Both the position numbers and the translations under genes were made by a program. From Eucommia ulmoides (Eukaryota; Streptophyta; Magnoliopsida; Garryales; Eucommiaceae): a stretch of 64,000 bases of DNA. Location of the stretch: NCBI GenBank assembly GCA_016647705.1, contig CM028326.1, positions 30,453,401 to 30,517,400 of the forward strand, read 5' to 3'. Below the pieces are notes generated by a model that was not told the origin of the DNA, did not search any database, and saw only the letters and a list, made by a program, of their open reading frames with translations. Of the stretch, positions 1 to 64,000 are shown piece by piece; within the stretch, counting starts at the first letter, position 1, and each line of letters begins with the position of its first letter.

Positions 1-872
1 CTCACAGTCTTAATGGATACCGTAACCCTTCCCATTAATTTGAATAGAGAAAAAGAACAATTAAAATAGACCTTTGCATCAATCCACCTTTTATTAAATC
101 GAAACATCCTTAGCATAAATAAACCCTAAAATATCTTGAATATAGATAACACTTCATGAAACACACTTTTGATTTTTGCTTTTACTAATAATAAAAAATA
201 AAAAATAAATAAAAAAAAAATCATTCAAGTAACTGTATATATTGTAAATAATACTTGAAAAAAGTGTTACCAAACAATATGTCAGTTAATTAAGATTAAT
301 GTCTGAAATAGGTGAGATAGCTTATTCCAATATATTGAAGGATTTTTTTGGTAGGGTTGGAAGAGCCTTGCTTCGAACATGGTAACTTGCTTCAATATTC
401 AAATTTTGAAATCTAACTTTTATTGTGGGAAGTTGAATGCCAACACTGTCGCCAATAAAAATAAAAATGATTTTTTATTTCATTTTTATTTTTTTAGTCA
501 ATCAATCACTTATTAAGCATCTTAAAATAGAAATTTTAATTCATTACCCTCAATGCATTTAGCTGTAATTTAAATCTATAGAATCTTATTATATATATAA
601 AAAAAAAAATTATAAATTTCTAGACGACAACAAAAAAAAAAAAAAACTTACTTATTGGTGAAATCTTTTAATTTGTTCAAGAATTTCTATCTTAAGTTGA
701 AAGTCGATCAATCGCAGCACATCTTCGTGTCTCTTTATCAACCGATCATCTGAATTTCTCGAATCCATTTCCTCTACCACGATTATGTTATCATAAACTT
801 CTTAACTTACTATGAATAATGGGTATCATAACTCAAGCCTAGGATAGTCGCAAATCTACTTGGATATCACTT
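1..872. other. AT-rich intergenic DNA, no gene seen
   Basis: No long reading frame and no recognisable RNA gene. The stretch is rich in A/T runs and short simple repeats, and it ends where a TGTAACAACTCG LTR edge begins at 873. Confidence 0.6.
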
Positions 873-1604
873 TGTAACAACTCGATTTTCCAAGACCGCC
901 ACGCGGTTTTTTCCTTTGGAGAATTAATACTAAAATTGAATGACCAATATTTTATTCTATAAAAAATCTGAAAAAAATTACAAACTACGGCGATAATTAC
1001 AATTATCGATTTATCGAGTCAATTTTACAATAGTAAATAATAAATACAATTATTACAAATTAAATAAAAATTCAAATAAAATTTCATGCGCAATACCATT
1101 TTCCTCGGCCTTGCAATAAAAATTGTGAAGTTTTGAGCTAACGCTGAATAGAATTTTAACTATTTTACTACGTGCATTTAATCAATCCACAAATAAACAC
1201 ATAAACATGTTTCCCACATAATAATCCTAAATATTTCATGAAAACTAACAGTTAAAATTTAACAACAGTTTTAGCATGAATCACATAATAGAGAGAGAGA
1301 GAGGTTAAATATAAATATTAAAAGAGTTAGAAATTATACCTGAAATCCGAAGTCGAAATATTTTTCTCGCTAAAAAATCATTCAAGATATATATTTTCGC
1401 ACCAACAGAAGTTAATTCTAGAGGTTTTTACACTTTGCTTATATGCTTAATATATATCCTTAATATATATTCTTAATGTATATATGTATATTAATAAATG
1501 TCTAACCGCCTCTTTTTGTTTTATTTCAATACCATAAACATGGGTTGGATTTGTTTCTTTTTTTAAGAATGAAGCAAGTCCAACCACATGTTTATATATA
1601 TGTG

Positions 1605-1662
<58 letters not shown>

Positions 1663-1687
1663 TTATTTTTTTATTTACACTAATATC
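873..1687 (-). mobile_element. Solo LTR (Ty3/Gypsy-like), left part, split by Tat-1
   Basis: The plus strand opens with TGTAACAACTCG at 873, and the matching far edge is CGAGGTATTACA ending at 12960. Read on the minus strand this is a TG...CA repeat starting TGTAATACCTCG and ending CGAGTTGTTACA, a form common in plant Ty3/Gypsy LTRs. Removing Tat-1 and one copy of its target duplication leaves a repeat of about 1.04 kb. No internal region or second LTR is present, so it looks like a solo LTR. I found no clear target duplication of its own. The family is an inference from the end sequences only. Confidence 0.5.
1591..1664. repeat. (TA)n microsatellite
   Basis: Near-pure TA dinucleotide tract with a few TG and CA interruptions, lying inside the left part of the split solo LTR just before the Tat-1 insertion point. 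Confidence 0.9.
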
Positions 1688-2344
1688 TGATGTAGTAAAA
1701 AATTTTCCGTCACGTGTCAATCTCCACACGTATTAGAAAATCTTTCGTTTTCCTTCCTTACCTGCAAAACCGTGAATTCTAATGGGGAACACCGGTGTGG
1801 TGTCGGCCAAATAACCTCCGGCGTGAGAATAAGTTAAGCTAAATATAGTGAAAATAAATTGCACACTTAAAATCAGAGTCCCCATTACTAGTTACCTTCT
1901 TCCTTTTTATAAGGTAATCTGTTTGTTATCTCTTGAATAGAAATATCATTCAGTTATTTGTATCTCTCTACCGTTATATATAATAGCCATTATCCCCGTA
2001 TTTAAGGGACAATATCTGTAACGGTCCCCATTAATCATGGGCTATCACAGTCAATTCAAACTTATCTTAACGTATACAGGTTTAGACCCAAACTCTGAAA
2101 TGACTGTTTCCTCTTTGGCGTTTGACACATTGGGCTTATACATACCCAATTATAGGTCTTATCATGTGGCCGCTCATATATTCATATAGATCACTTAATC
2201 AGTGTTTGAATCATGGGCTTATGTTGCCCCAGCCCATTTAACAAGCGGGTTTATCCAACTTCAATTCAGGGCCCATATAACGGATCTGACCCGTTTAGGA
2301 TTTTATACCTAGGTCAGTTTGGGGCGGGAGTTTTACACACATCA
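1688..2344 (-). repeat. Tat-1 3' LTR
   Basis: TGATGTAG...CACACATCA repeat, equal in length (657 bp) to the copy at 12078-12734 and about 93.5% identical by hand count. It is the 3' LTR because gag-pol reads on the minus strand. Confidence 0.93.
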
Positions 2345-2359
2345 TTTTCCCTCCTGACT
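2345..2359 (-). promoter_or_regulatory. Tat-1 polypurine tract
   Basis: On the minus strand the bases just before the 3' LTR read GTCAGGAGGGAAAA, a purine run of the kind used to prime plus-strand synthesis. Its place right next to the LTR supports the minus orientation. Confidence 0.7.
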
Positions 2360-2484
2360 TTCACGATGATTCAGACGAAGAGAAATGAAATATCACTTCT
2401 TCTTTGAGTAAGTTCTTCTTTTCATCCCTTCGATTCTCGATATTTTTCTTCGCATTTTGAGTTGCTATTCATTATTTTACAAAA

Positions 2485-5406
2485 TGTCATCAAATCAATC
2501 AATTAATTCCATCAAAGCAGGCTTATCGTCAAATCCTACAATGGAACAGACGGCGACTGCCCCAGCTCCTTCACATTCTAACCTTGATATAGATCTAGAA
2601 GCAAGTAAGTTTCCAATAGAATGACTTTCAGCATTTAGGGAACAATACAGTATCCCATTATCTGTGTCAATTAGGGTTCCATCTAAAGACGAACGTCCTC
2701 AAGATTCAAGAGAAAATTAGGTGTGCTTCTACTCACCCTTCCTTTTTTCTCATTCTTCCGCAATCTTTTTCGCCAAATGGAAATTACTCCAGCTCAGCCA
2801 ACTCCAAATAGTTTTCACCAAATTATGGGAGCCATAGTTCTCGCTAGACAAAATGACGTTACCCATTCTGTTGATATACTTAGAAGCATAAGCCAACTCA
2901 AGTACCTCACCAAAATTGATAGGTATTACCTTTCTATCCCCAAAGAATTTTCGTTTCTTATAAACCTTCCAACGAAGGTCAGAGATTGGTAGCCATGGTA
3001 CCTCTTCTTTTCTGGAGATTGGGAATTATCTTCTGAGGAAATGGGACAGTCCTCAATGGTGCCAAAACGCTTCAGCTCCCCAAGTAATGATATATCTAAC
3101 AGTCTATTTCTCATTTGAAATTCTACTGAAGTGATTTTGATCATATTTATTGATTTATCAAATGCAGGTGATAGTGTTTCTCGGAAATTCGGTCTCACTC
3201 CAAGACTTAAAGAAGAATTGAATAAGCTTCTAATCCCCAAAGGCTGCCTTTATAGAGAATTAGCATATCAGCCATTCGTTTGACCTTCAATAGATCCATC
3301 TCGTCTTCAAGAATTAGTTGAATTGAAGATCAATACCCGAAAAAGGAAGAGACCGGTAAAAAGACTCGCCAAAAAGAATGATCAATCAGTATCCCAACCT
3401 CCTTGGAATGTTACTGGCAGCCCAACCATCCGTCAAGTCATTTCTCATGATGACCCTGAAAGAACAGTATCGGATGATAACTGCCAACCTCTCATCCTTT
3501 GCCGCAGAGGCATTATTCCGGTCGCAATTCCATCCTTGGTTCGCACTACTGAACAAGATCAATGCGAATTATCTTCTACTTCTAGGTCAGCTTCTCTTTC
3601 TAGATCAGCTGATATCCCTGCCACAGAGCCTACTATTGTCGATCCTCTAGTTGTTGATCCTCCTGCAGCTAGTCATCAGTCCTCCCCAACCCCAACTTCC
3701 AGCCAAATAACATGCCGAGGAATGACTAAACAACAAATATGCCAACTTATTGATGAAGTTGGTCCTTCTGTTTCAGGTCGTCATGCTATTTTCGATGACG
3801 CCATTAAATTCCTTTATGATCAATCCTAGGATAAAGACAAGAAAATGACTGAAGGCAAGAACAAACTCGAAATCTTTTGAATGGTGATTTGTGCCCTTCT
3901 CCAAGTATTTGCATCAGTTTAGTCTGTCCTTACTGAATAATCTGACTGTTTGACCTCATTTAGTAACAACCTTATCATGTCAGTGTATGCATATGTCCTC
4001 TGCTCTAGTCAATTGTGCTGAGGACGAGAACGAGCTAGATGCCCAACTGATGCATCAAATGATTGAGCTCAGCAAGGTTGAGGCCAAGGTATAAGATTTG
4101 GAAAATGAGAAATTAAGGCCTACCAGTAATCTTGCCTTGTCCAGATCTTCTCAAGAACAGTTCAGGACTGAATTGCAGTCTACCAACAAACAAAGGAAGG
4201 CTCTCCAAAAGAGTAACGCACTTTTCTATTCTGAGAATAGCGAGCTTAGGATGTCAATCACTACGATCAGAGAAGAATACACGTTTCTAAGAGAAGAATC
4301 CCGCAACCTTTCAGAGGAACTTGCCTCAGTACGTCTGATAATTGACCAGAAGGATGCCGAGATCAAAGAAAAAGATATTGCCCTCCAGAGGCTTCATTCT
4401 AAAAAAGAGTAAATGTCTGTTGAGTTGTCTGTTACACAAGAGAAGGCCAAAAAAGATATTGACGACCTCTGGTCTTCCTTCAAGAAAGAATCAAAAAGGT
4501 TTCAGAAGGTCAGCTTTGCTTTCTGCCAAAGGCTGGTGTCAGATGAGCTTCTTGAGTACGATCTTTCCTTCCTGGATCTTGATGACGAAACAGAAGAAGT
4601 AACCGGAGAACATCATGATCTACCCAGTTCAACAACCGAGGTGCCAGCAGTGAGCTCAGCACGGAATGTTTCTCCTGATCACACCAACTGATAACTCAGC
4701 CAAACTTTGGTCAAAACAACTGATTGCTGCCGATCTGCATCTTTTTATTTTATTTTATTTTAATTTCATATCTTTTCACCTTTATCTTCTATTGGTCTGT
4801 AATTAACTTTATTAATGACCATATCTTTGATCATCATGACCTGTAACTAAACAGTCACAGCCGTTACAATTTTCAAGATTTTTGTGATGATTACAGTATG
4901 TTTTTACCAGTACACGTCATTTCCTTATTTAATCCGTGCTTTTTTCGACGCTTCAATTATCTTCCCTCATTTCTCTTGCTTGACTATTTGAAGGCACCAC
5001 GAGCTCTTCATATATTCAAGAAACCCTTCTTTTAATAGTCATGGGCTCTACCATATGGATTAACGACCCTTCTACCTATTTAAGAATCCAAGTTGAGAGA
5101 AACAACGAGATCGAACTAGGAGAGCACTTTCGTTCTTTGATGCAGACTACCATGAATACCAAAGATGAGTATCCATGCCTTTATGCTATGGAAGAAGCTT
5201 CTGCCATCTTCGCTGCCATGAAATCGGCCCATTTCCAAGTTGTCTCTCACTACCTCGAAGCGAAAAATGAATTGAAAGATGTTGAAAAAAGCAAGAAGGA
5301 TCCGGTCGCTAACTTCAACTATCAGAAGCTTTACACTAATGCCATGAAAGTGAAGAGGGATACACTCCTGAAGAAAAACGAGGAGAAGAGGGAAAAAAAT
5401 TCATGA
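2485..5406 (+). pseudogene. Tat-1 antisense extra gene (Transposase_28-like plus coiled coil), fossil
   Basis: Read opposite to gag-pol. The pieces are 2723-2992, 3323-3829, 4098-4412, 4413-4691 and 5041-5406. The early part has a segment that proposes a run of hydrophobics then TPNSFHQIMGAIVLARQND, and just before it SIRVPSKDERPQDS. Both resemble the N-terminal domain of the plant 'putative gypsy type transposon' family (which I recall as Pfam Transposase_28). The 3323-3829 piece is Ser/Pro/Thr-rich and looks disordered. The 4098-4691 pieces are a long Glu/Lys/Leu-rich coiled coil. 5041-5406 is helical and charged. Antisense extra ORFs at this place are known in Tat elements (Grande, for example). 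The function is not known. It is broken. Confidence 0.75.
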
Positions 5407-5429
5407 ACTAATCCGAAAACTCAACCAAT

Positions 5430-5925
5430 ATGAAGATCATCGATTTTTCCTTTCCAACCCCGACTCAGAGGATATTGACTTTCTTGCTTCTGCAAAATCG
5501 GATTGAAGTGTCTCTCTCTCAGCCCCGGATGAAGAAGAAGAAAAAAAAATGTTTTTTTTTTTTTTTTGTAAGAACAGTTTGTATTTGCTTTTTTCCTCTT
5601 TTTTTTTTTTTTTTTTGAAGAACCCATGTATCAATTTCCTTATAATATGAATGAGTTTTTATAATAATACCTTGTCTGCTCTCCTTCGTAACAAAATTAG
5701 GACACATAACTTAGTTACGAATCTTTGAACAAGTATAAGATAGTAGAAGGATAAACTCTAGAATAATACCTCATTTGCCATCCATCTGAGTATTAAACTT
5801 AATGACTTGCAGGGGCATAATATTCGCTTGTACTGAACTACCCAGCTTAATTAGGAACTTGAAAATGTAAATGCTTGTTGAGCCAATACTTTCTAATAGA
5901 ATACTGAGTTGAACTCTAAGTTAAA
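5430..5925. other. Tat-1 spacer with homopolymer runs
   Basis: Between the antisense gene and the tandem array. It contains A and T runs at about 5540-5615 and no credible gene; the short frames here are low-complexity artefacts. Confidence 0.6.
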
Positions 5926-5929
5926 GAAC

Positions 5930-6535
5930 TTAGTTGCCTGCTAGGCTTAGGTGTACAGTTAAATGATAAGCTGATGTGCTCAGTTAACTTCTAAGTTGAA
6001 GAACTCAGTTGTTTGCTGGGCTTAGGTGCCCACTGAAATATTGAGCTGATGTGCTCAATTAAATTCTGAGTTAAAGAACTCAGTTGTTTGTTGGGCTTAG
6101 GTACCCAGTGAAATGCTGAGCTGATGTGCTCAGTCAAATTCTAAGTTGGAGAACTCAGTTGTTTGCTGGGCTTAGGTGTCCAGTTAAATGCTGAGCTGAT
6201 GTGCTCAGTTAAATTATGAGTTGGAGAGCTCAGTTGTTTGCTGGGCTTAGGTGCCCAGTTAAATGCTGAGCTGATGTGCTCAATTAAATTCTGAGTTAGA
6301 GAACTCAGTTGTTTGTTGGGCTGAGGTGCCCAGTTAAATGCTGAGCTGATGTGCTCAGTTAAATTCTGAGCTGAAGAACTCAGTTGTTTGCTCGGCTGAG
6401 GTGCCCAGTTAAATAGTGAGCTGATGTGCTCAGTTAAATTCTGAGTTGGAGAACTCAATTGTTTGTTGGGCTGAGGTGCCCAGTTAAATGCTGAGCTGAT
6501 GTGCTCAGTTAAATTCTAAGTTGAAGAACTCAGTT
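5930..6535. repeat. 75-bp tandem array in Tat-1
   Basis: The word CTGATGTGCTCAGTT recurs at 5971, 6046, 6121, 6196, 6271, 6346, 6421 and 6496, a strict 75-bp period with about eight units that differ by a few bases. Because 75 is a multiple of three, one minus-strand frame stays open through several units; I take that frame to be a by-product. Tandem arrays between integrase and the 3' LTR are known in Tat-type elements. Confidence 0.92.
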
Positions 6536-6948
6536 AAAAAACACAAATCTCATGGAATTAAACATTTATTTATTTTTCCAAAAAAATGCCTTCAAAAGAT
6601 AACTTATTTAAAAAGAAACAGAGATTTAAGATAAAGAACTCATACAAAATATTTCTGCAAATGGGAGACGTTCCAAGGTCTAGGAACAGCGACTCCATCA
6701 AGTTCTTTAAGCCAATAAGTTCCTGGTCTATTAACTTTAATGTCCCGATAAAGGCCCTCCCAGTTTGGAGCAAGCTTTCCAAAGCGAGCTTCTGGCCGGT
6801 GAGACATTACCCTTCAAAGTACCAAGTCTCCAATGGTGAAACTCCTTGGGCGAACTGCATAATTAAATCTGCGTGCCATCTTAATCTTGTATGTTGCCAT
6901 ACGCATTAATGCCTTATCACGTTTTTCTTCAAGTTGATCCAATTCTTC

Positions 6949-9900
6949 TCATATGCAACCTTCATTGTTTCTTAAATCAGCAGTAGCAACTCTTCTGGTT
7001 GGTACCCCAATCTCAACTGGAATGACAGCTTTAGTTCCATAAGTTAAAGAAAAGGGTGTTTCTCCAGTTGTAGACGTTTGGGTGGTGTGATAAGCCCACA
7101 AAGCTCCAGGAAGTTCTTCTACCCATTTTCCTTTAGCATCATCTAGGCATTTTTTGAGTGCCTTTTTAATTGAACGATTGGTCACCTCTGCTTGTCTGTT
7201 TGCTTGGGGATATGCCAGACTGGACGTTCGATATTGTATCTTGAGCTCATTGTACATCCAACCAACTTTTCCTCCAGTAAATGGAGTTCCATTGTCGGAT
7301 ATAAGAACAACAGGTATGCCAAAATAACAAATGACTTGTTTCCACATAAAATTCTTTACTTCATTTTCGCCCACTGTTACAAAAGCCTCTCTTTCAACCC
7401 ATTTGGTGAAATAGTCTATTACCACCAACAAATATTTTTTGTTTCCAGGAGCTAGAGTAAAAGGACCCAAAACATTCATTCCCCACTGAGCAAATGACCA
7501 AGGACCAGTGATTGGAGTTTGTTACTGAGTTGGGACCTTGATATCATTAGAGAATCGTTGGCACTTGTTGTACTTTCGTACATATTCTGCTGCATCAGTG
7601 CGCATGGTTGGCCAATAATATCCTACTCTTAACACTTTATGAACCAAGGACCTTCCCCCTTGATGATTACCACACATGCCTTCATGTATTTCTTGTAGAA
7701 CATAGCTCGCTTCTTTTGGTCCTAAACACAGCAACAAAGGTTGAGAAAAATATCGCCTATATAGTTTATCGTCGGATAGCACATACCTTGATGATTTATA
7801 AACAATTTTCCTAGCGTCATCTCTGTTGTCTGGTAGGTCTCCTTTCTTCAAATACTGAACTATAGAAGTCCTCCAATCAATTTCTTCATCCAACTGACCT
7901 ATACATACACACTGAGGGGTTGGAGTGATCGATGGCTGATCTAGAAACTCAACCAGTTCAGACTTCTAATCTGATCCCAAAGTCGAACGAAACACGGACA
8001 AAGCATCAGCCTTGGCGTTTTCAGTTCTTGGGATGGCTTCAAATTTGCAGCTCTGAAACTGGGAAGTGAGATCTTTTACTTTCTCTGCATAGAGGCGTAA
8101 TTTGTCTCTATTTATAAGAAACAAGTCATTGACCTGATTGATCACCACTTGAGAATTTGACTTCACTTCCAAATGCTGAGCACCTAACTCCTTGGCAATA
8201 GTTAGCCGAGAACCACTACTTCATACTCCACTTCGTTATTGGAAGCTTGGAAACCTAACTGTACAGCTTTTTCAAGTTGATCTCCCTCAGGTGTTTGTAT
8301 GATTATTCTCACACCACATCCTTTTATGTTTGAGGCTCCATCAACCCATAACTTCCACTGGGCTGCAGAAAAGTATGTTACTACTTCATTCAATGAAGGA
8401 GTAAATTCAGCAATGAAGTCAACTAAAGCTTGCCCTTTGATTATTGTTCTGGGTTTAAACTGGATGAAAAATTCACCCAGCTCAACAGTCCACTTCATTA
8501 GACGTCCAGATACTTCTGGTCTATGCATTATCGCCTTGAGTGGGTATGAGGTCAGCACGGTGACTATTTGTGCTTGAAAACAGGGTCGGAGCTTCCTAGC
8601 AGCAATTACCAAATCTAATGCTAGTTTTTCCAACTCCGTATAACGGGTTTCAGCTGAAACCAACGATTTGCTAACGTAGTAGACCCGCCTCTTCCCTCAT
8701 GTATGTTCTTGAACCAGTGCAACACTTACTGCTACAGGGGTTACTGCCAAGTATAGCTTCAACTCTTCTCCTGGGTATACCTTTGCCAATGTTTCTACTC
8801 AGCCCAAATAATCTTTTATAGATTGAAAAGCATGCTAACAGTCATCATCCCACTAAAAGGTCTTGTTTCCCCTCAAAATTTTGAAGAAGGGAGTACACCT
8901 ATCAGTAAATTTTGAGATGAATCTGTTTAAAGCCGCCAATCTTCCAGTCAACACTTGAACTTCTCGTATAGAAGAAGGGGATTTTAGATTCTTGACAGCT
9001 TCAATCTATCTTGGATCCACTATAATACCGAGCTAATTAACTACGAAACCAAGAAACTTGCCAAAAGTGACCCCAAAAGCGTACTTTTCAGGATTCAACT
9101 TCATATCGTACCTTCTTAGAACAGAAAAAGGTTAAAGCAAATGGGAAAGGTGATATGTTTGCTTAGAAATTTTGACCAGCATATCATCTATATAAACTTC
9201 CATGGTGGTCCCAATTTGATCTTGAAAAATGTGATTCACCAACCGCTGATAAGTAGCACCTGCATTTCTCAAACCGAAAGGCATTACTTTATAACAATAA
9301 ATACATTTTGGTGTGATAAATAATGTTCCTTCCTCATCTTGCTGATCCACGCGGATTTGATTGTAGCCTGAGTAAGCATCCATCATGGACAAGCGTTGGT
9401 GCCCGGCAGCAGCATCAAGCATCTGATCAATCCTTGGCATCGGATAACAATCTTTGGGAATGTTTGATTCAGATCGGTAAAATCCACACACATCCTCAAT
9501 TTTCTATTCTTCTTTTTGATAAGAACTGGATTAGCCAACCATCTGGGGTATGTCACTTCCCTGATGTGGCTAATAGAAACCAATTTCTTTACTTCAGTTT
9601 CAATTACTTGTTCTTTCTCAAGACTAAACGTTCTTCTTTTTTGCCGAACTGGAGGATACAATCTGCAGATATCCAAACGATGAACAACAAGATCAGTACT
9701 TATTCCTTTCATATCAGCCGGGGACCAAGTAAAAATGTCCAAGTTCATTTGAAGTAGTTTCCTGATCTCCGCTTCCTCAGTCTGGCTTAATGATTCGCCA
9801 ATCATAAGCTTCTGAGTTCTATTATTGAAAGTTACCTGTTTAACTTGCTCAACAAGTTGAATCACACTGGTGTGTTATCTAAAATCATCAATCTCTCCTG

Positions 9901-10497
9901 TCGAGTCCACAGATGGACCTGCTTCATGAACTTTCTTTGATTGATATAAAGGAGAGCTTTTTCCCTTCATAGTTATGGAAAAACACTGTCTTGAAGAGGC
10001 TTGATCTCCTCTTATAACTGCTACTGAATCTCTTCTGGCATACTTCACACATTGGTGATACGTTGACAGCTCTCATCGCGTGCAACCATGGACGGCCCAG
10101 AATGGCATTGTATGGCGATATGGAGTCTATCACCATAAACTCCGTGGCCTTGGTGTAACCTTACTCCTCCTTATTGGAGGTGACTAACAAAATAATTTTG
10201 CCACAAGGAGAAGTGCTCGCCATTAAATCCTATCATAACAGTCTGTGTTGAGCTCACGTCTGAGCTCGGCACTCCTATCTGTTTCAAAGTACTAACAAAG
10301 ATAATATTTGTTGAGCTACCATTATCAATCAAGATACGTCGAACCTGGAAACTTGAGATCCACAAAGATATGACTAAGGCATCTTCATGAGGGTGAATAA
10401 TCTCTCTACAATCATCCTCAGAAAATATGATAATAGGGCCTGGCTTTGTTACCACCAACGACTCCCCATAATAACGTTCCAACGTTGCTTTATGCAC
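6949..10497 (-). pseudogene. Tat-1 pol region (PR-RT-RH-INT), fossil
   Basis: Domains in sense order: aspartic protease around 10171-10497 (DNGSSTNIIF), ILGRPWLH spacer around 9924-10136, reverse transcriptase around 9132-9865 with the catalytic box YIDD, RNase H around 7966-8663 (LWVDGASN start, ENAKADALS end), and integrase around 6949-7893 with an H-H-C-C finger (HEGMCGNHQGG, CQRF) and the core motifs IDYFTKWV and SDNGTPFTG. The protease-RT-RNase H-integrase order is that of Ty3/Gypsy. The region is interrupted by several breaks and is not expected to make a polyprotein. Confidence 0.92.
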
Positions 10498-10499
10498 TT

Positions 10500-12001
10500 T
10501 TCTTTTTCATGCACGATTGGATTCCCCAATATTCGGTCCGACTGAATTTATCATAAAGATTACCTCTCGATTTTCTTTAGGAGACTCTTTATTCCGCTCT
10601 TTTTCTCGATGTTCTTCACCTTGGCTATCACTTCTGGGCCTCTTTTTGTCCCTGGGACGATCTTGCATATAATCACGCAATTGTCCCAAGTCCTCGCTTG
10701 ATCTCCTTCTGAAGCTCCCAGCAATCATCTGTATTGTGACCATGATCCTTATGAAAATCGTAATACTTAGAAGGATTCTTCTGATTTGACTTAGTGGTCT
10801 GTCTGGAAGGCCATTGAATTATATCAGACGTATGAATCTCTTGCAGGATCCGTGAGATTGGCATGCACAATCCAGGAAAGCCTGGTTCCTAGCGAACTGC
10901 TGGCTTGGAATTTGAATTCCTTGATTGGTCTTTACGCCTATCAGACGTGCCAGTTTTAGCCTTGTCAATGTCTTTCTCATTTTGCCTAGGATGATCGCGA
11001 AATAACCCCCTGCCTTCTCTAGCCAACTTTACATCTTCTAACTTCATATAAGGCTTGGATTTCTCCATCAGCTCCGTCATACTCCGAGGGCACTTTTTGG
11101 TTAAAGCATCTTGGAATCGGCCAGGACGCAAACCTGATGTAAAAGCATTGATAACAAGATTTGCATCACAACCTTCAATACAAGTCAGTTTCTCATTAAA
11201 CCGGCTCATATACTGACGCAAAGTTTCTCCTTTCTCCTGACGCAGAGCTAGTAGAAAATCCGGTCCTTTCATTAACCTCTGACAAGTTATGAAACAGTTG
11301 ATGAACGTTTTTTTAAACTCATTAAACGATGTTATAGAGTTCGCAGGAAGAGAATGCAGCTATTTAAGAGCTGATCCCTTCAGAGTGGTCGCAAAAGCTC
11401 TGCAAATGGTGGAATCGCTGGAATTATACAAATTCATGACATGTTTAAACTGTCGGATATGGTCAACTGGATCAGTTCTCCCATCGTACTTTTCAAACTT
11501 CATTGGATCGAACCTTTCAGAAAGTGGGATAGCCAGTATTTCCGAGGAGAATAGCATCTCAGTACCCTTCAATAATGCATCCAGCTCGTCCAGAGGCCGA
11601 ACTCTCTCCACTTGACTCCTAATCTGTCGATGTGAATCAACAGTCTCAGTTTGAGTATTGGTCCCTCGTTCTGGTTTATGACTGGCCTCTCCATGGGCAG
11701 GTTGTTCTTCATAAAATTGAGGATCAACATATCGTGGAGTTTCTACATCATCCCTGACTCCATGAGTGCTCTTATTAACCTGCGACCTGTTATCAGCGAT
11801 TATGCCAGCCATGTACTTGATAGTTTCTATCATCTCGGCCATTTTCGCATTAAGAGCGTCTATCTTTGCATCCATATTTATTGCAACAGATGGCATATCA
11901 GACGGAATCTCTTCACGCTGCTGCGAACAATCATCTTTGTGCTGTTCCTCAGGCACATCTAGGACTGACAGCGGTGGTAAGTCATTATTCCGACTAGTCA
12001 C
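10500..12001 (-). pseudogene. Tat-1 gag region, fossil
   Basis: The first piece (11360-12001) has an acidic disordered head, then a retrotransposon gag start (ILAIPLSERFDPMKFEKYDG, HIRQFKHVMNLYNSSD). The next piece (10889-11272) has the gag core with GETLRQYMSRFNEKL and INAFTSGLRPG. Downstream (10673-10870) YYDFHKDHGHNTDDC is a degenerate zinc-knuckle type motif. This is typical of plant Tat gag. It lies directly after the primer-binding site, as expected. It is broken in a few places. Confidence 0.9.
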
Positions 12002-12059
12002 CGGTGCCCTAGCTCACAAGTACCTTATATCAGCAACGTAGTGTTTTACATTCGTTTTC

Positions 12060-12077
12060 CTATAGAAAGGCGCCAAA
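12060..12077 (-). promoter_or_regulatory. Tat-1 primer-binding site
   Basis: On the minus strand the bases right after the 5' LTR read TTTGGCGCCTTTCTATAG. The TGGCGCC start is the usual plant Ty3/Gypsy tRNA-complementary form; I cannot name the tRNA with certainty. Confidence 0.7.
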
Positions 12078-12734
12078 TGATGTAGTAAAAAATTCTCAGT
12101 CACGTGTCAATCTCCACACGTATCAAAAAATCTTTCGTTTTCCTTCCTTACCTACAAAACCGTGAATTCTAATGGGGAACACCGGTGTGGTGTCGGCCAA
12201 AGAACCTCCGGCGTGAGAATAAATTAATCTAAATATAGTGAGAATAAATTTCACACTTAAAATCAGAGTCCCCATTACCAGTTACCTTCTTCCCTTTTAT
12301 AGGGTGATCTGCTTGTTATCTCTTGAATGGAAATATGATTCAGTTATTCGTATCTCTCTACCATTACGTATAATAGCCATTATCCCCGTATTTAAGGGAG
12401 AATATCTGTAACGGTCCCCATTAATCATGGGTTGTTACAGTCAATTCAGACTTATCTTAACGTATACAGGTTTAGACCCAAACTCTGAAATGACTGTTTT
12501 CTCTTTGGTTTTTGACACCTTGGGCTTATACATACCCAATTATAGGCCTTATCATGTGGCCTCCCATATATTCATATAGATCACTTAATCAGTGTTTGAA
12601 TCATGGGCTTATGCTGCCCCAACCCATTTAACAAGCGGGTTTATCCTACTTCAATTTGGGCCTCATATAACGGATCCAACCCGTTTAGGATTTTATACCT
12701 AGGTCAGTTTGGGGCGGAAGTTTTACACACATCA
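12078..12734 (-). repeat. Tat-1 5' LTR
   Basis: Starts TGATGTAG and ends CACACATCA, followed by the duplicated target ATATC at 12735-12739. Same length as the 3' LTR. On the minus strand a TATA-like CCCTATAAAAGGG lies near 12294-12306, in a place that would suit the sense promoter. Confidence 0.93.
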
Positions 12735-12960
12735 ATATCCCTCTTGAAATAAAGAAATATTAATTATATCCCAAAATTTTAAAAAGTCAATTTAAAATTA
12801 ACATTTAACCCCCAAAAATACTCAAATATTTATTTATACCATAAGTAATATATCAAATAATCTCAAAAATATCAAATACTCATCTATACAAAACAACCCT
12901 AAAAAAACGTTAAACTTACATAAAATAATTTTTTAAAATATAAATTTTCGAGGTATTACA
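12735..12960 (-). mobile_element. Solo LTR, right part (other side of the Tat-1 insertion)
   Basis: Picks up directly from 1687 once Tat-1 is removed and ends in CGAGGTATTACA at 12960, the inverted match of the 873 edge. See the entry at 873-1687. Confidence 0.5.
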
Positions 12961-14800
12961 AGTTGTGCATCGACCTAGCTTACCCACTGCTTCGGCAAAA
13001 GCGGAGGAAGAAGACAAAAGGGGGGAAATTGAAAAACAAGAGTTGGGATTCAGTAAGAATATTTCATCAGTGTTAAACCAAAATGATCCTATCCTAGCCA
13101 GTCAGAAACTCCTAATCCCCTCAGAGATGCTCCCAATCCCCTCAGAGATGGCCCCATTTCTCTTTCTAATGCTTGTTGTTCTATGGATGACCAGATGAAC
13201 TTTGATTGACTGTCATGTGTGGAGAAGTACCATCAACTATCGTGGGATTTTTTGTTCTTCTTCAGTTGGTAGAATCAGGAAAATAGGGGATAGTTTGGGC
13301 TTATCCCATTTACTTGACAAAAGATAATTAACCCCAACCATGATCCTCCATGCATTAAGACCAACTGGGTCATGTAGAGATTGGAGCAGTTGAGGAGCTC
13401 GTGAATGAAGTGGTAGGAAGAGAATCGAGCCCTGTCGACTAGAGCATCTACGGTGCCCAAGACGTGGCAATACGTCGGGATACTACCATCGAGAGGACGA
13501 CCAATGTGAGCACTTAAGGGATATTGAATCTCTCAAAGAAATCGTTGATCCTCTCTTGACCGATAACATATTTTTCCTTCATTTTGGCATCTACCTCAAT
13601 ACCCTAGAGTAGATGACTTGACTTGGCATAGGAGGGGGAAGATCGTCCTCCTCAACACCCAAGGGTTGCTTGGCACCCCCTGGATGGTCGGTCCTTAAAG
13701 ATGGGCCAACGCCACCTAGGCAAGAACTAACAACTAAAAAAGGCCCGACTCTATCAATCATGATGATATCATTAGACTCTTTGAGTTGTTAGATGATGTT
13801 GGAATTTCTAAACATGGTCGAAAAATAAAATAAGACAAAGAGGTAAAGAGAAAAAAAAAAAAAAGAATTGGAAAAACAAATTGATAGAAAGAAACACGAC
13901 AAAAACAAAAAAATGATTGTTAGATTGAAATTGCAAAATTCTTATTGAAAATCAAAAGAAAATTGTCAAACTGCAAGGGGTCTTCCGGAGAAGTTTAAGA
14001 GTGAAGTGAGTTCTTTGAAATGTGAAAGTGAAGAAATGAAAGTCCCCCTTTTATAAGGGGCATCAACTGCTCACACCAACCCAAATCGATAGTTGAGATG
14101 GTTCAAAACCTTGGGGATACGAAACAACACAAGCCGTCAAATCATAATGCAATGAATGATGTCGTGAAACTCAAAGCATCGTTGCTAATTTAAATTTTCA
14201 CTCCGAGGACCTCTTACTCGTGAACACTCGAGACTTCCATTCCAATCCCGATCACTTGGGCATCCGAAATAGGGACAATTGATGGAAGGTATTTTGGGAA
14301 TACTCGACCAAACAGAGTTACTTGAAGCGAAATCGCAAATAGAAATCGAAACCCCGAGCCATATCCCAGAAGATGAGTAATAACTTACACTCAGGATGGA
14401 CATGGTTTGGGGCCTCGCCGATCAGCCCAGTACCTCATCCATTACTAGGGACTTACTACCACCCCCACCAAACAAAAAAAGGTGAGCGGGTGACTTATTC
14501 TAAGGCACTAAGCCCTCAATCCCACGATTTTAGGGGATGATTAAAGGAGATCATGTTGGATTTTAAAGGACTTACTCACCAAGTCAACCCATGCCTATAC
14601 ATACATGGGGGCACAATCAAGTAGGTATATCGGATCTCTCCTACTTACAAAAACTCTTATCAAATTTCTACTATGACTAAGACTATATTAATTCTTGCAC
14701 AGAAGGTTCCCAATAGGTGCACTTGCGTGTGCATTATCTGCACAAACTCCTGATTTGGATTGGAGACAAAACACATATGTGATGATTCAAGATCAAACAT
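12961..14800 (+). mobile_element. Tat-like fragment (Tat-4), 3' part only
   Basis: I infer this from its minus-strand content. At about 13275-13440 a minus-strand reading gives FSSYHFIHELLNC, then QLVLMHGGSWLGLIIFC, which lines up with the antisense-gene domain of the other three Tat copies. Beyond it on the minus strand lie a pyrimidine-rich leader and a TATA-like box (14045-14060). The rest, to about 14800 (ending CATCA), may include an LTR whose start I cannot fix. No gag or pol is visible. If the antisense gene is on the minus strand, the element itself points to the plus strand. It is a broken remnant. Confidence 0.5.
14045..14060 (-). promoter_or_regulatory. TATA-like box before the Tat-4 antisense gene
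   Basis: The minus strand reads CCCCTTATAAAAGGGG, a symmetrical TATA-like box, followed by a pyrimidine-rich leader of roughly 200 bases before the first antisense-gene sequence. A similar arrangement is seen in Tat-2 and Tat-3. Confidence 0.45.
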
Positions 14801-14838
14801 CATCGGTAAGTAAAAAAATGGTACAATTATTGTATTAA

Positions 14839-15098
14839 TTTAAGTTCTAGATCTTATGGATTAATTTGTCAAGATTAAGAGATGTATAAAATTAAGATAC
14901 GTATCAAGATTTTTTTTAACGACTAATTTTTTTCGAGTGTAGTAAACTAATTGAATTTTTGGATATATTTAAGTTCTAGATCTTATGGATTAATTTGTCA
15001 AGATTAAGAGATGTATAAAATTAAGATACGTATCAAGATTTTTTTTAACGACTAATTATTTTTTCGAGTGTAGTAAACTAATTGAATTTTTGGATATA
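14839..15098. repeat. 129-bp tandem duplication
   Basis: A unit beginning TTAAGTTCTAGATCTTATGG is repeated head to tail at about 14839 and 14968. The two copies are nearly identical, so the duplication is recent. No coding content. It lies about 500 bp upstream of the PPR gene. Confidence 0.88.
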
Positions 15099-15593
15099 TT
15101 GAAGTTTCTTTTTAATTTTTTTTAAAGAAGAAACTATTTCACCTAAATGTTTTGCAAAACATTTAATTGAACTTTAGAAAAAACAAACCCGAACCAAACC
15201 AACAAAATTTAAAACCGAGCCGAACTAAATTGAATTCCAATAATTTGGTTCAGTTTGATTTTTTTTTCTAAACAAAATAGTTCAATTCAATTTCAAAAAA
15301 AAAAAAAAATCAAAATCAAAATATTCTGGAAAAACAGTGACAGAGCCGCTGCCTGTGTTACGATGCCATTCCTTGAGACAAATGAACCCTACGCTCTTAA
15401 CGGACTGTTCGGCCATACTTCTCTCTCTCCCACCCTCTCGATGTGGTCTTCCGATGACCACGTTCCGCCCACGATACCTTCTGATCTGTAAACCTCTAGA
15501 AGAAAAGGCAGGGCAATGACGGCATCATCAATGGAGATTTCTCTCCTCAACAGCACCGGCAACTACTCATGAACTCGCTCATCGTCGTCCGAA
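15099..15593 (+). promoter_or_regulatory. Presumed promoter and 5' leader of the PPR gene
   Basis: The stretch changes from A/T-rich DNA with A runs (15294-15310) to balanced composition from about 15340, as expected for a plant leader. I see no clear TATA box at a fixed distance. The short frames here are not credible as genes. Confidence 0.35.
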
Positions 15594-18383
15594 ATGGTAA
15601 AGCCCCTCCGGACCCAAGCTCTGATTCACCTCCATAGGCACTGCCCTTTATTGGGTTCGCACAGGTTTCTCAACTTCTCTTCAAATCCCCACATTTCATC
15701 TGATTTCGAACTCTCGCCGTCCCGGCATGAGTTGCCCAATATAGTCTCCAAGGTCTCTAAAATACTCTCCGAGCTCCAGTGGCAACGGAGCACGGAACTT
15801 GAGCGTCTTTCCCCTCAGCTCAAACCTTTTCATGTCGCCAAAATTATCGAAACCCACAGCAACACCAATTCGGCTCTGCAATTCTTCTATTGGGTCTCTA
15901 GGAGACCTTTCTACAAACACGACTTTAGCTGTTATGTGTCGATGTTAAATAGGCTAGTCCTTGATCGATATTTTGCGCCTGCGGATCATGTTAGGATTTT
16001 GATGATCAAAGCTTGTAGAAATGAGGAAGAAATTAACCATGTTATCAGTTATTTGAATGAAATCAGCACGAAAGGTTTTGGATATAGTTTGTATAGTTTT
16101 AATACTTTGTTGATTCAACTGGGGAAGTTTGAGATGGTTGGGGCGGCTCACAATGTTTATGGGCAAATGTTGAGTAGTAGGATCAAACCAAGTTTATTGA
16201 CTCTCAATACAATGATAAACATATTATGTAAGAAGGGGAAAGTTCAAGAGGCCGAGTTGGTTTTAAGTCAAATATTTCAATATGATCTAAGCCCAGATGT
16301 GTTTACATATACTTCGCTAATTCTAGGGTATTGTAGAAGCCAAAATTTGGATGGGGCATTTCGGATTTTTGACAGGATGGTGAAGGATGGTTGTGATCCA
16401 AATGAGGTTACATATTCGACCCTTATAAATGGGCTATGCAATGAGGGACATGTGGATGATGCACTTGACATGTTTGATGAAATGCTTGTGAGAGAAATTG
16501 AACCGTCGGTATACACATACACCAAGCCAATTACATCATTATGTGCAATTGGACGTGCCGATGAGGCTGTTGCTCTTGTAATAACCATGAGGAAGAGGGG
16601 TTGTCGACCGAATGTTCAGACATACACGGCTCTCATTAGTGGATTATTTCGATCGAACAAACAAGAGGTGGCAATTGGTTTGTACCACAAAATGGTGAGG
16701 GAGTGTTTGGTTCCAAGTGCAATCACGTATAATGCGTTGATCAATGAATTGTCTGCAAACAAAAGAATCGACCATGCCTTTAAAATTTTCGATTGGATGG
16801 AGGGACATGGTAATTTAGCAAATGCCGAAACCTACAATGAGATTATGGAGGGATTGTGCTTAGTTGGTGATATCGAGAAGGCTATGGTTATGTTCAACAA
16901 AATGCTGAAGGTGGGTCCTTCCCCAACAGTGGTTACATATAACACGCTGATTAATGGATACCTAAAACGTGGGAATCTGCAGAATGCTGTGAGATTATTG
17001 GATTTTATGAAGGCAAATGGGTGTGAACCAGATGAGTGGACGTATGCAGAGCTAGTTTCGGGTTTCTGCAAAGGAGGAAAACTCGATAGGGCATCAGCTT
17101 TCTTCCATGAAATGACAGGGCGAGGTTTGACTCCGAAACATGTTGTTCATACTGCCCTGATTGATGGTCACTGTAAGGAAGGGAAAGTAGATGTTGCCCT
17201 GTCATTACTTAAGGGGATGGAGGAATCTGGTTGCGATCCAAGTCTTGAAACTTACAATGCCATTTTAAATGGATTGTCCAAGGAGAATAGGTTTCCCGAA
17301 GCGGAGGAACTGTGTAATAAGATGGCAGAAAAAGGTTTGCTGCCAAATGTCATTACCTACACAACTCTGATTGATGGGCTTTGTAGGAATGGCGGTACAC
17401 GTCTTGCATTCAAGATTTTCCACGAAATGGATAGAAAGAATTGCTTCCCGAATTTGTACACTTACACTTCGCTCATCTACGGATTATGCCTCGAAGGACA
17501 AGCTGATGATGCAGAGATGTTGCTTAAAGAGATGGAGAAGAAAGGGTTGATTCCTGATGAGGTTGCATACACGTCATTAATCAATGGATTTGTAATGATC
17601 GATAGGCTAGATCATGCATTTTCACTTCTTTATCGGATGATCAATGGCGGCTGCAAACCAAACTACAGAACCTATGGCGTAGTGGTGAAGGGTTTGCAAA
17701 AGGAATATCAGTTGCTTTCCAAGAAGGTAGCAACTCAAAATGAAGTAGTGTATGGCTTCAGTTCAGACAAGAAGGATGTTGGTTTCGAAGTTATATCTAA
17801 CCTATGTCTTAGGATGTCTGACAATGGGTGCGAACCCACCTTGGAAACCTACAGTACTTTGGTTGTTGGCCTGTGTAAAGAAGGCAAAACTTATGAAGCT
17901 GAGCAGTTGGTTAAAATTATGAAAGAGAAGGGCTTGTGTCCTGATGAACAGATGTGTCACTCTCTTCTAGGTGCTTATTGTAAGAGTTTGAGAGTGGATC
18001 ATGCACTGGAAATCTTCAACTTAATCTTGGATAGAGGCTTTAGGCCGCGATTATCAACTTATAAAGCGCTTATTTGTGCTATGTGCAAATCAGGCAGGGT
18101 AGAAGATGCTCAAGTTTGTTTTGAGAATATGCTTGAAAAACAATGGAACGATGATGAGATTGTTTGGACTATTTTAGTTGATGGGTTGCTCAAAGAGGGG
18201 GAGTTAGATGCATGCATGAAGCTTCTTCACACCATGGAATCTAAAGGCTGCGCTCTTCATTTTCAGACGTATTTAACCTTGGCAAGAGAATTGTCCAAAG
18301 TTGGAAAATCAATTGATACAATGCATGTTGTTGATAAATTGAGGAAAATGATGGATAATACATCTGGCTTGGGTTGTCCTTAG
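15594..18383 (+). CDS. P-class pentatricopeptide-repeat protein, At5g65560-like
   Basis: An intact, intronless frame of 929 residues. Residues 1 to about 45 are basic and hydroxylated with few acids, as in a mitochondrial presequence. Residues about 45-165 form a conserved N-terminal helical region. From about residue 166 there are roughly 20 tandem 35-residue PPR motifs (for example FTYTSLILGYCRSQNLDGAF), broken by one degenerate stretch near residues 700-740 and running almost to the C-terminus. There are no E or DYW domains, so it is P-class. Such proteins bind organellar RNA one base per repeat and act in processing, splicing or stability. The layout and ends resemble Arabidopsis At5g65560, which I name from memory. 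The start is the first ATG of the frame. The RNA target cannot be told from the sequence by eye. Confidence 0.95.
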   Translation: MVKPLRTQALIHLHRHCPLLGSHRFLNFSSNPHISSDFELSPSRHELPNIVSKVSKILSELQWQRSTELERLSPQLKPFHVAKIIETHSNTNSALQFFYWVSRRPFYKHDFSCYVSMLNRLVLDRYFAPADHVRILMIKACRNEEEINHVISYLNEISTKGFGYSLYSFNTLLIQLGKFEMVGAAHNVYGQMLSSRIKPSLLTLNTMINILCKKGKVQEAELVLSQIFQYDLSPDVFTYTSLILGYCRSQNLDGAFRIFDRMVKDGCDPNEVTYSTLINGLCNEGHVDDALDMFDEMLVREIEPSVYTYTKPITSLCAIGRADEAVALVITMRKRGCRPNVQTYTALISGLFRSNKQEVAIGLYHKMVRECLVPSAITYNALINELSANKRIDHAFKIFDWMEGHGNLANAETYNEIMEGLCLVGDIEKAMVMFNKMLKVGPSPTVVTYNTLINGYLKRGNLQNAVRLLDFMKANGCEPDEWTYAELVSGFCKGGKLDRASAFFHEMTGRGLTPKHVVHTALIDGHCKEGKVDVALSLLKGMEESGCDPSLETYNAILNGLSKENRFPEAEELCNKMAEKGLLPNVITYTTLIDGLCRNGGTRLAFKIFHEMDRKNCFPNLYTYTSLIYGLCLEGQADDAEMLLKEMEKKGLIPDEVAYTSLINGFVMIDRLDHAFSLLYRMINGGCKPNYRTYGVVVKGLQKEYQLLSKKVATQNEVVYGFSSDKKDVGFEVISNLCLRMSDNGCEPTLETYSTLVVGLCKEGKTYEAEQLVKIMKEKGLCPDEQMCHSLLGAYCKSLRVDHALEIFNLILDRGFRPRLSTYKALICAMCKSGRVEDAQVCFENMLEKQWNDDEIVWTILVDGLLKEGELDACMKLLHTMESKGCALHFQTYLTLARELSKVGKSIDTMHVVDKLRKMMDNTSGLGCP

Positions 18384-19118
18384 AAAAATTGATCTTGGCG
18401 CCAGGATGATGACACGCGGCACGTTGATGAGCAGCCTCGGCTGGTTGGACAACACTCTAAATTGATTTTTGAGCTGCTAAATTTTGTAGCCATATCTAAT
18501 AAACGGTGAGCCATGATGCATCCTCCTCCTCCTCAAATTCGATAATGCTTCAGTTTTCTATTTTTGTTTTCTTCAGGTGGATCTGTTTTGAAGTGCATTA
18601 AAGGAATGGCTGTTAAATTTGTATGTTTTTTCTTGTTTTCTGCTTACAGATTCAACCAGCTTCTTCCAGGCTGATGCTGGAATTTTTTGATGTTGGCAGA
18701 ACAAATCAGCTTTCTACTTGAATACAGAAATGGATAACTTTCAGGTAAAAGAATTCTAATGTGCACTCAAATATACACAGGCGCACGCATATATACACGC
18801 GCGCGCGCACATATATACACTGTGAAAGAGTTCACAACCATTTTTTTTGTAACTGAAAATTGACTTTCTTATAACATTTTTTTTTGCAGGGTCAGATGAT
18901 TGAGCTCTGTGTTGCCCTTGCATAGCATACAGATTATTATTCTTTTCCCCTACGAGTAACAATAAGAAAGAAAACACAAAGTAAATGCACACACACATAC
19001 TGAATTATTTTGTTTTCCGCCGCCCCTGTTTTCTAAGCACTACATGTGCCCTTTTTATTTGTGGCCGATTCTTTGATTTGATTTTGAATTTGCAAAAGCA
19101 ACTTACCCAAGACTCGAA
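18384..19118 (+). other. 3' region of the PPR gene, possible spliced 3' UTR
   Basis: No credible coding frame. A possible intron runs from CAG|GTAAAAG near 18744 to TTTTTTTTGCAG|GG near 18889, so the 3' UTR may be spliced. It contains the mixed microsatellite listed separately. Confidence 0.35.
18775..18822. repeat. Mixed CA/CG/TA microsatellite
   Basis: Alternating purine-pyrimidine tract (ACACGCGCGCGCGCACATAT in its core), a sequence type able to adopt Z-DNA. It lies inside the possible 3' UTR intron of the PPR gene. Confidence 0.85.
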
Positions 19119-19533
19119 GGCCCCGTTTGGTTACTGTCTCCTTTCCCTGATTTTTGTTCTTGCTCCCTAAATTTTGGAATTAATGTATAAAAACACATTT
19201 CGTATACACGCTTATGTTCCCAAAATTTTGGGAGTATTTCCTAAATTGATTCCTATTTACTCCCACAAAACTATTCTCACCCCCATCACCTCGGTTAAGA
19301 AATGTGTATATATTTATTATCATACATTTAAAAAAAAAAAAAAAAGAACAAATATCGCAACCAAAAGTGTTTTTTGTTTCTGTTATTGTTAAATAAAAGA
19401 AACAATTTTAGGACAATGGTCGATAGTGCCAAACGTGTTTCTATTCCCGGAGTACTCTAGAACAAAAACAAAATTCTCATCTCAGTTTATTATTGAAAGT
19501 AGAAACAGAAAGCAGCAACACTAACCGAATGCC
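19119..19533. mobile_element. MITE-like element, ends GGCCCCGTTTGGTTACTG
   Basis: The left edge GGCCCCGTTTGGTTACTGT is a classic plant MITE start. The right side offers two partly matching inverted ends (CTAACCGAATGCC at 19521-19533 and GTGCCAAACG near 19427). I find no convincing target duplication, so the extent and superfamily are uncertain. Confidence 0.35.
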
Positions 19534-19539
19534 ACCTAA

Positions 19540-20880
19540 GTTGATGTTAGACCCTAACAATGCTGGAGGACCAAACAGCACCAACTTGGTGCGATTTGCT
19601 ACCGGACATGATGCATGTGGCACAAATGGGTTCGTTGGCAAAAGGGGCACCAGATTGATACCTATCGGTGGGCAGCAGCGTTGTTGCACAACACCGGCGG
19701 GTGTTGGGCAGTGTGGAAGACCTCGGTGCGGGACCGAGGCAAAATGGTGCAACGTAGGTGCAACACTACGTTGTAAATGGTGCTTTAGACGCGGCAACAC
19801 ACGTTGGAGGAGAGGGGAGGCGCTGGACCAAGCTGTTGGGTAGGCGTTGGCAAACGGTGCGCTGTTGGGCAACGTGGACGCACGTTGGCGGCGTTAGCAG
19901 AGGTTGCTGATAATGGGTTCTCGTTGGGGATTGACGGGACCAAAAGAAGATCTCGGTGTGGTACCGAGGCAAAACGGTGCAACGAAGGCGCAACGATACG
20001 TGGTAAACAGTGTCACGTGAGCGACATGACAGACTGTTGGGAACGACGGTGCATTTTGGTGCAAAAAATGCATACGGCGTTGGGACGTCGTTGGGCAGAA
20101 CGATGCAACAAAACAGAATGTAGGCGCAACGCTACGTTTTGGGCTGAGTCATGTAGCGGCATGACGCACCGTTGGGCGACGGTGCATTCTGGTGCGGAAA
20201 TAGCACACGGAACGTTGGCAGTCGTTGGGCGCAACGACACGTTCCGGCCATGCACGCGGTGTGGCAAAACGTTGGCGAATGTTGGCAGACTATGGGACGA
20301 GATGGCAACGGGCAGACGTTGGGACGGTACAAAAACGCTGGAAGAATGCTACCTGGTGAGCTGATGGACTGGTGGTTTCCAGACATGTGCAGTGCATGTG
20401 TGAGCAGTTCTGGGCAGTTCTTGGGCGGTTTTGGTTGGTTTTCAGACAGGAAAACCAACTCCTGTGGTGCTGACATGTGTCGGACAGGTGTCGGTAGTCT
20501 GCCTATGCAGTTGGGGCTGTCAACTGCTGTCTTCTCTTATAAATACTGTTGTTTTGGTCTATTTTTAGAGGTTGGAATGCTTGCCTGCGGATTTTACAGA
20601 CTATGTGTTGTATTTGGTTCCTTGTAACCGGAGTTTATTAATACAAGGTTGGGTTTTCCCGTAATACGTGTGTGTACTATTGCGTGGGTGCGTTTCGGTA
20701 GTATTTCGGTGCATTCTGGTTGTATTTCGTTACAGGAACGTGTGTGTTTACAATTCTGTCGGTGTAATTCAGTTGCGAGGCAGTGCATTCACCGTGGCTG
20801 ACTGATTGTGCAACGATCAGGCCATCACTCGGTTGAAAATTGGTGCTGAAAATTTCGACCCTGTGACAGTTGCCATGTTT
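19540..20880 (+). repeat. GC-richer island with degenerate hairpin repeats, LTR-like tail
   Basis: Clearly richer in G/C than its surroundings. A unit of about 60 bases occurs near 19716 and 19948 with the self-complementary core CCTCGGTGCGGGACCGAGG and then a GTGCAACG-GGCGCAAC-TACG pattern; a weaker third copy is near 20095. Downstream, CTTATAAATACTG at about 20536 looks like a TATA box and is followed by TTATTAATACAAGG. This could be the promoter and transcribed part of an old LTR. No protein is recognised; several short frames exist on both strands and I give them no weight. Confidence 0.4.
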
Positions 20881-21183
20881 CTAATAGAGCATCAATAGGA
20901 TGAAGAGAAAAATTATGAATGATTACTCTTTAGATTCTAGTTACCGTCTAAGAAATACAAATAGTTTACGATTTAAAGTCGAGTGATGGTTAACAATTTG
21001 TACAATATCGAATATCTAGTGATTATCATGCTCTAAAAATTTTATCAACGTACAAGTTGTTTTTCTGATGTTTGAACATTGTTGTTTGAGTTTAAAATTC
21101 TACGTCGTGTTTTTATGATTTGAAATATTTCTGGTGGTCGAAAAACTCGGAACAATTTATTTATTTTTTTCATTTTTTACTAA

Positions 21184-21587
21184 GGCACCATTTGATAATG
21201 CGTTTTATTAGTACTTTTTTGCTTTTAACCACAAAAGGTACTTCAAGGTAAAAGTAGTGTTGGGTCGTATTTTGCAGAAGTACTTTCAGAAATCAAGAAA
21301 ATAAAAGAATTTGTTAAAAAAAAAAAAAATAGTTGTTTTTTATTTTTTCAATATTTAAACTTTAAGAGATTGGTCTATCCACTAGGATCCCTCTACTTAA
21401 ATTTTATCAACTCTCTTCAGAGTACATTTAGATTAAGAAATTATTTATATAGATAATACTAAGATATCATCTGTACGTTGCCGAACACACTTTTTTTGCC
21501 TTTAACTAAAAGTAGGTTTTTTGTTCAACTAACATTTTTGCATACAAAAAATAGTTAAAAAAAAAAAAAAAGTTATCAAATGGTGCC
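21184..21587. mobile_element. MITE with perfect 15-bp terminal inverted repeats, TAA target
   Basis: Starts GGCACCATTTGATAA and ends TTATCAAATGGTGCC, exact inverse complements. TAA flanks both sides (21181-21183 and 21588-21590), as for PIF/Harbinger (Tourist-like) elements. It is 404 bp long with no coding content. The perfect ends point to a fairly recent insertion. Confidence 0.85.
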
Positions 21588-21590
21588 TAA

Positions 21591-22698
21591 AATTATTTGT
21601 GTTTGTGGAGATGATTAAGGTTTGATTGATTGGAACAATAGGAGTGGTGGTTCTTGCTGAATATTGTTCCTGGTTGACAATCTGATATGTATTTAGGAAT
21701 TGTAAACTTGCTCCGAGTCTTTGTAAACATTTGGAGTTAAGGATTTTGGTCTTTGTATATGTTTAATGTTAAAATTATTATTCTTTAAAAAAATAGATAT
21801 TTGTATAGATTTAAAAATAAAGACAGTATATTCAATCCAAAAAACATCTTCAAAATTAATAAAATTACTATTTTGTATGTGGAATATATGGGGTTGTACT
21901 CAAGAGATGTTAGTTTGGTTGGTAAAGGAAGATGACTCATTTTTTTGTCAATCAGGTTTCGACTCTTTTGGAGAACATTGTAGGAATTAAAATTTAAATT
22001 TAATCCTAAATGTATCAGGTTGATGTGGAAGAGTGTCTTTGAAATCGCCTAGGGAGGTGATTAGTCAAGATGTACATAAATTAATCCGGACACTTACCGT
22101 AAAACAAAAAAGAATAACAAAAATGAAAAGATAGGATTGTTAGTGAAAACAAGTGTGAAAATGATGGCTCATTTGGGGGCATTAAATTGCAACTACTTTG
22201 CCAGTGACAGAACATACTAAAAATCCAAGTATCCCAAGAATGTATGTATTGCTGGTGTGAATGGTTTACTCTTTTCAGTCCTCAGTTGTCTGTCTTGTTG
22301 AATGAATGGTCTTTAGTACACTTCTCTTCAATGTTAGCCTATATGTAACTCAGGACATTGGTTGATATTTTTTATTTTTGGTTTCTATTCTCCAAAGAAT
22401 AGATTAGATTTATGATTTGGTTCTTAATCATTCTAAAAATAAAATATGTTTAATAACAATAGTTGTTCTTCAATTGTTTCATAATCTACAAAAACAAAAA
22501 AATTTGAAAAAAATATATTAGGTTAATTTTCATAAAAAAAAAAAAATTATTTTAAGTATAAAGGATAGACTTACATACTTTTTTGGGCAACTAATTTTCA
22601 CAAATTATTATAAAATAAAAATATATTGCTAAAAATAAATTACAACCAAATAAAATAATTATAGCAAAGTATATTGTTGTATTTCTCTTGGTCTAGAT
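21591..22698. other. Intergenic DNA, no gene seen
   Basis: AT-rich, with poly-A and poly-T runs. Nothing recognisable on either strand; the 74-residue frame at 21766-21990 has no family features. Confidence 0.5.
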
Positions 22699-23008
22699 TA
22701 ATGAATGAAAGGGAAAAAAATCTCATTAAAATTTTTAAAAATATCAACCTGAAAATAAATTAAAAAAAAAAATTCAAAAAGAAATGAAACATTTTTATTT
22801 TATTTCTCACAATTCCAAAGTTTTTTAGAATATTTGAGAACAAGAACAAACGCTAATGAATGAAAGGGAAAAAAATCTCATTAAAATTTTTAAAAATATC
22901 AACCTGAAAATAAATTAAAAAAAAATTCAAAAAGAAATGAAACATTTTTATTTTATTTCTCACAATTCCAAAGTTTTTTAGAATATTTGAGAACAAGAAC
23001 AAACGCTA
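22699..23008. repeat. 155-bp tandem duplication
   Basis: A unit starting TAATGAATGAAAGGG at 22699 is repeated at 22854 with almost no change (mainly A-run length) and ends near GAACAAGAACAAACGCTAA. A recent local duplication in AT-rich DNA. Confidence 0.9.
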
Positions 23009-23141
23009 AACCAAATGTCTCTTATTAAATGTCAATTTTTTTGGAACAAGAACAATAATTTGGGAGCAAAAAACTAAAGCAAATAGGATCTTAAGGTTTC
23101 TGTTTGGTGTTTTTACTGGGAACACTAAGAATACGTTCGGT

Positions 23142-23450
23142 TCGAGGATGGAAAAGAGAAAAGAAAATAAAAATGGAAGATAATATTTTTATCCATTGAA
23201 AAAAAAAAAAATTATTTTTCTTAATATTATTTAGTTAGAAAAGAAAAATAAAGGAAAAAATAATTCACTTTAATATAATTTACTATTTTACCCTCATATA
23301 TTATAAAAAAAATTAAAAAATCTATTATCAAGGATATGATTGTAATTTTACTTTTTTCTTGAAAATCTCTTCCTCATTTTCCTTCCAAATTAATATGGAA
23401 AATCGTACATTTTCCTTTCTATTTTATTTTTTATCCCATTTTTCCTCGTG
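23142..23450. mobile_element. Possible small inverted-repeat element
   Basis: The left arm GAGGATGGAAAAGAGAAAAG (about 23155) is loosely the inverse of the right arm near 23403-23447 (TTTTATCCCATTTTTCCTC in part). AT-rich, noncoding. Ends and target duplication could not be fixed. Confidence 0.25.
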
Positions 23451-23673
23451 ATCTCATAGCCTGAGTTAACTTGTTGAATCATAAAGAACATGTCCCGGAG
23501 TTGCATCAAATCCTCCCTTACCCCCCAACCCACCCCCTTCCCCCAAGGAAAAATTAAATAAAATATGGGAAGGGGGTCGAGAAAAGGAGCGGGACACAGA
23601 GAGTGTCGATCACAGTATACTAACAGACTACCGTCTGTGCTAATGGGATTGGGGAAAAAAAAATTTGAAATGA

Positions 23674-26600
23674 TCAAAGAGCATTTATCATCCTCTTCAT
23701 CTCTGCAGATCGTCTTGGGTCTGGTTCTTCTATTGCTCTCTCAGTCAGTACATGCTTGATTCGGCACATTGATTTCCTCACCTGAACATTATTCATCAAT
23801 ATCAAACCAATAAGTTGACCTTTCTTTCAGAGAAGAAAGCAACCCCACACGGCATTAACAATGGAAAATACGCAGGCATAGGTGCTCTTCATATCAAATG
23901 CAGAATCTCTTTTCACCTGGCATCCAATTAGGCAGATTTTTTAAGGCTTATTTTCAGCAAGAATTCTTGTTTTGTCTTCCAAAGCTTCCAAGATCGCATT
24001 CAGATTTTTTTTTTCAAAATATATATTTCTATCTTTCAACCCATCCCTCCCCTTACAAGTATATATAATTGCAAGATAAAGAGTGAAGAACATCCGGAAA
24101 TTACCAACAATCTAGGTCAGGAAATCGGTATCAATTTTGTTATTGCAGAAAGAGGCTTGGAGTGACCACAATTCACTACAGCACTAGCAAATGGCAAACT
24201 GGAACGATCGTTCGCTTCAACACAAGGTAAAAATGCTATAGTTGGCAATCCAAAAGTTTCAAAAGTTTCACGTGTAAATGAGTAGTGTGTGTGACAATTA
24301 TGTTTTTTTATTAGCGTGACCCAATTCCCTCTCCTCTTGGGTATCTCAGGCAACAAAACAATTTACAAAAAAGGGACTTACAGACATTTATGGATTTAAT
24401 GATAACACGCCATGAAATACCATGAAGAAAATATAAGAACGAGGATGAAAGATACCTTGGGGATACGCTCCGGGTTACGAAATCGCAAGTTCTGAGCATG
24501 AAGCATCTGGCGTTGAGTCAGCAACATGTTCTTTTCCTTCAACAGAACATACCATAGCTTCTGAAGATCATCCCAAGACTTCAGGCGTAGTTCAGAAGCC
24601 TTCCAACCCCGACCTATATCAGATTATTGTAAGCTAAAATCATGTAAAAATATGCTTTTATCTAACAAACAAAATTTATTTAACTGCCCAAGTCCTTGTT
24701 ATTTAAGGCGCGAGGCGCATTGAGGCGCAACGACCCTCGAGGCGGCGAGGCGCAGGCTTCTTTGAAGCGAGGTGCACCTTTTAAATATGTGTTTTTTTAT
24801 TATCATGGACGCGAAAAATATTCAAATTCCACCAAAATAAAATATATATTACTTGTTTATAAAATTTAAAACTCTAATATAATTAAATTTTGTTAAATAA
24901 AACTAAACAATAACAGCAAAAGAAACAAAAATACCCAGAAAACAGAGAACCTAAGTTGCTGAACAAGGGAGTTTTTAAATTGTAGAAGAAGAAGATTGAA
25001 TGAGAAAAGTTAATTAAAATCTAAAATCCTAATAAAATTAAATTTAGTTAAACAATTTTTTTTTTGGTCAAAGTTAAACAAACAAATAAATAAAACAATT
25101 ACAGAAAAAAAAAAAAAAAAAACTTACAGGGAAAGAGAAGTTGAAGTCGTCGCAGGAGAAGTCAAAGAGGAGGCAAAGGCGAAGTTGTCGAAATCGAAGT
25201 AGTCGAAGGAGAAGGAGAAGGATTCGAAGTCGCAGGCGAAATCGAAGTCGTCGCAGGAGAAGTCGAAGAGGAAGTCGTTGCAGGAGAAGTCGAAGTCGAA
25301 TCGTCGAAGGAGAAGTCGACGTCTTCAAAGAGATGCGCCTCTTTGAAGGCGCCTCGCCTCACCACCGAGAGGCAATTTCTCATCGCCTCGCCTCGAGGCG
25401 TGCGCCTTTCACAACAGTGGTCCAAGTAACTTCTGCGTTAATCCAATTACCATGATTGACCAAAAATCTAAAAATAGAAACCCAAATCTTGTAAGCCACG
25501 TGGAAATTTTGCTATAATATTGCTTTTGATGATCGTTTGTATTGTAGTTTTCCGAAACCTCCCTAGCGTCCATTGGATAAAAAACTTCACGTTAAACCAA
25601 GTAAAGCATAAAGAACTCTGGATTACATCAATGCTTGATTTGATCTCATCTTCGATCAATTTCATGACTGCTTTTCAGCATTTTTGAGATCACGTGTTCC
25701 ATTAAGTAGTATTTCGTCACCAAACAGTCAAAAACTGAGAGGTACTTAACTAAAATGTTCAACATCTGTAATCCACTGTCCAAGAATTTAGAGGTAAGAT
25801 GACTATAAATAGACACTTCCACTACATCTCTCGAATCAATAAACGGATATAGAGAGAAGTTCCTTAGATGGCAACCAAAATATAGGATGTCAAACCTATT
25901 AGGATTTTGCCATCCATTATTCAAGGCTTAGTACCCTCCAAATATAGCCCCAAAGAATAATTATCAATTTCATGTTTGAAAGTTGCTCCATTGTGACCTA
26001 GAGATCACGTGTTTCAACTCACAGAAACAAACTCTCTACATGTAGGGCTAAGATTGCGTATATATGACTTTTCCTAGCCCCGCAACGGCGGGAGCCTTCA
26101 TGCACTGGGCTGCACATGCCCTTCTTATCAATTTCAAGTTTAAGATTCAAACCCAAACAAAAAAGATATAAAAATAGCCAAAAGTCAAAAGAAGTTATTA
26201 TAAAATTGTCTACTAGTTTATCATCAATTTCAGAAACCAAAAACAATTCACTGTTGAATTTCTGGATGATTTATTATTTCATTTAGCCTCTACTAGTTTG
26301 CCAACACTTCTAATAACCCAAAACAATTTCCTGTTGAATGACCACATGATTTCTGACGTCATTTTTCACTTTCTTGCTCCTTCCCTTTTTTATTTCGTTT
26401 ACCATAATTTTTGGGGCAGGGGGTGTTGGGGTGAAGAACTTTCAGAAGCAACAGCTCTTTCATATTTTCTTCCACATTTCAACTTAGCAATATCAGTCAT
26501 TTATTTACATTCTCAAATCTCTTCCTTTAGAAAGATTCATTATGAATAAATTAACCATACTACTGGTAGATGTGCGATAATACAGGCAGGGAACAACCAA

Positions 26601-26815
26601 CAAGTCTGTTCAGCAAAGACATGAGCACACAAAATCAATGGAATAACAATCCTACCATAGACAATGGGTTTGTCATCATCAGCACGTCCATCTGCCTCAA
26701 AGAACTACTCAAGTGGATTATATGCCGTCCTTGCTATAGAGGAAGCAGCAGCTGCAGCAGTTTCTGATCTGGCTGCAGCAAAGAGTGCCCTCCCAAAGAA
26801 TCTTGTCGAGAACAT
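23674..26815 (-). CDS. MRPL47: Mitochondrial ribosomal protein L47 (uL29m), three exons, one in-frame stop
   Basis: A protein of the large subunit of the mitochondrial ribosome, made in the cytosol and imported. Exon 1 is 26656-26815 (ATG at 26815), exon 2 is 24456-24613, exon 3 is 23674-23781 with a TGA end. The splice sites fit exactly: donors GTAGG and GTATC, acceptors TATAG and TTCAG. Lengths 160+158+108 keep the frame for 141 codons. Exon 1 gives an alanine-rich presequence ([12 protein letters not shown]). Exon 2 gives [20 protein letters not shown] and [14 protein letters not shown], the hallmark of the L29/L47 family. Exon 3 ends MKRMINAL. Oddity: codon 37 (26705-26707) is TAG where Glu is expected (GAG), just before the conserved domain. 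Either the allele is null, or it is a pseudogene or a base-call error. Exons 2 and 3 look fully preserved. Confidence 0.85.
24709..25411. mobile_element. GGCGC-type inverted-repeat element in MRPL47 intron 1
   Basis: The left end AAGGCGCGAGGCGCATTGAG and the right end ...CGCCTCGAGGCGTGCGCCTT (about 25387-25410) are inverse-related G/C-rich arms full of GAGGCG words, in sharp contrast to the AT-rich intron. The interior has an AT-rich half and a GAAGTCG repeat tract. Looks like a non-autonomous DNA transposon; I could not find a clear target duplication. It lies between MRPL47 exons 1 and 2. Confidence 0.5.
25141..25325. repeat. GAAGTCG/GGAGAA low-complexity repeat
   Basis: Degenerate multiples of three built from GAAGTCG, GAAG and GGAGAA. 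It gives long Arg/Ser frames on one strand and Leu/Arg frames on the other; these are composition artefacts. Confidence 0.8.
25979..26126 (+). mobile_element. tRNA-derived SINE, near full length
   Basis: Shows the layout of a common plant SINE: AAGTTGCTCCATTGTGACCT (tRNA-related head), a B-box-like GTTTCAACTC, then GTAGGGCTAAGATTGCGTAT, CCCCGCAACGGCGGGAGCC and TGCACTGGGCTGC. It lies in MRPL47 intron 1, in the opposite orientation to the gene. Several CpG positions are decayed, so it is old. Confidence 0.72.
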
Positions 26816-26819
26816 GATG

Positions 26820-27716
26820 GTGAACTGACAAGCTGTATCAAAATATTAGTGAGAGAATAAGTTGAGAAAAGCAGGAAAGGGAACTGTGATCGAAGATCTT
26901 AGCAAATGATACGATACAGCACTTATGCCTAGCAGCATAAATTGCTGATATACATATCAGAGCTTCAAATTCTTCTAATCTTCACTCCCTTTTGATAGAA
27001 AAAATAAATCTCAAATTCTAGCACCAAGACATCCGTCAGAAGGACTAAAACCAGGTTCTCTGCCTGATAAACATAGATTGAAAACAGGAGGCGCAACCAA
27101 ACTCATGGAGATAATACATACAAATAGAAGAGAAACATATTAGTGCACTACATTGATAAGTGCTTTGACATTTCAATTATATTCAAAAAACCAAAAATAA
27201 TTGAATCGAAACAGCCTCTCCGCAGAAACGTAAGGTGCGTATATCTGACCCTCCTCCCAGACACCGTAATGGAGGGGCCTTCGTGCATTAGACCGTCCTT
27301 TTTAAATCAAAAAGTTCGAATCCAACATCTATTATTTTGACAATCAATTTTTCGTATACCGGGAGCTAGGCCATGCGAGAAAGTTCAAGCCTCTGAAGAC
27401 AATAACATGTGCACTTAGCCGTGATCATCACCCAACAAGGTCTAGCTCTCAGTACAAAAAAAATAAAAAATTGCACAAAGTGGCTACCCTCAAACTTGAA
27501 CTGGACAAAATCTTAGTTGCAGGATCCGCCATAGATGGGCAGCGATACGGGGTTGGAACGGATCGGCGAATCAGGGGAAGATTCGCCACCGATTCACGTT
27601 CCGACGAAGAAAGATTCGTCTTCGTGTCGCATAGTACTATCCATCAAAGTTAAAAACCCTTCCATCACCAGAAAAATCGAGAGTGATAAAAAGGAGACAG
27701 AAAACTGGGAAACATA
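26820..27716 (-). other. Likely 5' UTR intron of MRPL47
   Basis: Between the start-codon exon and the presumed leader exon. On the minus strand, GATACAG sits just before TTGTCAGTTCACCATC-ATG, which suits an acceptor, and CAG|GTATGTTTCC near 27716 suits the donor. It contains the SINE piece listed separately. Inferred from splice-like signals alone. Confidence 0.4.
27206..27303 (+). mobile_element. SINE, 3' part
   Basis: CGAAACAGCCTCTCCGCAGAAACGTAAGGTGCGTATATCTG-type sequence, CCCAGACACCG...GGAGGGGCC and CGTGCATTAGACCG match the second half of the SINE at 25979. The tRNA-related head is missing (5' truncation, usual for this class). Confidence 0.68.
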
Positions 27717-27960
27717 CCTGTTCGGTGTTTTCGTCTTCGTCACTCACTCGGTTCCAAGGGGAAAGGCTGGAGGTGCGACAACGTTTCACCTTGAGCCGCC
27801 GCCGTCTGATCGCATCTTTAGGGTTATCTGTTCGTTTGAGTTCAGACCGTCGAGCCATCGCCGCCGTCGTCCGATTCTATTGGCGTTACGTCGTTTCAGA
27901 CCTGAGTTCAGACTCAGGGCCCCAATCCCTTTTCAAATCAAATTTACATTTTTGTCCTCG
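27717..27960 (-). promoter_or_regulatory. Presumed leader exon and promoter of MRPL47
   Basis: A balanced, CpG-containing stretch in AT-rich DNA. A minus-strand reading ends CGAACAG|GTATGTTTCC, a good donor. It holds a short upstream ATG (27858), whose peptide MARRSELKRTDNPKDAIRRR has no family match I know, so I take it as an upstream ORF or chance. The lack of another gene on this side makes MRPL47 the natural owner. Confidence 0.4.
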
Positions 27961-28380
27961 AACTTGTAAGCTTCTATTTTAAGGTCGCAGCAATTTGGAC
28001 CTTAAAACTTTTAGCAAAATGTTTTTACTAATTTCATTTATTTGAATGAAAACAATGGCATGTGTAAGTCCCGACTGCGTGACATATTTACTTAGTTTGT
28101 ACTTATTGTATTTCATATTTTTTTTAAAAATAAAACTACTTGTCAATCTAATGAATTTCGAAAATACTCGAGTAAAAATCAAAACACTTTGAATTCAATT
28201 GATTTTATTAAAATTGCTTTTGAAAACTGAACATGATATACTTTTGAAAATTATTTCTAATTTGATTAATTGAGCCTGAAAATTTATTTTTATAAAATTT
28301 TAATTTTGACTCCCATTTTTTATTTATTTATTTTTTTTTTTTTTACTTTTTAAACCTGAGTCCAATTCCAGTTTTTTAAC

Positions 28381-29085
28381 AATTAATTTTATAATAAAAG
28401 ATATTAATTAAAAATTGGGACCACAATTGGCCCTTCAAATATCGATTGAATTTGTTTAAAATTGTAGTTAAGCCCATAAACTTTTCAATTTAAAAAATTA
28501 TTTTAATTGGACAACTTGGGGGCTTGATGGAGATAATAAAACTTTCGTTGAACTTAATTGAACTGCTCAAAGCTTCAAAGGCTAATTTTAAATAACAGGG
28601 ACCAAAATTAACATTTAAAATTTTTATTTTAGTCAAAAAACTTCTTGAATTGAAAATAATTTTCAATCGACTTTCAAAAAGGCCCAATTATGATTCAAAA
28701 TCCTTAATTGAATAACTTTTGAATTAACTAAAAATTGAGACTTTTTGAACCTCAATTGGAAATCTGATTCAAGTTTTTCAAGAATTAATTTTATTCTAAA
28801 AGATATTAATTTGAAAATTGGACCTCAATTGGCCCTTCAAATATCTATTGAATTTGTTTAAAATTGCAGTTAAGCCCATAAACTTTTTAATTTAAAAATT
28901 TATTTTAATTGGACAACATAGCGGCCTGATGGAGATAATAAAATTTTCGTTGAACTTGTTGTGAACTTAATTGAATTGCTCAAAGGCTAATTTTGAATAT
29001 CAGGGACCAAAATTAACATTTAAAATTTTTATTTTAGTCCAAAAACTTCTTGAATTGAATTTTTTTTTTTTTCAATCGACTTTTG
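28381..29085. repeat. Two about 300-bp direct repeats, 402 bp apart
   Basis: AATTAATTTTAT...AAAAGATATTAATT opens copies at 28381 and 28783. Both run through GGCCCTTCAAATAT, AGTTAAGCCCATAAACTTTT and CAGGGACCAAAATTAACATT to about 28680 and 29085. Identity is high but there are indels. Probably part of a decayed LTR-type element; noncoding. Confidence 0.8.
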
Positions 29086-29339
29086 AATAACTTTTGAATT
29101 AACTGAACTTTTGAAATTTTAATTTAAAACCTTGGGATTTAAATTTTTTATTTTTATTTTTTAATTTAGCCCTTAAAGTTTTCAATTGCAAATTTTTAAC
29201 TCAAATTATTTCTTAAAACCTTCGAATCAGGACCTCCTCTTTAAAGTCAAATATTTTTTAAATTCATGAAAAAACAACTTGGCAATTTTATTTTATTAAC
29301 AAATTGCCATGCACCAATGGGACAAAAATATGGTGTCTA

Positions 29340-29884
29340 CAAATATATCATGATAAAAACTTATTCATTATAACACAGGACTAGAGGCACCAGGCCTAAG
29401 TTATGGTGCCACCAAATGTTAAAAGGAATTAATACTAATTTAACAAAGGACCGGTAACGTTGGGCCTAGGTTATGGTGCCACTAGGTAAAAGTATAACTA
29501 TCAACCCTTAATTCGTAATGTTGGTAAAAAACTTGTAACTTCTATTAAATAAAAATATAAAGTTTTAATGAATACTCTTCTAACATGGGATTAGTGGCAC
29601 CGAGCCTAAGTTATGATGTCCCCAGGTTTAAGACATTCGATTCCACCAAGGATAAAGAACTCATTACTCGATGGGCCACCATGTACATGAACCAATAACA
29701 AATCTCAAACAATGACCTACTTGAACACAAAGATGTGGATCACTTACCATATAACCTTCTTTATTGATCATCGACTCTTTAGCCGAGGAATTCGCCTTCT
29801 CGTTTGACCCAGATTTATTGTCACGGGTCCGCTTATTTCGAACCTCAAAGTCATTGCTCTTGTTTCAGTAAGGCATTTACCTAA
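29340..29884. repeat. Three degenerate GGCACC...TTATGGTGCCAC units
   Basis: GGACTAGAGGCACCAGGCCT, GGACCGGTAACGTTGGGCCT and GGATTAGTGGCACCGAGCCT, each followed by AAGTTATG(G)TGCC-like sequence, lie near 29377, 29445 and 29588. Noncoding; probably repeat-derived. Confidence 0.4.
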
Positions 29885-29922
29885 TTATTGGTGTCGAAAA
29901 TTGGTACTCACCAACAGTATGG

Positions 29923-31205
29923 TGTTGTGATATTTTTATGCGCTTTGAATTACTCGCAAGTGCATGATGTCAAGTTTTAATAGTATAGGAAGTGAGGGTT
30001 TGTTGTATCCACAAGAATTGGTTTAAATTGTCGTTAAGTACCGCGAATATCGTAACCCAACTTTTTTTTAGGCAATCAAATCATTGAAAGGTGTTCGAGA
30101 TATGAAAACTAATTAAACTAAAATACTAGGAATAAATTCTATGGAAATGGATTATTTAGGGAGTAACTTCGTTCACTTATATGTGCTTGATTTAGTCTAG
30201 TTTACACTAACGATCATCAATCTATCCGACAATCTAGGTTTCTAAAACTCACTCACTATTTCTCTCGAGTGTAAAGTGAGTGAATATGCAACTGTGTCAA
30301 CATCGATATCCCTATCTAGCGTTTAAACGATTACATGTGTCTTACCCCAACCTCACGGCTTGCATACATTCTAATAATATCCCAAAACATTAGAACTTGC
30401 GTCGTGTTTTAACCCTAGTCTGAATCTGGGGTTACCTCTCCCGAGTGTCAAATCTCGTATTCTTAAATTAACCACAATATCATAACAAGCGTATTATAAA
30501 AGTAATAAAACGGTAAACACAATCGAATAGGGATGAACAACCGTTAACGAAACAAAGATTTATTCAAACATAATATTCGTGAACTACATCAATCCCTAGA
30601 TAATAAACGTTTAGTTACATATAGCCATAACCAAATAGTCAACTACAGATAAGATATACATCATCAAACAACCAACAAAAGTTTAGAATGAAAGAGAGAA
30701 ACAAGAGAGGATAGCCGAATCTAAAGAGTGGATGATTCCACGTCCGCTAAGTCAGCTTCAAACGCATTTTCTCTTTTCCAATGAAGATCTCATTTTTCTT
30801 GGTCTGATTTTAGAGCTCCAAAAATGTTCTAGGTAATAGAGGAATGAAGGGATATAAATAGAATAGCAAAATATCTTTAAAATATCTATAAAAAAAAAAA
30901 AAAAAAATGAGTTGCCAGCTGGTGTATCGGCACTGCAGCGAGCAGAAACTCGCTGCAGCAAGAAAGGGGTACACAATAGCCACTGGTTGTTGCTCGCTGC
31001 AGCAAGCAACATACAGGAATATATTTTTGCTCTTTTTTTCACTCGTTTCTTCACCGACGTCCTACCGACTAGCTTGATTTTCAACCATTTTTGCCCATAA
31101 CACTTTATCTGAAATAAAACGAATAAAAATAAAAGAAAACACTAATAGAACACTTGAAAACTATCAAATTCAAATTGAAAATATATAGATAAAATCAATC
31201 TATCA
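29923..31205 (-). mobile_element. Athila-like solo LTR with TATGG target duplication
   Basis: 1283 bp, with plus-strand edges TGTTGTGATATT and CAATCTATCA (TG...CA), flanked by TATGG at 29918-29922 and 31206-31210. On the minus strand it opens TGATAGATTG and near its end has TTGTGGATAC...GCACTTGCGAGTA, the same layout as the LTRs at 39969-46650 (CCTGTGGATAC...ACACTTGCGAGTA). It carries a G/C-rich dyad upstream of an A/T-rich TATA-like region. There is no internal region, so it is a solo LTR formed by LTR recombination. Confidence 0.8.
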
Positions 31206-31586
31206 TATGGTCTGACAAGAGGGGACAATGATTTTCCTTGCCGAGGTGAAGGTGGAGATGTCCCGAGATCAATCCATCTGGTTCGAGCTGAGCTCTAGGC
31301 AGGTGCCTGCATAAATACCCACCGGGGCTGGGCCAGGTGAAGTCCCTCTGGCATAAAAGTAAGAGCTCAAAGGAGAATGACTGATATGCTTCAAATTAGA
31401 GATTGAGCATTACCTTAGTCTCCTTTGGGCATTGAAATACTCCGGCATTTATAAAAATAAAGAGTGCACAGTGATGGGCTTGGGCCTGTTGGCCTATTAG
31501 GAGAGCCCATTTGCCTTAGAGAAGATATATCTGGTAAACTGAGCTCGGCCATCCTCTGGTTGGTGAGCACAACTTGGCATATTCTA

Positions 31587-31810
31587 GTCATGAGGTTTGA
31601 GCTCAGCTCGGCACACTTCTGGTCATGGGGCCTGAGCTTAGCTCAACACATTTCTAGTTATGAGGTCTAAGCCCAGCTCAGCACACTCTAGTTATAGAGT
31701 CTGAACTCAGCCAGGTGTTGAGGCCTGAGCTCAGCCCGGTCTCAAGGAATGAGCTCAACTAAGGCCGAAGGTTTGAGCTCAACCACGTCTTGAGGTCTGA
31801 GCTCCGTCAT
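31587..31810. repeat. About 35-bp degenerate tandem repeats
   Basis: GTCATGAGGTTTGAGCTCAG recurs in changed form at 31587, 31622, 31657 and 31691, and then more loosely to about 31810 (GAGCTCAGC(T/C)CGG core). Same position class and similar GAGCTCAG/CTCAGTT vocabulary as the 75-bp array of Tat-1. Confidence 0.75.
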
Positions 31811-31860
31811 CCCTAGTCAGTCGTCCTTTTATCGGTCATTTAATTAAACTTGGTCAAAAT

Positions 31861-32919
31861 TCCAGTTCGCGAGTCGACGTATAATTTAGGGGTAGCCCTA
31901 CTTAGAGTGTTCTGTTGTCAAAAGGTTGGTTCTGCAGAAGAAGGCTATGCTCCGCACTTCTGTTCGGTGATTTCATTGTCGATTAGGGGCATCGCCGATC
32001 CAGGATGATGCCGGATAAGGCCTTAGGTGGCGTTGCCGACCAGAATTTTGTGACCTCCGTCCCTCGAACCACGAGAGTGTAGATCAATTGCCGCTACCCC
32101 GTGATCTTCCCCCCGAAACCTTATTTTTTCAGAATTGGAGGAGATCTAAAGAATGTAGATATTTTGGGGGTGGTTTGCGTAATATCGTTGAAAATGAAAC
32201 ATGTGGCACGTGAGCCATATGAGCTTCAATACGCTTCTTGTGGAAACACTCAACTTTAACACTAATTTTGAATTGTAGATAGAGACCTATGACCGCCAGC
32301 TAGGAAATTGAGCTCTCCCTTACTCAGCATCTTCGTTGAGGTCCACAATTGCTTATCACCAACCAAAACTCCTTGTGTCGCCGCCGACCAGAGCTATCAA
32401 AGATGGTTTGTTCGGCATTTTTTTGGAGAGAACCGTAGCCATTGCCGTAGCCTTGCTCGATGCTATTTCAGAGTGGGCTTCAATCGTTCGATGTCAGCAA
32501 AAGATGGCACGATAACCCGGTGTGTGCTGTTTTTGTTAATGCCATCCAAAGATCTAAGGCCACTTCTCGGTTTAGCTTCGTTTTAGGAAACAGCGATACC
32601 GTTGGCCAAAGTTGGCGAGGCCAGCGCCCTTCGCAGTGCTTCCGTTCTATAATTTAGTGTTGCAGCCAAGGCTCCGACAGCTAGAAGAAAGTAGGTTGTT
32701 TTGGTGAAGCCGTCTAGACATCTATGTTTCCCACTCACCGAAAGAGACCCATAGCGAAGAAATCGACCCAAATCTCATGCTCGGTGGCCTGGGATACTGC
32801 CGATGGTGTTGTCATAAAAAGATTGGGATTTTTAGCTGGAGAATTGGGCTCGTCGGCCTAGGGATCGAGCCCGTTTGCCAAAAATCATGTCCGATGGCCA
32901 AGAACCGAATTAGCCGGCC
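31861..32919. other. Unrecognised stretch between repeats and Tat-3
   Basis: Mixed composition with some G/C-rich parts. Frames at 32308-32586 and 32460-32657 show no family I know. CATGTTGGC-like and CCGATGGC-like words recur at 32770-32900. It may be repeat DNA that replaced the 5' part of Tat-3. I cannot name it. Confidence 0.4.
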
Positions 32920-34339
32920 AAAAATAGAACATGCATGCCAACGCGTTGGCTAACCTAGTTTCCGTGGTGTAATACACCCTCAAGTAGACTGTGCTCGTTG
33001 AGTACCTAGCCAAGTCGAGCACGATTGCATCAGATAAGGTTTCCATTATATGCGCCCTCAGTTCCGACCCATCTTGGATGGATCCGATCATAAATTACCT
33101 AGAAGATAAGATATTGTCGGAAGACCAAGCTGAGTCCAGGAGGATGCGTTTCCGAGCTGCAGGGTATATCCTCCTTGATGGGGTATTGTATCGTAAATCT
33201 TTCTCGAGTTCTTACTCCAAGTGTCTCTGACGTGAAGAATCCAACTACATCATGCGAGAAGTCCATGAAGAAATTTGTGACAACCACTCAAGGGGCAGAT
33301 TTCTAGCTCGGAAGTTGCTCCAATACGAATGCTATTGGCCGAGAATGCAAAAAGATGCTGGTAAATTCGTGAAGAAGTGCTACAAGTGCCAGAGATTTGT
33401 CGCCCACCCTCACATACCACCAACTGATCTAGTGCCCATAACTAGCCCTTGGCTATTTGCTCAGCGGGGCATCGACCTCCTCAGCTCGTTCTCTTAGGGC
33501 ATCGGCCAGAGAAAGTTCCTAGCCATAACAATTGACTACTTCACGAAATGGGTGGAAATCGAGCCCCTAGCCAAGATCACCAAAGAGAAAATCAGGGACT
33601 TCATGTGGAAAAGCTTGATCTGTCGATTGGGCATCCCCAAGGTAATCGTCTCAGATAATGGAAAGCAGTTCGACAACGATCTGATTGTCGACCTCTGCTC
33701 GAACTTGGGGATCAACACACACTTCTCCTCCCCGGGCTACCCTCAGGCTAATGGCCAGGTCGAGGTCACCAACAGGACAATTTTACAAAATTTGAAGAAA
33801 ATGATGGACAAGTCAAACGGCCTATGGGTGGAAGACCTCTACCCCGTTCTCTAGGTTTATTACACAATGGTCAGAACCCCAACTAGGGAAATACCCTTCA
33901 CAATGACCTTTGGGTCTAAGGCCGTTATCCCAGTTGAGATCGACATGCCGTCACCACGGACAACAACCTCATTCGACTAAGCTGAAAACGAAGTAGCTTT
34001 AGCTTTGAGCCTAGATCTCCTAAAAGAAATAAGGAAAAGAGTTCGGGTGTACCAGGATGCATACCTGCAAAAAGAAACCCGATATTAAAATCGAAAGGTC
34101 AGACCTCGCTCATTGACGTCGGAGATCTCGTTCTCAGGAAGGTCACTCTGGCCTCCAAGGACCAAAATGCCTGCAAGCTCACTCTACTTAGAAAAGACCT
34201 TACAGGGTAATGCGTGTAGCTCGAACCGATATGTATGACCTGGAAACAGAAGAAGGAGTACCCCTAAGATACCACTGGAACGCCGAACACTGAAATACTA
34301 CTACCCTAAAGAGGAAGTGCTGATCCCGAGGTTTTGATG
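32920..34339 (+). pseudogene. Tat-3 RNase H end and integrase, fossil
   Basis: HANALANLVSVV is the usual RNase H tail. The linker 32991-33230 is followed by the integrase finger (HEEICDNHSRGR...CYKCQRF, about 33255-33395), the core motifs IDYFTKWVEIE and VSDNGKQFDN, and the PGYPQANGQVEVTNR block in 33552-33854. The C-terminal part, with VGDLVLRKVTLASKDQNACK, lies near 34110-34170. The RNase H-integrase order fits Ty3/Gypsy. It carries several breaks. Confidence 0.88.
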
Positions 34340-36650
34340 GACAATTGAGGGTTGGTATTTTTGGTGGAACTAATGTGTTTATTGAGTGTTCCAGTATAAG
34401 AGTTCCAAATCATGAAATAATTATAAAGGATGTGAAGATTGAAGTTGTATAAATGAAGAATGTTAAAATTCTGAAGATATTAGGTGAAAACAAGTTAAAC
34501 ATTTTTTTACTCTTAATGTATCCCGAATTAAGATCACACACGACATAAATTGATAAATTATATTTTTGTGTGTTTAATTTGATAAAGTATAGGATCCTAA
34601 TTAGTATTCAATTATTTACTCCAATGTGAAATTGAAAAATAAAAAATGATCGAAGTAAGATTAGTATTTAAAATTGAATATTGGGGTCATTTGTGTTAAC
34701 CGAGAAAATAAATCGGTTAATGGAATTAAAATATTGAAATTTGGAGTTCAAATAAGTTAAAAACGAGAGGTTTCAGCATTGATTGGTCAACATACGGGAA
34801 TAGGTTCAGTCAACTGATTGTTGTAGGTTGGAAAAAGTGAAACTCTCTAAATCAATCGGTTAATCGACCAGGAGAGATCGGTCAACCGATTGGCCAAAGT
34901 GAAACTCTCTGTATCGATCGGTCAACCAATCAAAGTGGATCGATCAACCAACCAGGGCTTTATTTTGGCCTAAAAATGCATTCTGTATTGATCGGTCAAC
35001 TGACGATGGACGGTCGATCAATCAACTGCCCTTAAAGGTTGGCTTGGCTTACATGATGTATTGATCAGTTAATGGATGGTCTGGAGGTCGGTCAACCGAC
35101 TGTCTAGTTGAGATTTTGAAGATTTTAAGGATCTATTCAATACTAGCCGTTTTGGCATATCTGATTCAGATATTCTTGGGATTTAAATATATTTAAGATA
35201 TAATACACTTATTTTGATATTCCTATAGATATGATTCATATAATTAGAGTGTTTCTCAATTTGGTTCGTTAAATGTTCATATCTATGCGATTAGTAGTAG
35301 AGAAATAATTTCTGGACTTAATTGAAAGATTTAAAAGAGATATTTGAGTAAATTATACCAGAATTGAATGGTTATGATATATGGGATCTATAAGTGCACT
35401 TTAATAGCATGTCTTGTGAAAACTAACCATTAGAGGGCTTATTTCAAATCCGTTTAAATAGATCTGCGAATTTCATATCATAATACAATATATCATCAAG
35501 AACTATCAAGTTCCTGAGCTTTCTAAGAGTTATTATTCTGAGATATATTCGATAAATCAATTGTGAGATTATTGTGTAAGAAGTTCTTGAAATAAAGTGT
35601 TGATTGTTTTGACGTCACCGATTTAAGTTGTCTAGCGATTTAATCCACTTTCTTTCGATGGTTTTCCTGGTGAGATCTTTCTAAGTTCTTGAGCTTATTT
35701 TTATTTCATATTATTATTTATTGTTTCGTTAAAAGATCGTTTTCAACTTTAAGAGTATAAAAAATATTTTTAAAAACAATTTTTGTGATTATCTGATTAC
35801 GTGCTTATTTTTGTGTTACCCACATTTATTATAATCAGATATTGAATTCTTTACTTAAATTCTATCACTAGTAAATTTCAGAATATTAATCGAGTAAAAT
35901 TTTGTTTGAAGTGGTAGAAGTTTCGAGTGAGAAGAAACTCATTTTTTGTATTTTGGTAAGTTCGTACGGATTGGATACGATTAGGGCTGTATCTGGTCAA
36001 GGTAGCTTGGGTTTCAATCTTTTTCGGGAAAAATATTGAGGTTTTATCTTTACCTAGAGTATAAAAAAGTTAGGTTATTTTTTTCCCTCGAAAAGAATTA
36101 GGTATGAATTCTTCCTGAATAGAATTTGTTTTTGAGTAAATTGTAACGGTTCTATCTTTACCACTGAAAATGATATTTGGAGTGTTTGTGAGATTTGATT
36201 CTTAACCTGGTAAAAAAATTAAGTTGTGATTCTTCCTGTAATAGAATTAGGTTAGTCTTAATCCTACAAAAATATAGGGTTCTTCCTTAGCCTGTGAAAA
36301 GGGAATTGTAAAGATTGATTTTGAGTCTGTAAAAATAATCTTTGTGAGGATTTGGTTCCTACCTTTAAAGAAATTTGGGTTTTTAGTGGGTGCGAATCTT
36401 CGTGGAACTCGGGGGATTTGATTAGGCAAGGCTAGCTTACTGAATCAGAATATATCTTTGTGTTCTGCATTGTTTACATTTTGTTTGGGTATGCACTTAA
36501 TTTAAACACTTATCCGCTGCGAAACAAGATAATAATTGATTTAGGATAAATTGATTATTTGACTAATTAAGTGTTTAAGATTTAAATTGTTCAAAATTTT
36601 ATAACTACCCAATTCACTCCTCTCTTGGGTAGCTCACTGGAGGCCAATAG
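34340..36650 (+). mobile_element. Probable Copia-type solo LTR inside Tat-3
   Basis: About 2.3 kb of noncoding DNA that parts the end of the Tat-3 pol region from its 3' noncoding tail. It holds a cluster of CGGTCAACCGAT-like dyads (about 34815-35105), a CTTTCGATGGTTTTCCTGGTGA stretch near 35650, and near its end CCCAATTCACTCCTCTCTTG, followed by GGTAGCTCA. Long plant Copia LTRs of the SIRE/Angela kind end in such a CCTATTCACCCCCCTCT-like box. I could not fix the edges to the base or see a target duplication. Confidence 0.5.
34800..35105. repeat. Cluster of CGGTCAACCGA-like dyads
   Basis: About ten variants of an imperfect palindrome (TCGGTCAACCGATTGG at 34879, TCGGTCAACCGACTG at 35088, weaker ones near 34815, 34851, 34917, 34942, 34988, 35014 and 35061) within 300 bp of the putative Copia LTR. 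Probably a U3 or leader feature of that family. Confidence 0.65.
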
Positions 36651-36659
36651 GAAATATTG

Positions 36660-38084
36660 ATGTAAATTTTTAGAAATTTCAATTTCAAAATTTGTAATGA
36701 AAATTTCTATCAATGAAAGAAAGGTTCGGTTCAACTTATTCTCCACTCTCCAAAATCTACACATGTAGCGGCAAAGCCGGGAAGCCCTTCGTCTCACCAT
36801 GGACAAGGACGGGCAGCCTTCCAGCTGTCTATAAGAAGAAGTGCACCCCGGCGTACACCGTCGAGAGTGATAACCAAACCCTCTACATAGGTCGGTGCAC
36901 GGGGACTGACCTCTGTCATCCACCGACGATGTGACACCGACTGGGTCTTAGGACCCACAGTTCAATATCTACTCCTTCACAGCCAAGCTAAGCTTAAGGG
37001 ACAAAAATGGGTGATATTTTTGTAAGGACAAACTTGAGATAACCCGAAAAGGCTCAAATATGAGCTCAACTATGAAGAACTCACCTATGATCGACTACAG
37101 AAACTAACTGAGGTATTAAGGTCCATGGACGAAGAGGGCCTAACCTAGGTCGGACACCCCTACTAGGTAAACCGACCACACGAGCAAGGCCAAACCAAGC
37201 TTGTGTCGTCGGTTGGGGGGAGAATGGCCGAGGAATGGTAAAGGGCTAAAGGGCCGACCTAATCATGTGACGCTTGAGTGAGACCCAATTCTTCTCGATG
37301 TGACATGCAATCGAAGATTAAAATCTTCTTAGTGTTTTACTTGATTAAGGTATGACCTCTTAGTGTTATGATGATATGGTTTAGATGGTCCTAAGTCCAT
37401 TTAATTAAAAACTACTCGGCATTAAAACTAAAGCCGGTGTGAAACTCTGCCCGATTCTTAAAGTTGTGTACTTAGGTGATTGAATGAGAAACTTCACGAC
37501 CCAGTGCTTGAGTGTGACCATGCTGGTTAAAATGTCCGTTTTAGAACCTTACCGACCTAACTCCATGCAGTGGCATTGGTTACATAAAGCCAATCAACCA
37601 AAAGGGGGTCCAAATTCAACAATTTCCAAAAGGCGACCGAGCTGGTCAAGAATTGCTGAGTTATTTACACATGAAGAGCTCAGTTACTTGAGGCCGGCAT
37701 GTTTGCCCAGGCAGAGCTATTGAGCTGCTTAATTGTTCGGTTCTTTAAAATGCAAGGATGAATTGTCTTATAATTTTTCAAGTTTTATGATTACCAAGTT
37801 GGATACCCAGCTCGGTAAGTTAAGTTCCAAAATTTTTCAGAAGATTTGTGAAGGTGTCTGAGCTGATTGGTGATTATTAGGTCTGTTAAATGAGGCTGGC
37901 CAAGTTGGACAGTTTGAATGGTGATTAAGCAGAAAATATAAACACAAGCATAGAAAATATACCAACCAGAAATTATCACAAAGAAGACATGAGATTACCA
38001 AGAAGATGTCGTTCATTCATCCAAAAACATTTTTACAATGTTAGGGATGGAGCCCAGTGTTACAAAGCTCGACCTAGGCTGAAA

Positions 38085-38085
<1 letters not shown>
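36660..38085 (+). other. Tat-3 3' noncoding region
   Basis: Begins with TTTGTAATGAAAATTTCTAT and CAATGAAAG, which typically follow pol in plant Tat elements, then G/C-richer DNA with loose repeats of GAGCTCA- and TAAGTCC-type words. No credible gene; the frames of 60-110 residues here look like chance. Confidence 0.5.
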
Positions 38086-38165
<80 letters not shown>

Positions 38166-38166
38166 G
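38086..38166. repeat. (AAT)n microsatellite, about 27 units
   Basis: A nearly perfect ATA/AAT triplet run between the Tat-3 3' noncoding region and the antisense gene. Likely to vary in length between individuals. Confidence 0.97.
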
Positions 38167-38199
38167 CTACAAGTTAGGTTGGTTGGTTGGCTGATTGTT

Positions 38200-39968
38200 A
38201 GTTAAGGAGTTGCACCGGCCTGACCTTCTCTAGCACTGGCGTCAGCACTGGGTATGGCTTCGCCACCCTAGCCTCTCTCAACCTCATCCACTGGGAATTC
38301 CATTCAGAGGGTTTGGTAGGGGACGTCAGGGTACTGGCGACGGAGGGAGCAGATGGCGGTGTCGAACCTTTCTTATATTATCTCGACGCTAATTTTGATC
38401 ACGAGATTCTTATAGTCCTGGTTCTTCATCCATGCCCCCATGACCTCCCTCTCAGCTCGGGCTACTGCTTTCCTCTTAACCACCTCGGCAGTACCGCGTT
38501 GATCAATCACCTTCATAAGGTTGTTATTGTACTTCTCGGTCAGGGAGCGCAGTGCCTCTTTATCTTTCCTCAGTTGCTCGATCTGGGCTTGTTGCTTCTG
38601 ATTTGCGTCTTCCAGCTCACTCACCCTTTCGAGGGCTTCATTACAGCCCTTCACTGCCTCAGATTTCTCCTTGGCTAGGGTATTGAATGCCTCACCACCT
38701 CGGTGCACGCATAGGCCCATCTCCGCAACCTTAAAAAGGCTCTACATCGAGGAAAATGGGAAGTTAGTGTGTAAAAAAGGGAAAATTCTACAAGTTATGA
38801 AAAGACACCGGGAAGAGGAGTTATCGACATCACATTCTTATAGACCTCCGTGGCCAGTTTAACGTCTGTCTTGGATGCGATCTTTTTCCAATCATCAGGA
38901 GGGGTGATTCTGTAGATTTAGATCGGAAGAATCTTAGGATGGTCAACAATTCAGTTCCTGAGCTTCAGGCTGGTGTCAGCAACGAAGGTTCTAGCCCGTT
39001 TTGGCTAGTTGTCTTTCTTGTTCCTTTTTCTCTGCGGCTCGGCCTCCACCGCAGTTACCTTCCTCTTGCCCTTATCCTTCATCTTGCTTTTATCCCTTCT
39101 CTCAACGGGGGATAGACTCTCCTCCTCCTCCAATGGGATGACAGGCGCAACTGGGGTAGAGACCCTCCCCTCTGGTGCTGACCTCGTCGGGGTTCCGTGA
39201 GAGGCTACTTTGGCAGAGGTGTGCTCACCCTATTGCCTTTCTCCACCACGCTGGCCACCTCACTGGGAACCAGATTCGACGGCGGTGGCCTCTTGTTGGG
39301 CCTGCTTGTCCATTGCCAATTTCCTCATGGCAGCCTTATCCATTACTACACATAGAGAGTGGCATTGATCAAAACAAACATGCATGAAAAGATTCAAGTA
39401 CAAAAACGTTGTCGAGCTGAGGTGAGAGAACTTACTATTTTTTGTTCAAGGGAAGGATCACTCCAAAAGTACAAATTGTACAGGGTCGACGAGATCAGTG
39501 CCTTGATGTGGTTGAAGGGTGTCTACACAATTCGATCTCAATCATCGATGATCTCTGGGCTAGGTTTGTTTTTCTTCGGTGTTGAAAATACACAAAAAAA
39601 AAAAAAGTTAGGCAAAATTACCGAGGAAAAAAATGCTTAAACTCACACCAAGACTAACACTTACCTACTGTCCCCTAGTGCATCTGGACCGGGTGGTCTA
39701 TATCTGCAGGCAAGCTAAACTCTCATACTTTTCTAGGCTTCCAATTCTTTTTGGAGTCATCGTAGCCACCCAAGAATTTCTGTCGGGCTGTGATATAGTA
39801 CCAACCCCTACCACCAGGCATAGACTTGGCAAGGAAGAGAGCCCGAAAGAGTTTCAGGGACGGGACGATGCCCTTAGCTAAGAAGATAAAGTGGGTTGCC
39901 ACTACCATTCTCATGTTGTTGGGAGAGCGTGGTGACGGACACAACCTAAGATCCCAACAGATAGCCCG
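38200..39968 (-). pseudogene. Tat-3 antisense extra gene, later part, fossil
   Basis: Read opposite to integrase. Minus-strand 39723-39944 gives FLAKGIVPSLKLFRALFLAK and GGRGWYYITARQKFLGG, the middle of the 'putative gypsy type transposon' domain. 38373-38720 gives a long coiled coil (ALERVSELEDANQKQQAQIE, QLRKDKEALRSLTEKYNN). Between them lie Ser/Pro- and Lys-rich pieces, and possible introns are usual here. The N-terminal part lies across the inserted array at 46651-47160. It is broken. Confidence 0.72.
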
Positions 39969-41426
39969 CGATAGATGTGATCTACCTACATATTCCCAAA
40001 CCGGTTTTGTTAGTTTTAGATTATTTTTATAGTTATTTTTATTATGTTTTAATTAGTTTTTATATTTTTTGTATAAATCAGGTGTGTGGGGTAAAAATGT
40101 ATGAAACTGGAGCGAAAACGATGAGATCGAACCAAAAACGGTGGAAAAACAAGCTCGGAGGCAAAATTGTGAAAGAAGCCCACAGCGGCGACGATCAACC
40201 AACCGACATACCCACTGCCTAGGCGGTGACCTCTACACAAACTAAAGATATTTTTAGATATTTTCCCTATTTAAGCTCTCATCCTCCCTCATTTTTGTCT
40301 CTCTTGGAATTTTGAGCCCCTTAGAGTATATCTAAGGGTAGGTTTAGGAGTTTTAGAGGGAGAGCTCACATCCTGAAGTGGAGAAAGACGGCGAAGCGAT
40401 CGTTGAACGTTCTTAACGGTAAATCTTCGGACGAGGCTAAGTTTTTTTTATTTCTTCTCTTATTTCTTTAACTTAGGATTTTGTGAGCATATTTAGGTCG
40501 ATTTCAATGTTTATACGGTTATGACCACGAGCTAAATATGGATTGTATAGGGATTAACCATATATTTATAAATATGTGTTTGGATGATTTTGGTATTGCG
40601 TTTATGTTTGTTCTTCGTAGTTTGATTGTGTTTATTGTATTATTTGTTTATCATGCTTAGATAGATAAATGGAGAATACGGGGTTTAATAAACCCTAGAT
40701 TCGAATTAGGGTAAACAAACGCCATGATCCACTAACCCGGTAGGGGTTAGGATTGTGGACAACCGATGACGTTGGGGCAAGACTCACCTGACCTAGGGTC
40801 GTTAAGACGTTGAGGGAGACTTCTTCGTTAACTCGAAGTCATGTATTGCCCCGTCTTACACTCGGGAAAGGTGGCGGTGGAGTTTTAGAATCGAGATTGT
40901 CGATAGGGTAAACACGATGCGATGATCCAATAACCCGGTCGGGAGTTGGATTGTATGCAATCAATGACGTTGGGGCGAGACTCATGCGACCTAGGGTCGT
41001 TAAGACATTGAGGGAGATTTCTTCGTTGATACGAAGTCGCGTTATATTTCCCGTCTTACACTCGGGAGAGGGCGAAGGTGTTTTAGATACCGAGATTGTC
41101 AAATAGGTCGAACACCGTAAACATTAGTAAATTGAGATCGAACACGTATTTATAAATACGTTAATCTTTAGGCAATTCTTTCCCCTAAAACATATTAGTG
41201 TATTAGTATAGTTAATTTAGGTTATATTAGTATTAGTTTAATTAATTAAATACATTTATTTTTAGCCTAGATAAAGTTAGGTCATGAGAAGCGCGGTTCT
41301 CGATAATGACGACACCAATCCCTGTAGATACAATAATTTGATCTTTCATGATCACACTATACTAAAACTTTGACCTCATACACTTGCGAGTAGTCAATAC
41401 GTGAGGATCAAATCCTTTGCCGTACA
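39969..41426 (+). repeat. Athila-like LTR A
   Basis: About 1.46 kb, from (C/T)GATAG(A/G)TGTGATCTACC to GCCGTACA. Shorter than B and C, mainly in the G/C-dyad region. Contains two related about 200-bp blocks (GGTCGTTAAGACGTTGAGGG-type) around 40720-41100. Confidence 0.88.
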
Positions 41427-41435
41427 AGTTTTATT

Positions 41436-43021
41436 TGATAGGTGTGATCTACCTACATATTTTCAAACCGGTTTTGTTAGTTTTAGAGTAGTTTTTATAT
41501 TTATTTTGTTATGTTTTAATTAGTTTTTATATTTTTTGTTTAAATCAGGTATGTGGGGTAAAAAGATATGAAATTGGAGCAAAAACGATGAGACCGAACA
41601 AAAAACTATTGAAGAACGGTGAAAAAACAAGCTCGGAGGCAATATTGTGAAACCAGCCCACCACTTAGGCGGTGAAAATGCAGAGAGGGCCTAAATCTGC
41701 TGGAAGCTCACCGCCTAGGCGGTGAAACTGCAGGGAGGTCACCAAATCCACCGCTGTCTTCACCGCTGCGGCGATCAATGAACCGACATACCCACCGCCT
41801 AGGCGGTGACCTCTGCACAACCTAAAATATTTATTAGATATTTTTGAGATATTTTGCCTATAAATATCCACTCCTCTCCTCTCCTCTCCTCTTTCACTCC
41901 TCGGCCACTAGATCCCCTTGGGCTATACTTAGAGTTGGATTTAGGAGTTTTAGATGGAGAGCTCACAACCCAAAGTGGAGGAAGACGGCGAAGCGATCAT
42001 TGAGCGTTCTTAGCGACTAATCTTCGGACGAGGTTAAGTTCTTCGATTTCTTCCCTTATTTCTTTAACTTAGGATTTTGTTAGCATGTTTAGCTCGTTCT
42101 TTCATGTAAATACGGCTATGGCCATAGGCTAAATATGGATTGTATAGGGATTAACACTATATTTATAAATATGTGTTTCATATGATTTTGGTGTTGCGTT
42201 TATGTTTGTTCTTAGTAGTTTAATTATGTTTATCGTATTGTTTGTTTATTATGCTTAGATAGATAAATGGAGAATACGTGGTTTTACAAACCCCAAATTC
42301 AGATTAGGGTAAACAATTGTCACGATCCAATAACTCGGTTGAGGTTAGAATTGTGGACAATCGATGACGTTGGGGCAAGACTCACGTGACCTGGGGTTGT
42401 TAAGACGTTGGGGGGGACTTCTTCGTTGACTCGAAGTCATGTATTCCCCCGTCTTACAATCGAGAGAGGTGGCGGTAGAGTTTTAGAACTGAGATTGTTG
42501 ATAGGATAAATACAACACAACAATCCAATGACCCAGTCCAGAGTTGGATTATATGCAATCAATGACGCTGAGCGAGACTCATATGACCTAGGGTCGTTAA
42601 TACGTTGAGGGGGACTTTTTTGTTAACTCAAAGTCATGTATTCCACCGTCTTACACTCGGGAAAGGTGGCAATGGAGTTTACGAACCGAGATTGTCAAAT
42701 AGGTCAAACACCGTAAACGTGAGTAAATCGAGATCGAACACGTATTTGTAAACACGTTAATCCCTAGGCAATTCTTTCCCCTAAAACATATTAGTATATT
42801 AGTATAGTTAATTTAGGTTATTTTAGTATTAGTTTAATTAATTAAATACATTTGTTTTTAGCCTAGATAAAGTTAGGTCATGACAATTGCGGTACTCAAT
42901 AATAACGACACCAATCCCTGTGGATACAATACCCGATCTTTCAAGATCACATTATACTAAAACTTTGACCTCGTACACTTGCGAGTAGTCAATATGCAAG
43001 GATCGAATCCTCCGCCGTACA
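41436..43021 (+). repeat. Athila-like LTR B
   Basis: About 1.59 kb, from TGATAGGTGTGATCTACC to CCGCCGTACA. Has two copies of the 16-bp perfect palindrome CACCGCCTAGGCGGTG (41709-41724 and 41793-41808) and a TATA-like CCTATAAATATCC near 41858, followed by CTCTC repeats. This is the LTR directly joined to the PBS. Confidence 0.9.
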
Positions 43022-44973
43022 AGTTTTTGGCGCCGTTACTGGGGATTGGTTGAGAAAATTCAATTTTCAGCAATCACCACCAAGTTTTTGGTAATGATTG
43101 CAAGGAATTGTGTTTATCGTTTATTATTGATATTGTGAGTAAATGACCCGATTTTACTTTAAGCATTTCTTTTGTATATAATTTTTGTTTTGTAGTTTTG
43201 TTTTTATTTCTTAAGTCGAGTACTTAGCAATGTTAGATCGACAGGTATTGATGCATCCCTTTCGATGGGATTCCAGGTCGTTTACTGTGTTGGGCCACGC
43301 ACATAAGCCGATGAAGTGTTTCGTTGAAAGATCGAGCCGAACAAAATAAAATCTCGCCAAGCTTGAGGGCGTTCTGAAAATGTCGGGCCGAGGACATTAA
43401 ACCACGCGCTTCTTGGAAGGCAACCCAAGGTCAAATAAATTAAATCCATCTCCGTCGAATTTATTCGAAGGTGAGATTCTCTCGCCTCCCAGGTACATGT
43501 TCTAAACCCCCTTCGTCAGCATGCTTTAATTTCATAATGTTAAGAATGATGATTGGGTTAGCTGAGGACACTGTCCATTTTGAGTTTGGCGGTGATTTGT
43601 ATTATAGTATGTTAAATGTGTTATTATTTTCTGGTGTGCATGTTTGTTTAGGTTAGAATGTGTTTATTTTTGTATTGTTGTTGTTGCATGTTGAGTTTTA
43701 TGTTCATCTGGGCCATTACCCGATGATGATATTACCCCCTGGTTGTTTTCAAGGTTAAGGGTAATACCCATGCATGTGTGATTCTGTGTGCTTGACTGTG
43801 CTTTTTGGTAAAAATTATTGTAGATCCTAATTTGCATGAGCACATAGACTCAATGTATTTCTATTCAATTGACTTGAGAATAATTATCGATTAGCTAAAT
43901 TCATGACACATTAAGGATTCTAGAACTTGATTGAGGGGAAGCTTGAGGCGAAATCCTAAGCGAGGTAGTTCAGGAGACGTGATTTAGGCATTTTCTTTGT
44001 TGCTTGAGCCTTTTTAAGCCTACCTTGTTATATCATTATCCCTTGTTACCTTGTCGAAGCTTAAAAACAAATTCAATTCTGAACATATAAACAAATACCC
44101 TAGCCAGTTGATCTTTTTCCAAACCTTAATCGCTGAATTTAAAGGCACATTTGAGTGAATCAAGCTAGCAATTGCAAATGCTACTTGATGTGAGAGGTTG
44201 GGTTTAGGGCGAACTAAGAATTGGTTCGGTATTTGAGTACTCACTTGTCGCTTTTTTTTTTTTTGTTTTAACCACACCCGTAAAATCATACTAATCGAAT
44301 AAGTTTGGGGGTGTAGTAAGTTAAAAAAAATAAAAAATAAAAAATAAAAAAAATAAAAAAATGTAAATATAAGTTTAATTTCGTTTGTTTTTGACAAATG
44401 AGTAATGTTTGTTCGAGATTGTTTTCCAATTTATCTATGGAGGTTCAAGAGTGAATGTGTCAAGCATCGAGCCTTAGGTAACGTTAAGTTAACAACGTTA
44501 ACCCGTTTTCTATTCCAAATTACCCTTGGCCAAATAATCCATAACCGAACCAAGTCTTTTTTATCTTTTTGAACTACTCAGCCTACATTGGTGGAGAGTG
44601 GACCCCAATCAAGCATATGGAAATCCTAGTCCTATACGGTCTAAGTCATGAGTTTCGTTGGGGGATAATCAAATCCAATCATTGTATAGCCATATTATTG
44701 AGTCTTGCACAAACACGTTTATAGGATCTAAAATAGCATTCACCATTATTGCATGTCGAAATTTTAGAACCACATGATGTGTTTTACCACCTGAACTCGA
44801 TATGACTGGCGGTTGTTGAGGGAAAAATAAATAGGCATTTAGAAGAATGTAAAACTCGCATGTCGTTATGTTTAGATTGTTTTAGGTTGTTTGTTATTTC
44901 ATATAGTTGTGTTTTTCATTTTCGTTTGTATATTTTTCTCGAGGACTAGCAAAATTTCAAGTTTTGGGGTATT
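43022..44973 (+). other. Internal region of the Athila-like element, noncoding
   Basis: Opens with AGTTT-TGGCGCCGTTACTGGGG (primer-binding site, 43026-43047). No gag, protease or RT motif on either strand. There is a C/T- and A-rich middle with A runs near 44320-44360, and the end carries a G-rich polypurine-like tract. Confidence 0.75.
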
Positions 44974-46650
44974 TGATAGGTGTGATCTACCTACATATTT
45001 TTAAATCAGTTTTGGTAGTTTTAGAGTATTTTTATAGTTATTTTTATTATGTTTTTGTTAGTTTTTATATTTTTTGTATAAATCAAGTGTGTGGGGCAAA
45101 AAGATATGAAACTGGAGTGAAAACAATGAGATTGAACCAAAAACGATTGAAGAATGGTGAAAAAATAAGCTCGGAGGCAAAATTGTGAAAAAAAAAAACC
45201 ACCTCCGCCGCGGCGGTAAAGATGCAGAGACTGACCTATTCTTGCTGGACACTCATTGCCTAGGCGGTGAAATGGCAGAATGTCATCCTAATCCACCGTT
45301 GTTCTCACCGCCGCGGCAATCAACCAATCGACATACTCACCGCCTAGGCGATGACCTCTACACAGACTGAAGATATTTTTTGAGATAGTTTCCCTATTTA
45401 AGCTCTCCTCCTCCCTCATTTTCGTCTCTCTTGGCATTTTGAGCCCCTCATAATATATCTAAGGGTAGGTTTAGGAATTTTAGAGGGAGAGCTCACATCC
45501 CGAAGTGGAGGAAGACGGCGAAGCGATCGTTAAATGTTCTTAGCGGCAAATCTTCGGACGAGGCTAAGTTCTTCGATTTCTTCTCTTATTTCTTTAACTT
45601 AGGATTTTGTGAGCATGTTTAGCTCGATTTCAATGTTTATATAGTTATAACCACGAGTTAAATATGGATTGTATAGAGATTAACGATATATTTATAAATA
45701 TGTGTTTGGATGATTTCGGTGTTGCGTTTATGTTTGTTCTTTGTAGTTTGATTGTGTTTATCGTATTTTTTGTTTATCATGCTTTGTTTATAAATATGTG
45801 TTTGGATGATTTTGGTGTTGTGTTTATGTTTGTTCTTCGTAGTTTAATTGTGTTTATCGTATTATTTGTTTATCATGCTTAGATAGATAAATGGAGAATA
45901 CGGGGTTTGACAAACCCCAGACTCGGATTAGGGTAAACAAACGCCACGATCCAATAACCCGGTCGGGGTTAGGATTGTGGATAATCGATGACGTTGCGGT
46001 AAGACTCACATGACTTAGGGTCGTTAAGACGTTGAGGGGGACTTCTTCGTTGACTCGAAGTCATGTATTCCCCTGTCTTACACTCGGGAGAGGTGGCGGT
46101 GGAGTTTTAGAATCGAGATTGTCGATAGGGTGAACACGATGCAATGATCCAATGACCCGGTCGAGAGTTGGATTGTGTGCAATCAATGACGTTGGGGCGA
46201 GACTCACGCAACCTAGGGTCGTTAAGACGTTGAGGGAGACTTCTTTGTTGACACGAAGTCGCGTTATATCCCTTGTTTTACACTCGAAAGAGGTGGCGAA
46301 GGAGTTTTAGATACCGAGATTGTCAAATAGGTCGAACACCGTAAACGTGAGTAAATTGAGATCGAACACATATTTGTAAACACGTTAATCCCTAGGCAAT
46401 TCTTTCCCCTAAAACATATTAGTATATTAGTATAGTTAATTTAGGTTATATTAGTATTAGTTTAATTAATTAAATACATTTATTTTTAGCATAAATAAAG
46501 TTAGGTCATGAGAAACGCGGTACTCGATAGTGACGACACCAATCCCTGTGGATACGATAATCCGATTTTTCACGATCACACTATACTAAAACTTTGACCT
46601 CGTACACTTGCAAGTAGTCAATACACGAGGATCAAATCCTTCGCCGTACA
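44974..46650 (+). repeat. Athila-like LTR C
   Basis: About 1.68 kb, the longest of the three. From TGATAGGTGTGATCTACC to TTCGCCGTACA. Carries the dyads ATTGCCTAGGCGGTGA and CACCGCCTAGGCGATG, and a private 96-bp tandem duplication (45691-45882) that accounts for most of its extra length. Confidence 0.9.
45691..45882. repeat. 96-bp tandem duplication inside LTR C
   Basis: TTTATAAATATGTGTTTGGA opens copies at 45691 and 45787. The other LTRs have one copy. 96 is a multiple of three, so a frame with an internal peptide repeat stays open; that frame is not a gene. Confidence 0.92.
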
Positions 46651-47160
46651 TCGCGCACCCATGGATGAATTAGAAATTATAGGTTGGCTAAGAGTTGGTC
46701 CTCGTACACTGAGATATACTCCTTGGGAAGAGCACAAGCTCGGTCTTCTTGGGGAACCCTTAGTTTCACCTCACTGGGTAAAGAGTACTTCGATCGAAGT
46801 TTCTTCACATTGCTCTTTATCAAGCAAGATTCAATCCTCCAGACCAGAGCTTCTAGGGGGACTTCACAAACGGGTTGGTTAGGAGTCGTACTAACCAAAG
46901 AAGTCTGACCCGACGATGGGGAAAGATTATCAGCTTTCGGGATGGATGGGCCCGCGAAACCAAGCTCATCGGTAGGACCCATACCAAGCTCAGGACCAGG
47001 ACCCCAGAAGATCCCATCTCAATCCTGGATCTCCGCCGACCAAGGCTGTTTGTCACTTCAGGAAACTGGGAGGGCTCAGCTCCAACCGACCTACAAGCCC
47101 TCTCGGACGACGAGGTCGTCCAGTCGACCTCTTCTGCAGACGAGCTAAGCTCGATCTGCT
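46651..47160 (-). pseudogene. Tat-3 antisense extra gene, first part, fossil
   Basis: The minus-strand frame 46677-46982 has KKLRSKYSLPSEVKLRVPQE, then DRACALPKEYISVYEDQLLA, the clear N-terminal signature of the plant 'putative gypsy type transposon' family, with Ser/Gly-rich sequence before it. It is cut off from the rest (38200-39968) by the inserted Athila-like array. Upstream on the minus strand are a leader and a TATA-like box (47323-47334). Confidence 0.78.
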
Positions 47161-47322
47161 AGATAGGGGACCAGGACCTGGTCTATTCAGAATCAGACGG
47201 ACTGTACCTTAGAGAGAAGTAAAAAGACATTGTAGACAAAAGAAGAAAAAGTATTGTGCTCAGAAGAGGTCGGTTGGATCACTCACGTTACTCTAATACG
47301 AAGGAATGAGCGTGTGTAAGTA

Positions 47323-47334
47323 CCTATTTATAGG
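47323..47334 (-). promoter_or_regulatory. TATA-like box before the Tat-3 antisense gene
   Basis: The minus strand reads CCTATAAATAGG, about 170 bases upstream of the first antisense-gene sequence and inside the element rather than in its LTR. Compare 50529-50536 in Tat-2. Confidence 0.5.
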
Positions 47335-47550
47335 TGAGCCAGGAAGTCGAATGGTCGCGTTAATCGACCGTCTCGCACATTCGCTCAGGTGGCAGTAAAA
47401 CTTCTCACGGAAGCCAGGTAATGACCAACCGAGCTCTTTTTTGATACTGGGCAGATTCACCCTGAGCTCGGAGCTCCGTTCTCCAACCAGTGAGAAAAAA
47501 AAAACTTGGCGCCTCATATTCCATCTCCGCACTAAGACTTGGGGGGTAAC

Positions 47551-48177
47551 TGATGTGGGTGAAAATCAATCAGTCTCTATGTGGTGCCACCTGGGCCTGC
47601 CACGTAAACCAACATAGAACACGTCTTCAGACGGCTTAATCAACCTAGTGTCCCATTAGCCTAGCATTCCATCAGGTCGATAATCTAGCAAGACTCGAAT
47701 CACTGGCTAAGAATTATCTATAAGTATTGAGGTTCCAATCAGTGAGGTCCAAGTCGGTATACTCACCTCGGTGTCTACACCGGTGTTCAAGTTGGCTCAT
47801 CCATTGTCCCCATGGCACGACCCATGGACTTATCTGTTAGCATTCAAAGGTCCAGGCCCATAGCTCTAATCCCTTCATGCGCCCTTTTTCCCATCCACGT
47901 GCCGTGTTAAGGTAGATAACCGAGCTTAAGGCCTTAATCTTCGAGACGCTAATCAGATTCTCGTCTATAAAAGAAAAGTGTGGACAAGTGTTTTAAGAGG
48001 TTAAAAAAAAGTAACTGCTTTTAGTATATTCAAAGCATCCTTAAATTCTTCCCCCCCAGCTCTTACTCTCACACTGAAAGGGATACGCCAGGCCAACCCC
48101 GGCAAGTCCTGTGTACAGGTATCGATCCGAAGACCAGGCTAGACAACGCCGGCCCAGCTCGGTCATTTGTAGATTCA
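47551..48177 (+). repeat. Tat-3 3' LTR
   Basis: Starts TGATGTGGGTGAAAATC right after the purine tract ACTTGGGGGGTAAC (47537-47550) and ends near TTTGTAGATTCA. There is no partner in the window, since the 5' end of the element is missing. The C-rich CTTCCCCCCCAGCTCTTACTC and GTACAGGTATCG parts suit the R-U5 side. Confidence 0.65.
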
Positions 48178-49045
48178 AGGATAAAAAAACTTAAGGAATT
48201 CAGTTTCTCCAAAGGCAATTTCCAAATCACCAGTCATTCTCCACATGGACGCTAACCAGCCCATACTATTAGTCGTTCCATTTTTTACACCAATACTAAT
48301 TTTTGTGATACAATTTCCATGAGCATTTAGCATACTCCATTCCTTGACTAAAATGTCTTTCCATGAGAATTTAGCATTTAGCATACTCCATTCCATGAGC
48401 ATTTAGCATACTCCATTTAGCATATTTATGTTTCCTTTCACTTTGATTTTTTATCTTATTGTCCATCATCTTTGCTTTCGTCACACTACAAATAATAAAT
48501 TATGAACATTGCAAGTAGATCAGTTATAAAAAAATCAACGTAGTTGACTTAAAAAATATCATAGTATAATGAATGAAGCGTTAGCCCTACATCAAACCAC
48601 AATAGGTAAATATTTAAATGAGAGTAAGAAAAGCTCAAGAACTTATTTGAAAAAATACAATTCGTAATTTCAAATAAAAAAATTTGTAACTTGCGGCCAA
48701 CAACTTAAATCTTTTAACTTGAACATGTAAAAATATTTTCCTCAATGGTTTTCTAATGTATTTTGTTTCTATCAAAATGAATTGGAATGAATAGAGGAAG
48801 AGAACAATAGAGACAAACATATCGTTAAATACACCCCTTACAACAACACATCTTCTTCTTTTTTCGTTGGTGGTGTAAACACATGTAGATGAGCCTACTT
48901 TTGCGGGAAAATACTATCAGTGGTGGGAGGAGAGAGTGAGAGAGAGAGAAAATGGGGAAAAGCATAAATAAAAAATAAAGAAGGAAATAGGCGGGAGGAT
49001 AACAAGGAAAAAACAATTGACTAAGCAAGTATTTTCAAACGGTTA
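48178..49045. other. AT-rich intergenic DNA with short CATTTAGCATACTCCATT repeats
   Basis: CATTTAGCATACTCCATT occurs about three times at 48321-48420. A minus-strand frame (48175-48402) holds MGWLASMWRMTGDLEIAFGE, which has a protein-like look, but I recognise no family. The Tat-2 target GGTTA is at 49041-49045. Confidence 0.45.
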
Positions 49046-50065
49046 TGTTGATGTCAAATTTTGGTCGACACCAATAGCATGACCCGGTCAGCCTTGTGAG
49101 ATGTTGGGGAGCTCTAGGATAGAGGTCCCTGATCTGGGTAGCTTTTTATCCGCGGAGAAACCCCTAGCTGAGAAGGGGAAGACCAATTTCGGGAAGGGGT
49201 AAGGAGTCTTTCAAGCCGGGAAGAAGAGGAACAGAATGCTCGGTGATCCCTGAAGAGATGAACTAGCACTTTAAATTTGAGCAGTTTCGGGAAGAATCAG
49301 CACTCGAAAACCTGCACGAAGGACTTGCTGGGGTTTTCCAGGTGTGTCCCCTTCGGGGTGAGAATCAGCGTACGAGGGGAAAAATACATAATGGAATTTC
49401 CAAGAAGAGCATAGTAAGAGTAATGAGCCAAATTCACCTACCTCTGAGAAATTGTATGCTCTCCTTTTTATAGGCAAAGTGGTGGTTAGTTTAGGAGCCA
49501 AGCAAGGGTTTAATGTGCCCTCAAGGATCACGTCATGGAGGCCACTTGGTTTGTAGCCAATAGAGGTATGACAAAGGGCTCTTGTTTTGATCATATTTAG
49601 AAGGTATTGGGAGATATTTTGATTCAGGAAGAGACTCATAATAATGATTATGGATATTTTGGGACAATGTAGGATATTTTTGGATAATATGGGATATTTT
49701 GGGGTAATCAAAAGGTGTAAAATCGAGCTAGCTTGGGGACAAACGGAGGAGAACATTACCATGTTGCGGCCGAGATAAGGAGGTGAGTTATTTCCCTACC
49801 CAAATGGAGACGGAAAGGGGGGCATTGCACCAATGGAGAACAGTGAGATGGGGAGTGGTTGCCCATCCCAGCGATAACTTGCGGATCATCCCATACAGCG
49901 TCGAGCCCTTCAGAGTGACTGGTATTGCTTAGGAGACTTCCCTTCTAGATATATTTCTTACACTTAAGCTTCTAGTGCGCTTTGAACTTCAAATTTTGTA
50001 GGGAATCGAGCGCACGTGGTGGCCTTTGATTGGGTGTGTTGGAGTGACCATTTTCATACCCATCA
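49046..50065 (-). repeat. Tat-2 3' LTR
   Basis: TGTTGATGTCAAATTTTGG to CATACCCATCA. A minus-strand frame of 163 residues inside it (49271-49762) has a counterpart in the other LTR and is LTR read-through, not a gene. Confidence 0.92.
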
Positions 50066-50528
50066 GTAGCCTCCCAGTCCCTAGTCTTTTCTGGAGCTTT
50101 TATGTTACTATTGGAGTATTTTGAGGTGTTTGAGACTTTGTTTAACCATTGCGGAGCATAGCACAGGGGCAGGCCATTTTTTCGGGTAGAGGATGGACGA
50201 TTTTGGGATGGGAACGACCAGTCTGAGAACAGAGAGGATGGCCGGAGAATTCAAACGGGCAATCTGAGAATAGTAATGAGTGGCCTACCCTAGATTAGCT
50301 TGAAAAGTTATGAACGGTCACGTGAGCGTCCTATCGCATCACGTCTCTCCGCTGGCACTTCTTGGGTGACGACTCTTCAATGGTGCCTTTTTAATGTGAA
50401 TGGGCTTGCCGCCTGTCCAACCTCCAGGGAGAAGACACGTGGTTGTACGACTTCTGAATGGCATGCCCCTCCCAGGCGCTTTTATAACGCTGTTGGGTAT
50501 AACGGTTGGGGTGGATGAATGTCCCCAC

Positions 50529-50536
50529 TATATAAA
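50529..50536 (+). promoter_or_regulatory. TATA box before the Tat-2 antisense gene
   Basis: TATATAAA in CCACTATATAAAGAGGG, inside the element about 460 bp past the 3' LTR. About 70 bases on, TTTTTGGTAAGTAACTC looks like a leader-intron donor, and the antisense-gene sequence follows. Confidence 0.6.
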
Positions 50537-50579
50537 GAGGGCCACCTGAATTCTTTTTTCACTTTCTTGCGATTTTGTC

Positions 50580-53197
50580 TTGGTGGAGTACCAACTTTTT
50601 GGTAAGTAACTCTCTTCCTTCCAAAATGTCTTTGTCTTTTTCTACCTTTGGTGCTGGGTCCATGTCGGTGTCTGCCACTTCTGTGCAGGCCCCAAATATT
50701 TCTCTCATCTGCCAAGTAAACCTTTATCTGGCCTTACCTCCCTGCCCGGGGGAACGAGCAAGTTCTCCACATGGCGTAGAGCCCTCCGGCAATCATGATG
50801 GCAATGATGGTACTGGGTCTATTAATGGCCCCACCATAGAGGCAGCTCTGAGCCCAAGTGACGAGGTCGAGGTATAGGAGGAGGCAGTGTCAAGAAATAA
50901 CCTCGTTTGGGATATTGAAGTGATAATGGCGGAAAAAAAAATCCGAAAAGCTTAGAGCCTTCACACGATCCTGGATGGGGTGGAGACTCGTCTCCCTCGC
51001 CTGGAGGACAGGGCTTGCGCCCCCCTTGAGGGATTTATTACGGTGTACAAGGAGCATATGCGTGGAGGTTTACGGTTCTCGATCCATCCGTGGATTCGGA
51101 CCCTTTGCGAGGAATACAAGCTGTGTCCATCGTAGCTTACTCCTAATTGCATCCGGGCCTTCGTGGCTTCTTTTATTATTTTCAAGGCTAAGTGACTGGA
51201 ACCATCCCTAGATTTATTCAAATCCTTGTTTTTTCCGAAATCCATACCCTTCAGGAAGAGGTAGTGTTATGTGGCTTCACGGCGACAATTCCTTTCGGGC
51301 TTGGAAGAGTCAGTGAAGAATTGGAAACCCCAGTACTTCTTTTTGGGAGGAGATGACTGGGATTTGGTCCCGATGAGAAGAGGGTCAACCCCATTCCCAA
51401 GGAGTGGGGTGTTGTAGGTGAGCATGTCTTTATTTGTGAGTGTTTTGTTAATTACACAACCGTTTTCTTGGTATTCTGACCGTTTTGCATTTTGTCTTTG
51501 TGCCTTGGAACAGTTCCGGAGAAAGCAAAAGGGAAAAGAATAAGACCGAGTACCACAATCAAACTACAAAGAGGGGTCGTCTGGGAGACGAAGTACAAGA
51601 ACGTGAACCAGTTGCTAGAGTCGACGTTATACTACCGCTATTTCTATTATGCACCTGGTCTTTTGATTCCAGAGATTGAAGAGAATACCACCAACGGTAA
51701 AGTTTCTCCTTCTCGAAAATTGTAGTTTTTTGAATTTTTTACTATTTTTCTCTTATCCATTCCTTTATACTGCTTTGGGATAGATGGACAAGATTGCATT
51801 GACGAAGCTATTAAAGGAGAGGGTCGTAGCCGCGAAGGCAGAGGATGAGAAGAAGAATGGCCTCCTTCCTCAAGTAGAAGTCCCTCGAGTGGAGACTATT
51901 AAGGTAGATGAGGGAATTAACAAAATGAGTGTCGCTGGAGAAGCCTATTTCGGGACAGGGAGTCTGCCAAGGAGGATCACGAGGAGGGAGCTACAGCGGC
52001 TAGAAGCCGAAGCTGCTGCTAGGAAGGATGTCCTCTCACGACCTGAACAAGCGCCCATACCTTCGTTTGGGAAGAGCAGCTTGGGGGTCGGTCAGGAAAA
52101 AGGAAAGAGAAATGTATGATGGTTTGACACATAGGGGGCCAAAAAGACAAGGGTTAAGAGGGCTTCCACAACCCCCAGCCGAGCAAAGTCTCTACCCTAG
52201 AACCAACCCCGATCTCAAGCACTAGAATTCTCCTCGAGCAAGGGGCCATGGAGTATCCAGAGATGCTATCTACTTATATCAACCGTATCATTCTACCCAA
52301 GAACAAAGAAAAAATTAGTGTTGAGACGGACACGCAAATCCTTACAAAGTTGGAGAGAGATGAATTGCTGGTAAGGCCAACACCAGAAGTTTGTTTAGGT
52401 TTTTTATCGTAACTTTCCTTAGAACTATTAACATAATCAGCCTCTCCCTTCTTTATGTCTTGCAGGTGCTGTCCAGAGTCTCTTTTGTGATGGGTCTCCT
52501 CAATGCTGCTCACGAAAGAGAGCAAAATCTTGATAAAAAACGTAAGCAACTCTTCGAGCAGCATAAAGAGCACGTGAACCAAGAAAAACGATGGCACGAG
52601 ATGAGAAAAATAATGATGACCAACGAGGAGAAAGCCAAGGAGGAGCTAAAGAAGGTAACGGAGGAGAATACACAACTGAATGAGAAGAATACAAAACTTT
52701 CTGAGGAGAAAATGGACGTCGAATCCCGTTACAGCTGGCTCGAGGCCGACCTCGCCGCCGTTAGGGACAGAATAGAGAGAATACAGAAGGAACATGACGT
52801 TGTCATTGCAAAGGCCAGGGAAGATGCTTTAGAAGAATAGAAGAAGTCCAATGTCTTTACCAACATGAAAATGCTTATGGCCGCCGAGATGGTGGAAAGC
52901 GACCACAGATACACAATCCGAAACTTGCACTGGCAACACCCTAACTTCTCTTTGGATGACATTGGGATGGACTATTCTAATACTGAAGAGGATGTTGGCC
53001 CCAAGACAATGGATGTTGCTCTAGGAGAATGGAGTAAATGAGCAATGGCGACGGCAGCTGATGCCGAGATGGGGGAGATTAGAGTTGACCCAGAAGATGT
53101 TGAAATCGAAATGGGGGTAGTAAACGTAGGTTTGGACGAAACGGATACCATTCCAGGGATCATTATGACCAGGCAGGATGAACCCCTTGTTGGTTAA
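50580..53197 (+). pseudogene. Tat-2 antisense extra gene (Transposase_28-like plus coiled coil), fossil
   Basis: Pieces: 50626-50877 (Ser/Gly/Pro-rich head ending in an acidic stretch), about 51040-51180 (MRGGLRFSIHPWIRTLCEEY, matching the AGLRFPLHPF-type core of the family), 51492-51725 (domain end), 51784-52119 (Lys/Glu-rich, with RRITRRELQRLEAEAAARKD), 52391-52840 (a coiled coil of over 100 residues, EKRWHEMRKIMMTNEEKAKE) and an acidic tail to about 53197. Opposite strand to gag and integrase. Same order of parts as in Tat-1. The gaps between pieces have splice-like edges in places (for example GTAAGT near 50600). It is broken, and its function is unknown. Confidence 0.76.
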
Positions 53198-53199
53198 GG

Positions 53200-53264
53200 C
53201 AAAACTAATCCACCCCCCATTAATCAAGAAGAAATCTCAGCCCCCTAAAAAAAAAAAACTTGAG

Positions 53265-53295
<31 letters not shown>

Positions 53296-54880
53296 GTGTC
53301 CCAGCCCCCTTTGCCTGGACAAGGGCCTTTTTGCAACGATTGTTGGGAATGTAATTGAACACTTGTTGAATAGATGAATATTCCTTATCTCTTTTTCGGT
53401 AGATTTTGATCACTTGTAGTTTTTCCTTATTGCTCCTTTGAGTTTGTGAATGCATGCCTTGATATATCTATGTTCTTGTCTATTTTATTTGTCAATAAGA
53501 AGTTAATTTGTTCAAAAACAGAAGAGATTCCCTTTCCCGGTAATAGAGTTTTACTCTTATCCCCGTCTCAAAAATGTCCTCACTTAGGTAATTAGAGAGT
53601 TGCTTTAAACTTATCTTGGAGAGACACTTGAGCTTCTACTCGACTTGACCACTATGCCCCCTTCACAGTAGTATTTGGAGACTTGATCATTCTGGGCTGT
53701 GATGCATACTTTCTTCTTGACCTTGGAAATATTGTGCCCTTGGCGGATAATCCACAACACTTGGGCAATTTTGTAATTTTTTCTTGAAAATTCAAGTTTT
53801 TTGGCCGTTTACCTCCACGCCCCTTCTCGGTCATCCATCCGAGAAGAAGTCACGTTTCCTTTTTAAGAATTAACTCCCCTTCTCAGGAAGTACTATTTCA
53901 TATTATTTTACCATATCCATAGCCTCCCTACCCCATAGCCTAGCATCTGAGTAGAGATCGGGTGGTAGGTCAATATTTCGGGGTTGGTACTTAGTATGGA
54001 AATTGGCCCTCACGATCCCTAAGTAGGTGTCTCCTGGTCGACCCCCTATGGCTGGTCACAGGTGGGTTCTCCTTAATAAGGCGTATTGTAAAGCCTGTTC
54101 AGGTTATCCCAAAATTGTCTTGCCAGGGACATCTTCCCTTTGTGTCGCCTGAGCTGGGCTCAGCTGTAAGGGTCGAGATGCTTACCTATAGGTCCTCATA
54201 CCCGACTGATATAAGCGCCATCGGAAGATGATAGCTATCAATCTTCGGGCCCATGCTACTGACCTGAGGAGAGGGTCTGGTCACATCCCTGATGCAACGC
54301 GTCGGGATGGGTTTCGCGAAGGAGATTACCCTTGGCGCAAAGCGCTGGGATACCGTGTTGATGCAATGCAGAGTTGAGGGTGGCACGTCTTCGTCCGAGA
54401 TAGGACAGAGGGATGCTCATCCCACCGCATCTGCAATTTGAAGGGTAGTGGGAAGAGTTGTGCATCCCAATCCGAGATAGGATAGGGGCTGTACTTCACG
54501 GCCACCAGCAAAATTTGGAGAATGGGGGGCTAGTTTAACAAAATATTACTTCCATTCATATGGAGATAATGTACAGACTTTGAAAAAAAATTTACAAGTC
54601 CATTAGTGCTTCCGCTTTGGGGTAGTATCACTTCAGATGTTCTGCGTTCCACGGGTACCTTAGGGGGCACCCTTCTCGGTTTCAAAATCATAAGTAGCAG
54701 GGCGGGCAATACAGGTAACACAATATAGCCTTTCTTAAGATGGGATGAGTTTTTCGGCAATTAAATCCTTGGTGACTAGGGTTACCTTATAGAGGACAAA
54801 GTCGCCAACATCAAATGACCGAGGATGGACCCTTCTATTGTAATACCTGGCCGCCATTTATTGATAAGCCGCATGTCGAA
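53200..54880 (-). other. Tat-2 region between integrase and antisense gene
   Basis: Noncoding, with homopolymer runs at about 53246-53300 and loosely repeated words (TCGAGATGCTTACC, GGATGCTCATCCC, GAGATAGGA) at about 54150-54500. It corresponds in place to the tandem arrays of the other Tat copies. Confidence 0.5.
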
Positions 54881-54887
54881 TACGGGC

Positions 54888-56115
54888 TCATTCTTTTTTC
54901 TCTTCAAGAAGATCAAGGTTAAAAGCTAACAAGGCATTGTTTTCATCTTGGTTGAAGATCATTGTTGTCCGGGAAGAGAGTACTCCAATTTCGGCTGGAA
55001 TTACCACCTCGGAACCGAAAGTCATCACAAAAGGAGTTTCTCTCGCAGGGGTCTTTGCTGTAGTATGATACGCCCAGAGAATAGGGCTCACATCTTCTAC
55101 CCATCTTCTTTTTTATTTGTCGAGTCTGGTCTTGAGTCCGTGGAGGATGGTGCGGTTGGTTATTTCCACTTGTCCGTTAGCCTGGGGTGTCCTGGGGATG
55201 AGAAGTGAGTCTAAATCCCCAAATTGGCACATAACTCCCCCAAAGAGGTCATTGTCGAACTGTTTTTCGTTGTCAAAGATGATGGCCCTGGGTATGCCAA
55301 AGCGACACACAATACTTTCCCATACGAAATCTCAGATCCTTTCTTTGGTGATTCATGCAAATGGCTTGGCTTTTACCTATTTCGTGAAATAGTCGATGGT
55401 GACAACGAGAAATTTTCTATGCCTTGTCCTTTGGGAGAATGGACCAAGAAGGTCAATCCCCCACTGGGTGAAGGGCCAAGGACTCGTCATAGGGATGAGA
55501 ATGGTTAGAGGTTGTTGGGGATGAGAGGCGAATCGTTGACATTTATCGCATTTTTTTATAAACTCCATGGAATCTTTGTGCATATCCGGCCAGAAGTATC
55601 CGTAGCGGATGAGCTTTAAAACCATGGACCTTCCTCCTGACTGGTTGCCACACATCCCTTCGTGGACTTCTTTCATTATGTAATCAGACTCTTCTGGCCT
55701 CAACCAATGGGAGTATGGTCCCGAGAAAGATCTCTGATAAAGTACATCATCAATGAGGGTATATCTTTCTGCCCTGTACCTAATTTGCCTAGCCTCAACT
55801 TGGTCAGAGGGGAGTGCTATGTTCAAAAGGTACTCCCTTATTGGATCCATCCAAGTTAGAGCATCAGAAATGGCACATATAGTGGCCATCTTGTCAGAAA
55901 CTGCGGTGCTTGGTTCTTCCAAATATTCCACATGAACGCTTTATTTCAAGGTGAGCTCCACGGCGGAGGCCATGTTGGCTAAAGCTTCAGCTTGTCGATT
56001 CTCTTCCCAGGGAATTTGGCATACTTCGATTATTTCAAAATTTTCTATAAGTATCTTTGCTCTTCCGAGATAAGCTATCATACTTGGGTCCTTGGCGGCA
56101 TATTCACTCATCGGT
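54888..56115 (-). pseudogene. Tat-2 RNase H tail and integrase, fossil
   Basis: The RNase H tail (EENRQAEALANMAS, near 55960-56010) is followed by the linker and the integrase finger (HEGMCGNQSGGR, CDKCQRF) in 55377-55931, then the core motifs IDYFTK, FDNEKQFDND and PQANGQVEITNR in 55113-55310, and the C-terminal start (AYHTTAKTPARETPF) in 54888-55091. A standard Ty3/Gypsy integrase in a few broken pieces. Confidence 0.88.
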
Positions 56116-56119
56116 TAAA

Positions 56120-57756
56120 TGTCCACGATCACGGTAGAACTCATAATATTTAGAAACCGTTTTCCCCATGGGTTGCTTCATGGGAAGAGGGGCTGGTGGG
56201 AAGAATCATCTTTTTGAATTTTTGGCAAAAATCATCTATATAGATACAGTGAGGGGCGTCAGCCTTGGGCGATTCCTTGGGGGTGGAGGGTGTCTCCGAT
56301 CCCTGGGAAGAGGGCCTAGTCTCCCCTCCGCGAGCAACCTCCGCGATCCTTATGCCCTGCCCGATCCTTCCTCTAGTCGATTTTTTCGCTTCTGATTCTC
56401 TTCTCACTCTCTCTTCACAATATCTCTGAGGTTGGCTTGGTAGGAGCTTATACGTTGGGTAAAAGCAGTATCCAAATTCGGTGCAGGATAAGAATACAAG
56501 TTATAAGATAGTCTTCGGTGTCGTAACCCGTCAATGAAGGCGTTCAAGGCCACGACGTCTGGAATGTTACTACAGCTTGAACTTTCATTGTGGAAACGAG
56601 CGACGAAATCACCCAAAGTTTCAGTGGCCTCTTATTAGAGGGTGAAAAGGTGAGCTGCCGTTTTAGGTCTCCGCAAGGAACAGTCAAACTGGGCTAAAAC
56701 AATTGCTCTAGTTGGGTAAATATAGAGATAGATACAGGAGTTAACTCTCAGTACCACACACTGGCTATCCCGGTAAGAGTAAGGGGGAACGATTTGTATC
56801 GTACCGCCATGGATACCGTATGCATGTCCATAAATACGATAAAAATTGAGAGATGATCGCTAGGGTCAGTGGTCCCATCGTAGGGGGTTATTGGTGGACT
56901 GGGGAACCTATAGGGGACCACTTCAAGTACGAAGGGGATTTTGTACCTAAAGGGAGTCCTGCCGCTTTCCCAGGGCCCACGTCTAGATAAGTACTGTCTC
57001 CATCTCGGTAATGCTCCTTTTCAACACCGTTTCTCTCTTGGGGGGCACTGTCACGTAACTCGCAACTACTCCTAATCTATGCCTCTCGACGGGAGGGGAG
57101 TGGGAATTAACCTCTCTAGTACGGTAAGCTCTATTATCCGCACGAGTAACGTTACTGTGAGTCCTTCTCGTATGGCAATCATGGCATTCATGATGATCCT
57201 CTGCTCGGCGAGCCCATAAGGGCAAAGATGTAGAATTGAAAACTAGTGGTGGAGTTGGAATCTTTTCTCTATTTTGTTGATCACGCAGACGAGGTTGTTC
57301 CCTAGATATGTGCCCTTTAGAGTGAATGACACGGCCTGATTCATGGTGGGGATTCCCATTACATGGCGGAGAGCCGGTCCCTCTCGATCAAGAGCAGGTT
57401 CCAGGTAGCGTTCCTCCTCTCCCGTGCCCTGGAGAACCAACCCTCTTTGATTCTAGGCTGGTGGCAGACGCGATAGGATCGTCTTGAGGCAGGTGTGAAA
57501 CTGACACAACTGACGCTCAAAATTATTGAACCACATCGCTTCGACAGCTTCGGAATGAGGTTCAGGATGGGGGGTTGGTAAGTGGAGCCGATGGGCCTGC
57601 TTGATTGATAAGGAGAGCATTTTCTTCCTCTTTCGGGATGTAGAGGATAATCCTCGCATCCAGTCGGGGATTTCTTGACATTTCACCAGCTAGGTTGCTA
57701 TCCACCATGCTGTTAGGGTCTCTTGGCTGCAAAGATTGACCAGACCTTGTAATCAT
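56120..57756 (-). pseudogene. Tat-2 gag region, fossil
   Basis: Starts near 57756 with MITRSGQSLQPRDPNSMVDS and an acidic, proline-rich stretch (57453-57756). The gag core is in 56404-56616 (MGDFVARFHNESSSC, LNAFIDGLRHRRL). A zinc-knuckle-like YYEFYRDRGHLTDE lies at the far end near 56115-56160. The order fits Tat-1 gag. Several breaks. Confidence 0.85.
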
Positions 57757-57811
57757 CTATCATCTAGCTAAGATGAGAGCAAACGAGGATCGGATAAAGG
57801 CTTTTAGTAGC

Positions 57812-57834
57812 GATTCCCACAAACGGTGCCAAAC
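57812..57834 (-). promoter_or_regulatory. Tat-2 primer-binding site
   Basis: The minus strand reads GTTTGGCACCGTTTGTGGGA directly after the 5' LTR, the usual form for plant Tat elements. Confidence 0.82.
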
Positions 57835-58858
57835 TGTTGATGTTAAATTTTGGTCGACACTAATAGTATGGCCCGGTCAGCCTTGTGAGATGTTGGAGAG
57901 CTCTAGGATGGAGGTCCCTGACCTGGGTAGTTTCTTCTCCGCGGAGAAACCTCTGGCCGGGAAGGGGAAGACCGATTCCGGGAAGGGGTCGGGAGTCTTT
58001 CAAGCCGGGAAAAAGGGGAGCAAAATACTCGGTGATCCCTGAAGAGATGAACCAACACTTTGAATTTGAGCAGTTCCGGGAAGAATCAGCGTCTGGAAAC
58101 CTGCACGAATGACTTTTTGGGGTTTTCCCGGTGTGTCCCCTCCGGCGTGAAAATCAATGTACGAGGGGAAAAATACATAATGGAATTTCCAAGAAGAGCA
58201 GAGTAAGAGTAATGAGCCAAATTCACCTACCTCTAAGCAATTGTATGCTCTCCTTTTTATAGGCAAAGTGGTGGTTAGTTTAGAAGCTAAGCAAGGGTTT
58301 AATGTCCCCGCAATGATCACATCATAGTGGCCACTTAGTTTGTAGCCAATAGAGGTATGACAATGGGCTCTTGTTTTGGCCATATTTAGAAGGTATTGTG
58401 AGATATTTTGATTGAGAAAGAGAGCCATAATGATGATTATAGATATTTTGGGACAATGTGGGATATTTTGGGGTAATGTGGGATATTTTGGGGTAATCAA
58501 AAGTTGGAAAACCGAGCTAGTTTGGGGACAAACGGAGGAGAACATTGCCCTACTGTGGTTGAGATGAGGAGGTGAGTTACTGCCCTTCCCAAATGGATAG
58601 AGACAGGAATGGGGGGCGTTGCACTGATGTAGAACACTAAGATGGGGAGTAGTTGCCCATCCCGGCGATGACTTGCAGATCGCCCTATGTAGCGTTGAGC
58701 CCTTCAGGGCGACTGGTATGGCTGAGGAGACTTCCTTTCTCGGTATATTTCTGATACTTAAGTTTCTGGTGCGCTTTGAATTTTGGATTTTGTAGGGAAT
58801 CGAGCACACGTGGCGACCTTGATTGGGTGTGTTGGAGTGACCATTTTCACACCCATCA
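57835..58858 (-). repeat. Tat-2 5' LTR
   Basis: TGTTGATGTTAAATTTTGG to CACACCCATCA, followed by the GGTTA target copy. A 269-residue minus-strand frame (58000-58809) crosses most of it; a like frame in the other LTR shows it to be LTR sequence. Confidence 0.92.
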
Positions 58859-59099
58859 GGTTATATTTGTTTAAGTGGTTTTGGGGTATTGCAAATGAAT
58901 GATTGAGATTAAATGTTAGCAAAATTGATGTTGTGAGATTTGAGTGTATCATTAACACTTAAAACATGAATATATCATCGATGGAACGAAAAATAATATC
59001 AAAAGAGCGCATTGAGTTGTGTAAATATTTTTGAAACCATTAAAAAGGAAAACAAAAAATAATTGGAAAACATTTCAATTAACTCTTTGGATGAAATTA

Positions 59100-59864
59100 G
59101 GTTGCGTTTGGGTAAGGAATTTGACAAATCCAAGAAAATTGTAAAATAAAGGGATTTCGAAATCCCGTCATTTTACAAATCTCTTATTTGGATAAAACCG
59201 AGAACAAAAACAAAAGAACAAAAATCAAGTCCATCGCCAAACAGAAACGTCTTCCTCGTTCAACCATCGCCTGTGATTTCTCGCCATCGCCATTGATACC
59301 AAAATTGAGAATGGGTAAAATTGGAACCTTAACATCAAGATCAATCAATGGGTGAAATTGGAACCCTAAATTGAATGAGTGAAATTGGAACCAGAACCCT
59401 AATCGAAGACGATCGATGAAGAAATTGAGAACCCAACAATACCCCCACAAAATCAAACCCTTACCTGAAGATGACGACCGACGAAGAAGACGACCGACGA
59501 AGTTAAGATGACGACGAAGACGAATGATAACGACGACCGACGAAGATGGAGAAAACGACCGATGATGAAGACGAAGATGAACAACGACGACGACGACGAA
59601 GTTGCGACGATGAGAACGAAGAAGCGACGAAGTCGATCGACGAGGAAGAAACGATGACGATGAAAAGTTGAGAATAAAGGATTTGACAAATTCAACTTGT
59701 TTCAAAGGGATTTCAAAATCCTTTTTTCTGTCATTTTTTTAAGTTTGAAGGATTTTATAATTTGTTTTCTCTTAAAACTCAAACATAGAATTTGTTAAAA
59801 GAAAATTTTAAGATCCTCGAAACAAATGAAGTTCTTTCTACAAATCTCTTACCTAAACACAACC
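59100..59864. mobile_element. Harbinger-like MITE with GAC/CGA-rich interior
   Basis: Ends GGTTGCGTTTGGGTAAG and CTTACCTAAACACAACC form inverted repeats (two mismatches), with TTA at 59097-59099 and 59865-59867. A second inverted pair lies just inside (GGAATTTGACAAAT and AATTTGT...). The 765-bp interior has a degenerate GACGACGA/CGAAGA tract (about 59465-59660), which gives a Val/Phe/Arg frame on the minus strand. No transposase, so non-autonomous. Confidence 0.78.
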
Positions 59865-59867
59865 TTA

Positions 59868-60140
59868 GATAATTGCAAATATTTTGTGATAGGCCCCCGA
59901 AAGTTGAAGCCCATCATACAAAGGGTCACACTACTGGCTAGGCTTGACAACATGATGACCACTAGCCCAATTAGTACATAAGGCATCATTCCCCTGAGTT
60001 GTTTACGTAATAAATATTTAAAAAAAAAAATACTGAAACAATGCAGGTTTTAACTTATTTACGGCAGGGATGCATTTCGCTGTTACGAACAGCAGGTCGC
60101 CAATTTTTATTTTTTTTTATCTCGCCCTTCTGAAGGCCAG
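59868..60140. other. Intergenic DNA, no gene seen
   Basis: Balanced to AT-rich sequence with no frame or repeat that I can name. Confidence 0.5.
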
Positions 60141-61080
60141 GATCAAAAAAGTTAAATTTATTTAATTTAAAATGTATTTGTTTAATTTGTTAATTTAGTT
60201 GTTAAATTAAAAATTATACTTTCGCCCCTTTCACATGTGTAGGAAAATATAAATCAACATATTACATTTTTAGTTAGTTTAATTTTTTAATTTAGCTATT
60301 TAATTAAAAATATACACTTTGGCCCCTGAAATTTTGATAATTAGAAAAATATAAAATTAAAATATCTATTATTTGTTTAATTTGTTAATTTAGTTGTTAA
60401 ATTAAAAATTACACTTTTGCCCCTTGCACATGTGTAGGAAAATATAAATCAACATATTACATTTTTAGTTAGTTTAATTTTCTAATTTAGCTATTTAATT
60501 AAAAATATACACTTTGACCCCTGAAATTTTGATAATTAGAAAAATATAAAATTAAAATAAATTGTTAGTAAGTTTAATTTATTTCTTAATTTGATTACTA
60601 TATTTTGTACTTGTTTATTATTTAGTTAATTTGTTTGTTAGTTAGTTTTTTTATTTTATTTAATTTGTTAATTCATTAGTTAATTTAATTTGTTAGTTTA
60701 GTTGTTTAATTTCTTAATTAGTTTATTAGTTTAATTTGTTACTTTAGTTGTTTAATTGAAAATTATGCACTTTGGGCCCTAAAAATTTGAGTAAATTATA
60801 CATGTGTGAGAAAAATACAAATTGAAATATAAATTATAATATATTATTTTTTAAAAAAAATATTATTTAGTGAATTAGTTTAAAATTTTAATTTAGTTGT
60901 TTAATTTTGAAAAATGCACTTTGGCCCCTCAAAATTGATAAATTACACGTGTGGAAAAATAAAAACTGAAATAGAAATTATAATAGATTATTTAAAAAAA
61001 AAATGTTTGTTACTTAATTAGTTTATTTTTTAATGTGTTTGAAAAAATTAAATTGTTGACTAATTTAAAAACAAATAAAA
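60140..61080. repeat. Diverged AT-rich tandem repeats with CACTTTGGCCCCT words
   Basis: TTTAATTTGTTAATTTAGTT starts copies at 60181 and 60376 (about 195-bp period, nearly identical), each made of two related halves of about 90-100 bases. Looser monomers with AATTA(C/T)GCACTTTGG(G/C)CCCT follow to about 60940. Old satellite-like or LTR-derived DNA. Confidence 0.75.
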
Positions 61081-61095
61081 TGAAAAGGATTGAAA

Positions 61096-61530
61096 ATGTA
61101 CACGGTGAGAGATTTGTATCGTTCAATGGGACGTAACTGGCTTTTGGAAGACGAATTCTCATACTCTTTAAATCCAAGAGTTCGTTACTCTTCACAGTCG
61201 GTTGTAAGGATGCGGGAGGAATACACTTATCATGTTAACCAATCAGAGGTTATGGTGGACGGATGCAGGCAATATAATATTCCAATAGTGCGTCAATTGG
61301 CCAGAACAATGCCAATAGACACACCGCGTAATCTTCAAATGGCGTTGTATCACTACCATGAAGAAAATAACCGAATGCAAATTCTAATTTTTCGACATGA
61401 GCTTAAAACGACGGCACGTGAGCGTCTTGAACAAGATTTGTTCGCCGAAGCGCGTACTTACTTGAGATACGCAAAGAATCCTCAATATCAGTCAGATATT
61501 GAAATGTCTGATGATAAGAGTAATGTTTAA
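61096..61530 (+). CDS. Unrecognised protein, 146 residues
   Basis: An open frame from ATG at 61096 (MYTVRDLYRSMGRNWLLEDE) to TAA at 61528-61530. Rich in Arg, Tyr and Glu, with predicted-helical stretches (NLQMALYHYHEENNRMQILI, RERLEQDLFAEARTYLRYAK) and an acidic tail. No signal peptide or membrane span. Balanced codon-like composition in very AT-rich DNA argues for a real or recently real gene. The ORF downstream (61770) has a similar ENNRM helix and charge pattern, so the two may be distant relatives or exons of one gene. I know no family. It may belong to a mobile element together with the neighbouring plant-mobile-domain gene. Confidence 0.5.
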   Translation: MYTVRDLYRSMGRNWLLEDEFSYSLNPRVRYSSQSVVRMREEYTYHVNQSEVMVDGCRQYNIPIVRQLARTMPIDTPRNLQMALYHYHEENNRMQILIFRHELKTTARERLEQDLFAEARTYLRYAKNPQYQSDIEMSDDKSNV

Positions 61531-61769
61531 TATTTTCACGTTGGTGAATTATAGTTTAATTATGTATTTCCTTTGAAATCTAATGTATCATTTCTACGTT
61601 AAATTATAATAACGCTACTTCTACCAAACAACTGACTTTTTCTCTTTCAATTGATAGGTGATGTTGGGTTAGTTTTTTTTTAATCTAAGGCTCATGTACA
61701 TAAGTTATAAAACATCATTTTTCATTAATTATGTTTTTAAAAAACTAATTTTTTTTGTGAACTCTTAAT

Positions 61770-62324
61770 TTGCAGTATAATATTTGTAAAGAAACTGTTC
61801 AGCCTATAATTTTTGTAATGTCTTCACATATTAATTCAAGTGAAGAAAGTTCATATGATTTTTCAAGTGAAGAGAACTCATATGGTGTTTGGGGTTGGCA
61901 TGGACCGTGGGATCACCAAAGATGTTGGGTTTTAAAACCATATTATGATGATTACTGGAGTGATCAAGAGACCAACCCGATAGAGTATCACGTCGGTCAA
62001 CGCCAAGAATGGGAATACAGGATGAATGAGTCTAACAACCTTGTATTTTGTTTGAGAAATCTTAATGCACCAGTTCCGCATCGTCGAAGTCTTCAGATGC
62101 CTTGACGATGTATAATTGATGACACAACCAAGATTGAAGATGCTATTACACGAATTCGCCTAGAGAATAATCGAATGTTGTTGCGCAGAAATAGATATTA
62201 TCTACTACAACTAGCCAATGAAATGACTGCCGCAAGCAACAGAGCACTCTCTCCAAACGAATACCATAACGTGATAAATAACAATAAATATTTGTCTGAG
62301 GGGTACATGTCGAATGAAGAATAA
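61770..62324 (+). pseudogene. Unrecognised ORF, second of a pair, interrupted once
   Basis: Opens at 61770, or more likely at the inner ATG at 61818 (MSSHINSSEESSYDFSSEEN), then YGVWGWHGPWDHQRCWVLKP and YYDDYWSDQETNP. The frame stops at 62105, yet the same frame goes on open to a TAA at 62322-62324 with RIRLENNRMLLRRNRYYLLQ, which resembles the ENNRM helix of the ORF at 61096. Either a stop has arisen or the split is an unseen intron. Trp/Tyr-rich with a serine-acid head. No known family. Confidence 0.4.
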
Positions 62325-62776
62325 TTAATTTTTGGCTCTGGTATTTTATTTTTAATTGTTTTTATTGTCACTATTTTCATGATATTATGTACTGTCTTTG
62401 TTATGAGTTTTGTAACAAACATCGTTAAACATATTTCTAATTTATGTAAAAAAAAATTAATATAATATTTATGATTATTTTAACTTTAATCGCCTTTAAT
62501 ATTATATTGTTAGGAGTTGTTTCGTCTTTAATATTATATTGTTATGAGTTGTTTTGCCTTTTTAAGAATCTTTTCAGAATGTTAGACACGTTACTCGATC
62601 TCCCATTCAAATTCTGTATCTATTTGCGAAGCAATATATACGGTAGATCAACAACTTTCTAAATCTCTAGACGTTACAAAAAAATATATTTACTAATTAC
62701 ATAAATTGCTATATAACTATATATTTACAAAAAAAAATGTATTTACATTCCTATAGCTAAACTATCAACTATATAA
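62325..62776. other. AT-rich spacer between the plus-strand ORFs and the PMD gene
   Basis: Contains a small tandem repeat (CTTTAATATTATATTGTTA at about 62493 and 62526). The hydrophobic 63-residue frame at 62471 is probably chance in A/T-rich DNA. Confidence 0.45.
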
Positions 62777-62822
62777 CTAATTATGTACCGCAAGGCCTCC
62801 GACGGACATTCCTCCGCCCTCG

Positions 62823-64000
62823 TCATTGTGCAATAGAAGGTTCCTCAGCCTCCTCATGAACTTGTGTAACCCGTCCAAAGTTCGTGAACGCCTGATGCAT
62901 ACTCCCCGGGATGGCATCGACGTCGTCCTCGAACCACGGCACCGGCGACACTTGTCTTTGCAATCTTGTGGGTTCAACATATACCACCAGAAGAATGACG
63001 CCTGAAGTTGAAATAATTCCATCCATCTCCGGAGTGACGAATGACGATAACGGGTGTGTACCTAGCTGCGATGCGTAATGCGAATAAGGGTCATGCATCT
63101 GGTACACGTTGGGTGGCCCAGCATCGTCACCCATGCCGTACGCACTAGATGATTCGGCATAAGCCCCCCTGTCGTACGTACTAGATGATCCGGCATAAGG
63201 GCCCATGCCGTACAATGTAGAAGGTTCGGCATCGCCCACACTACCTGGACGATAGGCATCAGAAGTCCATGGCTGAGGAGAAGGCTGAGGAGCAGCCTGA
63301 GGAGATGGAGGAACGTCTCCTCGATGCATCCTCCCAATGGTGCCATCATTGACGGCATGAGCCAACGCGATACCTGATTCCGCAGTACCCGACCGCAAAG
63401 TTAGATGACTCAAGCGTATCAGGTTCGATACCTCCGTATCCTACGAAACACATATAATCGTTTAATTAATACATGAATGATAACAACATAATCAAACTCA
63501 TATAACTAAACAGATGGTACAGTCAATGTGATCATACACTAATCCCAGTCGTCCTCCTGTTGGTAGATACCTAAACTGAGGTTGGTACGTCGGGTTGACC
63601 AAAAATCTTCGTGTGATTCGCCAATACTAGTCAATGTATTTTTGGTCAACCCCTATCCCTTGCTCGAAGTTGTCGACATCTGGTGCTTGTTGATTATTCC
63701 ACGCAACTATATGTGCATGGTGAGAGTCAGCCCAGTTTGCATGGAAGTATCCTCGCCAAGTAATTTTGTGCAAGTTTCTATCCATAATTACCGGTTCAGG
63801 AACCCCTTGGCGATAACCAAACTGTCGTAGCACGCACAGGGGATACGTGTACTCGACAATCTCATAGAAAATTAGGGACAACTTTGCCATCCAAATATCT
63901 TCTCCATCTCTAGTATATGGAGGCAAAATCGGCAAGGTATAGGGCATCCAAATGACCTGTAAAATAAAATATAAACAAACAAATAAAAAAATTAAAATTT
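62823..64000 (-). pseudogene. Plant mobile domain (PMD) protein, 3' exons, runs off the window
   Basis: Two exons are seen. The first in the window is 63540-63956 (acceptor TTTTACAG; VIWMPYTLPILPPYTRDGED, VLRQFGYRQGVPEPV, WRITRRFLVNPTYQ). The last is 62823-63440 (acceptor TTTCGTAG; SNLIRLSHLTLRSG, then a Pro/Ser/Tyr/Gly-rich tail). Both are in phase. The W-x-P-Y start, the LRQFG box and the RRF motif are marks of the plant mobile domain found in MAIN/MAIL proteins and in MULE and other transposons. MAIN/MAIL proteins act in silencing and meristem upkeep. The first exon carries one in-frame stop, so this copy is probably dead or TE-derived. Earlier exons lie beyond 64000. Confidence 0.75.

Follow-up and report, generated by a model that had tools for sequence, protein, structure and literature searches.

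Antisense genes located between pol and the 3' LTR have been described in plant LTR retrotransposons. In the accessible sections of a recent survey, antisense TRP28 genes are reported in 97% of Retand clusters and tandem arrays in about half of them, TRP28 is predicted to bind DNA, and in some clusters an antisense ORF yields a match of the coiled-coil type (Smc) (Vicient 2025, PMC11963269). The antisense gene23 (GENE23) of the maize element Grande lies between pol and the 3' LTR, has its own promoter and encodes a nuclear protein (available text of PMC7264820), and the Retand element of Silene latifolia contains ORF4, an antisense ORF with a Transposase_28 domain (Kejnovsky 2006, as described in PMC7264820). 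A review and the survey treat the function of the antisense genes in plant retrotransposons as an open question (PMC7264820, PMC11963269). The element analyzed here, Tat-1, carries two antisense genes, A and B, which by description resemble Grande gene23 in their antisense position between pol and the 3' LTR and would share with it an own promoter and a nuclear product. Gene A also resembles, by description, ORF4 in its match to Transposase_28, which in the window copy scores below the curated cut-off. A more distant parallel is HBZ of HTLV-1, the product of a spliced antisense gene, which contains a leucine zipper. The comparison with HBZ concerns the mode of action (an antisense gene of an LTR element, driven by the 3' LTR and encoding a protein whose nuclear location is stated in PMC11963269), whereas the virus family and the host are different and no homology is claimed.

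The window, a 64,000-nucleotide stretch of the 947-Mb Eucommia ulmoides genome, contains Tat-1 at positions 1688-12734, with gag-pol on the minus strand. The two LTRs of 657 bp (the 3' LTR at 1688-2344 and the 5' LTR at 12078-12734, both minus) are about 93% identical. The ends of the element are exact, reading TGATG...CATCA on the LTR strand, and are flanked by the 5-bp target site duplication ATATC (1683-1687 and 12735-12739). The internal part is about 9.7 kb long, and a TGGCGCC stretch just inside the 5' LTR resembles a primer-binding site. Pfam searches identify gag-pol remnants at 6949-12013 on the minus strand, namely gag (10889-11359), the reverse transcriptase RVT_1 (9132-9503), RT_RNaseH (8202-8696), an additional RNase H (RVT_3, 7969-8220), Integrase_H2C2 (7522-7965) and rve (6949-7521). 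The placement of RVT_3 between RT_RNaseH and Integrase_H2C2 corresponds to the Ogre/Retand domain order, an additional RNase H between RNase H and integrase being a feature of both Ogre and Retand in the accessible text of PMC6317226, which reports TRP28 in 23% of Retand elements and PMD in 57% of Ogre elements. Thus, Tat-1 is best classified as a Retand-type (Tat) LTR retrotransposon of the Ty3-gypsy group, with Retand favoured over Ogre because TRP28 is present. Its LTR and internal sizes are within the Retand ranges given in PMC11963269, as far as the accessible text goes, and it resembles the Retand elements described there in that the interval from pol to the 3' LTR holds both an antisense TRP28 ORF and tandem repeats. 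In Tat-1, gene B and the integrase are separated by a tandem array (5907-6535, no strand) in which a 75-bp unit is repeated 8.4 times, and the 75-bp period also appears between the antisense genes and the integrase in 9 of the 10 downstream sister stretches. The LTRs, the target site duplication and the Pfam matches together bear out the observation in the earlier note of a gene-like region that is antisense to gag-pol and separates the integrase from the 3' LTR.

The earlier note had treated 2485-5406 as a single gene. The region is indeed coding on the plus strand, but it covers two antisense genes, A (2484-4691) and B (5041-5506), the former apparently with two introns, and the window copy is broken. 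A Pfam search with the separate pieces did not come back empty: the proposed 'putative gypsy type transposon' domain is matched by Transposase_28 (PF04195) at 2687-2989, plus strand, with an E-value of 0.0019 and 18.8 bits, below the curated cut-off of 26.2, and four sister copies score 29.3 and 28.8 bits (above the cut-off) and 24.8 and 22.2 bits (below it). Sequence searches against solved structures with exon 1 and gene B, each taken from a single sister copy, return nothing below E 0.19. Structure predictions from the single window sequences of the TRP28 piece and gene B (mean pLDDT 57 and 49) were too poor to be used. The coiled coil and gene B also give weak Pfam matches to helical families that are unrelated to each other or to TRP28 genes, and no homology is claimed from them; a bacterial promoter scan was set aside as not applicable to a plant.

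The same antisense pieces recur in the genome more often than chance would allow. The TRP28 piece, the coiled-coil piece and the second-ORF (gene B) piece each have at least 150 genomic matches (150 of 150 scored candidates in each case, among 2006, 1125 and 1442 first-look candidates, respectively), so that the true copy numbers may be larger than 150. In 25 of the 29 loci examined around TRP28 matches, the pieces follow the same order, from TRP28 through the next pieces to the start of the coil; the exceptions (L015, L016, L020 and L023) are interrupted or truncated. The integrase is opposite in orientation to the antisense genes in 8 of the 10 downstream sister stretches, one of the other two being too short and one lacking an integrase. 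These counts, and the accessible Retand literature (PMC11963269), agree with the earlier view that the antisense region is a standard part of the lineage and that extra antisense ORFs are established for Tat elements.

The claim of four homologous copies within the window stands only with a sensitive, genome-derived TRP28 profile, which matches 5 of 2715 window segments at E <= 0.022: 2687-2989 in Tat-1 (plus, E 1.6e-5), 13278-13532 (minus, E 2.7e-11), 50956-51132 (plus, E 0.0021), 39726-40052 (minus, E 0.01) and 46680-47018 (minus, E 0.022). Three of these five E-values are weak. The segments 39726-40052 and 46680-47018 look like a single TRP28 copy split by a repeat array, which would give four copies. 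By contrast, a BLAST search of the window with the pieces of Tat-1 itself finds at most one marginal second copy (46743-46799, E 0.005), and Pfam at E 0.1 returns no match for the four window TRP28 segments other than that of Tat-1. One of the profile matches belongs to a diverged second Tat element with the same antisense layout at 50956-53038 (plus), located between LTRs at 49046-50066 and 57835-58859 and antisense to an integrase at 54969-55931. This layout consists of a TRP28-like piece, a GDDW motif and a coiled-coil-like frame. Judged by eye, splice-like sites are present after the GDDW motif and directly before the coiled coil, at about the same two places as the predicted introns of gene A.

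The structure of gene A was examined in an alignment of 27 rows, comprising the window and 26 of the 29 loci (L015, L020 and L023, in which the gene is interrupted, were left out). Four rows (L016, L019, L029 and L038) contain locally unrelated stretches; they were retained for the counts of splice sites, basic patches, indels and stops, for dN/dS and for the comparison of shared with private variants, and their presence raises dN and the indel counts. Gene A appears to be a three-exon gene with two GT-AG introns, read on the plus strand. A candidate core promoter, TTTATA, is located at 2302-2307, inside the 3' LTR at its inner end; it is a consensus match only, present in 20 of the 27 copies. 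Exon 1 (2484-3083) would begin with an ATG at 2484, kept in 23 of 27 copies, and contains the TRP28/Transposase_28 domain at about 2625-3082. Predicted intron 1 (3084-3167) has a GT in 25 of 27 copies and an AG (3166-3167) in 25 of 27; exon 2 (3168-3904) includes a basic patch, a Ser/Pro linker and a strongly constrained end block; predicted intron 2 (3905-3983) has a GT in 25 of 27 copies and an AG (3982-3983) in 22 of 27; and exon 3 (3984-4691) contains a coiled coil in its first part and an acidic tail. The stop codon at 4689-4691 is kept in 19 of 19 copies; parts of the analyses of the exon 3 stop, the TATA-like box of gene B and the private-variant spectrum omit L030 together with the four rows named above.

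The distribution of length changes is compatible with this model. A 1-nt change in intron 1 is common to 6 copies and a 4-nt change in intron 2 to 11 copies; exons 1 and 3 show no length change that is not a multiple of three and common to at least three copies, and exon 2 shows a single frame-breaking one, of 1 nt, common to 3 copies. An alternative in-frame donor for intron 2 at 3884 has a GT in 26 of 27 copies, but the donor at 3905 is preferred because the seven codons at 3884-3904 look constrained (dN/dS 0.16). Unspliced donor 2 has 83 genomic matches with up to 2 mismatches, whereas the spliced junctions of gene A have none with up to 2 or up to 3 mismatches; among reversed control patterns, that of the first junction gives 5 chance matches and the other two none. 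The lack of spliced junctions in the genome is expected if reverse transcription is confined to RNA of the gag-pol strand, in which case antisense introns would persist; it is also compatible with no splicing at all. A further, leader intron at a conserved GTAAGT near 2406 was considered; L022 lacks the stretch, but its junction (judged from translation) is not GT-AG-like, and this intron is not claimed.

Of the earlier description, the Ser/Pro-rich part is present at 3284-3730, and the coiled coil holds for the first of two segments: heptad periodicity is detected at 4095-4409 (p 0.004) but not at 4413-4688 (p 0.95). A basic patch resembling a nuclear localisation signal (3335-3382, plus) contains 7-9 basic residues per 15-16 in 27 of 27 copies, compared with 4.6-11.2% basic residues outside the patch. 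The patch persists in all 27 copies even though the linker that begins with it is otherwise unconstrained. Together with the TTTATA motif in 20 of 27 copies, the patch is an HBZ-like hint in gene A that comes from sequence only.

Gene B (5041-5506, plus; ORF at 4984-5403 in the window copy) is a gene separate from A that encodes a small protein with an acidic C-terminus. Its ATG at 5041 is kept in 19 of 21 copies, and the stop-to-stop open frame comprises 173 amino acids in three distinct sister copies. A TATA-like box at 4985-4992 (plus) reads TATTTAAA in 18 of 19 copies, the exception being the window copy, which has TATTTGAA; the box is located about 50 bases before the ATG, with up to about 40 extra bases between them in some copies. 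Gene B has no convincing relative in Pfam or PDB, and its heptad pattern is not significant (p 0.11).

In the window, the copies of both genes are broken by decay. Gene A is interrupted by seven in-frame stops (2622, 2990, 3281, 3827, 3878, 4092, 4410), and a net frame shift falls between 2717 and 2732; gene B has a frame shift near 5.39 kb and is out of frame near its end. Across the alignment, the coding frame is stop-free in 6 of 27 rows for the TRP28 part, 12 of 27 for the exon 2 end and 7 of 27 for exon 3, and the commonest stops are found at position 2622, in 12 of 27 copies, and at position 3020, in 11. Read-through or recoding of these two stops was considered, but recurrent mutation is simpler. 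It is favoured because the carriers are not clearly clustered and the stops arise by G-to-A at Trp codons: in a comparison of 23 rows (without L016, L019, L029 and L038), the likeness among the 10 carriers at each position is not significantly above that of random sets (fractions 0.14 and 0.21). Inspection of eight stop positions shows G-to-A or C-to-T changes at Trp, Gln or Arg codons in each case. Decay driven by methylation is poorly supported, private C-to-T/G-to-A changes accounting for 66 of 223 and the reverse transitions for 81 of 223 (uncorrected for base content).

Codon-level change was compared across the family by Nei-Gojobori counts over all pairs of genomic copies. In the TRP28 exon, the coding frame has a dN/dS of 0.30, compared with 0.95 and 1.11 for the remaining plus frames. 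Gene A is most constrained at the exon 2 end (3731-3904, plus), where the value is 0.20 (0.72 and 0.90 in the other frames); exon 3 gives 0.31 (0.67 and 1.04) and gene B 0.31 (0.75 and 0.78). These values are well below those of the non-coding control, the LTR read as if coding (0.68-0.75), the leader giving 0.58-0.73. Bootstrap intervals are 0.21-0.44 for exon 1b, 0.12-0.32 for the exon 2 end, 0.24-0.38 for exon 3 and 0.22-0.44 for gene B, and that of the LTR (0.60-0.81) lies above all four. The intervals overlap that of the LTR for codons 1-78 of gene A (dN/dS 0.45, 0.34-0.62) and for the start of exon 2 (0.47, 0.29-0.79), and the Ser/Pro linker has no detectable codon constraint (0.61, against 0.52 and 0.55 off frame, similar to the LTR control). 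Protein similarity to the TRP28 of the window was the criterion for choosing the TRP28 copies, which biases exon 1 but leaves the exon 2 end, exon 3 and most gene B rows unaffected. With integrase pieces of the family at 0.41 and 0.33 (9 and 8 rows), the constraint on the antisense genes is of the same order as that on integrase. Low ratios are obtained for the introns as well when they are treated as coding sequence (0.33, 0.24 and 0.48 for intron 1; 0.60, 0.51 and 0.41 for intron 2); these rest on 25-26 codons and do not favour any single frame.

Ratios nearly as low as those of the coding frame (0.26-0.45 in the N2, TRP28, CC0, CC1 and gene B pieces) are obtained on the minus strand from the frame whose third positions coincide with it, as expected when wobble sites are shared. 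This minus-strand frame is not open in the constrained parts of gene A, with 95-129 stops per 27 rows. Over the 27 rows, the coding frame contains 33 stops in exon 1b (105-329 in the other five frames) and 48 in exon 3 (129-340); at the exon 2 end, one minus frame is as stop-poor as the coding frame (16 against 20). A comparison of private variants (found in one copy) with shared ones (found in at least three) in TRP28, the exon 2 end and exon 3 gives synonymous to non-synonymous counts of 96:239 and 119:104, respectively (p 6e-9). The same test gives p 0.75 for the LTR, 0.7 for the linker, 0.09 for codons 1-78, 0.05 for the start of exon 2 and 0.04 for gene B; the Fisher p of 6e-9 is optimistic because related copies do not supply independent variants. 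In the three constrained parts, shared variants, unlike private ones, are depleted in amino-acid changes, and therefore selection acted on the active lineage rather than on dead copies. Thus, purifying selection maintained the proteins encoded by genes A and B during the active life of the family. The earlier note had named neutral dN/dS among young relatives, or a lack of domain matches for every piece, as evidence against it; with the contrast between shared and private variants used here in place of copy ages, neither outcome was observed. Overall, the observation made in that note is confirmed and its interpretation is supported.

The evidence of selection bears directly on what the antisense region might do. 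It could be a relic that derives from a captured or nested sequence, is transmitted passively and has open frames only by chance. This possibility agrees with the broken window copy of both genes and the stops in most copies, but it conflicts with the at least 150 matches per piece, the purifying selection and the second diverged element with the same layout, and is highly improbable for the family. For the dead window copy, the description as a relic is still true. In other retroelements, regulation by antisense RNA is known (accessible parts of PMC7264820 and PMC12786077), and the transcript rather than a protein could pair with genomic RNA and tune silencing. An RNA function, however, predicts no frame preference, whereas the codon constraint is frame-specific, the ATG, the stop and the splice sites are kept, and shared amino-acid changes are depleted relative to private ones; this explanation is therefore unlikely. 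Given frame-specific purifying selection of integrase-like strength, the proteins themselves, and not only an antisense RNA, were apparently needed by active elements.

For the proteins, two roles deserve consideration. Protein A could join the pre-integration complex and bring it into the nucleus or direct the choice of integration site, a role discussed by Vicient and Casacuberta (2020, PMC7264820, in the text available); the basic patch in 27 of 27 copies, the coiled coil and constraint of the same order as that on integrase would fit. The gene, however, belongs to its own antisense unit outside gag-pol, which would make default packaging with Gag-Pol improbable, and we regard this role as possible but doubtful. 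Gene A probably encodes, through a spliced antisense mRNA, a nuclear, oligomeric regulator of element transcription or silencing, a reading favoured because of the basic patch, the heptads, the nuclear location of the Grande protein and the predicted DNA binding of TRP28. The persistence of selection in a multicopy family suggests that the benefit would go mainly to the encoding copy, which would favour action on its own chromatin or RNA. Under the regulator hypothesis, the start of the gene A mRNA would be at the inner 3' LTR end or close to it, whereas transcription of gene B would begin at a TATA box of its own. The introns of gene A, being antisense to the genomic RNA, would be kept through retrotransposition and hence inherited. 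Protein A would enter the nucleus by means of the basic patch and oligomerize through the coiled coil, its TRP28 domain would act on element DNA or chromatin as a putative regulator of transcription or silencing, and protein B might be its small partner.

An antisense TRP28 gene such as that of Tat-1 is of a published kind; the exon structure, codon-level selection and gene B with its own putative promoter appear to be new detail. The survey of Vicient (2025) considers ORFs of at least 600 bp singly, whereas in Tat-1 TRP28 and the coiled coil appear as exons of one gene; the present analysis also differs from it in measuring selection and describing a small second gene with a TATA-like box. 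In the accessible text of PMC11963269, the words 'intron', 'synonymous', 'purifying' and 'coiled' are absent, and 'splic' occurs only in a reference title. Neither this text nor the other literature searched, in which older papers are partly covered, describes the exon structure, codon-level selection or a separately promoted second gene. We give about even credence to a broader proposal for those Retand elements in which a TRP28 ORF and a coiled-coil ('Smc') ORF are reported separately: both ORFs would belong, as exons, to a single spliced antisense gene with inherited introns, next to which a second small antisense gene has an independent promoter. The proteins of the two genes, held by selection of about the strength seen for integrase, would form a two-protein regulatory unit similar to those of complex retroviruses. 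Priority for study falls to TRP28, the block that precedes the coil, the coil itself and gene B, rather than to the Ser/Pro linker. The intron model yields splice junctions that can be tested directly and, if true, could explain why antisense genes have been seen as several short ORFs.

The best match in the whole window to the TRP28 profile, a genome-derived profile of the Transposase_28 domain (PF04195) of the Tat-1 antisense gene A that was run on 2715 window segments with matches taken at E <= 0.022, is a decayed piece on the minus strand at 13278-13532 (E 2.7e-11); despite this top score, a Pfam search of the piece yielded no match. The piece is located about 540 bp beyond the 5' LTR of Tat-1, on the outer side, and derives from another element. 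An additional TRP28-bearing sequence, also on the minus strand, seems to be interrupted by a large array of direct repeats at 39965-46650, whose pieces measure roughly 0.1-1.3 kb and are 78-95% identical, leaving one part of the sequence at 46680-47018 and the other at 39726-40052. Direct repeats at 60175-61034, with a spacing of about 195 bp and identity of up to 97%, are possibly a satellite.

Integrase pieces on the plus strand (32994-33971) belong to a third related element. At 63627-63998, the minus strand matches the Plant mobile domain (PMD, PF10536; E 8.1e-11), and the match continues past the window end; PMC6317226 reports PMD as the domain of the extra ORFs of Ogre elements. The single open frame at 15573-18383 (plus strand, 936 aa), composed of pentatricopeptide repeats (PPR), is an ordinary host gene adjoining the elements.

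Comparison of the 27 copies of the Tat-1 family (the window copy and 26 genomic loci) shows that two Trp codons of gene A, at 2622 and 3020, are replaced by stops in 12 and 11 copies, respectively. The carriers of these stops show no clear clustering among the sister copies, and the two codons are possibly mutational hot spots. The predicted intron 1 (3084-3167) is unusually conserved for an intron, with a dN-like rate of 0.06-0.08 in every frame, and this conservation may reflect a splicing or regulatory signal. The second Tat-type element (49046-58859, LTR pair identity 88%) contains an antisense TRP28-like piece and a coiled-coil-like frame (50956-53038), and, on visual inspection, splice-like sites of this element occupy roughly the positions of those predicted in Tat-1.
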